Source: an uncultured Pelagibacteraceae bacterium (GTDB lineage Bacteria; Pseudomonadota; Alphaproteobacteria; Pelagibacterales; Pelagibacteraceae). Taken from it: a DNA stretch of 44,137 bases. The notes under the pieces were generated by a model. It was not told the origin of the DNA, ran no database searches, and worked only from the letters and a program-made list of their open reading frames with translations. This document shows positions 1-44,137 of the stretch, in pieces. The translations under genes were made by a program, and so were the position numbers. Each line of letters starts with the position of its first letter. Within the stretch, counting starts at the first letter, position 1. The stretch spans positions 1 through 44,137 of the forward strand of contig CACEJN010000005.1 of assembly GCA_902559935.1 (NCBI GenBank), given 5' to 3'.

Positions 1-878
1 TTATACTTATTTATAAGAGCAATAATTTCATTAAAGTCATCTTTTGTTCTTAACTCTTTTTTAAACATATTTGATAAAATTTTCTTTTCATCATTTCCTA
101 ATTTTTGAAAAAGTAAAATTATTGGTAAGGTAATTTTTCCTTCAAAAAAATCTTGACCAATTTTTTTTCCAAATAGTTTGAGCTCAGCATTATAGTCTAA
201 TGTGTCGTCTGCTATTTGAAAAGTTAATCCCAAGTTTCTTCCATAAAATTCTAAAGCATCTTTTTCTTTATTTTCTGCATCAGATAAAATTGCACCAACT
301 TTAGTTGCTGATGCAAATAACTCAGCAGTTTTAGCTGAGATTATTTTTAAATATGTTTCTTCCAGCATATCAACTTCACCTTTGTGTTGAAGTTGTAGAA
401 CTTCTCCTTGAGCAATTTTAGATGAAGTGGACGATAATAATTTTAAAACTTCTAGGTTTCCGTCTTCTACCATCATTTCAAAACATCTACTCAATAGATA
501 ATCTCCAATTAAAACTGACGAGTGATTATTCCAAACTTTGTTTAAAGTTTCTTTTCCTCTTCTAACAGTGCCTTCATCAATTACATCATCATGCATCAAT
601 GTTGCGCTGTGAATTAATTCAACACACGCAGCTAAATTTATATCTCTAGAGCCTTTAGAGTAACCGCATAATTTTGCACTACCCAAAGTTAGTAAAGCCC
701 TTAGTCTTTTTCCTCCAGTTTCTATATGATAATCTGTCATTTTTTGAACCAGCTGTACATCACTAGATAATTTTGATTTTATTTTTTCTTCGGTTAAAAC
801 CAGTTTTTCTTCAACCGAGTCTTTAAGCTGAAAATATGAATCATTTATTTGATTTTTAAGCCGTACAACTGTTCCCAT
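1..878 (-). CDS. ispB: Polyprenyl (probably octaprenyl/decaprenyl) diphosphate synthase, 3' end cut by window edge
   Basis: The - strand frame opens with ATG at 878 and stays open for 292 codons to the window edge, so roughly the last 40 residues are missing. The protein is a trans-isoprenyl diphosphate synthase, which elongates farnesyl/geranyl diphosphate with isopentenyl diphosphate to make the ubiquinone side chain. Visible motifs are GGKRLR near residue 55, the first aspartate-rich motif DDVID at 97-101 and the second, DDTLD, at 224-228 inside FQIADD. The residue five before the first motif is alanine, which in this family goes with long-chain products. It is divergent from the sppA-like gene, with about 114 bases between starts. 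The exact chain length cannot be read from sequence alone, so the symbol is by family. Confidence 0.9.
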   Translation of the reverse strand, partial: MGTVVRLKNQINDSYFQLKDSVEEKLVLTEEKIKSKLSSDVQLVQKMTDYHIETGGKRLRALLTLGSAKLCGYSKGSRDINLAACVELIHSATLMHDDVIDEGTVRRGKETLNKVWNNHSSVLIGDYLLSRCFEMMVEDGNLEVLKLLSSTSSKIAQGEVLQLQHKGEVDMLEETYLKIISAKTAELFASATKVGAILSDAENKEKDALEFYGRNLGLTFQIADDTLDYNAELKLFGKKIGQDFFEGKITLPIILLFQKLGNDEKKILSNMFKKELRTKDDFNEIIALINKY

Positions 879-924
879 AAGATTTTTAAATTAGTATAAT
901 TTGTTTATATATATTACTTATCAA

Positions 925-952
925 TTGACGCACCAGTTTCTTCAATTATAAG
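925..952 (+). promoter_or_regulatory. Predicted sigma70-type promoter for the sppA-glyQS-ppdK run
   Basis: TTGACG at 925-930 and TATAAG at 947-952 are separated by 16 bases, a near-consensus -35/-10 pair. It would place the transcript start near 959, about 34 bases before the peptidase ATG. The - strand also carries a TATACT (893-898) suited to the divergent polyprenyl synthase, but no good -35 partner was found for it. Prediction by eye only. Confidence 0.45.
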
Positions 953-992
953 TAGTCTTTATATTCAATAAATAATTCTATAAGACTTACCT

Positions 993-1799
993 ATGTTCTC
1001 TTTTTTTAAAAAGAAAAAAATTGTTGCTCACTTAAAATTAAGTGGGGTTATTGGTAATGCAGGAAAATTTAAACAAGGTATTGATTTTGCAGGTCAAGAA
1101 GAACTAATTAAAAAGGCTTTTTCTCTAAAAAAAGCGTCATGTGTTGCTATATCAATCAATTCTCCAGGAGGATCACCAGTTCAATCTCATTTAATCTACA
1201 GCTTTATTAGACAACAAGCAAAAAAACACAAAAAAAAAGTTATTGTATTCGCTGAAGACGTAGCAGCTTCTGGAGGCTATTTGATTTCTTGTGCTGGGGA
1301 CGAAATTTATGCAAATTCAAGTTCAATAATTGGATCCATAGGAGTGATATATTCTTCTTTTGGATTTACAGAGTTGATAAAAAAAATTGGGGTTGAAAGA
1401 AGAGTTCATACTGCTGGCAAAAACAAAAGCACACTTGATCCATTTTTAGAAGAAAAAAACGAGGATATTGAAAGATTAAAAAATATTCAATTGGATCTTC
1501 ATAAAGACTTTATAGATGTTGTTGAAAAAAGTAGAGGATCAAAATTAAACAAATCTGATGTAGAACTTTTTTCAGGTGAGTTTTGGTCAGGCAGTAAAGC
1601 AAAAAATTTAGGATTGATTGATGGAATAGGTGACGCACATGAAATATTAAAAGATAAATTTGGTGAGGATGTAATCATTAAAAAATTTGAAAAATCCAAA
1701 GGATGGTTAAGTCAAAAACTTTCTTCATCTAGCAATCAAGTAGATCAAATAGTAAGTATTTTAGATGAAAGATCAATTTGGCAAAGATATGGTTTCTAA
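993..1799 (+). CDS. sppA: Signal peptide peptidase SppA-like serine protease (family S49)
   Basis: This 268-residue protein has the S49 fold core. A GxxASGG-type segment gives the nucleophile Ser93 (VAASGGY), and Lys143 or Lys145 in TAGKNKS is the likely general base. The length fits the short, single-domain SppA found in alphaproteobacteria rather than the about 610-residue E. coli form. S49 peptidases degrade leftover signal peptides and other membrane-embedded fragments. No convincing N-terminal membrane anchor is visible: the protein begins MFSFFKKKK and goes straight into the beta strand AHLKLSG, so membrane association, if any, is peripheral. The gene ends 11 bases inside the start of glyQ, so the two are probably translationally coupled. 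Confidence 0.85.
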
Positions 1800-2670
1800 A
1801 GCAAAAAAAGAAAAAAAAAAAATTCAAACATTCCAAGATACAATTTTAAATCTTCAGAAATTTTGGAGTAAAAAGGGATGCATTATTCTTCAGCCTTACG
1901 ATATGGAGGTTGGTGCAGGAACTTTTCACCCAGCTACTACCCTAAGATCACTAGGAACTAAACCATGGAAAGCAGCTTACGTACAACCATCAAGAAGACC
2001 CACAGATGGAAGATATGGAGATAATCCAAACAGGTTACAACACTATTATCAATTTCAAGTTTTAATCAAACCTTCTCCTGAAAATATAAAAAAACTTTAT
2101 TTAAATAGTTTGTCTACTATAGGAATAGATCATAATGATCATGATATAAGGTTTGTTGAAGATGATTGGGAAAGTCCAACATTAGGTGCCGCAGGATTGG
2201 GATGGGAAGTATGGTGTGATGGAATGGAAATTACTCAATTCACCTATTTTCAACAAATGGCTGGATTTGATTGTAAACCTGTATCAGTTGAAATCACTTA
2301 TGGCTTAGAAAGAATTTGTATGTTCACTCAAAAAGAAAAAAATGTTTATGATTTATTGTGGAATGATGAAGGTTTAAAATATCACGAAGTTTTTCATCAA
2401 GCCGAAAAAGAATTTTCAGCATACAATTTTGAACATGCGAATGTAGAAACACTTTTGAAAATGTTTGAAATGCATGAGTCTGAGGCAAAAGATTTGGTAG
2501 AAAAAAAAATTTCATTACCAGCATATGATCAATGTTTAAAAGCCAGTCATGTGTTTAATATTCTAGATGCAAGAGGTGCAATCAGTGTCGCACAAAGAGC
2601 TGGTTATATTGCTAGAATAAGAGATATTACAAAATCTGTAGCTGGCGTTTGGTTAGATAGTCAAAAATAA
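1789..2670 (+). CDS. glyQ: Glycine--tRNA ligase alpha subunit
   Basis: This is the catalytic alpha chain of the bacterial alpha2beta2 glycyl-tRNA synthetase, 293 residues from ATG 1789. Family signatures are clear: [65 protein letters not shown] and [18 protein letters not shown]. An in-frame ATG at 1765 would add eight residues and lengthen the overlap with the upstream peptidase gene from 11 to 35 bases. Neither start has a convincing Shine-Dalgarno sequence, so I prefer 1789 because the overlap is shorter and family members start just before the FQD motif. The last base of the stop codon is the first base of the glyS ATG, which fits a strict alpha/beta subunit operon. Confidence 0.95.
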
Positions 2671-4756
2671 TGTCAGAGTTTTTTTTAGAATTATTTAGTG
2701 AAGAAATACCTTCAAATCTTCAACAAAATTTAAGGGAAGACTTACTTAAAAGTTTTAATGATTTATTTTTAGAAAAATCAATTTTATTTAAAAAAAGCTC
2801 GTCATATTCAACACCAAACAGATTAGTGGTATTATTTGAAGGTGTTCAAAAAAATGTTGTACTAAAATCTGAAGAGATTAAAGGTCCAAATATTAAGTCA
2901 CCAGAGGCAGCACTCGAGGGGTTTGTTAGGTCAAATAAAATCTTAAAAAAGGATCTCTACCAAAAGAAAACAGACAAAGGAGAATTTTATTTTTTCAAGA
3001 CAAAATCAAAAAAATTGCACACTCATGAATTATTAGAGGAATTTATCCCAATATTATTGAATAAAATTCAATGGAAAAAATCAATGTATTGGGGAACTTT
3101 TGACCTTAATTGGGGTAGACCTTTAAAGTCAATTCTAGCTGTATTTGATAAAAAAAAGTTAAATTTTAATTTTCATCACCTAACATCTTCTAACTCAACT
3201 TTTATTGATAAAGAATTTGAGGAAAATAAAAAGTCTTTCTTAGAATTTAAAAATTCATCATTCCACAATAAATCATAAACATTTTTTTTAAAAAAATTGA
3301 CATTATCGTTGATCATAATGAAAGAAAAAAATTAATAGAAAAAAAATTTAACAATATATTAAAAAATAAAAATATTAAGATCCAACATAATCCTAGATTA
3401 CTTAATGAAGTTGTAGATTTAACAGATCAACCAAATATCCTTCTTTGTGAATTTGATAAAAAATTTTTAAATATTCCAAAAGAAATATTAATTATTACCA
3501 TGCAATACCATCAAAAATATTTTCCTATATTTGATAATAAAGAAAATATTACCAATGAATTTTTAGTGGTTGCAAACAAAAAAGACAAAAAGGGATTAAT
3601 TAAATTAGGAAATGAAAGAGTAGTTGAAGCAAGATTAAGTGACGCAGAATTTTTTTGGAAAAAAGATAAATCTCAAAATATGGTCAAAAAAGTTACTGAA
3701 TTAAAATCAATGAATTATTTTAAAGGATTAGGAAGTTATTTCGATAAAGCCCAAAGAATGAGAAAATTGGGTGGAATGATATCTGATGAACTTTTAATCA
3801 GTAAAGAAAAAGTTGAATTGTCAGCATCAATTTGTAAAGTTGATTTATTATCAGAACTAGTAGGTGAATTTCCAGAACTCCAAGGTGTAATGGGAGGTTA
3901 TTTTGCTAACGCACAAGGTTTTGATAAAGATTTAGCTTTGGCGATAAGTGAGCAATATTTACCTACAGGTTCAGGTTCAAGAGTTCCAAAAAAACCATTT
4001 AGCATAGCCCTTTCTTTGGCTGATAAGATAGATACTTTAGTGGGTTTTTTTGGTTTAAATCAAAAACCAACAAGTTCGAAAGATCCGTATGCTCTAAGAA
4101 GATTAGCATTGGGGGTAATAAGAATAATAGTTGAAAATAAAAAAGATTTTAAAATAAAAGATCTAATTAATTATTCTTTAAGCCTGTATTTAGATCAAGG
4201 TTTTGAAATTGATAACCAATCTCTACAAAATGAATTATCAGATTTTTTAATGGATAGATTAAAATATCACATGAAGGAAGAAGATATTAGAAATGATATA
4301 ATTCAAGCATCAACTAGTTCTTTTAACTTAGATCAATCTGTTATTATTTTTAATAAAGCTAAACATTTAAATAAAATTATTAACAAACCAAATGGTTTAG
4401 ATATTATTGCAAGCTATAAAAGAGCCTCAAACATTTTAGATGGTGAATTAAAAAAAGATAAAATAGAATTATCAAATACAACTGACCCTGGAATTTTTAA
4501 AACCGAGTTAGAAAAAAACCTATTTAAAAAAATTAGTGAATTAAGGAAATATTTTTCAGGCATTAATAAAGATGAAAATTATGTTCAAACATTGGACAAT
4601 TTAGCTAGCGTCAAAAGAGAGGTTTTTGACTTTTTTGATAATGTAATTGTGAACGAAGATGATCTGGTCATAAAGAAGAATAGGCTGGAACTAATCCAAA
4701 TGATGTGTAAAACGTTCAACAATTATGTTAATTTTGCTCTAATCGACTCCCGTTAA
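2670..4756 (+). CDS. glyS: Glycine--tRNA ligase beta subunit, interrupted by a one-base frameshift near 3275
   Basis: The beta chain binds and positions tRNA-Gly for the GlyQ catalytic subunit. The N-terminal part (2670-3278, 202 residues) begins EFFLELFSEEIPS and contains STPNRLVV and MYWGTFDLNWGRPL. It stops at TAA 3276. The rest resumes in the -1 frame, open from 3272 to 4756, and contains VDHNERKKLI, QKYFPIFD, RLSDAEFFWKKD, LQGVMGGYFA, EQYLP, ALADKIDTLVGFF and KDPYALRRLALGVIRI. The total span is 2087 bases, one short of 696 codons. Restoring one base in the TCA-TA-AAC stretch gives a continuous protein of about 695 residues with a Tyr at the junction, the usual family length. Because the gene is essential and otherwise intact, a sequencing or assembly error, or a very recent mutation, is most likely. 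Confidence 0.9.
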
Positions 4757-7422
4757 TGAAAAAACTTATTTTAAACTTTAATTCTAAGGATAGTAAAAAA
4801 ATTAAAAATCCTAAAAACTTTTTAGGAGGAAAAGGTGCTAATCTTTCTGAAATGGGAAGAATGGGTCTTCCAGTGCCTCCTGGTTTTACAATATCCACAA
4901 AAGTTTGCGAAATTTTTTATAAGGATAAAAAAAGATTAAATAAAAGTTTAATTTCTCAAATTAAAAAAGAATTAAAATTAATCGAAAAAGATGTTTCTAA
5001 GAAATTTGGGGACTTAAAAAATCCACTTTTATTGTCTGTGCGGTCTGGTGCAAGAGTATCAATGCCAGGTATGATGGATACTATTCTAAATCTGGGTTTG
5101 AACGATAAAACAGTTAAAGCTTTAGCAATTAAAACTTCAAATGGAAGATTTGCTAAAGACAGTTATAGAAGATTCATTCAAATGTACGGTAATGTGGTAA
5201 TGGGCGTAGAAGGTTATCATTTTGAGGAATTAATTGAAAATTATAAACTTACGAAAGGTGTTTTGTTAGATACAGATTTAGATGAAAGTGATTGGGATGG
5301 ATTAATTAAAGATTTTAAAAGAACAGTAAGAGAAAAGGCAAAAAAAGATTTTCCTCAAGATGTTCATGAACAATTGCTAGGAGCAATAAGCGCAGTATTT
5401 TTATCATGGGAAAGTAATAGAGCAAAAGTTTACAGAAAACTAAATCAAATCCCAGCCGAGTGGGGAACTGCTGTAAATGTTCAATCAATGGTTTTTGGAA
5501 ATATGGGTGATGATTGTGCAACAGGAGTTGTGTTTACACGAAATCCATCAGATGGATCAAATGAAATATATGGTGAGTATTTAATTAATGCGCAAGGCGA
5601 AGATGTTGTAGCGGGCACAAGGACACCTCAATACATAACAAAAAAAGCTAGGAGAGATGCTCAGGTAAAAGAATTATCAATGGAAGAGTCTATGCCTAAA
5701 GTCTTTAAAGAACTTCAAAAAATTTTGAAAAAATTAGAGATGCATTACAAAGATATGCAAGACGTAGAGTTTACAGTTGAAAATAGTAAACTATGGATGC
5801 TTCAAACAAGATCAGGAAAAAGAACAGCAAAATCAGCAGTGAAGATCGCAGTTGATATGGTTAAAGAAAAATTAATTTCTAAAAAGGAAGCTGTATTAAG
5901 AATTGACCCAAATTCTTTAGACACACTTTTGCACCCTACTTTGGATGAAAAAAGCTCAATTAATGTTATAGCAAATGGATTGCCAGCATCACCAGGTGCA
6001 GCCAGTGGTAAAGTTGTATTTACATCAGAAGAGGCTGAAAGATTAACCGCAATGATGCAAGATACAATTTTGGTTAGAGTAGAGACCTCCCCAGAAGATA
6101 TACAAGGAATGCATGCTGCTAAAGGAATTTTGACTGCTAGAGGAGGAATGACAAGTCATGCAGCTGTTGTTGCCAGAGGTATGGGTAGACCATGTGTATC
6201 AGGATCAAGTGAAATTGATATAAAATATGAAAATAAATCTTTTAAAACATCCTCAATGGAGATTAAAGAAGGAGACGTAATCACTATTGATGGCTCAACT
6301 GGAAGAATTATTGCTGGAAGTGTTTCAACTGTGGAGCCTGAAATATCTGGTGATTTTTCCAAGTTAATGTCTTGGGCAGATAGCTTTAGGAAATTAAAAG
6401 TAAGAACAAATTCTGAGACACCAAAAGATACCAAAACAGCAAAAGATTTTGGTGCTGAGGGTATTGGATTATGCAGAACTGAACATATGTTTTTTGATGA
6501 AGAACGAATTTTGTCTGTAAGAGAAATGATATTATCTAAAACAAAAGAAGACAGAGCAATAGCATTACAAAAACTGTTACCGCATCAAAGAAAAGATTTT
6601 ATAGATATTTTTAAAATCATGAATGGATTACCAGTCACAGTTAGATTGTTGGACCCACCATTACATGAATTTTTACCACGTACAGAAAAGGAAATTAATG
6701 AGGTTGCTAGTATAGTTGATCTCCCAGTTAAAGAGGTTGAGTCAAGAATTGAAGAGCTCCATGAGCAAAATCCTATGTTAGGTCATAGGGGATGTCGTCT
6801 AGGAATATCTTTTCCTGAAATTTATGAAATGCAATGCAAAGCAATATTCGAGGCTTTGGCTTACCTCAAAAAAAATAAAATTAAATCTGCATTTCCTGAA
6901 ATAATGATACCTTTAGTATCTACAGAGGCTGAAATTAAAATAATGAAAGAATTAGTAATTAGAACTGCTAGTCAAGTTCAAAAAGAAAATAAATTGAAAA
7001 TAGAATTTTTAGTTGGAACGATGATTGAATTACCTAGAGCGGCAATAAAAGCAAAGGAGATTGCTAAGCATGCAGAATTCTTTAGTTTTGGAACAAATGA
7101 TTTAACTCAAACTACTTTTGGAATTAGTAGGGATGATAGCGGTAAATTTTTAAATGATTATTTAGAAAACAAAATTTTTTCTGTTGATCCTTTCGTTTCA
7201 ATAGATGAAGGAGTTTCAGATTTAGTTGAAATAGCAGTAGAAAAAGGAAGAAAACAAAATAAAAATCTTAAATTAGGTATTTGTGGAGAGCATGGAGGAG
7301 ATCCGCATAGTATATCTTTTTGTTCTAAAGCAGGATTGAATTATGTTTCTTGTTCACCTTATAGAGTTCCTGTTGCAAGGTTGGCTGCTGCTCAAGCTGA
7401 AATTAAAAAAAAATTAAATTAA
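4756..7422 (+). CDS. ppdK: Pyruvate, phosphate dikinase
   Basis: PPDK interconverts pyruvate + ATP + Pi and phosphoenolpyruvate + AMP + PPi. At 888 residues it is full length. Domains in order: the N-terminal ATP-grasp domain (FLGGKGANLSEM near residue 23; VSMPGMMDTILNLG), the phosphohistidine swivel domain with the catalytic His468 in GGMTSHAAVVARGMG, and the C-terminal PEP/pyruvate TIM barrel with FGTNDLTQTTFG and the catalytic Cys843 in GICGEHGGDP. Its ATG overlaps the glyS stop by one base (TAATG), so it is almost certainly cotranscribed with glyQS. The pairing of glycyl-tRNA synthetase with PPDK makes a translation/central-carbon operon without an obvious biochemical link. The 3' end runs into the terminator side of the antisense tmRNA gene. 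Confidence 0.97.
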   Translation: MKKLILNFNSKDSKKIKNPKNFLGGKGANLSEMGRMGLPVPPGFTISTKVCEIFYKDKKRLNKSLISQIKKELKLIEKDVSKKFGDLKNPLLLSVRSGARVSMPGMMDTILNLGLNDKTVKALAIKTSNGRFAKDSYRRFIQMYGNVVMGVEGYHFEELIENYKLTKGVLLDTDLDESDWDGLIKDFKRTVREKAKKDFPQDVHEQLLGAISAVFLSWESNRAKVYRKLNQIPAEWGTAVNVQSMVFGNMGDDCATGVVFTRNPSDGSNEIYGEYLINAQGEDVVAGTRTPQYITKKARRDAQVKELSMEESMPKVFKELQKILKKLEMHYKDMQDVEFTVENSKLWMLQTRSGKRTAKSAVKIAVDMVKEKLISKKEAVLRIDPNSLDTLLHPTLDEKSSINVIANGLPASPGAASGKVVFTSEEAERLTAMMQDTILVRVETSPEDIQGMHAAKGILTARGGMTSHAAVVARGMGRPCVSGSSEIDIKYENKSFKTSSMEIKEGDVITIDGSTGRIIAGSVSTVEPEISGDFSKLMSWADSFRKLKVRTNSETPKDTKTAKDFGAEGIGLCRTEHMFFDEERILSVREMILSKTKEDRAIALQKLLPHQRKDFIDIFKIMNGLPVTVRLLDPPLHEFLPRTEKEINEVASIVDLPVKEVESRIEELHEQNPMLGHRGCRLGISFPEIYEMQCKAIFEALAYLKKNKIKSAFPEIMIPLVSTEAEIKIMKELVIRTASQVQKENKLKIEFLVGTMIELPRAAIKAKEIAKHAEFFSFGTNDLTQTTFGISRDDSGKFLNDYLENKIFSVDPFVSIDEGVSDLVEIAVEKGRKQNKNLKLGICGEHGGDPHSISFCSKAGLNYVSCSPYRVPVARLAAAQAEIKKKLN

Positions 7423-7425
7423 ATA

Positions 7426-7680
7426 GGGGGCGTTCTGTTGCCAGGTGCCCCAGACCCCGTTTGCTTAATTAACTAAGTTAATTAGGCAGCAAGTGCGTAA
7501 CTTTCGTTAGCAATTATAAATTAGCCCGTTACGGTGGAACAATCCCGAACGAAAGAATAGCCTTTAGTCACCCGTCGAATCTAGTTCACCCCCATAAGTT
7601 GTAATGGTGGAGGTGGTGGGTACTGCCCCCACGTCCGCAATGGTTATTACGAAATTCGTTTATCGTCGTAGTTGGAAAAC
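7426..7680 (-). ncRNA. ssrA: Circularly permuted two-piece tmRNA (ssrA)
   Basis: On the - strand, the acceptor piece comes first (about 7680-7605). It carries a CGGACG-TGGG-loop-CCCA T-arm and ends CCACCA at 7605. An 11-base linker (7604-7594) follows. The coding piece starts at 7593 with GGGGGTG and continues as the typical 5' tmRNA segment (AGATTCGACGGGTGAC). Acceptor-stem bases GGGGGUG pair with CACCUCC, and the third pair is G-U, the alanine identity element. The tag frame runs GCT (7511) to TAA (7482) and encodes ANESYALAA, so the full tag is probably A-ANESYALAA. A GGGG.../...GCCCC structure ends near 7426 and is followed by a T-rich tract that can terminate transcription. tmRNA with SmpB rescues stalled ribosomes. 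The exact 5' end and processing sites are estimates. Confidence 0.92.
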
Positions 7681-7690
7681 CAACATTATT

Positions 7691-7718
7691 AATATAAAAG
7701 TAATTACAACAGATTCAA
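7691..7718 (-). promoter_or_regulatory. Predicted promoter of ssrA
   Basis: Read on the - strand, TTGAAT (7718-7713) and TATATT (7696-7691) are 16 bases apart. They would start transcription near 7684, just upstream of the acceptor piece. The elements lie in the short divergent region shared with thyX (ATG 7727). Prediction by eye. Confidence 0.45.
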
Positions 7719-7726
7719 TAACAATC

Positions 7727-8680
7727 ATGAAATTAACTAAAGAACAACAAGAAGAAATAAAAAATCAACAATCTCAAAGCAACCAAACAAAAAGAGTTAC
7801 TGCTCCTGAGCTTGAAAAAATCCTTTATGAAGCAATTCCAGCTTTAGATCATGGTTTTGTAAGAGTTGTTGATTATATGGGTGATGACACATCTATAGTT
7901 CAATCAGCCAGAGTATCGTACGGAAAAGGAACCAAACAAGTTTCAACTGACAAAGGTTTAATTAAATATTTAATGAGGCATTGGCACAGCACTCCATTCG
8001 AAATGTGTGAAATTAAATATCATGTTAAGCTTCCAATATTTATTGCAAGACAATGGATTAGACACAGAACTGCAAATGTAAATGAATATTCTGCAAGGTA
8101 TTCAATTTTAGATAAAGAATTTTATTTGCCATCACAAGAAAATTTAGCCGCTCAATCAACTAGTAATAGACAGGGTAGAGGAGATGTCTTGGAAGGAAAA
8201 CAGGCAGAGGAAGTATTAGAACTTCTAAAAAGTGATGCAGAGAGAACTTATGATAATTATGAGACTATGCTTAATGAAAGATTTGATGGATCAACTATTG
8301 ATGAAAATAAAAAAGGTCTAGCGAGAGAACTTGCAAGAATGAATTTAACACTAAATACTTATACCCAATGGTATTGGAAAACTGATTTATTAAACTTAAT
8401 GAATTTTTTAAGATTGAGAGCTGATAGTCATGCTCAATATGAAATTAGAGTTTATGCCGACATAATGCTCAATACATTAAAAAAGTGGGTTCCAATTACT
8501 TATGATGCCTTCATGGATTATAGAGTAGGCGGTACCGAAGTTTCTGCAAAAGGAAAAATGATTATAAAAAAACTTATTAAAGGTGAAAAGATTGAAATGG
8601 AAAACTCTGGCCTATCTAAGCGGGAGTGGAACGAACTTATGTTAGCTTTTGAGATTAATGATAAAATCATTAAGTCATAA
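7727..8680 (+). CDS. thyX: Flavin-dependent thymidylate synthase
   Basis: ThyX makes dTMP from dUMP using methylenetetrahydrofolate, FAD and NADPH. The ThyX signature RHR-x7-S is present as R112-H113-R114 with Ser122 ([15 protein letters not shown]), and there is an earlier RVSYGKGTK-type segment. The open frame extends upstream to ATG 7604, but that extension lies antisense on the tmRNA acceptor piece and its promoter. The first ATG outside it is 7727 ([12 protein letters not shown]), giving 317 residues, a usual size for alphaproteobacterial ThyX. No strong Shine-Dalgarno is visible. It is the last core gene before the sugar cassette. ThyX instead of ThyA suits an organism that recycles folate economically, which is an inference. 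Confidence 0.95.
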
Positions 8681-8730
8681 AATCATAATATATAGTAAAA
8701 TATATTGTATATTATGAACCAATACAAATA

Positions 8731-9480
8731 ATGAATAAAATATCTAAAAAAAAAATATATGGTGTTGTTATTTGTTACAATAGTGAGCTTGTAATAAAAG
8801 ATCTTTATCAAAGAATAGATAAAGAATTGTTTGATAAAATTTATTTTTTTGATGATAATTCGACAGATAATTCTTATGAAGTTGCAAAAGAGTTTGATTG
8901 GAATGTTGTAAAAAATCAAACTAATTTAGGTCATGGTGGAAATTTAAAAAAAGCTATTAAAACTGCATTTGAAGACGGTGCAGATTATGTTTTAGAAATT
9001 CATGCAGATAACCAATATAATCCTAACTTAATTTTAAAAGCTAAACATTTTATTGAGCAAGATTATGCTCTAATAACAGGTTCAAGATTTGTTAATAAAA
9101 ATCCACATTTAGATGAAGGAATGCCATTTTTAAGATACTTTTCAAATAAAGTTATGAGTAATTTTACCAGAAAACTTTTATCTATAAATCTAAGTGAGTT
9201 CCACACAGGTTTTAAAATTTTTGGTAAAAATTTTTACAACAAAGTTCAATTTGAACATTGTTCAAATAACTATTTGTTTTCTTTTCAAATTATTTTGGCA
9301 ACAAAATTTTTTAATTTAAAATATGGAGAAATTAGTATTTCCGCTGATTATGGAGATAAAGTAAATTCGTGCAATTATTATAATGGTTTTATTTACTTAA
9401 TATCAAATTTTGTTGAAATATTTTTTTATTTGCTAGCTAAATCTAAAATTTTTACAAATATCTTATATAAGCCTAAATAA
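8731..9480 (+). CDS. Family 2 glycosyltransferase
   Basis: The GT-A glycosyltransferase is 249 residues. The N-terminal nucleotide-sugar fold shows IYGVVICYNSE, then FFDDNSTDNSYEVA and TNLGHGGNLKKAIKTA, followed by EIHADNQYNP. The last segment occupies the place of the metal-binding DxD-type motif in dolichyl-phosphate-mannose-synthase-like members. The C-terminal about 30 residues (FIYLISNFVEIFFYLLA) are hydrophobic and may form one membrane segment. It is the first gene of the accessory cassette and could transfer the sugar built by the following genes, but donor and acceptor cannot be deduced from sequence. Its 3' end overlaps the convergent reductase gene by 8 bases. A small AT-rich gap (8681-8730) with TATATTG-like repeats precedes it. 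Confidence 0.8.
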   Translation: MNKISKKKIYGVVICYNSELVIKDLYQRIDKELFDKIYFFDDNSTDNSYEVAKEFDWNVVKNQTNLGHGGNLKKAIKTAFEDGADYVLEIHADNQYNPNLILKAKHFIEQDYALITGSRFVNKNPHLDEGMPFLRYFSNKVMSNFTRKLLSINLSEFHTGFKIFGKNFYNKVQFEHCSNNYLFSFQIILATKFFNLKYGEISISADYGDKVNSCNYYNGFIYLISNFVEIFFYLLAKSKIFTNILYKPK

Positions 9481-10177
9481 TTTTTCTTAATTTAGAAATA
9501 TTCATAGATGGATTTGGAGGAAATATTTTTTTTCCAGATTTTTTTTTAACTTCTGGATTGTTTTTTTTTGCAAAGTTATAAATAGTTTGGATTTTTCCAC
9601 CAATATTAAGAATACCTTTTTTATTCAATATTTTTGGGATTATTTTGACAAAATCTTCATGAAAAATAAAATTTGCTTTTATATCTGAAAAAGCAAATTT
9701 GTGAATAAAAGGTTTTTCACACATACACAGTCTTAATATTAGTGAATTTTTATATAATCTCACAGCGCATTCTCCACCAAGTTTAGACCACGCATAACTA
9801 TTTATAGGTAAAATTGGATCATTCTCTTTATAATTCCCCTTTTTACCTGGATAAATATAATTTGTTGAGAAGTAAATTAATTTAATTTTATACTTTTCAC
9901 AAATTTTCACTACATTAGCCGTCCCAATTATATTTAGATCAATACTTTTTGAGATCTTTTTATCATGGATATTCATTGGCCTAGATAAGCCAGCTGCATG
10001 TAAAACATACTTTGGTTTAATTTTTTTTAAATATTTTTCTATAGATTTAATACTTAAAATATTGAGTTCTTTCTTATTAGGAAAAAAAATGTTTAAAAAA
10101 TTGTTGTTTTTTTTAAGTGTTTTGGCAAACCTACCTTCACCACCTGTTATTACAATTTTTTTTTTTAAAGATCTCAA
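9473..10177 (-). CDS. RmlD-like NAD(P)-dependent sugar reductase (SDR family)
   Basis: This is an extended short-chain dehydrogenase of 234 residues. The Rossmann glycine motif is ITGGEGRFAKTL, slightly atypical, followed by a VLHAAGLSRP loop and the catalytic YxxxK as YAWSKLGGE. The pattern NIIGTANVVKICEKY-KLIYFSTNYIYPG is typical of RmlD/dTDP-4-dehydrorhamnose reductase and sugar epimerase/dehydratase relatives. It is about 50-60 residues shorter than standard RmlD, with the C-terminal substrate domain reduced, yet the active site looks intact. It is the only cassette gene on the - strand and is divergent from the methyltransferase gene. I infer the final 4-keto reduction of a deoxysugar. 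A 4-epimerase is the alternative. Confidence 0.7.
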   Translation of the reverse strand: MRSLKKKIVITGGEGRFAKTLKKNNNFLNIFFPNKKELNILSIKSIEKYLKKIKPKYVLHAAGLSRPMNIHDKKISKSIDLNIIGTANVVKICEKYKIKLIYFSTNYIYPGKKGNYKENDPILPINSYAWSKLGGECAVRLYKNSLILRLCMCEKPFIHKFAFSDIKANFIFHEDFVKIIPKILNKKGILNIGGKIQTIYNFAKKNNPEVKKKSGKKIFPPNPSMNISKLRKII

Positions 10178-10240
10178 TTTAATTATTATTTAATTGTTTA
10201 TGCAAATATATAAACTACATAGTAAAGTTAAATACAAATT

Positions 10241-11425
10241 ATGAAAAAAATCTTTCTAAATTTAGGTAAACAACCTATAGCTAATTCATTTTTGAGCTCT
10301 ATATCTAAGAATACTCTTAAAAAAGAGTATTTTTATAAGCTAAAAGTATGTTTTGATACTGAAAATTTTCTAGTTTCAGTAAAGAACCCCGTGAACCCTA
10401 AAATTCAGTATACTGATGAGTATGCTCATAGAGCATCGGAGTCTGAGACTATGAGAGATGCATTTAAATTAACTGCAAAAAAACTTCATGAAAGATTTAA
10501 ACCTAAAAAAGTTATGGAAATAGGTAGTAATGATGGAGTTTTTTTAAGGAACTTTAAAAAAAATAAAGTTATAGCTGTTGAACCTTGTAAGAATTTAGCA
10601 AATTTAACAAGGAAAAAATTTAAAACATATCCTAGTTTCTGGGATAAAAAACTTTCTAATAAAATATTAAATGAAAATTCAAAGATAGATTTAGTTTTTT
10701 CATCAAATACAATATCTCATATACCCAACTTAAAAGAGACATTTGAAGCTGTACATAACATACTTTCAGATAATGGAGTTTTGGTAATTGAAGATCCATC
10801 ACTAAGTTCTATACTTAAAATTAATTCTTATGATCAGTTTTATGATGAACACGTCTATGTATTCTCTGCGTTATCAATAGAAAACACAGTAAAAAAATAC
10901 AATTTAAAATTATTTGATGTTGAAAAAATCACTAATCATGGTGGATCTTTAAGATATTATATAAGTAAAAAAAAAGGAAATTACAAATCAACCTCCCGTT
11001 TAAAAAAAATTCTTAAAGATGAAAAAAAACAAGGTCTGAATAATTTTAAAACATTCAAGAATTTTGCAAAAAGAGTTCATAAGTCAAAACAAAAACTGAT
11101 AGCACTTCTAAAGAATTTAAAACAAAAAAATAAGAAAATAATAAGTTATGGTGCGACTTATAAATCTACAACAGTATTTAATTATTGCAAGATAGGCACT
11201 AATTTTTTTCACTATGTAACCGATACTACAAAGAACAAACAAGGAAAATTTACACCTGGAATGCACATACCAATATTACCACCAGAAATAGGGTTTAATG
11301 AAAGCGTTGACATTGCATTTTTAGGAGCTTGGAATTTTAAAAAAGAAATAATGAAAAAAGAGAAAGAATTTAGAAAACGAGGAGGTAAGTTTATTACTCA
11401 TGTTCCACAAATAAAAATTATTTGA
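10241..11425 (+). CDS. NDP-sugar C-methyltransferase (TylCIII/NovU/TcaB9-like)
   Basis: The protein is 394 residues with three regions. The short N-terminal part, LNLGKQPIANSF, matches the start of the zinc-binding domain in sugar C-methyltransferases. The central class I SAM-methyltransferase domain has VMEIGSNDGVFLRNF near residue 87 and VLVIEDPSL; YDEHVYVFS is a family hallmark, with the histidine implicated in catalysis. The C-terminal domain carries KKIISYGATYKSTTVFNY and ends HVPQIKII. These enzymes methylate C-3 of NDP-3-keto-deoxysugars. The zinc-binding cysteines that normally precede the LGxQP-N motif are absent, because the protein starts at that motif. The next gene, the 2,3-dehydratase, starts 6 bases downstream, which supports a shared sugar pathway. 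Confidence 0.8.
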   Translation: MKKIFLNLGKQPIANSFLSSISKNTLKKEYFYKLKVCFDTENFLVSVKNPVNPKIQYTDEYAHRASESETMRDAFKLTAKKLHERFKPKKVMEIGSNDGVFLRNFKKNKVIAVEPCKNLANLTRKKFKTYPSFWDKKLSNKILNENSKIDLVFSSNTISHIPNLKETFEAVHNILSDNGVLVIEDPSLSSILKINSYDQFYDEHVYVFSALSIENTVKKYNLKLFDVEKITNHGGSLRYYISKKKGNYKSTSRLKKILKDEKKQGLNNFKTFKNFAKRVHKSKQKLIALLKNLKQKNKKIISYGATYKSTTVFNYCKIGTNFFHYVTDTTKNKQGKFTPGMHIPILPPEIGFNESVDIAFLGAWNFKKEIMKKEKEFRKRGGKFITHVPQIKII

Positions 11426-11431
11426 TAACCG

Positions 11432-12700
11432 ATGCTTAATAAAAATTTTCAAAAATGGCTAAATATTCAAAAAAAAGAAAACAAAATACAGGTCAAGGTA
11501 AAAAAATTAAAAAGTTTAATTAATTGGAATTTTAACAATCAGTTAATATATCATTACAGTAGAAAGTTTTTCAAAATTGTAGGTATTGAGGTAAAATCTA
11601 ACCTTGAAGGAAAAAATTGGGATCAACCTATTATTGTACAAAATGAAATTGGGATATTAGGTATAATAAAAGATAAAATTAAAGACAAATATCTACTTCA
11701 AGCCAAAGTTGAACCAGGAAATAAAAATAAATTACAGTTATCGCCCACTGTTCAAGCAACCAAGAGTAATTATCAAAGAGTTCATGGTGGAAAAAAAATT
11801 CCATTTCTTAAATTTTTCTTAAACAAAAAGAAGAGTTTTATCAGTCAATCTGAACAAGGATACAGATACTTGTTTAAATTTAATAATAATTCATTGATAG
11901 AGATTAGTAAAAAAATAAAAGTATTCAAAAATTTTTATTGGTTTTCTAAAAAAGATTTAGAACATTTAATTAAAAAAAAAAATATTTTAAACATGGATAC
12001 GATTTCTGTTTTTTCCTCCTTCATTAAAAAAAATAAAGAAGATCATCCTATTCAAAAAACGTATGAAATTGATAACTGGATTAAAGCAAGAGATAAAAAA
12101 TATAATTTAAAAATTAAAATAAAACCTTTGATTAATTTAAAACATTGGAAAGTAAGACCTTCAAGCATTGTTCATGAAAATAAAAAACATTTTTCAATCA
12201 TAGGTATTAGAATAAATGCAAATAAAAGAGAAATTAAAGAATGGGAGCAGCCAATTATTAAAGGTAAAGACTTGGGATTTGTTGGGTTCCTAATGAAAGA
12301 GTTTAATAAAACCAATCATTATTTATGCAGATATAATAAAAAACCTGGACTAAAAAAAAGCACTTTATCTTGCTCAGTTAATACTTCAGATTTAAAAAAT
12401 TATAAACAAAATAGTAAATTATTAAATTTTCAAAAAAAACTACTTAAAGATTATTTTTTAAATAAGCAAAATAAACTTGCTAAAATTTATGACAATGTTC
12501 TTTCAGACGAGGGTGGGCGTTTTTATAATTGTGAAATAAGATATAAAGCTTTAAAATTAAAGAGAGAGATGTCAATTAAAATTCCTCAAAACTATATATG
12601 GTTATCAGAAAATCAAATGATACAAATGATTAAGAGAAAAAGAATTGATATAGAAGCCCGACTATTATTTGGATGTATAAATATAAACAAAATAAAATAA
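11432..12700 (+). CDS. NDP-hexose 2,3-dehydratase
   Basis: The 422-residue protein consists of two homologous halves, as in EvaA/TylX3-type 2,3-dehydratases. The first half carries NWDQPIIVQNEIGILGII, LLQAKVEPGN, LQLSPTVQATKSNY and HGGKKIPF. The second half repeats this as EWEQPIIKGKDLGFVGF, RYNKKPG and LSCSVNTSDLKN. A C-terminal LSDEGGRFYNCEIRYKA and WLSENQMIQM complete the family pattern. The enzyme removes the 2-hydroxyl from an NDP-4-keto-6-deoxyhexose, giving a 3,4-diketo-2,6-dideoxy sugar, and is diagnostic of 2,6-dideoxysugar biosynthesis. The second half is more diverged (RYNKKPG against QAKVEPGN), as is usual where one copy dominates nucleotide binding. It lies 1 base before the next gene, so the pair is probably coupled. 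Confidence 0.88.
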   Translation: MLNKNFQKWLNIQKKENKIQVKVKKLKSLINWNFNNQLIYHYSRKFFKIVGIEVKSNLEGKNWDQPIIVQNEIGILGIIKDKIKDKYLLQAKVEPGNKNKLQLSPTVQATKSNYQRVHGGKKIPFLKFFLNKKKSFISQSEQGYRYLFKFNNNSLIEISKKIKVFKNFYWFSKKDLEHLIKKKNILNMDTISVFSSFIKKNKEDHPIQKTYEIDNWIKARDKKYNLKIKIKPLINLKHWKVRPSSIVHENKKHFSIIGIRINANKREIKEWEQPIIKGKDLGFVGFLMKEFNKTNHYLCRYNKKPGLKKSTLSCSVNTSDLKNYKQNSKLLNFQKKLLKDYFLNKQNKLAKIYDNVLSDEGGRFYNCEIRYKALKLKREMSIKIPQNYIWLSENQMIQMIKRKRIDIEARLLFGCININKIK

Positions 12701-12701
12701 T

Positions 12702-13634
12702 TTGAAAAAAAATTATAAAATTTTATTAATTGGTTATTCAAATATTGCAAGAAAAAGATTAATACAAACTTTTGTTAAAAAAAAAATTCCTTTTTGTGTT
12801 GCATCAAAATCTTTTAAAAAAAAGATTAAAGGATCGTATCAACAGTTTAATGATTATAATCAAGCTTTAAAGCAATCAGGCGCAAATATAGTATATTTAT
12901 CATTACCTAACTCGATGCATTTTTTGTGGTCAAAAAAAATATTAAAACTAGGATATCATTTGATAGTTGATAAACCAATTACAACAAAAGTTGGTGAACT
13001 AAATCAATTAATCAGAATAGCGAAAAGAAAAAAATTATTATTAACTGAAGCAACTTTTTTTAATTATCACAATCAATTTAGATTTGTTAAAAAATTTATT
13101 GGAAAACCTAGTAACATTGAGCAAGTTTTTGTAAATTTTACTATTCCAATGCCTAAAAAAAATTCCTTGTTATTATCACCAAAATTTCATGGTGGAACAT
13201 TTATGGATATGAGTCCTTACACAGCTTCAATTAATAGGATATTATTTGAGGAAAAGTTAAAAAAAAAATCGATTATAGTAAAAAAAAATATTCAGAAATT
13301 AATAATCTCATATGACGTTTTTTTAAAATATAAAACCAAAGTTTTTATTGGTACATTTAGGTTTGGTAAAAAATATAATAATAAAATATTAATTTTTCTT
13401 AGAAATAGATCTATCGAAATAAATAGAGCATTTTCTCCTCCAAGTGACCAAAAATTAGAGATCCAAATAACAAAAAAAAATCAAGCACAAACAGCTTTTG
13501 TAAAGAAAGATAATAGTTTTGAAAATTATTTGTCAGAAGTTATTAAGAATATTAAAAATAAACAATATACTTTTTATTTTGATCAAATGATTAAAGATGA
13601 AAATTTTAGGTTTAAGTTACTCAAGGTAAATTGA
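12702..13634 (+). CDS. Gfo/Idh/MocA-family NDP-sugar 3-ketoreductase
   Basis: The protein is 310 residues and starts at TTG 12702, one base after the dehydratase stop. The N-terminal Rossmann fold reads KILLIGYSNIARKRL. The catalytic-lysine motif normally written EKP appears as VDKPITTK. The second domain has GGTFMDMSPYTASINRILF, where family 3-ketoreductases such as KijD10 place the active-site tyrosine. Next to a 2,3-dehydratase, the expected job is reduction of the C-3 ketone of the 3,4-diketo-2,6-dideoxy intermediate with NAD(P)H, the step that stabilises the product. The coding strand is extremely A-rich with many lysines. Its 3' end overlaps the convergent mrp gene by 18 bases. A general NAD-dependent sugar oxidoreductase is the alternative. 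Confidence 0.75.
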   Translation: MKKNYKILLIGYSNIARKRLIQTFVKKKIPFCVASKSFKKKIKGSYQQFNDYNQALKQSGANIVYLSLPNSMHFLWSKKILKLGYHLIVDKPITTKVGELNQLIRIAKRKKLLLTEATFFNYHNQFRFVKKFIGKPSNIEQVFVNFTIPMPKKNSLLLSPKFHGGTFMDMSPYTASINRILFEEKLKKKSIIVKKNIQKLIISYDVFLKYKTKVFIGTFRFGKKYNNKILIFLRNRSIEINRAFSPPSDQKLEIQITKKNQAQTAFVKKDNSFENYLSEVIKNIKNKQYTFYFDQMIKDENFRFKLLKVN

Positions 13635-14495
13635 TTTAATCTTATCAGCAAAATTTAAATAAATTTTAGATATTTCATGATCTGGGTTATTTTCAACTAA
13701 TGGCACACCTTCGTCAGCACTTTTTCCCACTTGTGGATCTATAGGAATTTCACCTAAAAATTCTTTTTGAAATTCCTCTGCAGTTTTCTTAACCCCACCT
13801 TCTCCAAAAATTTTATATTTTTTTCCATCGTCACCCATGAAGTAACTCATGTTATCAACTAAACCTAAAATTTTTACTCCAAGTTTATCAAACATTTTAA
13901 TTCCTCTTTTAACATCTAAAAGAGCTACTTCTTGAGGTGTACTTACAATTATTGCACCATCCATTTTTATTTCTTGAGAAAATGTAAGTTGAGTATCGCC
14001 AGTTCCTGGAGGCATATCAACTATGATAAAATCTAAATCTTTCCAATTTACTTTCTGAGTAAAAGTTTTAATTGCACTTGTAACCATAGGACCACGCCAT
14101 ATCATTGGAGTTTGTTGATCAGCTAAAAAACCAATCGACATGCACTGAATTTCATATTTTGTAACTGGATCTAATTTTTGACCATCACTTTTTGGTTTTT
14201 CATTAATATCAAACATCTTAGGAATTGATGGGCCATAAATATCTGCATCTAAAAGACCAACTTTGCATCCAACTTTCTTTAATGCCAAAGCAAGATTCGT
14301 TGCAAAAGTAGATTTTCCAACACCACCTTTTGCACTAGAGATTGCAATTGTGAACTTTGTTCCAAGAATTGGATTTTTAGTGAATTTTTTAGGCTCTAGC
14401 TTACTTTTCATTGCGGCACTAAGTTCAGGTTTTTTATCAGTCATAAAAGTATCATTACTTGTTTTTTGCAATAAAGACACTATATACTTTGGCAT
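13617..14495 (-). CDS. mrp: Mrp/NBP35-family iron-sulfur carrier P-loop ATPase
   Basis: Mrp proteins bind and transfer Fe-S clusters with a deviant Walker ATPase. The P-loop KGGVGKST is at residues 56-63 of the 292-residue reading. Further motifs are LLDADIYGPSIP, IIVDMPPGTGDTQLT and ADEGVPLVENNPDHEIS. The usual CxxC in the NMSxF region is absent: the sequence reads NMSYFMGDDGKKYKIFGEGG, a form I recall from other alphaproteobacteria but could not check. The upstream MIP18/DUF59-like domain of long Mrp proteins is missing or reduced to about 40 residues. ATG 14495 directly abuts the divergent hflK ATG (CATATG). An internal ATG at 14444 (MTDKKPEL) would leave 51 bases between the genes and is a plausible real start. 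Confidence 0.92.
   Translation of the reverse strand: MPKYIVSLLQKTSNDTFMTDKKPELSAAMKSKLEPKKFTKNPILGTKFTIAISSAKGGVGKSTFATNLALALKKVGCKVGLLDADIYGPSIPKMFDINEKPKSDGQKLDPVTKYEIQCMSIGFLADQQTPMIWRGPMVTSAIKTFTQKVNWKDLDFIIVDMPPGTGDTQLTFSQEIKMDGAIIVSTPQEVALLDVKRGIKMFDKLGVKILGLVDNMSYFMGDDGKKYKIFGEGGVKKTAEEFQKEFLGEIPIDPQVGKSADEGVPLVENNPDHEISKIYLNFADKIKSIYLE
14459..14488 (+). promoter_or_regulatory. Predicted hflK promoter inside the mrp 5' end
   Basis: TTGTTT at 14459-14464 and TATACT at 14483-14488 are 18 bases apart. Transcription would begin near 14495, within a base or two of the hflK ATG at 14496, which implies a leaderless or nearly leaderless mRNA. No Shine-Dalgarno precedes that ATG. Confidence 0.4.
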
Positions 14496-15596
14496 ATGTC
14501 AGACGATTTTAAAGGTCAGAGTCCTTGGGGAACACCTCCTGGTGGAGGTGGCAGTGGCAATGGATCAGGTAGAGGCCCGACACCACCAAATGTCGATGAA
14601 TTAATTAGAGATCTTCAAGATAAAATTAAAAGATTTTTACCTGGTGGAAAAACTTCAGGTGGAAAATCAATAAGTCTAATTTTATTAGTTTTAGTTTTTG
14701 TATGGTTAGCAAGCGGACTTTATAGAGTATTACCCGATGAACAAGGTGTTGTATTAAGATTTGGTAAGTTTGTTAAAACTACACAGCCTGGTTTGAATTA
14801 TCATATCCCTTTTCCTGTTGAAACTGTGCAAACACCGAAAGTCACAAAAGTAAATAGAATGGATATAGGATTTAGATCTGAAAGAGACAGTGGTTTTTCT
14901 ACAGGTGGTGGGGTTGCTGATGTTCCACAAGAAAGCTTGATGTTAACTGGAGATGAAAACATTGTTAACATAGATTTTTCAGTATTCTGGGTAATTAAAG
15001 ATGCTGGAAATTTTTTATTTAAAATTCAAGACCCAGAAGGCACAGTAAAAGCAGCTGCTGAAACTGCAATGAGAGAAGTGATAGCAAAGAGTGATATTCA
15101 GCCAATTTTAACAGAAGGTAGATCTAAAATTGAGGTTGAGACACAAAATATAATTCAAAGTATTTTAGACGATTACGAAAGTGGAATTCAAATTACACAA
15201 GTTCAAACACAAAAAGCGGACCCACCTGATCAAGTAATTGATGCATTTAGGGATGTTCAGGCTGCAAGAGCAGACATGGAAAGATCTAAAAACGAAGCTG
15301 AAGCTTATGCCAATGATGTAATTCCAAGAGCACGGGGGGAAGCGCAAAAAATTTTACAAGCAGCAGAAGCATATAAAAAAGAAGTTGTTGCAAAAGCAGA
15401 GGGTGAAGCTAGTAGATTTATAGCTATTTACAATGAGTATAAAAATGCAAAAGCAGTTACTCAAGAGAGAATGTATTTAGAAACTATGGAAAAAGTTTTA
15501 GCTGATATAGATAAAGTAATTATAGAAAAAAATGCAGGTTCAGGCGTAGTTCCATATTTGCCTTTGCCTGAATTAAAAAAGAAAGCGACGAATTAA
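14496..15596 (+). CDS. hflK: HflK, FtsH protease modulator (SPFH/band 7 family)
   Basis: The protein is 366 residues. The N-terminus is rich in glycine and proline (PWGTPPGGGGSGNGSG). A single membrane segment follows (about residues 58-78, ISLILLVLVFVWLASGLY), then the band 7 domain beginning VLPDEQGVVLRFGKF, and a helical part rich in Ala, Glu and Lys (about residues 245-320). HflK forms a large cage with HflC around the membrane protease FtsH and tunes membrane-protein turnover. The one base between its stop and the hflC start supports a joint operon. ATG abuts the divergent mrp start; the Gly/Pro-rich N-terminus matches the family, so this start is credible. Confidence 0.96.
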   Translation: MSDDFKGQSPWGTPPGGGGSGNGSGRGPTPPNVDELIRDLQDKIKRFLPGGKTSGGKSISLILLVLVFVWLASGLYRVLPDEQGVVLRFGKFVKTTQPGLNYHIPFPVETVQTPKVTKVNRMDIGFRSERDSGFSTGGGVADVPQESLMLTGDENIVNIDFSVFWVIKDAGNFLFKIQDPEGTVKAAAETAMREVIAKSDIQPILTEGRSKIEVETQNIIQSILDDYESGIQITQVQTQKADPPDQVIDAFRDVQAARADMERSKNEAEAYANDVIPRARGEAQKILQAAEAYKKEVVAKAEGEASRFIAIYNEYKNAKAVTQERMYLETMEKVLADIDKVIIEKNAGSGVVPYLPLPELKKKATN

Positions 15597-15597
15597 A

Positions 15598-16470
15598 ATG
15601 AAAGCTGGAAAAATATTAGTTGGATTGTTAGTTGCAATTGGTGTTGTAGCTTTTTTATCAGTAATTATAGTTAAGGAGGTTAACCAAGCAATTATTCTTC
15701 AATTTGGTGATCCAAAAAGAATTATAATGAAACCAGGATTAAACTTTAAAATTCCATTTATTCAAAACGTTGTTTATTTAGATAAAAGAATTTTAAATTT
15801 GGACGCTCCACCCGAAGAGGTTATTGCATCAGATCAAAAACGTTTAATAGTTGATGCTTTTGCAAGATTTCAGATCGTAGATCCACTTAAATTCTATATT
15901 TCCGTTGGAAATGAAAGAGTTGCAAGATCGAGACTGTCTACAATTATAAACTCAAGAATAAGAAATGTATTAGGTCAAGAAGAATTACAAACATTATTAT
16001 CCAAAGATAGATCTAAGCAAATGGCTTTAATCAAAGAAGGTGTTAATAACGAAGCACAAAATTTTGGAATTAATATTGTTGATGTAAGAATTAAAAGAGC
16101 AGACCTTCCTCAGGCAAACAGTGATGCGATTTATAGAAGAATGCAGACTGAGAGGGAAAGAGAAGCAAAAGAATTTAGAGCAAAAGGAGCAGAGATGGCT
16201 GTGACTATCACATCAACTGCTGATAAAGAAGTTACTGTAATCTTAGCAGATGCTCAAAAACAATCAGAGATTATGAAAGGGGAAGGTGATGGACAAAGAA
16301 ATAAAATATTTGCTGACGCCTTTGGACAAGATCCTGAGTTCTTTGCATTCTATAGAGCTATGCAAGCTTATGAAAAAGCACTTATTGGTGGTGAAACTTC
16401 TTTAATTTTATCACCTGATAGTGAATTTTTTAAATTTTTTGGAAATATTAAACCTGAAATCCAACAATAA
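15598..16470 (+). CDS. hflC: HflC, FtsH protease modulator (SPFH/band 7 family)
   Basis: The partner of HflK is 290 residues. It has an N-terminal membrane segment (about residues 5-25, ILVGLLVAIGVVAFLSVIIV), then the band 7 domain starting VNQAIILQFGDPKRII and containing DKRILNLDAPPEEVIASDQKR. Typical HflC features follow: GINIVDVRIKRADLP, YRRMQTEREREAKEFRAKGAE, and an extended helix with ILADAQKQSEIMKGEGD. The C-terminal LILSPDSEFFKFF is also family-typical. It follows hflK by one base and precedes a DUF2065 gene by 7 bases, the arrangement seen in many proteobacterial hflKC operons. Confidence 0.96.
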   Translation: MKAGKILVGLLVAIGVVAFLSVIIVKEVNQAIILQFGDPKRIIMKPGLNFKIPFIQNVVYLDKRILNLDAPPEEVIASDQKRLIVDAFARFQIVDPLKFYISVGNERVARSRLSTIINSRIRNVLGQEELQTLLSKDRSKQMALIKEGVNNEAQNFGINIVDVRIKRADLPQANSDAIYRRMQTEREREAKEFRAKGAEMAVTITSTADKEVTVILADAQKQSEIMKGEGDGQRNKIFADAFGQDPEFFAFYRAMQAYEKALIGGETSLILSPDSEFFKFFGNIKPEIQQ

Positions 16471-16477
16471 TTCTTAA

Positions 16478-16663
16478 ATGCGTGAGCTAGTTATAGCTTT
16501 TGGTCTTTTCTTATTTATTGAAGGAATTTTGTACGCCTTATTTCCAGCAAAAATGAAAAGTATGTTGAAAAAATTAGAACTTGTTAAAGATAGTCAGCTT
16601 AGATCAGGTGGACTTATTTTTGCACTAATAGGTTTTATAATTATTTATTTTATTAAGAGCTAA
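16478..16663 (+). CDS. DUF2065 (YjeT-like) small membrane protein
   Basis: This 61-residue protein has two membrane segments, LVIAFGLFLFIEGILYALF (about residues 4-22) and LIFALIGFIIIYFI (about 46-59), with a short basic loop between them. The pattern ELVIAFGLFLFIEGILYALFPxxMK matches the DUF2065/YjeT family, which is commonly found beside hflKC. Its biochemical function is not known. It sits 7 bases after hflC and 1 base before the Do-like protease, so it probably belongs to the same membrane and periplasmic quality-control operon. Confidence 0.85.
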   Translation: MRELVIAFGLFLFIEGILYALFPAKMKSMLKKLELVKDSQLRSGGLIFALIGFIIIYFIKS

Positions 16664-16664
16664 T

Positions 16665-18080
16665 ATGAATAAGATTAAACTTATATTCTTAACGCTAGTT
16701 ATTTCATTTACTTTTTCATTAAATGTGAATTCAAAACCAGTACCTGCTTCATTTGCAGATCTTGCAGAAAAATTAATGCCATCTGTTGTAAACATTTCTA
16801 CAACAACCACTATCACAACAAATGCTAATCCTTTTCCTTTTCAATTCCCTCCAGGGTCGCCGTTTGAGGATATGTTTAAAGAATTTGGGACACCTCAAGA
16901 AAGACAATCAGCTGCATTAGGCTCTGGATTTATAATAGATGAGAAAGGAATTGTGGTTACGAATAATCACGTTATCCAAGATGCTGACGACATTATTGTT
17001 AGGGTAAATGGTGACCAAGAATTTAAAGCTAAGGTTTTAGGTGCTGACCCATTAATGGATATTGCTGTTTTAAAATTAGAAACAGATGAAAAGTTTATAC
17101 CGGTTGCATTTGGTGACTCTGATAAAGCAAGAATTGGAGACTGGGTTTTAGCAATTGGAAATCCATTTGGTTTGGGTGGGACGGTAACAGCTGGAATAAT
17201 ATCAGCAAGAAATAGATCAATTGGTTTATCAAGATATGAAGATTTTATTCAAACAGACGCTTCTATCAATTCAGGAAACTCAGGTGGGCCTTTGTTTGAT
17301 ATGAATGGAAATGTAATTGGAATTAATACCGCGATTCTTGGACGTAATGGTTCTATTGGAATTGGATTTTCTATACCATCAAACAGTGCTCAAATTGTAA
17401 TTAAACAATTAATAGAATTTGGTGAAACAAAAAGAGGATGGTTAGGAGTTAGAATTCAAGATGTAACAAAAGAAATTGCTGAAGTTGAAAAATTAGATAA
17501 AGCAAGAGGAGCATTAGTTGCGAGTGTTGCTGAAAACAGTCCTTCAGAAAAAGCAGGAATACAAGCTGGTGATATTATTTTAGAATTTAATGGAGAAAAA
17601 ATAAATCAAATGAAAGAGCTTCCAGCAATTGTTGCACGAACAGAGGTTGGAAAAAAAGTTGAAGTTAAAATTTGGAGAGAAAAAAAAGAGATTATCAAAA
17701 ATGTTGTTTTAGGAAGATTAGAAACTTCAGATGATTTTAAAATAAGTAAAAATCAAGAAACTGAAAAACAAAACAATGAAGAGATCATTGAGAGTTTAAG
17801 AATAGCAGTAAGACCATTAACTAAAGAAGATATTAAAAACAGAAAATTACCAAACCAAACAACAGGAGTGGTAATAACAAAAATTGCAAATAATAGTCCT
17901 ATAGCAAATTCAATAGAACTTAATAGTATTATTATTCAAGCTCAGAAGAAAAAAATTAAATCTGCAGATGATTTGAGAGATATTACTAAAGAAGTTTTAA
18001 ATTCAAATCAAAAAACCATTTTACTTGCAATTTATAATAATCAAAATCAACGAAGATATATTGGCGTTAAGTTAGACTGA
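16665..18080 (+). CDS. degP: Periplasmic Do-family serine protease (DegP/DegQ/MucD type)
   Basis: The protein is 471 residues with a signal peptide (about residues 1-23, ending near NVNSKP). The trypsin-like domain has the full triad: His102 in VTNNHVIQDAD, Asp132 in LMDIAVLK and Ser206 in NSGNSGGPL. PDZ1 begins near residue 258 (GWLGVRIQDVTKEIAE) with AGIQAGDIILEFNGEKI. A second, more degenerate PDZ runs from about residue 375 to the end. It degrades or chaperones misfolded envelope proteins. Its place after hflKC and DUF2065 makes a coherent envelope quality-control operon. A Ser/Gly-proline LA loop (PFPFQFPPGSPFEDMF) resembles the DegQ/MucD form, so the symbol is by family, not by strict orthology. 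Confidence 0.94.
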   Translation: MNKIKLIFLTLVISFTFSLNVNSKPVPASFADLAEKLMPSVVNISTTTTITTNANPFPFQFPPGSPFEDMFKEFGTPQERQSAALGSGFIIDEKGIVVTNNHVIQDADDIIVRVNGDQEFKAKVLGADPLMDIAVLKLETDEKFIPVAFGDSDKARIGDWVLAIGNPFGLGGTVTAGIISARNRSIGLSRYEDFIQTDASINSGNSGGPLFDMNGNVIGINTAILGRNGSIGIGFSIPSNSAQIVIKQLIEFGETKRGWLGVRIQDVTKEIAEVEKLDKARGALVASVAENSPSEKAGIQAGDIILEFNGEKINQMKELPAIVARTEVGKKVEVKIWREKKEIIKNVVLGRLETSDDFKISKNQETEKQNNEEIIESLRIAVRPLTKEDIKNRKLPNQTTGVVITKIANNSPIANSIELNSIIIQAQKKKIKSADDLRDITKEVLNSNQKTILLAIYNNQNQRRYIGVKLD

Positions 18081-18082
18081 TC

Positions 18083-18991
18083 ATGGATTTAAAATCCAAG
18101 ATTATATTAATCTCAGGTCCTACAGCTTCAGGAAAATCAAGTTTTGCAATTAAGCTTGCAAAAAAAGTTAATGGAGAAATTATTAATGCAGACAGTATGC
18201 AAGTATACAAACAGCTTAAAATTTTATCTGCTAGACCAGATCCAAAAAAATACCAGAAAATAAAACATCATTTGTATGGTTTTCATAATGTTACAAAAAA
18301 CTTCTCTACAGGTGATTGGCTGAAGTTAGTAATCAAAAAAATTAGGAAAGTTCAAAAAAGAAAAAAAACTCCAATTCTTGTCGGAGGTACAGGCTTATAC
18401 TTTAAGGCTTTAACCGATGGTTTAGTTAAAATACCAAATATTTCTTTAAAATTAAGAACTCAAATTAGAGATTTACAAAAAAAAATTGGACAAAAGAAGT
18501 TTTATGAAAAGCTTTTAAAATTAGATCCACCCTCAATAGGAAAAATAAAACCTACAGACACTCAAAGATCTATCAGAGCTTATGAGGTAAAAAAATTTAC
18601 AAAAAAATCACTTTATGAATGGTTTAAAAATACAAAATCAAACTTCATGGAAGATGATTTTTTTAGAGTTTATATTGATTACCCAAGACAAGAATTAATT
18701 GAGCGTATTAATCTTAGAACAGAAGAGATGATAGAAAATGGAGCAATAAAAGAAGTAAAAGATTTCATAAAGCTAAGGGTTAGAAAAGATAAAAGTGCCA
18801 ATAAGGCCATTGGGGTTAATGAAATTAGGGAATATTTAAAAAAACAAAAAGATTTGAATGATACTAAAGAAAAAATAGCCATAAAAACTAGACAATACGC
18901 CAAAAGACAAAGCACTTGGGCTAGAGGCAATATGATGAGTTGGATGAAACTAAAGCCAGAAGACATAAATAATTTTTTGAAAAAAATTTAA
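18083..18991 (+). CDS. miaA: tRNA dimethylallyltransferase
   Basis: MiaA transfers a dimethylallyl group to N6 of A37 in tRNAs reading UNN codons. Visible are the P-loop GPTASGKSS at residues 11-19, the substrate-recognition DSMQVYKQLKILSARP, HHLYGF, VGGTGLYFKAL, DTQRSIRAYEV, and the C-terminal AIGVNEI and KTRQYAKRQSTWARGN. The length of 302 residues is normal. It starts 2 bases after the protease stop, so it ends the hflKC-degP-miaA run. The adjacency of miaA and the hfl genes is known from gammaproteobacteria as well (miaA-hfq-hflX-hflKC), although hfq and hflX are absent here. Confidence 0.96.
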   Translation: MDLKSKIILISGPTASGKSSFAIKLAKKVNGEIINADSMQVYKQLKILSARPDPKKYQKIKHHLYGFHNVTKNFSTGDWLKLVIKKIRKVQKRKKTPILVGGTGLYFKALTDGLVKIPNISLKLRTQIRDLQKKIGQKKFYEKLLKLDPPSIGKIKPTDTQRSIRAYEVKKFTKKSLYEWFKNTKSNFMEDDFFRVYIDYPRQELIERINLRTEEMIENGAIKEVKDFIKLRVRKDKSANKAIGVNEIREYLKKQKDLNDTKEKIAIKTRQYAKRQSTWARGNMMSWMKLKPEDINNFLKKI

Positions 18992-19008
18992 AATTTTCAT
19001 TCTTAAAC

Positions 19009-19038
19009 TTGACCAATGAGCACAACTTCAGCTAGATT
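19009..19038 (+). promoter_or_regulatory. Possible ilvB promoter
   Basis: TTGACC (19009-19014) and TAGATT (19033-19038) have an 18-base spacer. Transcription would start almost at the ilvB ATG (19044), so the message would be leaderless. The -10 is imperfect. Readthrough from miaA, 52 bases upstream, is an alternative. Confidence 0.3.
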
Positions 19039-19043
19039 GCGAA

Positions 19044-20810
19044 ATGCCAAAATTATTAACTGGAGCAGAAATTGTTTTTAAATGTCTTAAAGACCAAAAG
19101 GTAGAACATATCTTTGGTTATCCAGGTGGTGCAGTGTTACCGATTTATGATGAATTAAAAAATCATCCTTCTATAAAACATATTTTAGTTAGACACGAGC
19201 AAGGTGCCGGTCACGCAGCCGAAGGTTATGCTAGATCATCAGGAAAACCAGGTGTAGTTTTAGTTACATCAGGTCCTGGAGCCACTAATGTTGTTACAGC
19301 ATTAACTGATGCGTATATGGACTCCGTACCATTGGTTTGTATTTCTGGTCAAGTTCCAACACATTTAATTGGAACAGATGCCTTTCAGGAATGTGATACT
19401 ACAGGAATTACAAGACCTTGTACAAAACACAATTGGTTAGTAAAAGATATTAATGATCTATCTAGAGTCATTCATGAGGCTTTCAGAGTTGCAACAACTG
19501 GAAGACCAGGACCAGTTTTAATCGATATTCCAAAAGATATTCAATTTGCAAAAGCGAAATATAAAAAACCAAACAAAGAAAAAAAACTAAACGGAAAATC
19601 TCACAATAAATTTTCTAAAGATCAAATTGATGAATTAGTAAAATTATTAAGCAAGGCCAAAAAACCAATAATCTATAGTGGCGGAGGAGTAATTAACTCA
19701 GGTCCAAAAGCAAGTCATGCTTTAAGAGAATTTGTTGAGCTAACTGGTTTTCCTATAACTTCTACACTTCAAGGATTAGGTGCATACCCAGGAGATGATA
19801 ATCAATTTTTAGGAATGCTTGGTATGCATGGTACTTATGAAGCAAATAATGCTATGCATGATTGTGATCTTTTAATTAATATTGGTGCAAGATTTGATGA
19901 TCGTATTACCGGAAAAATAGATGAGTTTTCACCAAATTCAAAAAAGGTTCATATTGATATAGATCCATCATCAATTAATAAAATTATTAAGGTAGATCTT
20001 GCAATAGTTGGAGATGTTACGAGTGTCATCAGTAAAATTAATAAGACAATTGCTAAAAGAAAAAATGGTCATAGCAAGTCAAATAAATCAAATATAGCTA
20101 AGTGGTGGGAACAAATTGAAAAATGGAGAGAAAAAGATTCTCTTAATTTTATTAATAGCAATGAAAGTATAAAACCTCAACATGCCGTTCAAAGACTTTA
20201 TGAATTAACTAAGAATAAAGATACTTATGTTACCACTGAAGTTGGACAGCATCAAATGTGGGCTGCTCAACATTATAAATTTAATAAACCAAACAGATGG
20301 ATGACATCTGGTGGCTTAGGAACTATGGGGTATGGATTGCCAGCAGCAGTTGGTGTTCAAATTGCTCATCCTGAAAAATTAGTTATTGATATTGCTGGCG
20401 AGGCTTCTGTTTTAATGACTATGCAAGAAATGTCTACGGCAGTTCAATATAATCTTCCTATAAAAATATTTATTTTAAATAACCAATATATGGGAATGGT
20501 AAGACAATGGCAGGAATTATTACATGAAAAAAATTATTCTGAAAGTTATTCTGAAGCATTACCTGATTTTATGAAAATGGCAGAGGCATATGGATGCAAG
20601 GGAATTAAAGTAGATAACCCAGCTGACCTTGATGATAAGATCCAAGAAATGATTGACTACGATGGGCCTGTTATATTTGATTGTCATGTTGATCCTAACG
20701 AGAATTGCTTCCCAATGATACCATCTGGAAAACCTCATAACCAAATGATCTTGGGCCCAAATGATCAAGAGGAAAATAAAATTAAAGGAAAAGGCAAAGC
20801 CTTAGTATAA
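19044..20810 (+). CDS. ilvB: Acetolactate synthase (AHAS) large, catalytic subunit
   Basis: This thiamine-diphosphate enzyme, 588 residues, condenses two pyruvates, or pyruvate with 2-ketobutyrate, for valine/leucine and isoleucine synthesis. Domain order: the PYR domain with [16 protein letters not shown] and the catalytic Glu in [15 protein letters not shown]; the central FAD-type domain ([14 protein letters not shown]); and the ThDP-binding PP domain with [17 protein letters not shown]. The metal-binding GDG/GDA motif reads G452-E453-A454-S455, with Glu where most ThDP enzymes have Asp. The downstream Asn ([14 protein letters not shown]) is present. The gene is followed 5 bases later by its regulatory subunit. 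There is no leader peptide rich in branched-chain residues. The symbol could equally be ilvI. Confidence 0.96.
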
Positions 20811-20815
20811 TCATA

Positions 20816-21364
20816 ATGCCGAAATCGAAATCAGCTTATAGCGTACCTACGAAGAAACAAAAACCAGATACTTACATTTTTGTTGTTTGGGTAGATAATG
20901 AGGCTGGAGTTCTTGCAAGAGTAGTCGGTTTATTTTCTGGTCGAGGTTATAACATTGAGTCGTTAGCTGTTGCTGAGGTTGATGCGGTTAAAAATATTTC
21001 AAGAATAACAATTGTTACTACCGGAACACCTCAAGTAATTGATCAAATAAGACTTCAGTTAACTAAATTAGTGCCTGTTCATAAAGTCGCTGAGTTTAAA
21101 AGAGAAGACAAAAACGTAATATTTAAGGAAATGGCTTTATTTAAAGTAGTAGGCAAAAGAAATAAAATTGAAAAATGCTTAAATGCTTGTAAAAAATTTA
21201 ATCCCATAATATTAGATGAAACAAAATCTTCAGCAGTAATTCAAATAACTGCTTTAAGAAGAGAAATTGATGTAATGAATAAAAAATTAAAGCCTTTGGG
21301 ACTTATAAGTACTTCGAGAACAGGGGCAGTAGCTATGACCAGAGGTGCTAAAATATTTAATTAA
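20816..21364 (+). CDS. ilvN: Acetolactate synthase small, regulatory subunit
   Basis: The regulatory chain of AHAS is 182 residues. An N-terminal ACT domain begins YIFVVWVDNEAGVLARVVGLFSGRGYNIESLAV, with the valine-binding region typical of feedback-inhibited AHAS, and the C-terminal ACT-like half starts near residue 95 (ALFKVVGKRNKIEKC). The gene follows ilvB by 5 bases and precedes ilvC by 18, so stoichiometric coexpression is likely. ilvH is the equally used symbol. Confidence 0.94.
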   Translation: MPKSKSAYSVPTKKQKPDTYIFVVWVDNEAGVLARVVGLFSGRGYNIESLAVAEVDAVKNISRITIVTTGTPQVIDQIRLQLTKLVPVHKVAEFKREDKNVIFKEMALFKVVGKRNKIEKCLNACKKFNPIILDETKSSAVIQITALRREIDVMNKKLKPLGLISTSRTGAVAMTRGAKIFN

Positions 21365-22405
<1,041 letters not shown>

Positions 22406-22414
22406 TAATTGATA

Positions 22415-22504
22415 GTGGAACAAATTCAAAATTTAACAAGAGAAGATTTAAATTTTTTAGTTCAACTATTTTATATAAAATATTCTTCATCCTTATCTAA
22501 ATGA
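22415..22504 (+). CDS. Possible 29-residue ORF, upstream-coupled, unrecognised
   Basis: The frame starts with GTG 22415 (TTG 22409 also in frame) and ends with TGA 22502-22504. That stop overlaps the ATG of the next tiny ORF in an ATGA. The peptide includes LTREDLNFLVQLFYIKYSSS and resembles nothing I can name. The only support is the ATGA linkage, repeated at the next junction, so it could be a decayed gene fragment or a coincidence. Confidence 0.25.
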   Translation: MEQIQNLTREDLNFLVQLFYIKYSSSLSK

Positions 22505-22623
22505 AGAAAAAAATTCCATTCAGATATCCTACAGAAAGATATTTAAATATTATTAAACGAGGATATTCAGATTGTAAGCTCGATAAAAAAAATTTGAAAA
22601 AAGCTTTAACAATCAAATTATGA
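22501..22623 (+). CDS. Possible 40-residue ORF coupled to the sulfatase gene
   Basis: ATG 22501 to TGA 22621-22623, 40 residues, beginning MKKKIPFRYPTERYL. The stop overlaps the ATG of the sulfatase-like gene (ATGA), the standard arrangement for translational coupling. The pattern RYPTERYLNIIKRGYS-x-C-K-L-D faintly resembles the C-terminal end of gamma-glutamylcyclotransferase-like proteins, so it may be a remnant of such a gene. That resemblance is from memory and weak. It is too short to be a full enzyme. Confidence 0.4.
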   Translation: MKKKIPFRYPTERYLNIIKRGYSDCKLDKKNLKKALTIKL

Positions 22624-24365
22624 AAAATTATTTTAATAGAATTAATCTTAATTTAATCTCGATTAGTTTTCTTGTTATTGTAATATTTCCACTAAATTTA
22701 GCAAAAAACAATCAATTCAATTATAATTTAGAATTATTTTTTTCTTTGTTAATTACTGCTTTTATTTTGAGTATAATTTTAATATTTTTAACTATTATAA
22801 CTTTAAAAACCTTATCCGGATTTAAAATATATTCAATTTATTCCAATCTAATTGCATTTGTTTTACTGTGGATATTTATTACTGGTAATTTTCTTCCTAT
22901 ATCAGGTTTATCAGGTCAATTTTTGAATTTAAATTTACCTATTAGGCTTAGATTCGTAATATTAATTAAAATAATATTTATTATTCTTTTTTTTATTTAT
23001 TTAATTAAAAAAGATAAAAACCTCTATTTTTTTAAATTTATTTTTATTTTCACTTTCGTAAATTTAGTTTTTTTATCTTTCAGTATTAAAAAAGATATAA
23101 CAATAAATAAAGAAAATAACCTCAGCAAGTTTGGGAGTAAAAACTTAATTGTTTTAAGTTTTGATGGAATTTCAGGTCATAAAATTTCTAAAGAAATATT
23201 TGATAATAAAATTTTAAATCAAACACTTAAAGATTTTAAACTTTATGAAAATACTATTTCAGGTGCCCCATTCACCACACCTTCTATCATAATTGAACTA
23301 AATGGAAAATATACAAAAAATAATTCTAAAAATATTTTAAATAATGAAAACATTGATACTCTTGTATATGGAACTTATAGAGTTGGACTTTCAGATACAA
23401 ACAAAGGTGTAATCAAATCTCAATTACAAAATTATAATAATTCTTTTAAATTAAATTTGTTTTTCCAAAAATATTGGTTGGGTTCTGTGGGTAGGTGGTC
23501 TTCACCGATTGGTATAATTTTGCTTAAACCTCTAATATATAATGATATGTATAAAACCTTTATAGAGTCAGTATCATTTAATAATAAAGACAAGAATAAC
23601 CCATTCGATTTTATTACTAGTAGAGATAAAGTAGATTTATATGAACTCGATATTATTTTAGATCAAATAAATTTTGATGAAAGCTTAAAAAATGTTATCC
23701 GAATGTATCATTTTACCTTTTCCCATTGGCCAATTAAATTAAATGAAGATTGTAAAGAAATAGATTCCTTTAGTGATAATATTCAAGCATCACAATATGA
23801 ACAAATAATGTTAAAATGTATTTCAAAAAAAATTGTTAAATTTATAAATAAACTTAAAGGTCAAAATATTTATGATAATTCAATGATTGTGATAAAATCT
23901 GATCATGCAAAACCAAATTGTAATGAGACACGTCACACAAAGTATAAAATATCAGATTTTTATAATCCACAGTGCAATCCACATTATAGCGAATATCCAT
24001 ACACTGAAAAATTGAATAATCATTTTTATTATGGTTTTGGCAGGTACAAACCATTTATACTGATTAAAGATCAATATCAGACTCGTGATAAAGTTAAAAT
24101 TTCTAAAAAACAGGTTTTTTTACATGATTTAAGTATTACTTTCTGTAATTTTTTTCTAGAACTTAACAATTGTGAAATATCTAATAGAAATGATCTAACT
24201 AAACCTGAAAATGAATTTTCTAATAATAAATATGATATTTATATTACAGAACCTCAATTTACTTTAAGTACAACTAATTTTTCAAAATTAAAAAAATATC
24301 AAATTGAAAGTAATCAAAGTTTTTTAGATTATTTAAAATCAAAGAAGATCATTACTTTAAATTAA
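22620..24365 (+). CDS. Membrane-anchored sulfatase/alkaline phosphatase-superfamily protein
   Basis: The protein is 581 residues. Five membrane segments occupy roughly residues 14-30, 38-63, 72-93, 109-128 and 135-155. A soluble domain then begins NLIVLSFDGISGHKIS, where SFDG supplies the first metal-binding Asp of the superfamily. GAPFTTPSI presents a Thr at the expected nucleophile position, and VIKSDHAKP gives the Asp-His metal pair. A Thr nucleophile and membrane anchor resemble phosphoethanolamine or phosphoglycerol transferases (EptA/LtaS/OpgB-like) more than true sulfatases, which need Cys/Ser. The substrate is not deducible; a role in modifying lipids or envelope glycans is inferred. 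The sequence is very AT-rich, and it stands between core biosynthetic genes and a transporter, so it looks like an accessory insertion. Confidence 0.72.
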   Translation: MKNYFNRINLNLISISFLVIVIFPLNLAKNNQFNYNLELFFSLLITAFILSIILIFLTIITLKTLSGFKIYSIYSNLIAFVLLWIFITGNFLPISGLSGQFLNLNLPIRLRFVILIKIIFIILFFIYLIKKDKNLYFFKFIFIFTFVNLVFLSFSIKKDITINKENNLSKFGSKNLIVLSFDGISGHKISKEIFDNKILNQTLKDFKLYENTISGAPFTTPSIIIELNGKYTKNNSKNILNNENIDTLVYGTYRVGLSDTNKGVIKSQLQNYNNSFKLNLFFQKYWLGSVGRWSSPIGIILLKPLIYNDMYKTFIESVSFNNKDKNNPFDFITSRDKVDLYELDIILDQINFDESLKNVIRMYHFTFSHWPIKLNEDCKEIDSFSDNIQASQYEQIMLKCISKKIVKFINKLKGQNIYDNSMIVIKSDHAKPNCNETRHTKYKISDFYNPQCNPHYSEYPYTEKLNNHFYYGFGRYKPFILIKDQYQTRDKVKISKKQVFLHDLSITFCNFFLELNNCEISNRNDLTKPENEFSNNKYDIYITEPQFTLSTTNFSKLKKYQIESNQSFLDYLKSKKIITLN

Positions 24366-24406
24366 TTTTTTTTTAATTATAATTGTTAAAATACACGGAA
24401 AATTAT

Positions 24407-24415
24407 TGGTATAAT
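24407..24415 (+). promoter_or_regulatory. Extended -10 promoter of the ABC importer operon
   Basis: TGGTATAAT at 24407-24415 is a perfect extended -10 (TGnTATAAT). No well-spaced -35 is present: TTGTTA at 24383-24388 is 21 bases away from TATAAT. The binding-protein start is 55 bases downstream, with a strong GAGGGG Shine-Dalgarno at 24460-24465. Confidence 0.5.
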
Positions 24416-24469
24416 AATTTATAAAATTCACTTATACTTTTTCAAATAAATTTAAATACGAGGGGAATA

Positions 24470-26032
24470 ATGAATACTAAAAATATATTAAGAATTTTAT
24501 TATCACTAGTTCTAGTATTTGGATTTTCTTCAGCATGGGCAAAAACAATCAAATGGTCTATGCAAGGAGACAGTCTAACACTAGATCCGCATGCACAAAA
24601 TGAGGGTCCAACTACTCAGGTTTCAAGGCAAGTCTATGAAGCACTTGTTCAAAGAGGTCTTGATATGAAAATAGGACCAGCTTTAGCAACTAAGTGGAGA
24701 GCAACAGATCCTAATAATTGGGAATTTACATTAAGAAAAGGTGTAAAATTTTCTGATGGTTCTGATATGACATCTGAAGATGTCGTATTTAGTATATTGA
24801 GAGCTAAACAAAGAACATCGGATTTTAAAGAGTACATTAGCACTATCTCAGGAGTTAAAGCGGTTGGTGATCACACTGTTATAATTACAACAAGTAAACC
24901 AAATCCTATTCTGTTAAATCAACTCTCAAATATTTTTATCATGTCTAAAGCATGGTCGGAGAAAAATTTTGCAATGGCACCACAAAATTGGGATGCAGGG
25001 CAAGAAACATTTTCAGCTACAAATGCTTTGGGAACTGGACCTTTTAAAATTACTTTAAGAGAGCCTAACACTAAAACTGTGTTTAAAAGAAATAAACACT
25101 GGTGGGGTGAGATGAAGGATAAAAAAGTAACTCAAATTGAATTACTTCCAATTAAAAATGCAGCTACTAGAGTTGCAGCATTATTATCTGGAGAAATTGA
25201 TATAGTTACAGATGCACCTGTTCAGGATTTAAAAAGAATTGGTTCTTCTTCAGGTCACAAAGTTGAAAGTACAGCACAAATGCGTACAATTTTCTTAGGA
25301 ATGGATCAAGCGGCTGACAAGTTAAGAACAGGTAACACAGGCGATAACCCATTTAAGAAAAAAGAGGTAAGACAAGCTCTTTATCAGGCAATTGATATAG
25401 AGGCGATCAAGAAAAAAGTTATGAGAGGTTTAAGTGAGCCAGCAGGAATTATAACTTTTCCAGGTGTAAATGGTTACACTAAAGATCTTGATAAAAGATT
25501 ACCTTACGATGTTAATGCTGCAAAAAAACTTTTAGCTGATGCAGGTTATCCTAATGGTTTTGATGTTGAACTTAGATGTCCTAACGACAGATATGTAAAC
25601 GATGAAGCAATTTGTACTGCTGTTGTTGGAATGTTAGGTAAAATTGGAGTTAACGTTAACTTATTCGCTCAAACTAAAAGTAAACACTTCAAAGAGCTTA
25701 AAGATGATCAGGGTGATTTCTATATGCTAGGATGGGGTGTTCCAACTTTAGATAGTCACTATGTTTTCCATTACTTATATGAAACTGGTGCTAGCTGGAA
25801 CAAAGTTAACTTTAGTAACGCAGACGTTGATGCTGCAATTAGAGTTATGGAAGGCGAAGTGGATTTAGATAAAAGAAATGCTGCAATTGCAAAAGCTTGG
25901 AAAATTGTAAAAGATGATATTTCTTATCTTCCTTTACATCACCAAGTAATTTCTTGGGCATCTAAAAGTAATGTTGACGTTCCTATCAGACCGAATAACG
26001 AACCATTATTCAGAACTGCTAGTTTTAACTAA
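24470..26032 (+). CDS. ABC transporter family 5 extracellular solute-binding protein
   Basis: The protein is 520 residues with a signal peptide of about 24 residues (hydrophobic ILRILLSLVLVFGFSSAWA, then KTIKW). It has the bacterial extracellular family 5 pattern: SLTLDPHAQNEGPT, QVYEALVQRGLDMKIGPALATKW, FTLRKGVKFSDGSDMTSEDVVFSI, NALGTGPFKI, VRQALYQAIDIEAIKKKVMRG and AKKLLADAGYPNGFDVEL. Family members bind peptides, opines, nickel complexes, dipeptides or glutathione; the sequence does not tell which. It is the first gene of a full importer operon, with the strongest ribosome-binding site in the neighbourhood and a palindrome after its stop. Both suggest it is made in excess over the membrane parts, as is usual for binding proteins. 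Confidence 0.92.
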   Translation: MNTKNILRILLSLVLVFGFSSAWAKTIKWSMQGDSLTLDPHAQNEGPTTQVSRQVYEALVQRGLDMKIGPALATKWRATDPNNWEFTLRKGVKFSDGSDMTSEDVVFSILRAKQRTSDFKEYISTISGVKAVGDHTVIITTSKPNPILLNQLSNIFIMSKAWSEKNFAMAPQNWDAGQETFSATNALGTGPFKITLREPNTKTVFKRNKHWWGEMKDKKVTQIELLPIKNAATRVAALLSGEIDIVTDAPVQDLKRIGSSSGHKVESTAQMRTIFLGMDQAADKLRTGNTGDNPFKKKEVRQALYQAIDIEAIKKKVMRGLSEPAGIITFPGVNGYTKDLDKRLPYDVNAAKKLLADAGYPNGFDVELRCPNDRYVNDEAICTAVVGMLGKIGVNVNLFAQTKSKHFKELKDDQGDFYMLGWGVPTLDSHYVFHYLYETGASWNKVNFSNADVDAAIRVMEGEVDLDKRNAAIAKAWKIVKDDISYLPLHHQVISWASKSNVDVPIRPNNEPLFRTASFN

Positions 26033-26042
26033 TTAAAAATTA

Positions 26043-26076
26043 TTACAAGCCCTTTAAAAATTTAAAGGGCTTGTAA
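26043..26076. terminator. Perfect 16-bp inverted repeat between binding-protein and permease genes
   Basis: Bases 26043-26058 and 26061-26076 are exact reverse complements with only AA between them; the core is AAGCCCTTTAAA. The loop must open to at least four bases, leaving about 15 pairs. No long T run follows, so it is more likely an mRNA-stabilising or partially terminating (attenuating) hairpin than a full terminator. Confidence 0.6.
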
Positions 26077-26092
26077 GTTTAAACCTCACAAA

Positions 26093-27076
26093 TTGATAAA
26101 ATATTTTTTTAAAAGGCTGTTTCAATCTGCTTTGGTGATGCTGGTTGTTGCCTTTGTGTCTTTCTCATTATTCAATTTTGTTGGAGATCCAATTAATAAC
26201 ATGGTTGGAGAAGAAACTTCTGATGAGGAAAGAGCAGAATTGAGAGAAACATTAGGTTTAATGGATCCAATTCATGTCCAATTTTCGAGATTTATAGTTA
26301 ATGCTTCAAAAGGTGAGTTTGGAATTTCATATCAATTAAGAAGACCTGTTTCAGAATTAATAGTTGAAAGATTGCCAGCAACTATTGAACTTGTGGTTAT
26401 TTCAGCACTAATTGCACTTATAACCGGTACATTATTGGGAGTTTATACAGGTATAAATCGAAAAGGTTTTTTAAGTGATTTTGTTTTAGCCATCTCCTTG
26501 TTGGGGGTTTCACTCCCCACATTTGTAATTGGTATATTATTTATATATTTGTTTGCAGTAATCTTAGGAATATTACCTTCTTTTGGAAGAGGAGAAGTTA
26601 TTGATTTAGGTTTTTGGACTACAGGTTTTTTAACAGTTTCAGGACTTAAAGCAATTATACTTCCTTCAGTAACATTAAGTCTTTTTCAAATGACTTATAT
26701 CATCAGACTTGTGCGAGCAGAGATGATGGAAATACTACAAACAGATTATATTAAATTTGCACGTGCTCGAGGTATTAGTGAAAATAGTATTAAATATAAA
26801 CATGCATTAAAAAATGGATTGATACCTGTAATAACTATAGCAGGAATAAATATTGGAACACTAATTGCGTTTTCAATCATTACTGAAACTGTTTTTCAAT
26901 GGCCTGGAATGGGTTTCTTATTTATCCAAGCAGTTCAATTCGTTGATATACCAATCATGTCAGCATATTTAGTATTTATAGCTTTTGTTTTCGTAATGAT
27001 AAATTTTATAGTTGATATTCTTTATTATCTAATTGATCCAAGAATAAGAGTTAAAGGAGATACTGCAAGTGGATAA
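26093..27076 (+). CDS. ABC transporter permease, DppB/OppB type
   Basis: This inner-membrane permease of the family 5 importer has 327 residues and six predicted membrane segments. The first is at residues 11-30 (FQSALVMLVVAFVSFSLFNF). The conserved cytoplasmic EAA-type loop reads TDYIKFARARGISENSIKYKHALKNG and contacts the ATPases. The N-terminal DPINNMVGEETSDEERAELRETLGLMDP is the usual DppB periplasmic region. The start is TTG 26093 (the next residues IKYFFKRL match the family start); no ATG lies nearby in frame. It overlaps the DppC-type gene by 8 bases. Confidence 0.93.
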   Translation: MIKYFFKRLFQSALVMLVVAFVSFSLFNFVGDPINNMVGEETSDEERAELRETLGLMDPIHVQFSRFIVNASKGEFGISYQLRRPVSELIVERLPATIELVVISALIALITGTLLGVYTGINRKGFLSDFVLAISLLGVSLPTFVIGILFIYLFAVILGILPSFGRGEVIDLGFWTTGFLTVSGLKAIILPSVTLSLFQMTYIIRLVRAEMMEILQTDYIKFARARGISENSIKYKHALKNGLIPVITIAGINIGTLIAFSIITETVFQWPGMGFLFIQAVQFVDIPIMSAYLVFIAFVFVMINFIVDILYYLIDPRIRVKGDTASG

Positions 27077-27998
27077 CAAATCTTTAACTACTTGGGAAAA
27101 AATAAAAGATAGTGATATTTATCATAGCTTTGTTAAATCCCCTACTGCAATTGTATCATCTACTATTTTGTTTATAATTTTTTTCTGCTCTTTTTTTGTT
27201 GAGCTCATTACACCCTACAATCCTTTTGATCCATCCTCTCTCTCACTGATGGATGCATTCACGCCACCATCATGGACAGAAGATGGTCTTGCTAAATTTA
27301 TTTTAGGTACTGATGGACAAGGAAGAGATATGTTGTCTACAATTTTATACGGATGTAGAATTTCTCTGATTGTAGGTTTTTCTGCAATAATCTTTAGTTT
27401 AATTCTTGGAGTTGGATTGGGATTAACGGCTGGATTTTTTGGAGGAAAATATGAAATGATAGTAATGAGGTTAACAGATGTTCAGTTAACAGTTCCAAGT
27501 ATTTTGATGGCATTATTAGTTGATGGAATAGCAAGAGGATTAATCTCAAGAGAAATGCATGATGAAATGGCAATTTATGTTTTAATATTTGCTATCGGGA
27601 TTTCAGAGTGGCCACAATTTGCAAGAGTTTCTAGAGCTGCAACTTTAGTAGAAAAAAATAAAGATTATGTTTCAGCATCAACAATAATCGGGGTTTCAAA
27701 TATAATTATTATGTTTAAACATATTTTACCAAATATTTTAAGACCAGTCTTGGTAATTGGAACTATTGGTCTAGCACTTGCTATTTTAGCTGAGTCCACT
27801 TTAAGTTTTTTAGGTGTTGGCGTACCCCCAACAACACCTTCTTTGGGAACATTGATACGACTTGGTAATGACTTTTTATTTTCAGGAGAATGGTGGATAA
27901 CTTTTTTTCCAGCAATTTTCTTAGTTATTTTAGCATTTTCAATAAATTTATTAGGGGATTGGATGAGAGATACTTTAAATCCAAAATTAAAAAAATGA
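27069..27998 (+). CDS. ABC transporter permease, DppC/OppC type
   Basis: The second permease is 309 residues and starts with GTG 27069, overlapping the upstream permease by 8 bases. It has an N-terminal membrane helix (about residues 25-48), then the typical extracytoplasmic HGTDGQGRDMLS-like motif, here LGTDGQGRDMLSTILYGCRISL. The EAA loop is KDYVSASTIIGVSNIIIMFKHILPNILRP, and the end is GDWMRDTLNPKLKK. With the DppB-like chain it forms the transmembrane channel. Its stop overlaps the ATPase ATG in an ATGA, so translation of permeases and ATPase is probably coupled. Confidence 0.93.
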   Translation: MDNKSLTTWEKIKDSDIYHSFVKSPTAIVSSTILFIIFFCSFFVELITPYNPFDPSSLSLMDAFTPPSWTEDGLAKFILGTDGQGRDMLSTILYGCRISLIVGFSAIIFSLILGVGLGLTAGFFGGKYEMIVMRLTDVQLTVPSILMALLVDGIARGLISREMHDEMAIYVLIFAIGISEWPQFARVSRAATLVEKNKDYVSASTIIGVSNIIIMFKHILPNILRPVLVIGTIGLALAILAESTLSFLGVGVPPTTPSLGTLIRLGNDFLFSGEWWITFFPAIFLVILAFSINLLGDWMRDTLNPKLKK

Positions 27999-29677
27999 CA
28001 TTTTTAAAAATAAATAATCTTAGCGTTGATTATCAAATGAGAAAAGAAACAGTTAACGCTGCTAAGAATGTAAATATTGAGGTTAACAAAGGAGAAATTT
28101 TAGGATTAGTCGGAGAGTCTGGATCAGGAAAAAGTACAGTAGGAAACGCAATTATAAATTTAATTGATGAACCAGGTAAGGTATCTAGTGGATCGGTTAT
28201 TTTGGGTGATCTTAACATTCATGAAAATTCTGAAAGTATTGTTAAATATAGAGGAAATAAAATTGGATTGATATTTCAAGATCCTCAAACTTCCCTTAAC
28301 CCAATTCTTACAGTGGGCGAACAGTTAATTGAAACAATTCAAACTCATCTTAAATTAAGTAAAGAGGAAGCAAAAAATAAATCTATAAATCTATTGAAAG
28401 AAGTTGGTATAAAAGATGCAGAGACAAGATTTGATAATTATCCTCACCAATTTTCAGGTGGAATGAGACAGCGAGTAGTTATTTCTTTAGCTTTATGTTG
28501 TGAGCCAGAATTGTTAATTGCAGATGAGCCAACAACAGCATTGGATGTATCAATTCAATCTCAAATTTTAGAACTAATTAAAAAATTAACAAAAGAAAGA
28601 AATCTTGCGGTTATCTTAATTACTCATGACATGGGTGTTATAGCTGAGACAACGGATCGTGTAGCAGTTATGAAAAGTGGTAATTTAGTTGAAATCGGTG
28701 AAACCAAAAAAATATTAACTAATCCACAAGAAAATTATACTAAAAGTTTAGTAAGTTCAGTTCCACCAACTAACAAAAAAATTTCAAGATTTGTGATTGT
28801 AGAAAAAGAAAACAATAATAAAAAAGAAAATAATATCAAAATATTAAACAGATGGTCAAAGAAAGAAATTGCAAACCAAGATTTGGTAGAAATAAAAAAT
28901 CTTAATAAAAGTTTTGATGATAATTTTTTTACAGAAAATTCTAAAAATTCTGTAATGGCTGTTGATGATGTTTCATTTGAAATAAAAGAGGGCGAATCTT
29001 TTGGTTTAGTAGGAGAAAGTGGAAGTGGAAAATCTACAATTGCTAAAATGATTGTAAATTTATTTAAACCTACATCTGGTGACATCTTCTTTGATAACGT
29101 TTGTATAACAAAAATTAAACAGAGATCTGAATTAATGAAATTTAGAAAACAAATTCAAATGATATTTCAAGATCCTTATTCATCACTAAATGGCAGATTA
29201 AAAGTAAAAGATATAATTGCAGAGCCAATTACGCTTCACAATCCATCTATATCTACTTTAGATTTAAATAATTATATTTATGATCTACTGGAGTCTGTAG
29301 AATTAACTCAAAAATCTGCAGACCGATATCCACATGAATTTTCAGGAGGACAGAGGCAGAGAATATCAATAGCAAGAGCACTTGCCACACAACCAAGACT
29401 TTTAGTTTGTGATGAGCCTACCTCTGCTTTGGATGTAAGTATCCAAGCCCAAATACTAAATTTACTTAAAGATCTTCAAGAACAATTAAATTTAACAATT
29501 TTGTTTATTAGTCATGACCTACCTGTTGTTAGACAAATGTGTGATAGGATTGGAGTCTTAAAAGATGGCAAATTATGTGAAGTTTCAAACACTGAGCATT
29601 TATTTTTAAAACCAACACATGAATACACAAAAGAACTTTTACGATTAATGCCTAAAATTGAGTCTATTTATAATTAA
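27995..29677 (+). CDS. Fused double ATPase of peptide-type ABC importer (DppD-DppF fusion)
   Basis: One 560-residue polypeptide carries both nucleotide-binding domains. The first has Walker A GESGSGKST (about residues 39-47), Q-loop FQDPQTSLNP, signature SGGMRQR and Walker B LLIADEPTTALD. The second has Walker A GESGSGKST (about 338-346), Q-loop FQDPYSSLN, signature SGGQRQR and LLVCDEPTSALD. The linker around residues 255-300 is rich in Lys, Asn and Glu. An in-frame extension to ATG 27890 would overlap the permease gene by 109 bases and adds non-homologous sequence; the ATGA at 27995 is the better start (MTFLKINNLSV). Fusion of D and F subunits is common for family 5 importers such as GsiA-like proteins. 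Confidence 0.94.
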   Translation: MTFLKINNLSVDYQMRKETVNAAKNVNIEVNKGEILGLVGESGSGKSTVGNAIINLIDEPGKVSSGSVILGDLNIHENSESIVKYRGNKIGLIFQDPQTSLNPILTVGEQLIETIQTHLKLSKEEAKNKSINLLKEVGIKDAETRFDNYPHQFSGGMRQRVVISLALCCEPELLIADEPTTALDVSIQSQILELIKKLTKERNLAVILITHDMGVIAETTDRVAVMKSGNLVEIGETKKILTNPQENYTKSLVSSVPPTNKKISRFVIVEKENNNKKENNIKILNRWSKKEIANQDLVEIKNLNKSFDDNFFTENSKNSVMAVDDVSFEIKEGESFGLVGESGSGKSTIAKMIVNLFKPTSGDIFFDNVCITKIKQRSELMKFRKQIQMIFQDPYSSLNGRLKVKDIIAEPITLHNPSISTLDLNNYIYDLLESVELTQKSADRYPHEFSGGQRQRISIARALATQPRLLVCDEPTSALDVSIQAQILNLLKDLQEQLNLTILFISHDLPVVRQMCDRIGVLKDGKLCEVSNTEHLFLKPTHEYTKELLRLMPKIESIYN

Positions 29678-29729
29678 TTTTTCTTAAGCCTAAAATGGTC
29701 CATTAAAAGTGATTATTTAACTAATTATT

Positions 29730-29757
29730 TTGCAATCTCTCTCATAGATTGTATTAT
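29730..29757 (+). promoter_or_regulatory. Predicted leuA promoter
   Basis: TTGCAA (29730-29735) and TATTAT (29752-29757) have a 16-base spacer. Transcription would begin near 29764, downstream of a possible earlier start at ATG 29749, which is why I place the leuA start at 29779. Confidence 0.45.
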
Positions 29758-29778
29758 AGATTTTCTAAAATTTTAGTT

Positions 29779-32384
<2,606 letters not shown>

Positions 32385-32389
32385 GAAAA

Positions 32390-33238
32390 ATGGCTACTGG
32401 CAGAGATGATTTTGTAATTGCCATTAGGTCAGCTTTTTTAAAAAAAAAAGATAAACAAAAATTTTCTTTATTAACTTTAATTGTTTTATCAATTTTTGTA
32501 ATTGTTCTAAGTAATTTTAATTTTAAAGCAATACAATTTGTTAAATTAGGAATTAATGAAATTATTTATAGATCATCTCATATTGCTTCAATCCCAGAAA
32601 ATAAATTAAAAGAAATAACTTTAAAATTCAAATCACATATGGATTTGTATGAAAATCATCAGAAAGAATTAATTAAAATAGAAAATTCTGACCAACTTAA
32701 ATTACAAAATAAGTTTTTAACTGCAGAAAATGAAAAGCTTAGAGATTTACTTGAAGAAAGCATAAGTTCAAAAGAAATATTTGCTAGAGTTTTAATTGAT
32801 AAAGACAGCCCATATTTAAAATCAATAGTATTAAACAAAGGCACAAAAGATAAAGTAAAAATTGGAATGGCAGTTATTGATGATGTTTATCTAGTTGGCC
32901 AGATAATTGAAGTAAATTATTCTAATTCAAGGGCATTACTATTGTCTGACCTTAATAGTAAAATACCATCTGTTCTAGAGCCAGATGACATACAAGCTGT
33001 AATTTCTGGTACAGGAAGTGATTTTGGAAAAATTGAACATACTCAAGAAGAATTTAGAGAAGATTTTAAAAATAAAGAAATTTTTGCTTACACCTCAGGT
33101 CTTGGCGGTTTATTCAAACCTGGTATACCAATTGGAAAAATTAACAGCATATCAGAAGGAAAAATTAATTTTTTTTCTGACTTTACACAACTCAACTATG
33201 TAAAAATAGTTTCTTATAAAATAGGTGGAGAAGAATAA
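32390..33238 (+). CDS. mreC: Rod shape-determining protein MreC
   Basis: The elongasome scaffold is 282 residues: a short cytoplasmic tail, one membrane segment (about residues 26-45, LTLIVLSIFVIVLSNFNF), a coiled-coil region (about 65-120, ending KFLTAENEKLRDLLEE) and two beta domains with VLIDKDSPYLKSIVLNKGTKDKVKIGMAV and GLVGQI-like VYLVGQIIEV. MreC links MreB with PBP2 in the periplasm. It starts 5 bases after mreB, and its stop overlaps the mreD ATG (TAATG). Confidence 0.93.
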   Translation: MATGRDDFVIAIRSAFLKKKDKQKFSLLTLIVLSIFVIVLSNFNFKAIQFVKLGINEIIYRSSHIASIPENKLKEITLKFKSHMDLYENHQKELIKIENSDQLKLQNKFLTAENEKLRDLLEESISSKEIFARVLIDKDSPYLKSIVLNKGTKDKVKIGMAVIDDVYLVGQIIEVNYSNSRALLLSDLNSKIPSVLEPDDIQAVISGTGSDFGKIEHTQEEFREDFKNKEIFAYTSGLGGLFKPGIPIGKINSISEGKINFFSDFTQLNYVKIVSYKIGGEE

Positions 33239-33756
33239 TGTCGTCACTTAACAAAAGTCCTTTTTTAAGAATATTCTTATCTTATGCACCTTTGATAATG
33301 TTATTTTTTTCAGTATTTAATGAATTTGATTTTAATTACTTAAAACTTGATTATTTTGCTTTTAATTTTGTTCATCTGTTAATTTTCTTTTGGACTTTAA
33401 GAAATCCTGATCAATTAGGTTATTTAGCAATTTTCTTTGCAGGTATCATCAATGATGTTGTTATAGGAATACCAATAGGCATTAGTAGTTTTTGCTATCT
33501 TATTCTTTGTTCTGTAACAGCTTATATAAGAAACATTACTTTATCACCAAACTTTATGAAGGATTGGATCTCATTATTATTCACAATTTTATTAATTAAT
33601 TCAATTCAAGTAATTATTTTGGATTTAGTCTTTTTAATTAAAGTTGATTACACTAATTATTTAATTAACTCAGGTTTTACTTTTTTATTTTATCCAATAT
33701 TTTTTTTATTTTTTAATTTTTTAAACGAAAGAATTTCATATCAAACAAATGATTAA
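33238..33756 (+). CDS. mreD: Rod shape-determining protein MreD
   Basis: This small polytopic membrane protein of 172 residues has about five hydrophobic helices (FLSYAPLIMLFFSVF, FNFVHLLIFFWTL, YLAIFFAGIINDVVIGIPIGISSFCYLILC, LLFTILLINSIQVIILDLVF, FLFYPIFFLFFNFL). The GIINDVVIGIPIGISS segment is the MreD signature region. It overlaps mreC by one base and mrdA by 8 bases. Sequence conservation is weak in this family, so the call leans partly on position. Confidence 0.9.
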   Translation: MSSLNKSPFLRIFLSYAPLIMLFFSVFNEFDFNYLKLDYFAFNFVHLLIFFWTLRNPDQLGYLAIFFAGIINDVVIGIPIGISSFCYLILCSVTAYIRNITLSPNFMKDWISLLFTILLINSIQVIILDLVFLIKVDYTNYLINSGFTFLFYPIFFLFFNFLNERISYQTND

Positions 33757-35671
33757 ATCTAATTCAGGAATAAGAAAAACTGATGTAATTAATAGAAGAA
33801 TGTTCATAATCGGAGCAGCAAAAGTAGTTATTTTTGTTGGTATCGTTGCCCGTTTGTTTTCTCTTCAAATAAATGAAAATAAAAAATATCTTACTCTTTC
33901 AGACAAGAATAGAATTAGAGAATGGAAACTCCCACCTACAAGAGGAAATATTGTTGATTATTTTGGAAATGTAATTGCAGGGAATTTAAAAGTTTATCAA
34001 TTACATATAATTCCAGAGCAAGTTGAGAATTTTAATTATTTACTAGTTAGATTGAAAAATCTTTTAAATCTAAGTGACAAAAGAATTGCAAGAATAAATA
34101 AATTAAAAGCAGAGCTAAAACCTTGGGATAGTATTATTGTTTCTGAAAACTTAAGCTGGAGTCAATTTGTAAAAATTAATAATTATTTATACGATCTTGT
34201 GGGTGTGAAACCTGTGATGACAATCTCCAGAAATTATCCATTTAATGATGTATACACACATGTTCTTGGATATGTGAGTCAACCCAATGAACAAGAACTT
34301 TTAGAAAATGAAATTATCCAAGAAAGATTTGTACCAGGAATGAAAATTGGAAAACTGGGCTTAGAGAAAAGACTTGAAAATCATTTAATTGGAACAAATG
34401 CTATTCAAAGATATGAAGTAAATGCTTACGGTAAAAGAATTAATCAACTCGAGCATCAAAAAGGTGAACAAGGAATAAATATACGTCTAACTGTAGATAC
34501 AGAAATACAAAAAGCTTGTGGGGAATTGTTAAACGAAAAAGCAGGATCTATAAGTGTAATGGATATCTATACTGGAGATATAATAGCAATGTATTCATCT
34601 CCATCTTATAATCCAAATTTATTTTTATTTGGAATAAGTCAAGATGAGTGGCAATTAATTAGAAATAATCCATTAAAACCATTAATAAACAAAACCCTTT
34701 CGGGTCTATACTCACCAGGTTCAACAATAAAACCTATCGTTGCACTTTCAGCTTTAGAAAACAAAGTAATAGATACAAAGTTTAAAGTTAAATGCACAGG
34801 AAAAATGGAGCTGTATGGACAAACATTTCACTGTTGGAAGGAAAAAGGACATGGCTGGGTAAGTTTAAAAAATGCCATGAAGCAATCTTGTGATACTTAT
34901 TTTTATGAGGTTGCAAGATTATTAGGTGTCGATAGGTTAAACATTACAGCTGAAAAGTTTGGCTTAGGAAAAAAAGTTCTTGGTGATTATTTTGATAATG
35001 AAAAAAAAGGATTATTTCCGAATACAAAATGGAAAAAAAATAATCTAGGCAAAGGCTGGGTATTAGGTGAAACTTTAATCACAGGTATTGGTCAAGGCTA
35101 TACACAAACAACTCCTTTACAACTTTGTATGATGACTGCACAAATTGCAAATGGAGGCTTTGCTGTAAAACCGAAAATAATAGTGGATAATAATCCAATT
35201 TCTTATGAAGATGCAAAACAATCAATGGAAAGCGGGTTATTTTTTGACACCGATTCTGAGGAATTGTTAGACAAAAAGTTATTTAAAAACCAAAAAAATA
35301 TTAAGATTGTTCAAGAAGCAATGTTTGCTTCGACCAATGAAAGATTTGGAACTTCTTATAAATCAAGAATTGATGATCCTAAATATCAATTTGCAGGAAA
35401 AACTGGAACAGCCCAGGTCAAGAGAATCAGTAAAAGAGAGAGGGAATTGGATTTAGAATTAGAGCAAATACCATATAAAGATAGAGATCATGCTTTGTAT
35501 GTCGCTTATGGCCCATATGTTAACCCGCGATATGCACTTAGTATAATTGTCGAGCATGGTGGTTCGGGAAGTAAGGCGGCAGCACCAATTGCAAAAAAAT
35601 TATTTAAATTAATCATCGACAGACATGATTTAAGAAATAAACAATCAAATTTTGAGAGGATTACTGTTTAA
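33749..35671 (+). CDS. mrdA: Penicillin-binding protein 2 (peptidoglycan transpeptidase of the elongasome)
   Basis: The monofunctional class B PBP is 640 residues. It has an N-terminal membrane anchor (about residues 19-39, IIGAAKVVIFVGIVARLFSL), the pedestal region with RNYPFNDVYTHVLGYV and a transpeptidase domain. The active-site serine is Ser325 in SPGSTIK; the second motif is SCD in MKQSCDTYFYE, and KTG is at 551-553 in AGKTGTAQ. PPTRGNIVDYFGN near the N-terminus is typical. It cross-links new wall strands together with RodA, encoded by the next gene, whose ATG comes directly after the stop. Confidence 0.95.
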   Translation: MIKSNSGIRKTDVINRRMFIIGAAKVVIFVGIVARLFSLQINENKKYLTLSDKNRIREWKLPPTRGNIVDYFGNVIAGNLKVYQLHIIPEQVENFNYLLVRLKNLLNLSDKRIARINKLKAELKPWDSIIVSENLSWSQFVKINNYLYDLVGVKPVMTISRNYPFNDVYTHVLGYVSQPNEQELLENEIIQERFVPGMKIGKLGLEKRLENHLIGTNAIQRYEVNAYGKRINQLEHQKGEQGINIRLTVDTEIQKACGELLNEKAGSISVMDIYTGDIIAMYSSPSYNPNLFLFGISQDEWQLIRNNPLKPLINKTLSGLYSPGSTIKPIVALSALENKVIDTKFKVKCTGKMELYGQTFHCWKEKGHGWVSLKNAMKQSCDTYFYEVARLLGVDRLNITAEKFGLGKKVLGDYFDNEKKGLFPNTKWKKNNLGKGWVLGETLITGIGQGYTQTTPLQLCMMTAQIANGGFAVKPKIIVDNNPISYEDAKQSMESGLFFDTDSEELLDKKLFKNQKNIKIVQEAMFASTNERFGTSYKSRIDDPKYQFAGKTGTAQVKRISKRERELDLELEQIPYKDRDHALYVAYGPYVNPRYALSIIVEHGGSGSKAAAPIAKKLFKLIIDRHDLRNKQSNFERITV

Positions 35672-36796
35672 ATGTTTCAGCACGATAGATTGAGTAATGA
35701 GATTACATTATTTCAAAAAATAAAAAACTTAGACTATATACTGTTGATTTCTGTCATCCTTCTTTCTGTATTAAGTGTTTTTGTTATGTATTCTACAGAT
35801 GGAGGTGAAATACTTTTTCATACTAAAAATCATTTTGTAAAACTTGCTGTTTTTTTTCCTTTAATGATTTTTATGGCTTTCTTTAATATAAAATTTTGGC
35901 ACAATTTTTCATACTTAATTTACTTTATTGTAATACTTTTATTAATTTATGTTTCATTTTTTGGAATAAAGTCTTCTGGTTCACAAAGATGGATGGACCT
36001 TTATTTATTTGTTCTACAACCTTCAGAACTTATGAAAGTAGCAATCATACTGTGTCTTGCAAAATACTTTCATAGAATAAAAATAGAAAATGTTAATTCA
36101 TTTACTAGTATAACTATTGTGTTATCGATAATAATAATTCCAATAATTTTTGTAATTTCTCAACCTGATCTTGGTACATCTATATTAATTGCTTTAAGTG
36201 GATTAATTATTTTGTGGTTAGGAGGTATGAAAATTAAATATTTTATATACTCATTTTTTACTTTCTTAATTTCGCTCCCATTTATAATCTCATTTCTTAA
36301 ACCTTATCAAAAACTGAGAATATTAACTTTTTTAGATCCAGATAGGGATCCATTGGGTGCTGGATATCAAATTATACAGTCAAAAATAGCTATTGGCTCA
36401 GGTGGCCTTAATGGAAAAGGTTTTTTAAAAGGAACCCAGAGCTATTTAGATTTTTTACCTGAAAAACATACAGATTTTATATTTACTTTATTTTCAGAAG
36501 AGTTTGGTTTTATAGGCTCAGTTGGTCTATTAATATTATACTCAATAATAATTTTTAGAATTGTAAGAATAGGATCAATTTCGAGAAGTAATTTTGCTAG
36601 ACTCTTTTGTTTTGGTTATGCTTTTGCGATCTTTATTTATATTGTTGTAAACTTATCAATGGTTTTGGGTCTACTACCTATAGTTGGTTCTCCATTACCT
36701 ATCATGTCGTATGGAGGTTCTTCAATGTTGGCCACTATGATTGGTTTTGGCATAGTATTGAGTGCAAAAATTAATCATAAACAAATGATTGCATAA
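35672..36796 (+). CDS. mrdB: RodA peptidoglycan glycosyltransferase (SEDS family)
   Basis: The polytopic SEDS glycosyltransferase polymerises lipid II with PBP2. It has 374 residues with about ten membrane segments. Family motifs are SSGSQRWMDLYLFVLQPSELMKVA, ISQPDLGTSILI, RILTFLDPDRDPLGAGYQIIQSKIAIGSGGLNGKG, FLPEKHTDFIFTLFSEEFGFIGS and the C-terminal LPIVGSPLPIMSYGGSSMLA. The catalytic Asp lies in the DFIFTLFSEE-adjacent extracellular loop. It ends the mre-mrd cluster; its start directly follows mrdA, so the two are cotranslated. Confidence 0.95.
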   Translation: MFQHDRLSNEITLFQKIKNLDYILLISVILLSVLSVFVMYSTDGGEILFHTKNHFVKLAVFFPLMIFMAFFNIKFWHNFSYLIYFIVILLLIYVSFFGIKSSGSQRWMDLYLFVLQPSELMKVAIILCLAKYFHRIKIENVNSFTSITIVLSIIIIPIIFVISQPDLGTSILIALSGLIILWLGGMKIKYFIYSFFTFLISLPFIISFLKPYQKLRILTFLDPDRDPLGAGYQIIQSKIAIGSGGLNGKGFLKGTQSYLDFLPEKHTDFIFTLFSEEFGFIGSVGLLILYSIIIFRIVRIGSISRSNFARLFCFGYAFAIFIYIVVNLSMVLGLLPIVGSPLPIMSYGGSSMLATMIGFGIVLSAKINHKQMIA

Positions 36797-36839
36797 TTTG
36801 TCACTCTGAAAATTAAATATTTACTTGTATAACAATTTT

Positions 36840-38081
36840 ATGAAAAAAAATTTTAAAGTAGGAATAGTTGGAGCAGGAATTCAAGGTGTATCTAATGCTT
36901 TGTTTCTTCAAAAAAAAGGTTTCAACGTAACTATTTTTGATAGAGATAATCCAGGTAGTCAAGCCGCCTCTTATGGTAATGCGGGTCACTTTTCGCCATA
37001 TGCATCTCTTTCTTTAAACAGAACTGATGTTTTAGCGGATGTCCCGGCTATGTTACTCAGCTCTACAGGTCCACTTGCCTTGAAATGGAACTACGTTCCT
37101 AAAATGATTCCATGGTTTATAAAATTTATAATGAATACCACTAAAACTAAGATGATGCATACTGCTAAAAATATGCACCAAATTTTAGATTTAGCTTTAC
37201 CTGCATATGATGAACTATTTGAAGAGATAGACTTAGAAGGTTTAGTTGAAAACAAAGGCATTCTATATATTTGGAATGATAAAGATTTAAAAAGTAGAGA
37301 ATTAGAAATCAGAGTAAGGGAAGAATTAGGAGTTGAACAACAATTAGTAAATAAAGCTGAGATTCATGATCTTGAACCACATATAAAACCATTTTACCAT
37401 GCAGGCGTTTATTATCCTTATGCAAGACACGCAAGAAATCCAAAAAGAATTCTTTTAAAATTATTTGATTTATTTTTGAAAAAAGGTGGAAAATTTAACA
37501 AAGTAAATATTAAAGATATAAATTTTGATGAAGAAAAACCGGTCTTTAAAACTGAAACTCAAAGTTTTGTTTTTGATAAAGCAGTAATAGCTTGTGGAGC
37601 TTTTTCAAAAAAATTAACAGATAATCTAGGAGAAGAAATACCCTTAGATACAGAGCGTGGATATCATGTTCATTTTAAAAATTGCGATCATTTATTAAGT
37701 CGACCTGTAATATTTTCTAACCGTGGATTTGGAATTACACCGATGGAACAAGGTTTAAGAGTTGTTGGAACTGTAGAATTTGGTGGATTAGATAATCCAT
37801 TATCTAAATCAAGAGTTAAAAATTTGATAAATAATGCAAAATATATGCTTGGTGATTTACCTGAGCATGAGGATGAGTGGTTAGGATTTAGACCAACTTT
37901 ACCAGACTTTTTACCTGTTATGGGACCATCAAAAAATCATAAAAATATTTATTATTGTTTTGGGCATCATCATTTAGGATGGACTTTAGGTCCAATTTCT
38001 GGAAAGATTGTTTCAGGGATGATAGCGAACGAAAATACAAATTTAGATTTAAAACCTTATAGTTCGCTTAGATTTAGTTAA
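36840..38081 (+). CDS. FAD-dependent amino-acid oxidoreductase (DadA/DAO family)
   Basis: The protein is 413 residues from ATG 36840; a TTG at 36825 lies 15 bases upstream in frame and is less likely. The FAD dinucleotide motif is VGIVGAGIQGVSNALFLQKKG, with FDRDNPGSQAASYGNAG typical of the small subunit of D-amino-acid dehydrogenase (DadA) and related glycine/D-amino-acid oxidases. C-terminal GFRPTLPDFLPVMGPS and GHHHLGWTLGPISGKIV complete the DAO fold. It would deaminate a D-amino acid or similar amine to a keto acid at the inner face of the membrane. It is followed with no gap by an EamA transporter and a 2-hydroxyacid dehydrogenase, which suggests a small catabolic unit. The true substrate cannot be assigned. 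Confidence 0.85.
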   Translation: MKKNFKVGIVGAGIQGVSNALFLQKKGFNVTIFDRDNPGSQAASYGNAGHFSPYASLSLNRTDVLADVPAMLLSSTGPLALKWNYVPKMIPWFIKFIMNTTKTKMMHTAKNMHQILDLALPAYDELFEEIDLEGLVENKGILYIWNDKDLKSRELEIRVREELGVEQQLVNKAEIHDLEPHIKPFYHAGVYYPYARHARNPKRILLKLFDLFLKKGGKFNKVNIKDINFDEEKPVFKTETQSFVFDKAVIACGAFSKKLTDNLGEEIPLDTERGYHVHFKNCDHLLSRPVIFSNRGFGITPMEQGLRVVGTVEFGGLDNPLSKSRVKNLINNAKYMLGDLPEHEDEWLGFRPTLPDFLPVMGPSKNHKNIYYCFGHHHLGWTLGPISGKIVSGMIANENTNLDLKPYSSLRFS

Positions 38082-38984
38082 GTGACTAAAGATAATAATT
38101 TTTTAGCTTATTTATATCTATTTTTAACAGTAACTTTCTGGGCAGGAAATTTTGTAGTAGGTAAGCTTGCAAGTTTTTATGAAGTTCCACCTTTTTCACT
38201 AAATTTTTACCGATGGCTTTTTGCTTGGTTGATTTTAGCACCTTTTACAATTCCTGAAATATTAGAGAAAAGAAACTATATAATTAAAAACTATAAGCTT
38301 TTCATTGTTTTGGGAGTTACAAGTATTACAGTATTTAATTCAATTGTTTACTATTCATTAAATTTTACTCAGGTGATTAGTGGAGTTTTAATGATTTCAA
38401 CGATACCTGTAATGATCATGTTGTTTTCATCAATTTTAAAAATTGAAAAGACAAATATTTTTCAAATTATAGGGGTCGTATTTTCTTTTGCAGGTGTAAT
38501 TATGATTATTACAAAAGCAAATATAGAGATATTGAAAAATTTAGATTTTAATAAAGGGGACATAACCATGGTTATAGCAATGTTTTCATGGGCTTTATAT
38601 TCTACATTGTTAAAAGGAAAAAAATATGAATTAACTCAAATATCATTACTTCAAGTAGTAATTACTTTTGGTTTAATATTTTTGATACCAGTTTATTTTA
38701 TTGAATATCAAATTGGGTTTAGAATTAATTTAGAATTACCATTTATTTTAATTCTATCTTATGTAGTTTTGTTTCCAGGTTTGGCATCTTTTATTTTATG
38801 GATTAAAGGAATATCTATGATTGGTGCTAATCGATCTGGTGTTTTTTTACACCTAATGCCAATTTTGAGTGCAATAATGGCAATGATTTTTTTTAGTGAA
38901 AAATTTATGTTTTATCATATTTTAGGCGCTTGTTTTATTATTACAGGAATATTGTTATCAAATAAGAAAGTTAAAAATGCTTAA
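38082..38984 (+). CDS. EamA/DMT-superfamily transporter
   Basis: The drug/metabolite transporter is 300 residues with two EamA repeats and about ten membrane helices. The first repeat starts YLYLFLTVTFWAGNFVVGKLA and the second, near residue 160, GDITMVIAMFSWALYSTLLKGKK. The WAGNFVVGK and LHLMPILSAIMAMIFFSEKF stretches are characteristic. The start is GTG 38082, directly after the oxidase stop, and the 3' end overlaps the dehydrogenase ATG by 8 bases. The substrate is unknown; position suggests movement of an amino acid or keto acid. Confidence 0.85.
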   Translation: MTKDNNFLAYLYLFLTVTFWAGNFVVGKLASFYEVPPFSLNFYRWLFAWLILAPFTIPEILEKRNYIIKNYKLFIVLGVTSITVFNSIVYYSLNFTQVISGVLMISTIPVMIMLFSSILKIEKTNIFQIIGVVFSFAGVIMIITKANIEILKNLDFNKGDITMVIAMFSWALYSTLLKGKKYELTQISLLQVVITFGLIFLIPVYFIEYQIGFRINLELPFILILSYVVLFPGLASFILWIKGISMIGANRSGVFLHLMPILSAIMAMIFFSEKFMFYHILGACFIITGILLSNKKVKNA

Positions 38985-39927
38985 AGTTGCTATATTAGAT
39001 GATTATCAAAATGTTGCTCAACAATTTGTAGATTTAGAAAAACTATCTGGAAAATATGAATTTAAGATTTTTAGCGAACCTTTTTTAGATGAAGCAGATG
39101 CAATTGATCAATTAGCTGATTTTGAAGCTTTATTAATAATGAGAGAAAGAACTCCAATCACAAAAAATTTAATTGATAATTTAAACGATTTAAAATTTGT
39201 AATTACAAGTGGATTACGTAATAGATCTATTGATTTAGAGGCTGCAAAGAAAAGAAAAATTATAGTTTGTGGAACAGATATAAATATCAACCCAACACCT
39301 GAATTAACTTGGGCATTAATTCTTGGCTTGGCTAGAAACTTTAAAGAAGAGTTTGATAATATGTATCAAGGATATTGGCAAACTACTATTGGTGTAGAAC
39401 TTAAAGGAAAAATTTTAGGTTTGATTGGATTGGGCAGGGTAGGCAGTGAAGTTGCTAAAATTGGAAAAGCTTTTGGGATGCAAGTTATGGCTTGGAGTGA
39501 AAATCTAAACTTAGATAAGTGTAAAGAATTAGACGTGCTACCTTGTAGTAAAGAAGATTTAATTACAAATTCTGATGTTCTTTCAATACATGTTCAAGGA
39601 GGTAAAAGATACAAAGATTGCATTACTTTAAAAGAATTAGATAAAATGAAAAAAACAGCTTTTTTGATAAATACATCTCGTGGACCTATTGTAAATGAGG
39701 ATGATTTAATTATTGCTTTATCTACTAATGTAATTGCAGGAGCTGGAATAGATGTTTATGACAAAGAACCTTTACCAGAAAATAACAAACTTAGATTTTT
39801 ACCAAATGCATTGCTTACTCCACACATTGGTTATGTTACAGCTGAAAATTATAGTATTTTTTATAATCAAATGATTGAAGGCTTAGAGGCTTGTGTAAAT
39901 GGCAAGCCCATTCGAGAAATAAAATAA
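38977..39927 (+). CDS. D-isomer-specific 2-hydroxyacid dehydrogenase
   Basis: The NAD-dependent dehydrogenase is 316 residues. The substrate domain begins VAILDDYQNVAQQFVDLEKL. The Rossmann domain has GLIGLGRVGSEVAKIGKAFGM; the catalytic Arg lies in INTSRGPIVNEDDL, Glu in GAGIDVYDKEPLP, and His in LLTPHIGYVT. The specificity is open (D-glycerate, phosphoglycerate, D-lactate type). Because it overlaps the transporter and follows an amino-acid oxidase, I infer it reduces the keto acid formed by that oxidase or an imported equivalent. It ends one base before the convergent methyltransferase gene. Confidence 0.88.
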   Translation: MLKVAILDDYQNVAQQFVDLEKLSGKYEFKIFSEPFLDEADAIDQLADFEALLIMRERTPITKNLIDNLNDLKFVITSGLRNRSIDLEAAKKRKIIVCGTDININPTPELTWALILGLARNFKEEFDNMYQGYWQTTIGVELKGKILGLIGLGRVGSEVAKIGKAFGMQVMAWSENLNLDKCKELDVLPCSKEDLITNSDVLSIHVQGGKRYKDCITLKELDKMKKTAFLINTSRGPIVNEDDLIIALSTNVIAGAGIDVYDKEPLPENNKLRFLPNALLTPHIGYVTAENYSIFYNQMIEGLEACVNGKPIREIK

Positions 39928-40704
39928 TTATTTTTTTTTAATAAATGCAATAAAGGAATCTTTTTGAATTCCTTTATGCAATGAAATCTCTAGAATATTA
40001 TTAAAACAGTAATTTTGAAATTTTTTGTCAAAGAAATTTGACTCAAAATTTTGTTTAGTTTTTAAATTTTCAAAAATTTCATCAATCTTAAGTGAAATAG
40101 GCAATGAGTCATCAAGATGTGAGTAATATTTATAATGATTAAAATCTTCAATTATATAAAATCCACCTGGTTTAACTTTTAAAAAAAAATTTTTAAAATT
40201 AATTAGAATATCAGAATAGATATGTGACGCATCATCAATAATAATGTCAAAAGTTTCTGATTTTTTGTTAATTAGTAACTTTTCAAAATTTTTAAGATCT
40301 TTAGCATTTCTGGTATCGCAATAAAAAAAATTAATTCTATTAGATTTAAATTGAAATTTGTAATTTCGATCTAAACAAAAAATTATTGCTTTACTAAAAT
40401 AATAGTAAAATGCTGCTATAGAAGCACCTTTCCATGTACCAATTTCTAATAATTTGATTTCTTTATTTCTTAAATTACTTAAGTGAAATTCATAAAACTT
40501 AGCATAACCATGTCCTATTAACTTTTGATGTGATTTATTTAAACTTTTGCTATAAGGGTCCCTAACAGCTGAGCCTTTATCAGTTTCAAAGTGATTAAAT
40601 AATTCATTCAATGACAAAATATCTAATTTATTTAAATCTAAATTTATTTTTCTTTTAAATTTAAATATTAATTCTTTATAAAGTTTTATAATTCTTTTTT
40701 TCAT
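39928..40704 (-). CDS. Class I SAM-dependent methyltransferase (MycE/TylF-like sugar O-methyltransferase type)
   Basis: The protein is 258 residues. After a basic, poorly conserved N-terminus comes LNELFNHFETDKGS, and then the SAM-binding motif LLEIGTWKGASIAAFYYYFSKAIIFCLDRN. IIIDDASHIYSDIL carries two adjacent acidic residues that act as metal ligands in macrolide-sugar methyltransferases such as MycE, and FYIIEDFNHYKY follows. The ETDKG motif and IIDDASH pattern point to the metal-dependent sugar O-methyltransferases or related glycan-modifying enzymes. It is a single - strand gene between + strand units and very AT-rich, so it looks like a recent accessory gene. A link to the sugar cassette at 8.7-13.6 kb is possible but unproven. 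Confidence 0.7.
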   Translation of the reverse strand: MKKRIIKLYKELIFKFKRKINLDLNKLDILSLNELFNHFETDKGSAVRDPYSKSLNKSHQKLIGHGYAKFYEFHLSNLRNKEIKLLEIGTWKGASIAAFYYYFSKAIIFCLDRNYKFQFKSNRINFFYCDTRNAKDLKNFEKLLINKKSETFDIIIDDASHIYSDILINFKNFFLKVKPGGFYIIEDFNHYKYYSHLDDSLPISLKIDEIFENLKTKQNFESNFFDKKFQNYCFNNILEISLHKGIQKDSFIAFIKKK

Positions 40705-40799
40705 ATATAAATATTCATCATATAACTGTAAAATAATTATAATAATAAAATTGATTTATATACAACTTACTAATTTACTAAAATTAGTTTTATTTGAAA

Positions 40800-41699
40800 A
40801 TGGAACTGCCAGTAATTAATCATAAGGATTATTTTGCTAAAATTGGTGATGATCATAAATTTCCAATAAATAAATTTGGTGAATTAGCAAAGTATTTAAT
40901 TAAACAAAAAGTAGTTAAGGAGTTTTATAAACCTTATGCTTGTTCATTTGAAACATTGAGTTATGCACATTCAAAAAATTATATTTTAGATATTCAAAAT
41001 AAAACTTTAAGCAAAGATGGAGTAAAAAAAATTGGATTCCCACTAGTCGACAGTGTTGTGCAAAGATCTTTAGTTGCAACAGGTGGAACTGTTCTAGCAT
41101 CTAAACTTGCAATAAAATATGGTATCTCATGTAATACTGCAGGCGGCAGTCACCACGCGAACTATGATGGAGGTGCGGGCTATTGTGTATTTAATGATGT
41201 TGCAGTTGCTTCACATTATTTACTTAATAGAGGTCTAGCTAATAAAATTTTAATCGTTGATTTAGATGTTCATCAAGGAAATGGTAATTCAGAAATTTTT
41301 AAAGATAATAGAAGTGTTTTTACGTTTAGCATGCATTCAAAAACCAATTATCCAGCAAAAAAATCAAATAGCAATTTAGATGTAGAACTTGAGGATAACT
41401 TAGAGGATGATGCTTATATAAAGACTCTCAAACATTATTTAAAAGAGCTTAATCAAGAAAATTTTGATTTTGTTTTTTATATTGCTGGCGTAGATATTCA
41501 TTTTAATGACCGATTAGGAAAATTAAAAATCTCTGACAAGGGCATTCAATTAAGAGATGAACTTGTGGTAGAAAACTTTTTTTCTAGACGAATACCATTT
41601 TGTGGGGTTTTGGGTGGTGGTTATAATAAAGATTTTAATAAACTTATTGAATTACATTCAATGTTACATCAATCTTGTGCTAAATATATAAGTTCATGA
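40800..41699 (+). CDS. Histone deacetylase-family (acetylpolyamine amidohydrolase-like) protein
   Basis: The zinc hydrolase is 299 residues from ATG 40800; TTG at 40794 is the in-frame alternative. Motifs in order: CNTAGGSHHANYDGGAGYCVFNDVAVAS, with the catalytic His pair; VDLDVHQGNGNSEIF, with the Asp/His zinc ligands; and YIAGVDIHFNDRLG, with the second Asp. The usual GGY closes as GVLGGGYNKD. It cleaves acyl-amide bonds; bacterial members act on acetylated polyamines, acetoin-pathway proteins or other small amides. It overlaps msrB by 4 bases (ATGA), which implies a shared operon but not a shared pathway. Confidence 0.88.
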   Translation: MELPVINHKDYFAKIGDDHKFPINKFGELAKYLIKQKVVKEFYKPYACSFETLSYAHSKNYILDIQNKTLSKDGVKKIGFPLVDSVVQRSLVATGGTVLASKLAIKYGISCNTAGGSHHANYDGGAGYCVFNDVAVASHYLLNRGLANKILIVDLDVHQGNGNSEIFKDNRSVFTFSMHSKTNYPAKKSNSNLDVELEDNLEDDAYIKTLKHYLKELNQENFDFVFYIAGVDIHFNDRLGKLKISDKGIQLRDELVVENFFSRRIPFCGVLGGGYNKDFNKLIELHSMLHQSCAKYISS

Positions 41700-42070
41700 C
41701 GAAAAAAATAAATCCAAATTTAACTGCTGAGCAAAAATTAATTTTATTTGAGGAAGGCACTGAACGTGCTGGATCAAGTGAACTTAATCATGAAAAAAGG
41801 GAAGGAAGTTTTCATTGTGCAAACTGTGGTGAAAAATTATTTGACTCAAAAACAAAATATGAGAGTGGATCAGGCTGGCCTTCTTTTTATGAATCTTTAC
41901 CTGATGTATTTGAAACCAAAACAGATCACCACATAGGTTACGCAAGAACTGAATATCATTGTAAAAAATGTGGAGGCCATCATGGACATATATTCGATGA
42001 TGGACCTGAGCCTACAGGAAAACGATTTTGTAACAATGGGGTATGTTTAGTTTTTAAACCTAAAAGCTAA
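41696..42070 (+). CDS. msrB: Peptide-methionine (R)-S-oxide reductase
   Basis: MsrB repairs methionine-R-sulfoxide in proteins. The 124 residues include two zinc-binding CxxC pairs (CANCGEKLF, CKKCGGHHGHIF), KYESGSGWPSFYE and GPEPTGKRFCNNGVCLVF. The catalytic Cys is in RFC, followed by CNNGVC in place of the more usual CxNSxSL, and the extra Cys may serve as resolving residue. The ATG overlaps the histone-deacetylase-family gene stop, and the dioxygenase gene starts 5 bases downstream. Confidence 0.94.
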   Translation: MTKKINPNLTAEQKLILFEEGTERAGSSELNHEKREGSFHCANCGEKLFDSKTKYESGSGWPSFYESLPDVFETKTDHHIGYARTEYHCKKCGGHHGHIFDDGPEPTGKRFCNNGVCLVFKPKS

Positions 42071-42075
42071 ATTTA

Positions 42076-43308
42076 ATGTTTGAAAATATTGATATTGAGA
42101 AAGTTAAAGAAGAGCTCAGAAATCATTCAAAAAATTATAAAGAAAATTTCGGTAAAATTGAAAAGTTTATAGAAACTGAAATACAAGAAATATTAAATCT
42201 AAAAAAAAACAATAAATCTATAATTCCAGAAATTAGTATTAATGAGATAGATCAAAAAAAAACAAAGGTAATAGAAGATATAAAAAAAAGAGGTTGTGTA
42301 ATAATCCGAGATGTTTTTGACGACAAATTTATTGAAAATTTAAACTTTCAACTAGAGAAGTATATTGATGAAAATAATTATTATGAAGATCAAAAGAAGA
42401 AAACTGATCTAGATAAATATTTTAGTGATCTTAAATCAGGTAAACCTCAAATATATGGTCTTTATTGGTCTAAAGCACAAATAGAAATAAGACACTCAGA
42501 GCAAATGGCTAAAGTAAAAAAATGGCTTAATAATCTTTGGTTATTTGAAAACCCTGAATATAAAGTTTTTGATCCAAATAAAGAATTGTCTTATGCAGAT
42601 AGAATAAGAAGAAGAGAGCCAGGTGATGATACTTTGGGACTTTCTCCTCATTGCGATGCTGGATCTATTGAAAGATGGACTGACAGTCATTATCAAAAAA
42701 TTTATAGAGATATTTTTTCTGACAACTTTGAAAAATATAATCCATTTGAAGCAAAGTATAGAGATAGAACAATAGAGTTTGAGTCCCCTGCAGTTGCACA
42801 TGTATTTAGAACATTTCAAGGTTGGACAGCTTTAACTGAACAAGGTCCTAATGATGGAACTTTACAATTAATACCATTATCAAAAGCAATGTCATATGTT
42901 TTAACAAGAGCATTACAAGATGATGTTCCCAAAAAAGAGTTATGTGGATCGAAACTTGGAAGAGCGTTATCTGTTAACAAAGATTATCATTCATTACTTT
43001 TAAAAGGACTAATTTCTATTCCAAAAATGAAACCAGGTGACACAATTTGGTGGCATCCGGATGTAATTCATGCTGTAGAAGATAAACATTCAGGAAAAAA
43101 TTATTCGAACGTTATTTATGTTGGTGCAACACCTTACTGTAAAAAAAACCTTGATTATACAATAAAACAATCAAAAAAATTTTTAGAAGGAAAGAGTCCA
43201 CCAGATTTTGCAGCTGAAGATTATGAAATTAATTATAAAGATAGAGTTAAACTAAAAGATTTAAGCTCTTTAGCTAAGAAACAATTAGCTTTAGAAGAAT
43301 GGAATTAA
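42076..43308 (+). CDS. DUF1479 (YbiU-like) 2-oxoglutarate/Fe(II)-dependent dioxygenase-like protein
   Basis: The protein is 410 residues. The cupin core carries the facial triad: His192 and Asp194 in SPHCDAGSIERW, and His332 in WWHPDVIHAVED. The family pattern GCVIIRDVFDD, GLYWSKAQIEIRHS, RRREPGDDTLGLSPHCD and FQGWTALTEQGPNDGTLQLIPLSKAMSYV matches DUF1479, a family whose E. coli member is YbiU. These are predicted non-haem iron oxygenases, and the substrate is unknown. It is next to msrB, 5 bases away, an oxidative-repair neighbour. It ends with a 4-base convergent overlap with grxC. Confidence 0.85.
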   Translation: MFENIDIEKVKEELRNHSKNYKENFGKIEKFIETEIQEILNLKKNNKSIIPEISINEIDQKKTKVIEDIKKRGCVIIRDVFDDKFIENLNFQLEKYIDENNYYEDQKKKTDLDKYFSDLKSGKPQIYGLYWSKAQIEIRHSEQMAKVKKWLNNLWLFENPEYKVFDPNKELSYADRIRRREPGDDTLGLSPHCDAGSIERWTDSHYQKIYRDIFSDNFEKYNPFEAKYRDRTIEFESPAVAHVFRTFQGWTALTEQGPNDGTLQLIPLSKAMSYVLTRALQDDVPKKELCGSKLGRALSVNKDYHSLLLKGLISIPKMKPGDTIWWHPDVIHAVEDKHSGKNYSNVIYVGATPYCKKNLDYTIKQSKKFLEGKSPPDFAAEDYEINYKDRVKLKDLSSLAKKQLALEEWN

Positions 43309-43562
43309 TTATTTAAAAGATCTTGAAGTTTATTTTCTTTTTCTAATGCTCTTACTTCATCATAACCACCAATATGCTGGTCATCAAAAAAAATTTGTGG
43401 AATAGTTCTTTTTCCATTAGCTTTTTTAATCATTTCATCCATCGCTCCATCAACTTTTGAAATATCAATTTCATTATAAGGCGCATTATTTCTAGTTAAT
43501 AATCTTTTTGCAGCCTCACAATAATTACACAGTGGACCTGTATACATGGTAATCTTTTTCAT
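43305..43562 (-). CDS. grxC: Glutaredoxin 3
   Basis: The 85-residue thioredoxin-fold protein starts MKKITMYTGPLCNYCEAAKRLL. The redox pair is Cys12-Asn-Tyr-Cys15, a CNYC variant of the usual CPYC. Further glutaredoxin features are EIDISK, the TIPQIFFDDQHIGGYDEVRAL stretch with the cis-proline of the TVP-type motif, and the GG pair. It reduces disulfides and mixed disulfides with glutathione. It lies three bases downstream of the TIGR03643 gene on the - strand, so the two are probably cotranscribed. Confidence 0.95.
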   Translation of the reverse strand: MKKITMYTGPLCNYCEAAKRLLTRNNAPYNEIDISKVDGAMDEMIKKANGKRTIPQIFFDDQHIGGYDEVRALEKENKLQDLLNN

Positions 43563-43565
43563 GAA

Positions 43566-43862
43566 CTATAGATAGTCACCTTTTTTAATTTTACTAGCTA
43601 TTTCTTTTCTAGAATATTCAAATTTTTTTCGATGTTTTATACTTTTTTGATTTACTCTTTTTCTCCATAACCTGAAAGATGATGGTTTTAGAGATCTTCG
43701 CATAATCTTAATCACATCAGATTCTTTCTTTCCTGTTTTTTTTTCAATTTCCTCGAAAGTGATCCTATCTGCCCAGGCTGCCCAAATGATCCAATCCGGA
43801 TCGTCCATTTTGGGCTCCGGATTTTTGACTCTGGTAATTGGCCTGTGACCTTTTTTTTTCAT
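43566..43862 (-). CDS. TIGR03643/DUF2805 family protein
   Basis: The small basic protein is 98 residues. The core DPDWIIWAAWADRITFEEIEKKTGKKESDVIKIMRRSLKPSSFRLWRKRV matches the TIGR03643 (DUF2805) family, short helical proteins of unknown function whose middle part looks like a helix-turn-helix (FEEIEKKTGKKESDVIKIMR). The flanking tails are lysine- and arginine-rich, so nucleic-acid binding is plausible but not shown. It is the first gene of the - strand pair with grxC, divergent from the LysE-family gene. Confidence 0.85.
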   Translation of the reverse strand: MKKKGHRPITRVKNPEPKMDDPDWIIWAAWADRITFEEIEKKTGKKESDVIKIMRRSLKPSSFRLWRKRVNQKSIKHRKKFEYSRKEIASKIKKGDYL

Positions 43863-43902
43863 AAATCCTTTATATTTGAAAAAAATATTTAATGCATTTT
43901 TT

Positions 43903-43944
43903 TTAGCCTCTGATATTATGTTTTAGATAGTCCTTCTTAGCCAT
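43903..43944 (-). CDS. Possible 13-residue leader ORF upstream of the TIGR03643 gene
   Basis: The - strand ATG at 43944 opens MAKKDYLKHNIRG and then TAA. It has a strong Shine-Dalgarno, GGGAG at 43955-43951, six bases before the ATG, unusual in a window where most genes have none. It ends 40 bases before the TIGR03643 start, and its SD-ATG sits in the loop of the hairpin at 43925-43973. No homologue is recognised. Confidence 0.3.
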   Translation of the reverse strand: MAKKDYLKHNIRG

Positions 43945-43979
43945 CTTTAGCTCCCGGTTTTTAAGGACTATCTTTTTTT
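43925..43979 (+). promoter_or_regulatory. Hairpin leader with U run directly before the LysE-family ATG
   Basis: AGATAGTCCTT (43925-43935) pairs perfectly with AAGGACTATCT (43963-43973), 11 bp with a 27-base loop, and seven Ts run up to the ATG at 43980. It has the form of an intrinsic terminator, but the 3' arm also contains AAGGA, the only candidate Shine-Dalgarno for the exporter. Folding would therefore hide it. A cis-acting attenuator or translational switch is inferred. Confidence 0.5.
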
Positions 43980-44137
43980 ATGCTCCCCCTAGATTTTATA
44001 CTTTATTTACAGATAATTATTTTTTTATTTATTACACCCGGAACTCCTAGGATTGTAATTATCTCCTATTCAATGAATTATGGAGTTGGAAAATGTATAT
44101 GGTCTGCATTAGGTGATGTAACTGCAAATTTGATTCA
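43980..44137 (+). CDS. LysE/RhtB-family exporter, cut by window edge
   Basis: The + strand frame opens at ATG 43980 and runs to the window edge (52 full codons). It begins with a hydrophobic helix (FILYLQIIIFLFITPGTP) ending in the TPG motif of LysE/RhtB amino-acid exporters. A basic loop and GVGKCIWSALGDVTANLI, the equivalent of the family's G-x-R-x-G-x-x-x-A-x-x-G-x-x-x-G segment, follow. Only the first membrane segments are present. The substrate is not deducible. Confidence 0.75.
   Translation, partial: MLPLDFILYLQIIIFLFITPGTPRIVIISYSMNYGVGKCIWSALGDVTANLI

Follow-up and report, generated by a model that had tools for sequence, protein, structure and literature searches.

NoeA and NoeB of S. 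meliloti were reportedly described in 1995 as host-range proteins for Medicago. Both are thought to modify Nod factors, and for NoeB this is put forward as a hypothesis (PMC9048898). An alkaline-phosphatase fold has been predicted for NoeB in PMC9758233, where a homologue of NoeA, a kinase-methyltransferase whose neighbours are conserved, was already reported. For LtaS, EptA and YejM the site is described as having Thr as its nucleophile, an acidic residue as the first one, and Asp/His at the metal (PMC7576196); the acidic residue is Asp268 in YejM, a Glu in LtaS and Glu240 in EptA.

The open reading frame described here (the ORF, Table 1) encodes a protein of 581 amino acids on the plus strand, and its ends coincide exactly with those first called. 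The window, by which we mean the whole stretch of 44,137 nucleotides that was analysed, belongs to the SAR11 group, which we take to be the same as Pelagibacteraceae, and comes from a genome that is 58% complete, with 52 contigs totalling 817 kb. When the 2007-base insert was simulated 2000 times with a first-order Markov model, stop-free runs reached 145 codons at most; the ORF, which keeps 581 codons open at 21% GC, is far longer than expected by chance. Over 447 codons shared with its closest homologue dN is 0.32 and dS 1.38, values that would fit purifying selection, and the ratio of about 0.23 includes a nearly saturated dS to which both lineages contribute. Around the ORF 24 promoter-like sites were counted against a shuffle mean of 20.8, which is no excess, and there was no terminator-like site.

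According to hydropathy the N-terminal part holds five hydrophobic segments, at residues 4-30, 34-71, 68-99, 101-133 and 134-158, in agreement with the five-helix N-terminus that an earlier note on this DNA had claimed. The presumably periplasmic remainder was compared within an alignment of 24 SAR11 rows, that is 24 of the 25 family genes defined below, L145 being left out. Asp182, Pro371, Cys378, Cys400, Asp428 and His429 are invariant in all 24 rows, His364 is kept in 23 and His369 in 22, and the column of Thr219 contains Thr in 17 rows and Ser in 7. These residues fit, as far as an alignment can tell, the site layout of LtaS, EptA and YejM. A lack of conserved metal-site residues, which the earlier note had named as an argument against itself, was not what we found, Asp182, Asp428 and His429 being present in every row. 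The sulfatase maturation motif, Cys/Ser-x-Pro-x-Arg, is absent from the ORF and T219-T-P-S-I stands there. The proposed alkaline-phosphatase-superfamily motifs with a Thr at the nucleophile site are supported. The only Pfam match of the ORF is Sulfatase (PF00884; E 0.0012, 18.7 bits, under the 25-bit cut-off) and nothing in PHROGs matches it at E 0.1. As no NCBIfam family matches at E 0.01, the OpgB models PRK03776 and PRK12363 included, the candidacy of the ORF as a bona fide OpgB was dropped. Two AlphaFold models, each made from a two-sequence alignment, had a mean pLDDT of 37 for the whole ORF and of 33 for the periplasmic part; because both are unusable, the predicted alkaline-phosphatase fold is based on motifs and profiles.

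Table 1. Position of the ORF, its predicted elements and the surroundings of the insert in the window.
Feature	Coordinates	Strand	Basis
ORF, candidate membrane-anchored alkaline-phosphatase-superfamily (NoeB/OpgB-like) phosphotransferase	22620..24365	+	hydropathy, Pfam, alignment, profiles
Five hydrophobic segments, predicted membrane anchor, codons 4-158	22629..23093	+	hydropathy
Asp182, putative first metal ligand by alignment (24/24)	23163..23165	+	
Thr219, putative nucleophile position by alignment	23274..23276	+	
His364 to Pro371 (H-x4-H-x-P)	23709..23732	+	
Cys378 and Cys400, invariant pair, aligned with Cys of OpgB and NoeB	23751..23819	+	
Asp428-His429, putative second metal site by alignment (24/24)	23901..23906	+	
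AT-rich insert, missing in close relatives	22403..24395	+	alignment with 17 ilvC-SBP intergenic regions, GC
ilvC, left flank of the empty site	21383..22405	+	
Family-5 solute-binding-protein (SBP) gene, right flank of the empty site	24470..26032	+	
3' fragment, about 38 codons, of a gene of about 133 aa	22501..22623	+	identity to the intact gene in relatives

The 24-row SAR11 profile aligned with S. meliloti NoeB at E 6.3e-14 over 264 columns, with SAR11 sulfatases at E 1.3e-8, which is better than with OpgB, with E. coli OpgB plus the SAR11 protein L069 at E 7.1e-7, the Cys pair being in register, and with E. coli EptA/B/C at E 2.6e-5, most of the catalytic domain being aligned; two unrelated control proteins gave E 0.83 and 0.09. 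A narrower, two-row profile of the ORF and its homologue reached E 6.3e-5 with NoeB (83 columns), E 5.9e-9 with NoeB plus four SAR11 rows and E 1.2e-4 with OpgB plus L069, and in PDB it retrieved no superfamily member, just a chance match. With an eight-row SAR11 profile the best PDB matches were sulfatases (E 8.6e-7), and EptC (E 0.0031), lipooligosaccharide phosphoethanolamine transferase A (E 0.0054) and MCR (E 0.11 to 0.87) were also matched. Taken pairwise against shuffled sequences, the ORF gave z values of 8.0, 3.3 and -0.4 with three SAR11 sulfatases, 6.0 with E. coli OpgB, 1.5 with the OpgB-like L069, and 0.6 and -0.6 with two unrelated controls. The values for EptA, EptB and EptC (0.2, -0.4 and 0.8) do not rise above the shuffles, and an EptA identity was dropped on this ground and because the ORF has Asp instead of Glu as the first metal residue. 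A tree places the ORF together with its homologue, apart from the other members, on a very long branch of 3.0 changes per column. Sequence scores alone do not separate a sulfatase from a transferase here. We favour the transferase side because of the Thr without a maturation motif, the predicted membrane anchor, the Cys pair aligned with those of OpgB and NoeB, and the genes that lie beside its relatives.

With the ORF protein as query, the 397 genomes searched in the order gave one match, the own genome, and the 398 searched in the phylum gave two; the second of these (G769, 41%) is confined to 57 residues of the membrane part and was regarded as a chance match. A tblastn search at E 0.01 gave no homologue of the ORF in phages or plasmids, and peptide-pattern searches with the ORF or its parts gave no confirmed homologue in genome_contigs or viral_contigs. 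A pattern built from the two-row alignment retrieved a single contig in genome_contigs, from AG-426-P20, and none in viral_contigs. AG-426-P20, which we take to be a single-cell genome, is of the same genus and carries the sole close homologue that was found, with 56% identity across 446 residues. The frame of this homologue is open only from about residue 134-139, the preceding membrane part being missing. Its contig (QCNX01000019.1, L120; 19,529 bases) has perfect inverted ends of 5439 bases (1-5439 and 14091-19529), which probably makes it an amplification chimera, and for this reason the copy is no proof of natural truncation. As for the wider SAR11 family, the eight-row profile found members in 39 of 399 genomes of the genus, 33 at E 1e-24 or better, and the 24-row profile in 18 of 250 genomes of the class, the own genome included in both counts. 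A broken NoeB-like copy with 14 in-frame stops was also seen in a close relative (G827:C17:10408-11778).

The 25 family genes considered below are those of the window, of L120, of L073, L075, L080, L081, L082 and L084 (fetched with PF00884) and of 17 wide loci (L137-L153). Partial copies at contig ends (L085/L092, L095, L097, L102, L104, L106), a short copy (L078), broken copies and eight-row-profile matches without a wide locus were left out. Most of the 67 controls come from two sets, SAR11 sulfatase loci (L004-L033) and SBP loci (L034-L063). One control, L034, overlaps with the window, part of the ORF included, and another, L155, was fetched for its TagB-like gene and is the only control to have one.

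In AG-426-P20 the homologue is followed on the same strand by a small membrane protein with the peptide AYLDPGTGS and then by a TagB-like gene (PF04464); no NoeA was found within 5 kb of it, and the same contig bears a phosphonate-type transporter, an NTP-transferase, thyX, hflK, hflC and degP. Of the 25 family genes, 19 have a match to the small protein no more than 5 kb away, and none of the 67 control loci has one. A wider first count, overlapping duplicates included, gave 34 of 62 loci with a profile member and 3 of 93 without one, and these three (L077, L079 and L083) had all been selected by weak matches to PF00884. The copies of the small protein that were scanned matched no model of Pfam or NCBIfam. 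Used as a query it found no phage match and 60 weakly matching plasmid records (best E 1e-3), all from Sinorhizobium, Rhizobium or Ensifer; a second SAR11 small protein gave no plasmid match. On pSymA of S. meliloti the small AYLDPGTGS protein that was matched precedes noeA and noeB (L177:5992-9283), and this protein, when used as query, again returned 19 of the 25 family loci and no control. NoeA is 38% and 40% identical to genes adjoining two SAR11 members, and 31-41% over all matched loci. NoeA-like genes occur within 5 kb of eight family genes and at no control, TagB-like genes within 5 kb of eight family genes and at the control L155; the two sets of family loci are disjoint, for which the chance is about 0.02. 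At L084, L144, L149, L150 and L153 the small protein, the NoeA-like gene and the family gene follow each other in that order on one strand. In the window neither the small protein nor a NoeA or TagB-like gene is found beside the ORF. Elsewhere in its own, 58% complete genome a TagB-like gene is situated on another contig, and searches there for the small protein and NoeA, run without a positive control, gave no match. Neighbour proteins from 15 of the 17 wide loci (L150 and L152, near-repeats of L149, were omitted) were scanned with Pfam, 118 out of 139; they showed 163 families, and none of the 25 listed occurs in more than four members; DnaG, sigma-70, ATP-sulfurylase and PPDK are among those listed, and GT2 in two members. 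The scan gave no sign of a common sugar island, and the idea that the family is part of an LPS island was set aside.

The site of the ORF is empty in 17 of the 29 SBP loci of other genomes that were compared, the best-scoring ones out of 69 genomes that matched. In these 17, ilvC immediately precedes the SBP gene, fewer than 100 bases separate the two, and there is no ORF; the remaining 12 have no ilvC within the 1.5 kb examined. The edges of the insert were judged by eye from the alignment and are approximate. Its GC content is 18-26% in 500-base windows, against mostly 30-36% in the flanks, and low GC is usual in this gene family (19-25% across 24 members). Near the start of the insert lies a 3' gene fragment that overlaps the start of the ORF by four bases and is at most 78% identical to the C-terminus of an intact gene located elsewhere in relatives. 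By its motif this gene may be gamma-glutamylcyclotransferase-like. In four relative loci the intact gene has a constant neighbour on one side, presumably cinA by its motifs, and varying genes on the other. Because the 3' end of this gene heads the insert, it suggests that such a gene preceded the ORF in the donor; a gene of this kind is a neighbour in none of the 24 other family loci. The ORF, which stands between two core genes, is most likely a horizontally acquired solo gene which came from another site or genome. An accessory gene inserted between ilvC and a transporter gene, as it had been described, is in accordance with both its rarity and the empty sites.

A second claim about the surroundings, that the ORF fits with the sugar cassette of the window, found no support and was dropped. 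The cassette (8731-13634), inserted between thyX and a NUBPL-type gene, consists of genes for a GT2, an RmlD-like reductase (minus strand), a C-methyltransferase, an NDP-hexose 2,3-dehydratase and a Gfo/Idh/MocA oxidoreductase. Cassette and ORF are insertions of their own, with core genes in the almost 9 kb that separate them, and G184, G145 and G020 lack both at those places. Matches to the cassette methyltransferase reach at most 37% in 10 of 19 other genomes and none was found in the rest; in the genome of the closest homologue (G992, 76% complete) the match is only 31%. Two further features of the window may be mentioned: the glycyl-tRNA synthetase beta gene (2670-4756) is split over two frames near 3270-3500, perhaps by a sequencing or amplification error, and a tmRNA gene lies at 7391-7699 on the minus strand with the tag ANESYALAA, the asterisk of ARAGORN being read as permuted.

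We consider it rather probable that the ORF encodes an inner-membrane protein in which a five-helix anchor carries a periplasmic, metal-dependent domain of the alkaline-phosphatase superfamily, and that this domain would transfer a phospho group to a surface glycan or lipid. Its ancestry may best be explained by a deep branch beside the NoeB-like family which is OpgB-like around the Cys pair. Asp182 and Asp428-His429 would hold the metal that activates Thr219, Thr219 would take the phospho group from a phospholipid or a polyol-phosphate polymer and hand it to the surface glycan or lipid, and Cys378-Cys400 could form a periplasmic disulfide beside the H-x-P loop. The group transferred would most likely be glycerol phosphate or a similar polyol or ethanolamine phosphate, polyol phosphate being favoured because of the similarity to OpgB and the TagB-like neighbours of the relatives. 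Of the EptA/LtaS/OpgB-like phospho- or sulfo-transferase that the earlier note suggested, the enzyme class is retained in outline, and nothing points to the sulfo option.

It is improbable, though still to be taken seriously, that the ORF is a divergent membrane-bound hydrolase, similar to sulfatases or phosphodiesterases, that removes sulfate or phosphate from sugar esters. Sulfatase is its sole Pfam match, its z value with one SAR11 sulfatase exceeds that with OpgB, and both the 24-row profile and the PDB search speak for sulfatases; the z values with the two other SAR11 sulfatases are much lower, and the nucleophile would be a Thr outside any maturation motif. The earlier note would have counted it against itself if classical sulfatases that bear a maturation Cys/Ser were the nearest matches, and here the picture is mixed, since sulfatases do score high but Thr replaces the Cys/Ser and the Arg is absent. 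A five-helix anchor as in YejM and EptA (PMC7576196) also argues against a hydrolase, as do the TagB-like or NoeA-like neighbours at 16 of the 25 family loci, the window not being among them. The same anchor brings up a regulator of the LapC/YejM kind, which would keep the fold, would have lost most or all catalysis and would sense envelope lipids, the layout of five hydrophobic helices and a periplasmic domain being alike (PMC7576196). We regard this as very unlikely: the 24-row profile shows no similarity to E. coli LapC (E 0.22), the z value of the ORF with LapC is 1.4, the residues conserved in all 24 rows are the catalytic ones, the gene is rare and not core, and YejM itself is reported to have phosphatase activity (PMC7576196).

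That the ORF is a decaying remnant, a solo gene which arrived without its partners and is out of use, is suggested by the missing small, NoeA or TagB-like partner beside it and by the broken or truncated family copies in relatives. This seems to us quite unlikely, between the hydrolase and the regulator in probability, as the 581 codons are intact at low GC, the dN/dS with the homologue is low, albeit with dS near saturation, and the motif residues are present. Returning to the phospho-group transferase, a broader idea can be offered, speculative and rather improbable: SAR11 may swap compact modules for surface-phosphate decoration at many core-gene junctions. In each module the small AYLDPGTGS protein and a NoeB-type transferase would be joined by a NoeA-type kinase-methyltransferase or, in its place, by a TagB-like polyol-phosphate transferase. 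The ORF would then be a solo transferase of a new subfamily, and the product a teichoic-acid-like polyol phosphate on a Gram-negative surface, plausibly selected by phages. Among the titles and abstract openings listed by the literature searches none dealt with such genes in SAR11, and a literature search with the peptide DPGTGS returned one unrelated paper.

In comparison with the known enzymes, the ORF shares with EptA, EptB and EptC the Thr at the nucleophile position; the first metal residue, Glu240 in EptA (PMC7576196), corresponds to Asp182 in the ORF and to Asp in all 24 rows. Its likeness to the LtaS type is based on a weak match (phmmer E 0.012) to 4uop, a chain named lipoteichoic acid primase. 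From Sulfatase (PF00884) it is set apart by a score below the curated cut-off and by the missing maturation motif. With OpgB/MdoB (phosphoglycerol transferase I) of E. coli it aligns in H-x-P, the Cys pair and the S-D-H region, Cys378 and Cys400 facing Cys346 and Cys366. The Cys pair after H-x-P is also present in L069, which matches the NCBIfam OpgB model at E 8.8e-41, below the curated cut-off, and such a pair would appear to define the OpgB family. Unlike the ORF, E. coli OpgB has 763 amino acids with a further C-terminal part. For SAR11 the ORF provides one concrete candidate for an envelope-modifying enzyme in the flexible genome.

NoeB and the SAR11 family have the Asp, the Thr (Thr203 in NoeB), H-x-P, the Cys pair and Asp-His in register, and both are hydrophobic at the N-terminus. 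By the profile similarity of its core the ORF falls in with the NoeB-like family, whereas by its neighbourhood, in which NoeA and/or the small protein would be expected, it does not; unlike NoeB it stands without these neighbours, on a deep separate branch, and its C-terminal stretch differs from those of the other SAR11 members. NoeB itself belongs to the operon nodL-noeA-noeB, and the order small protein, NoeA and NoeB of pSymA is shared by five SAR11 loci. Because NoeB relatives are exchangeable in SAR11 and this order is kept at five of 25 loci, the module probably modifies a general bacterial surface or secreted glycan and is not special to nodulation.
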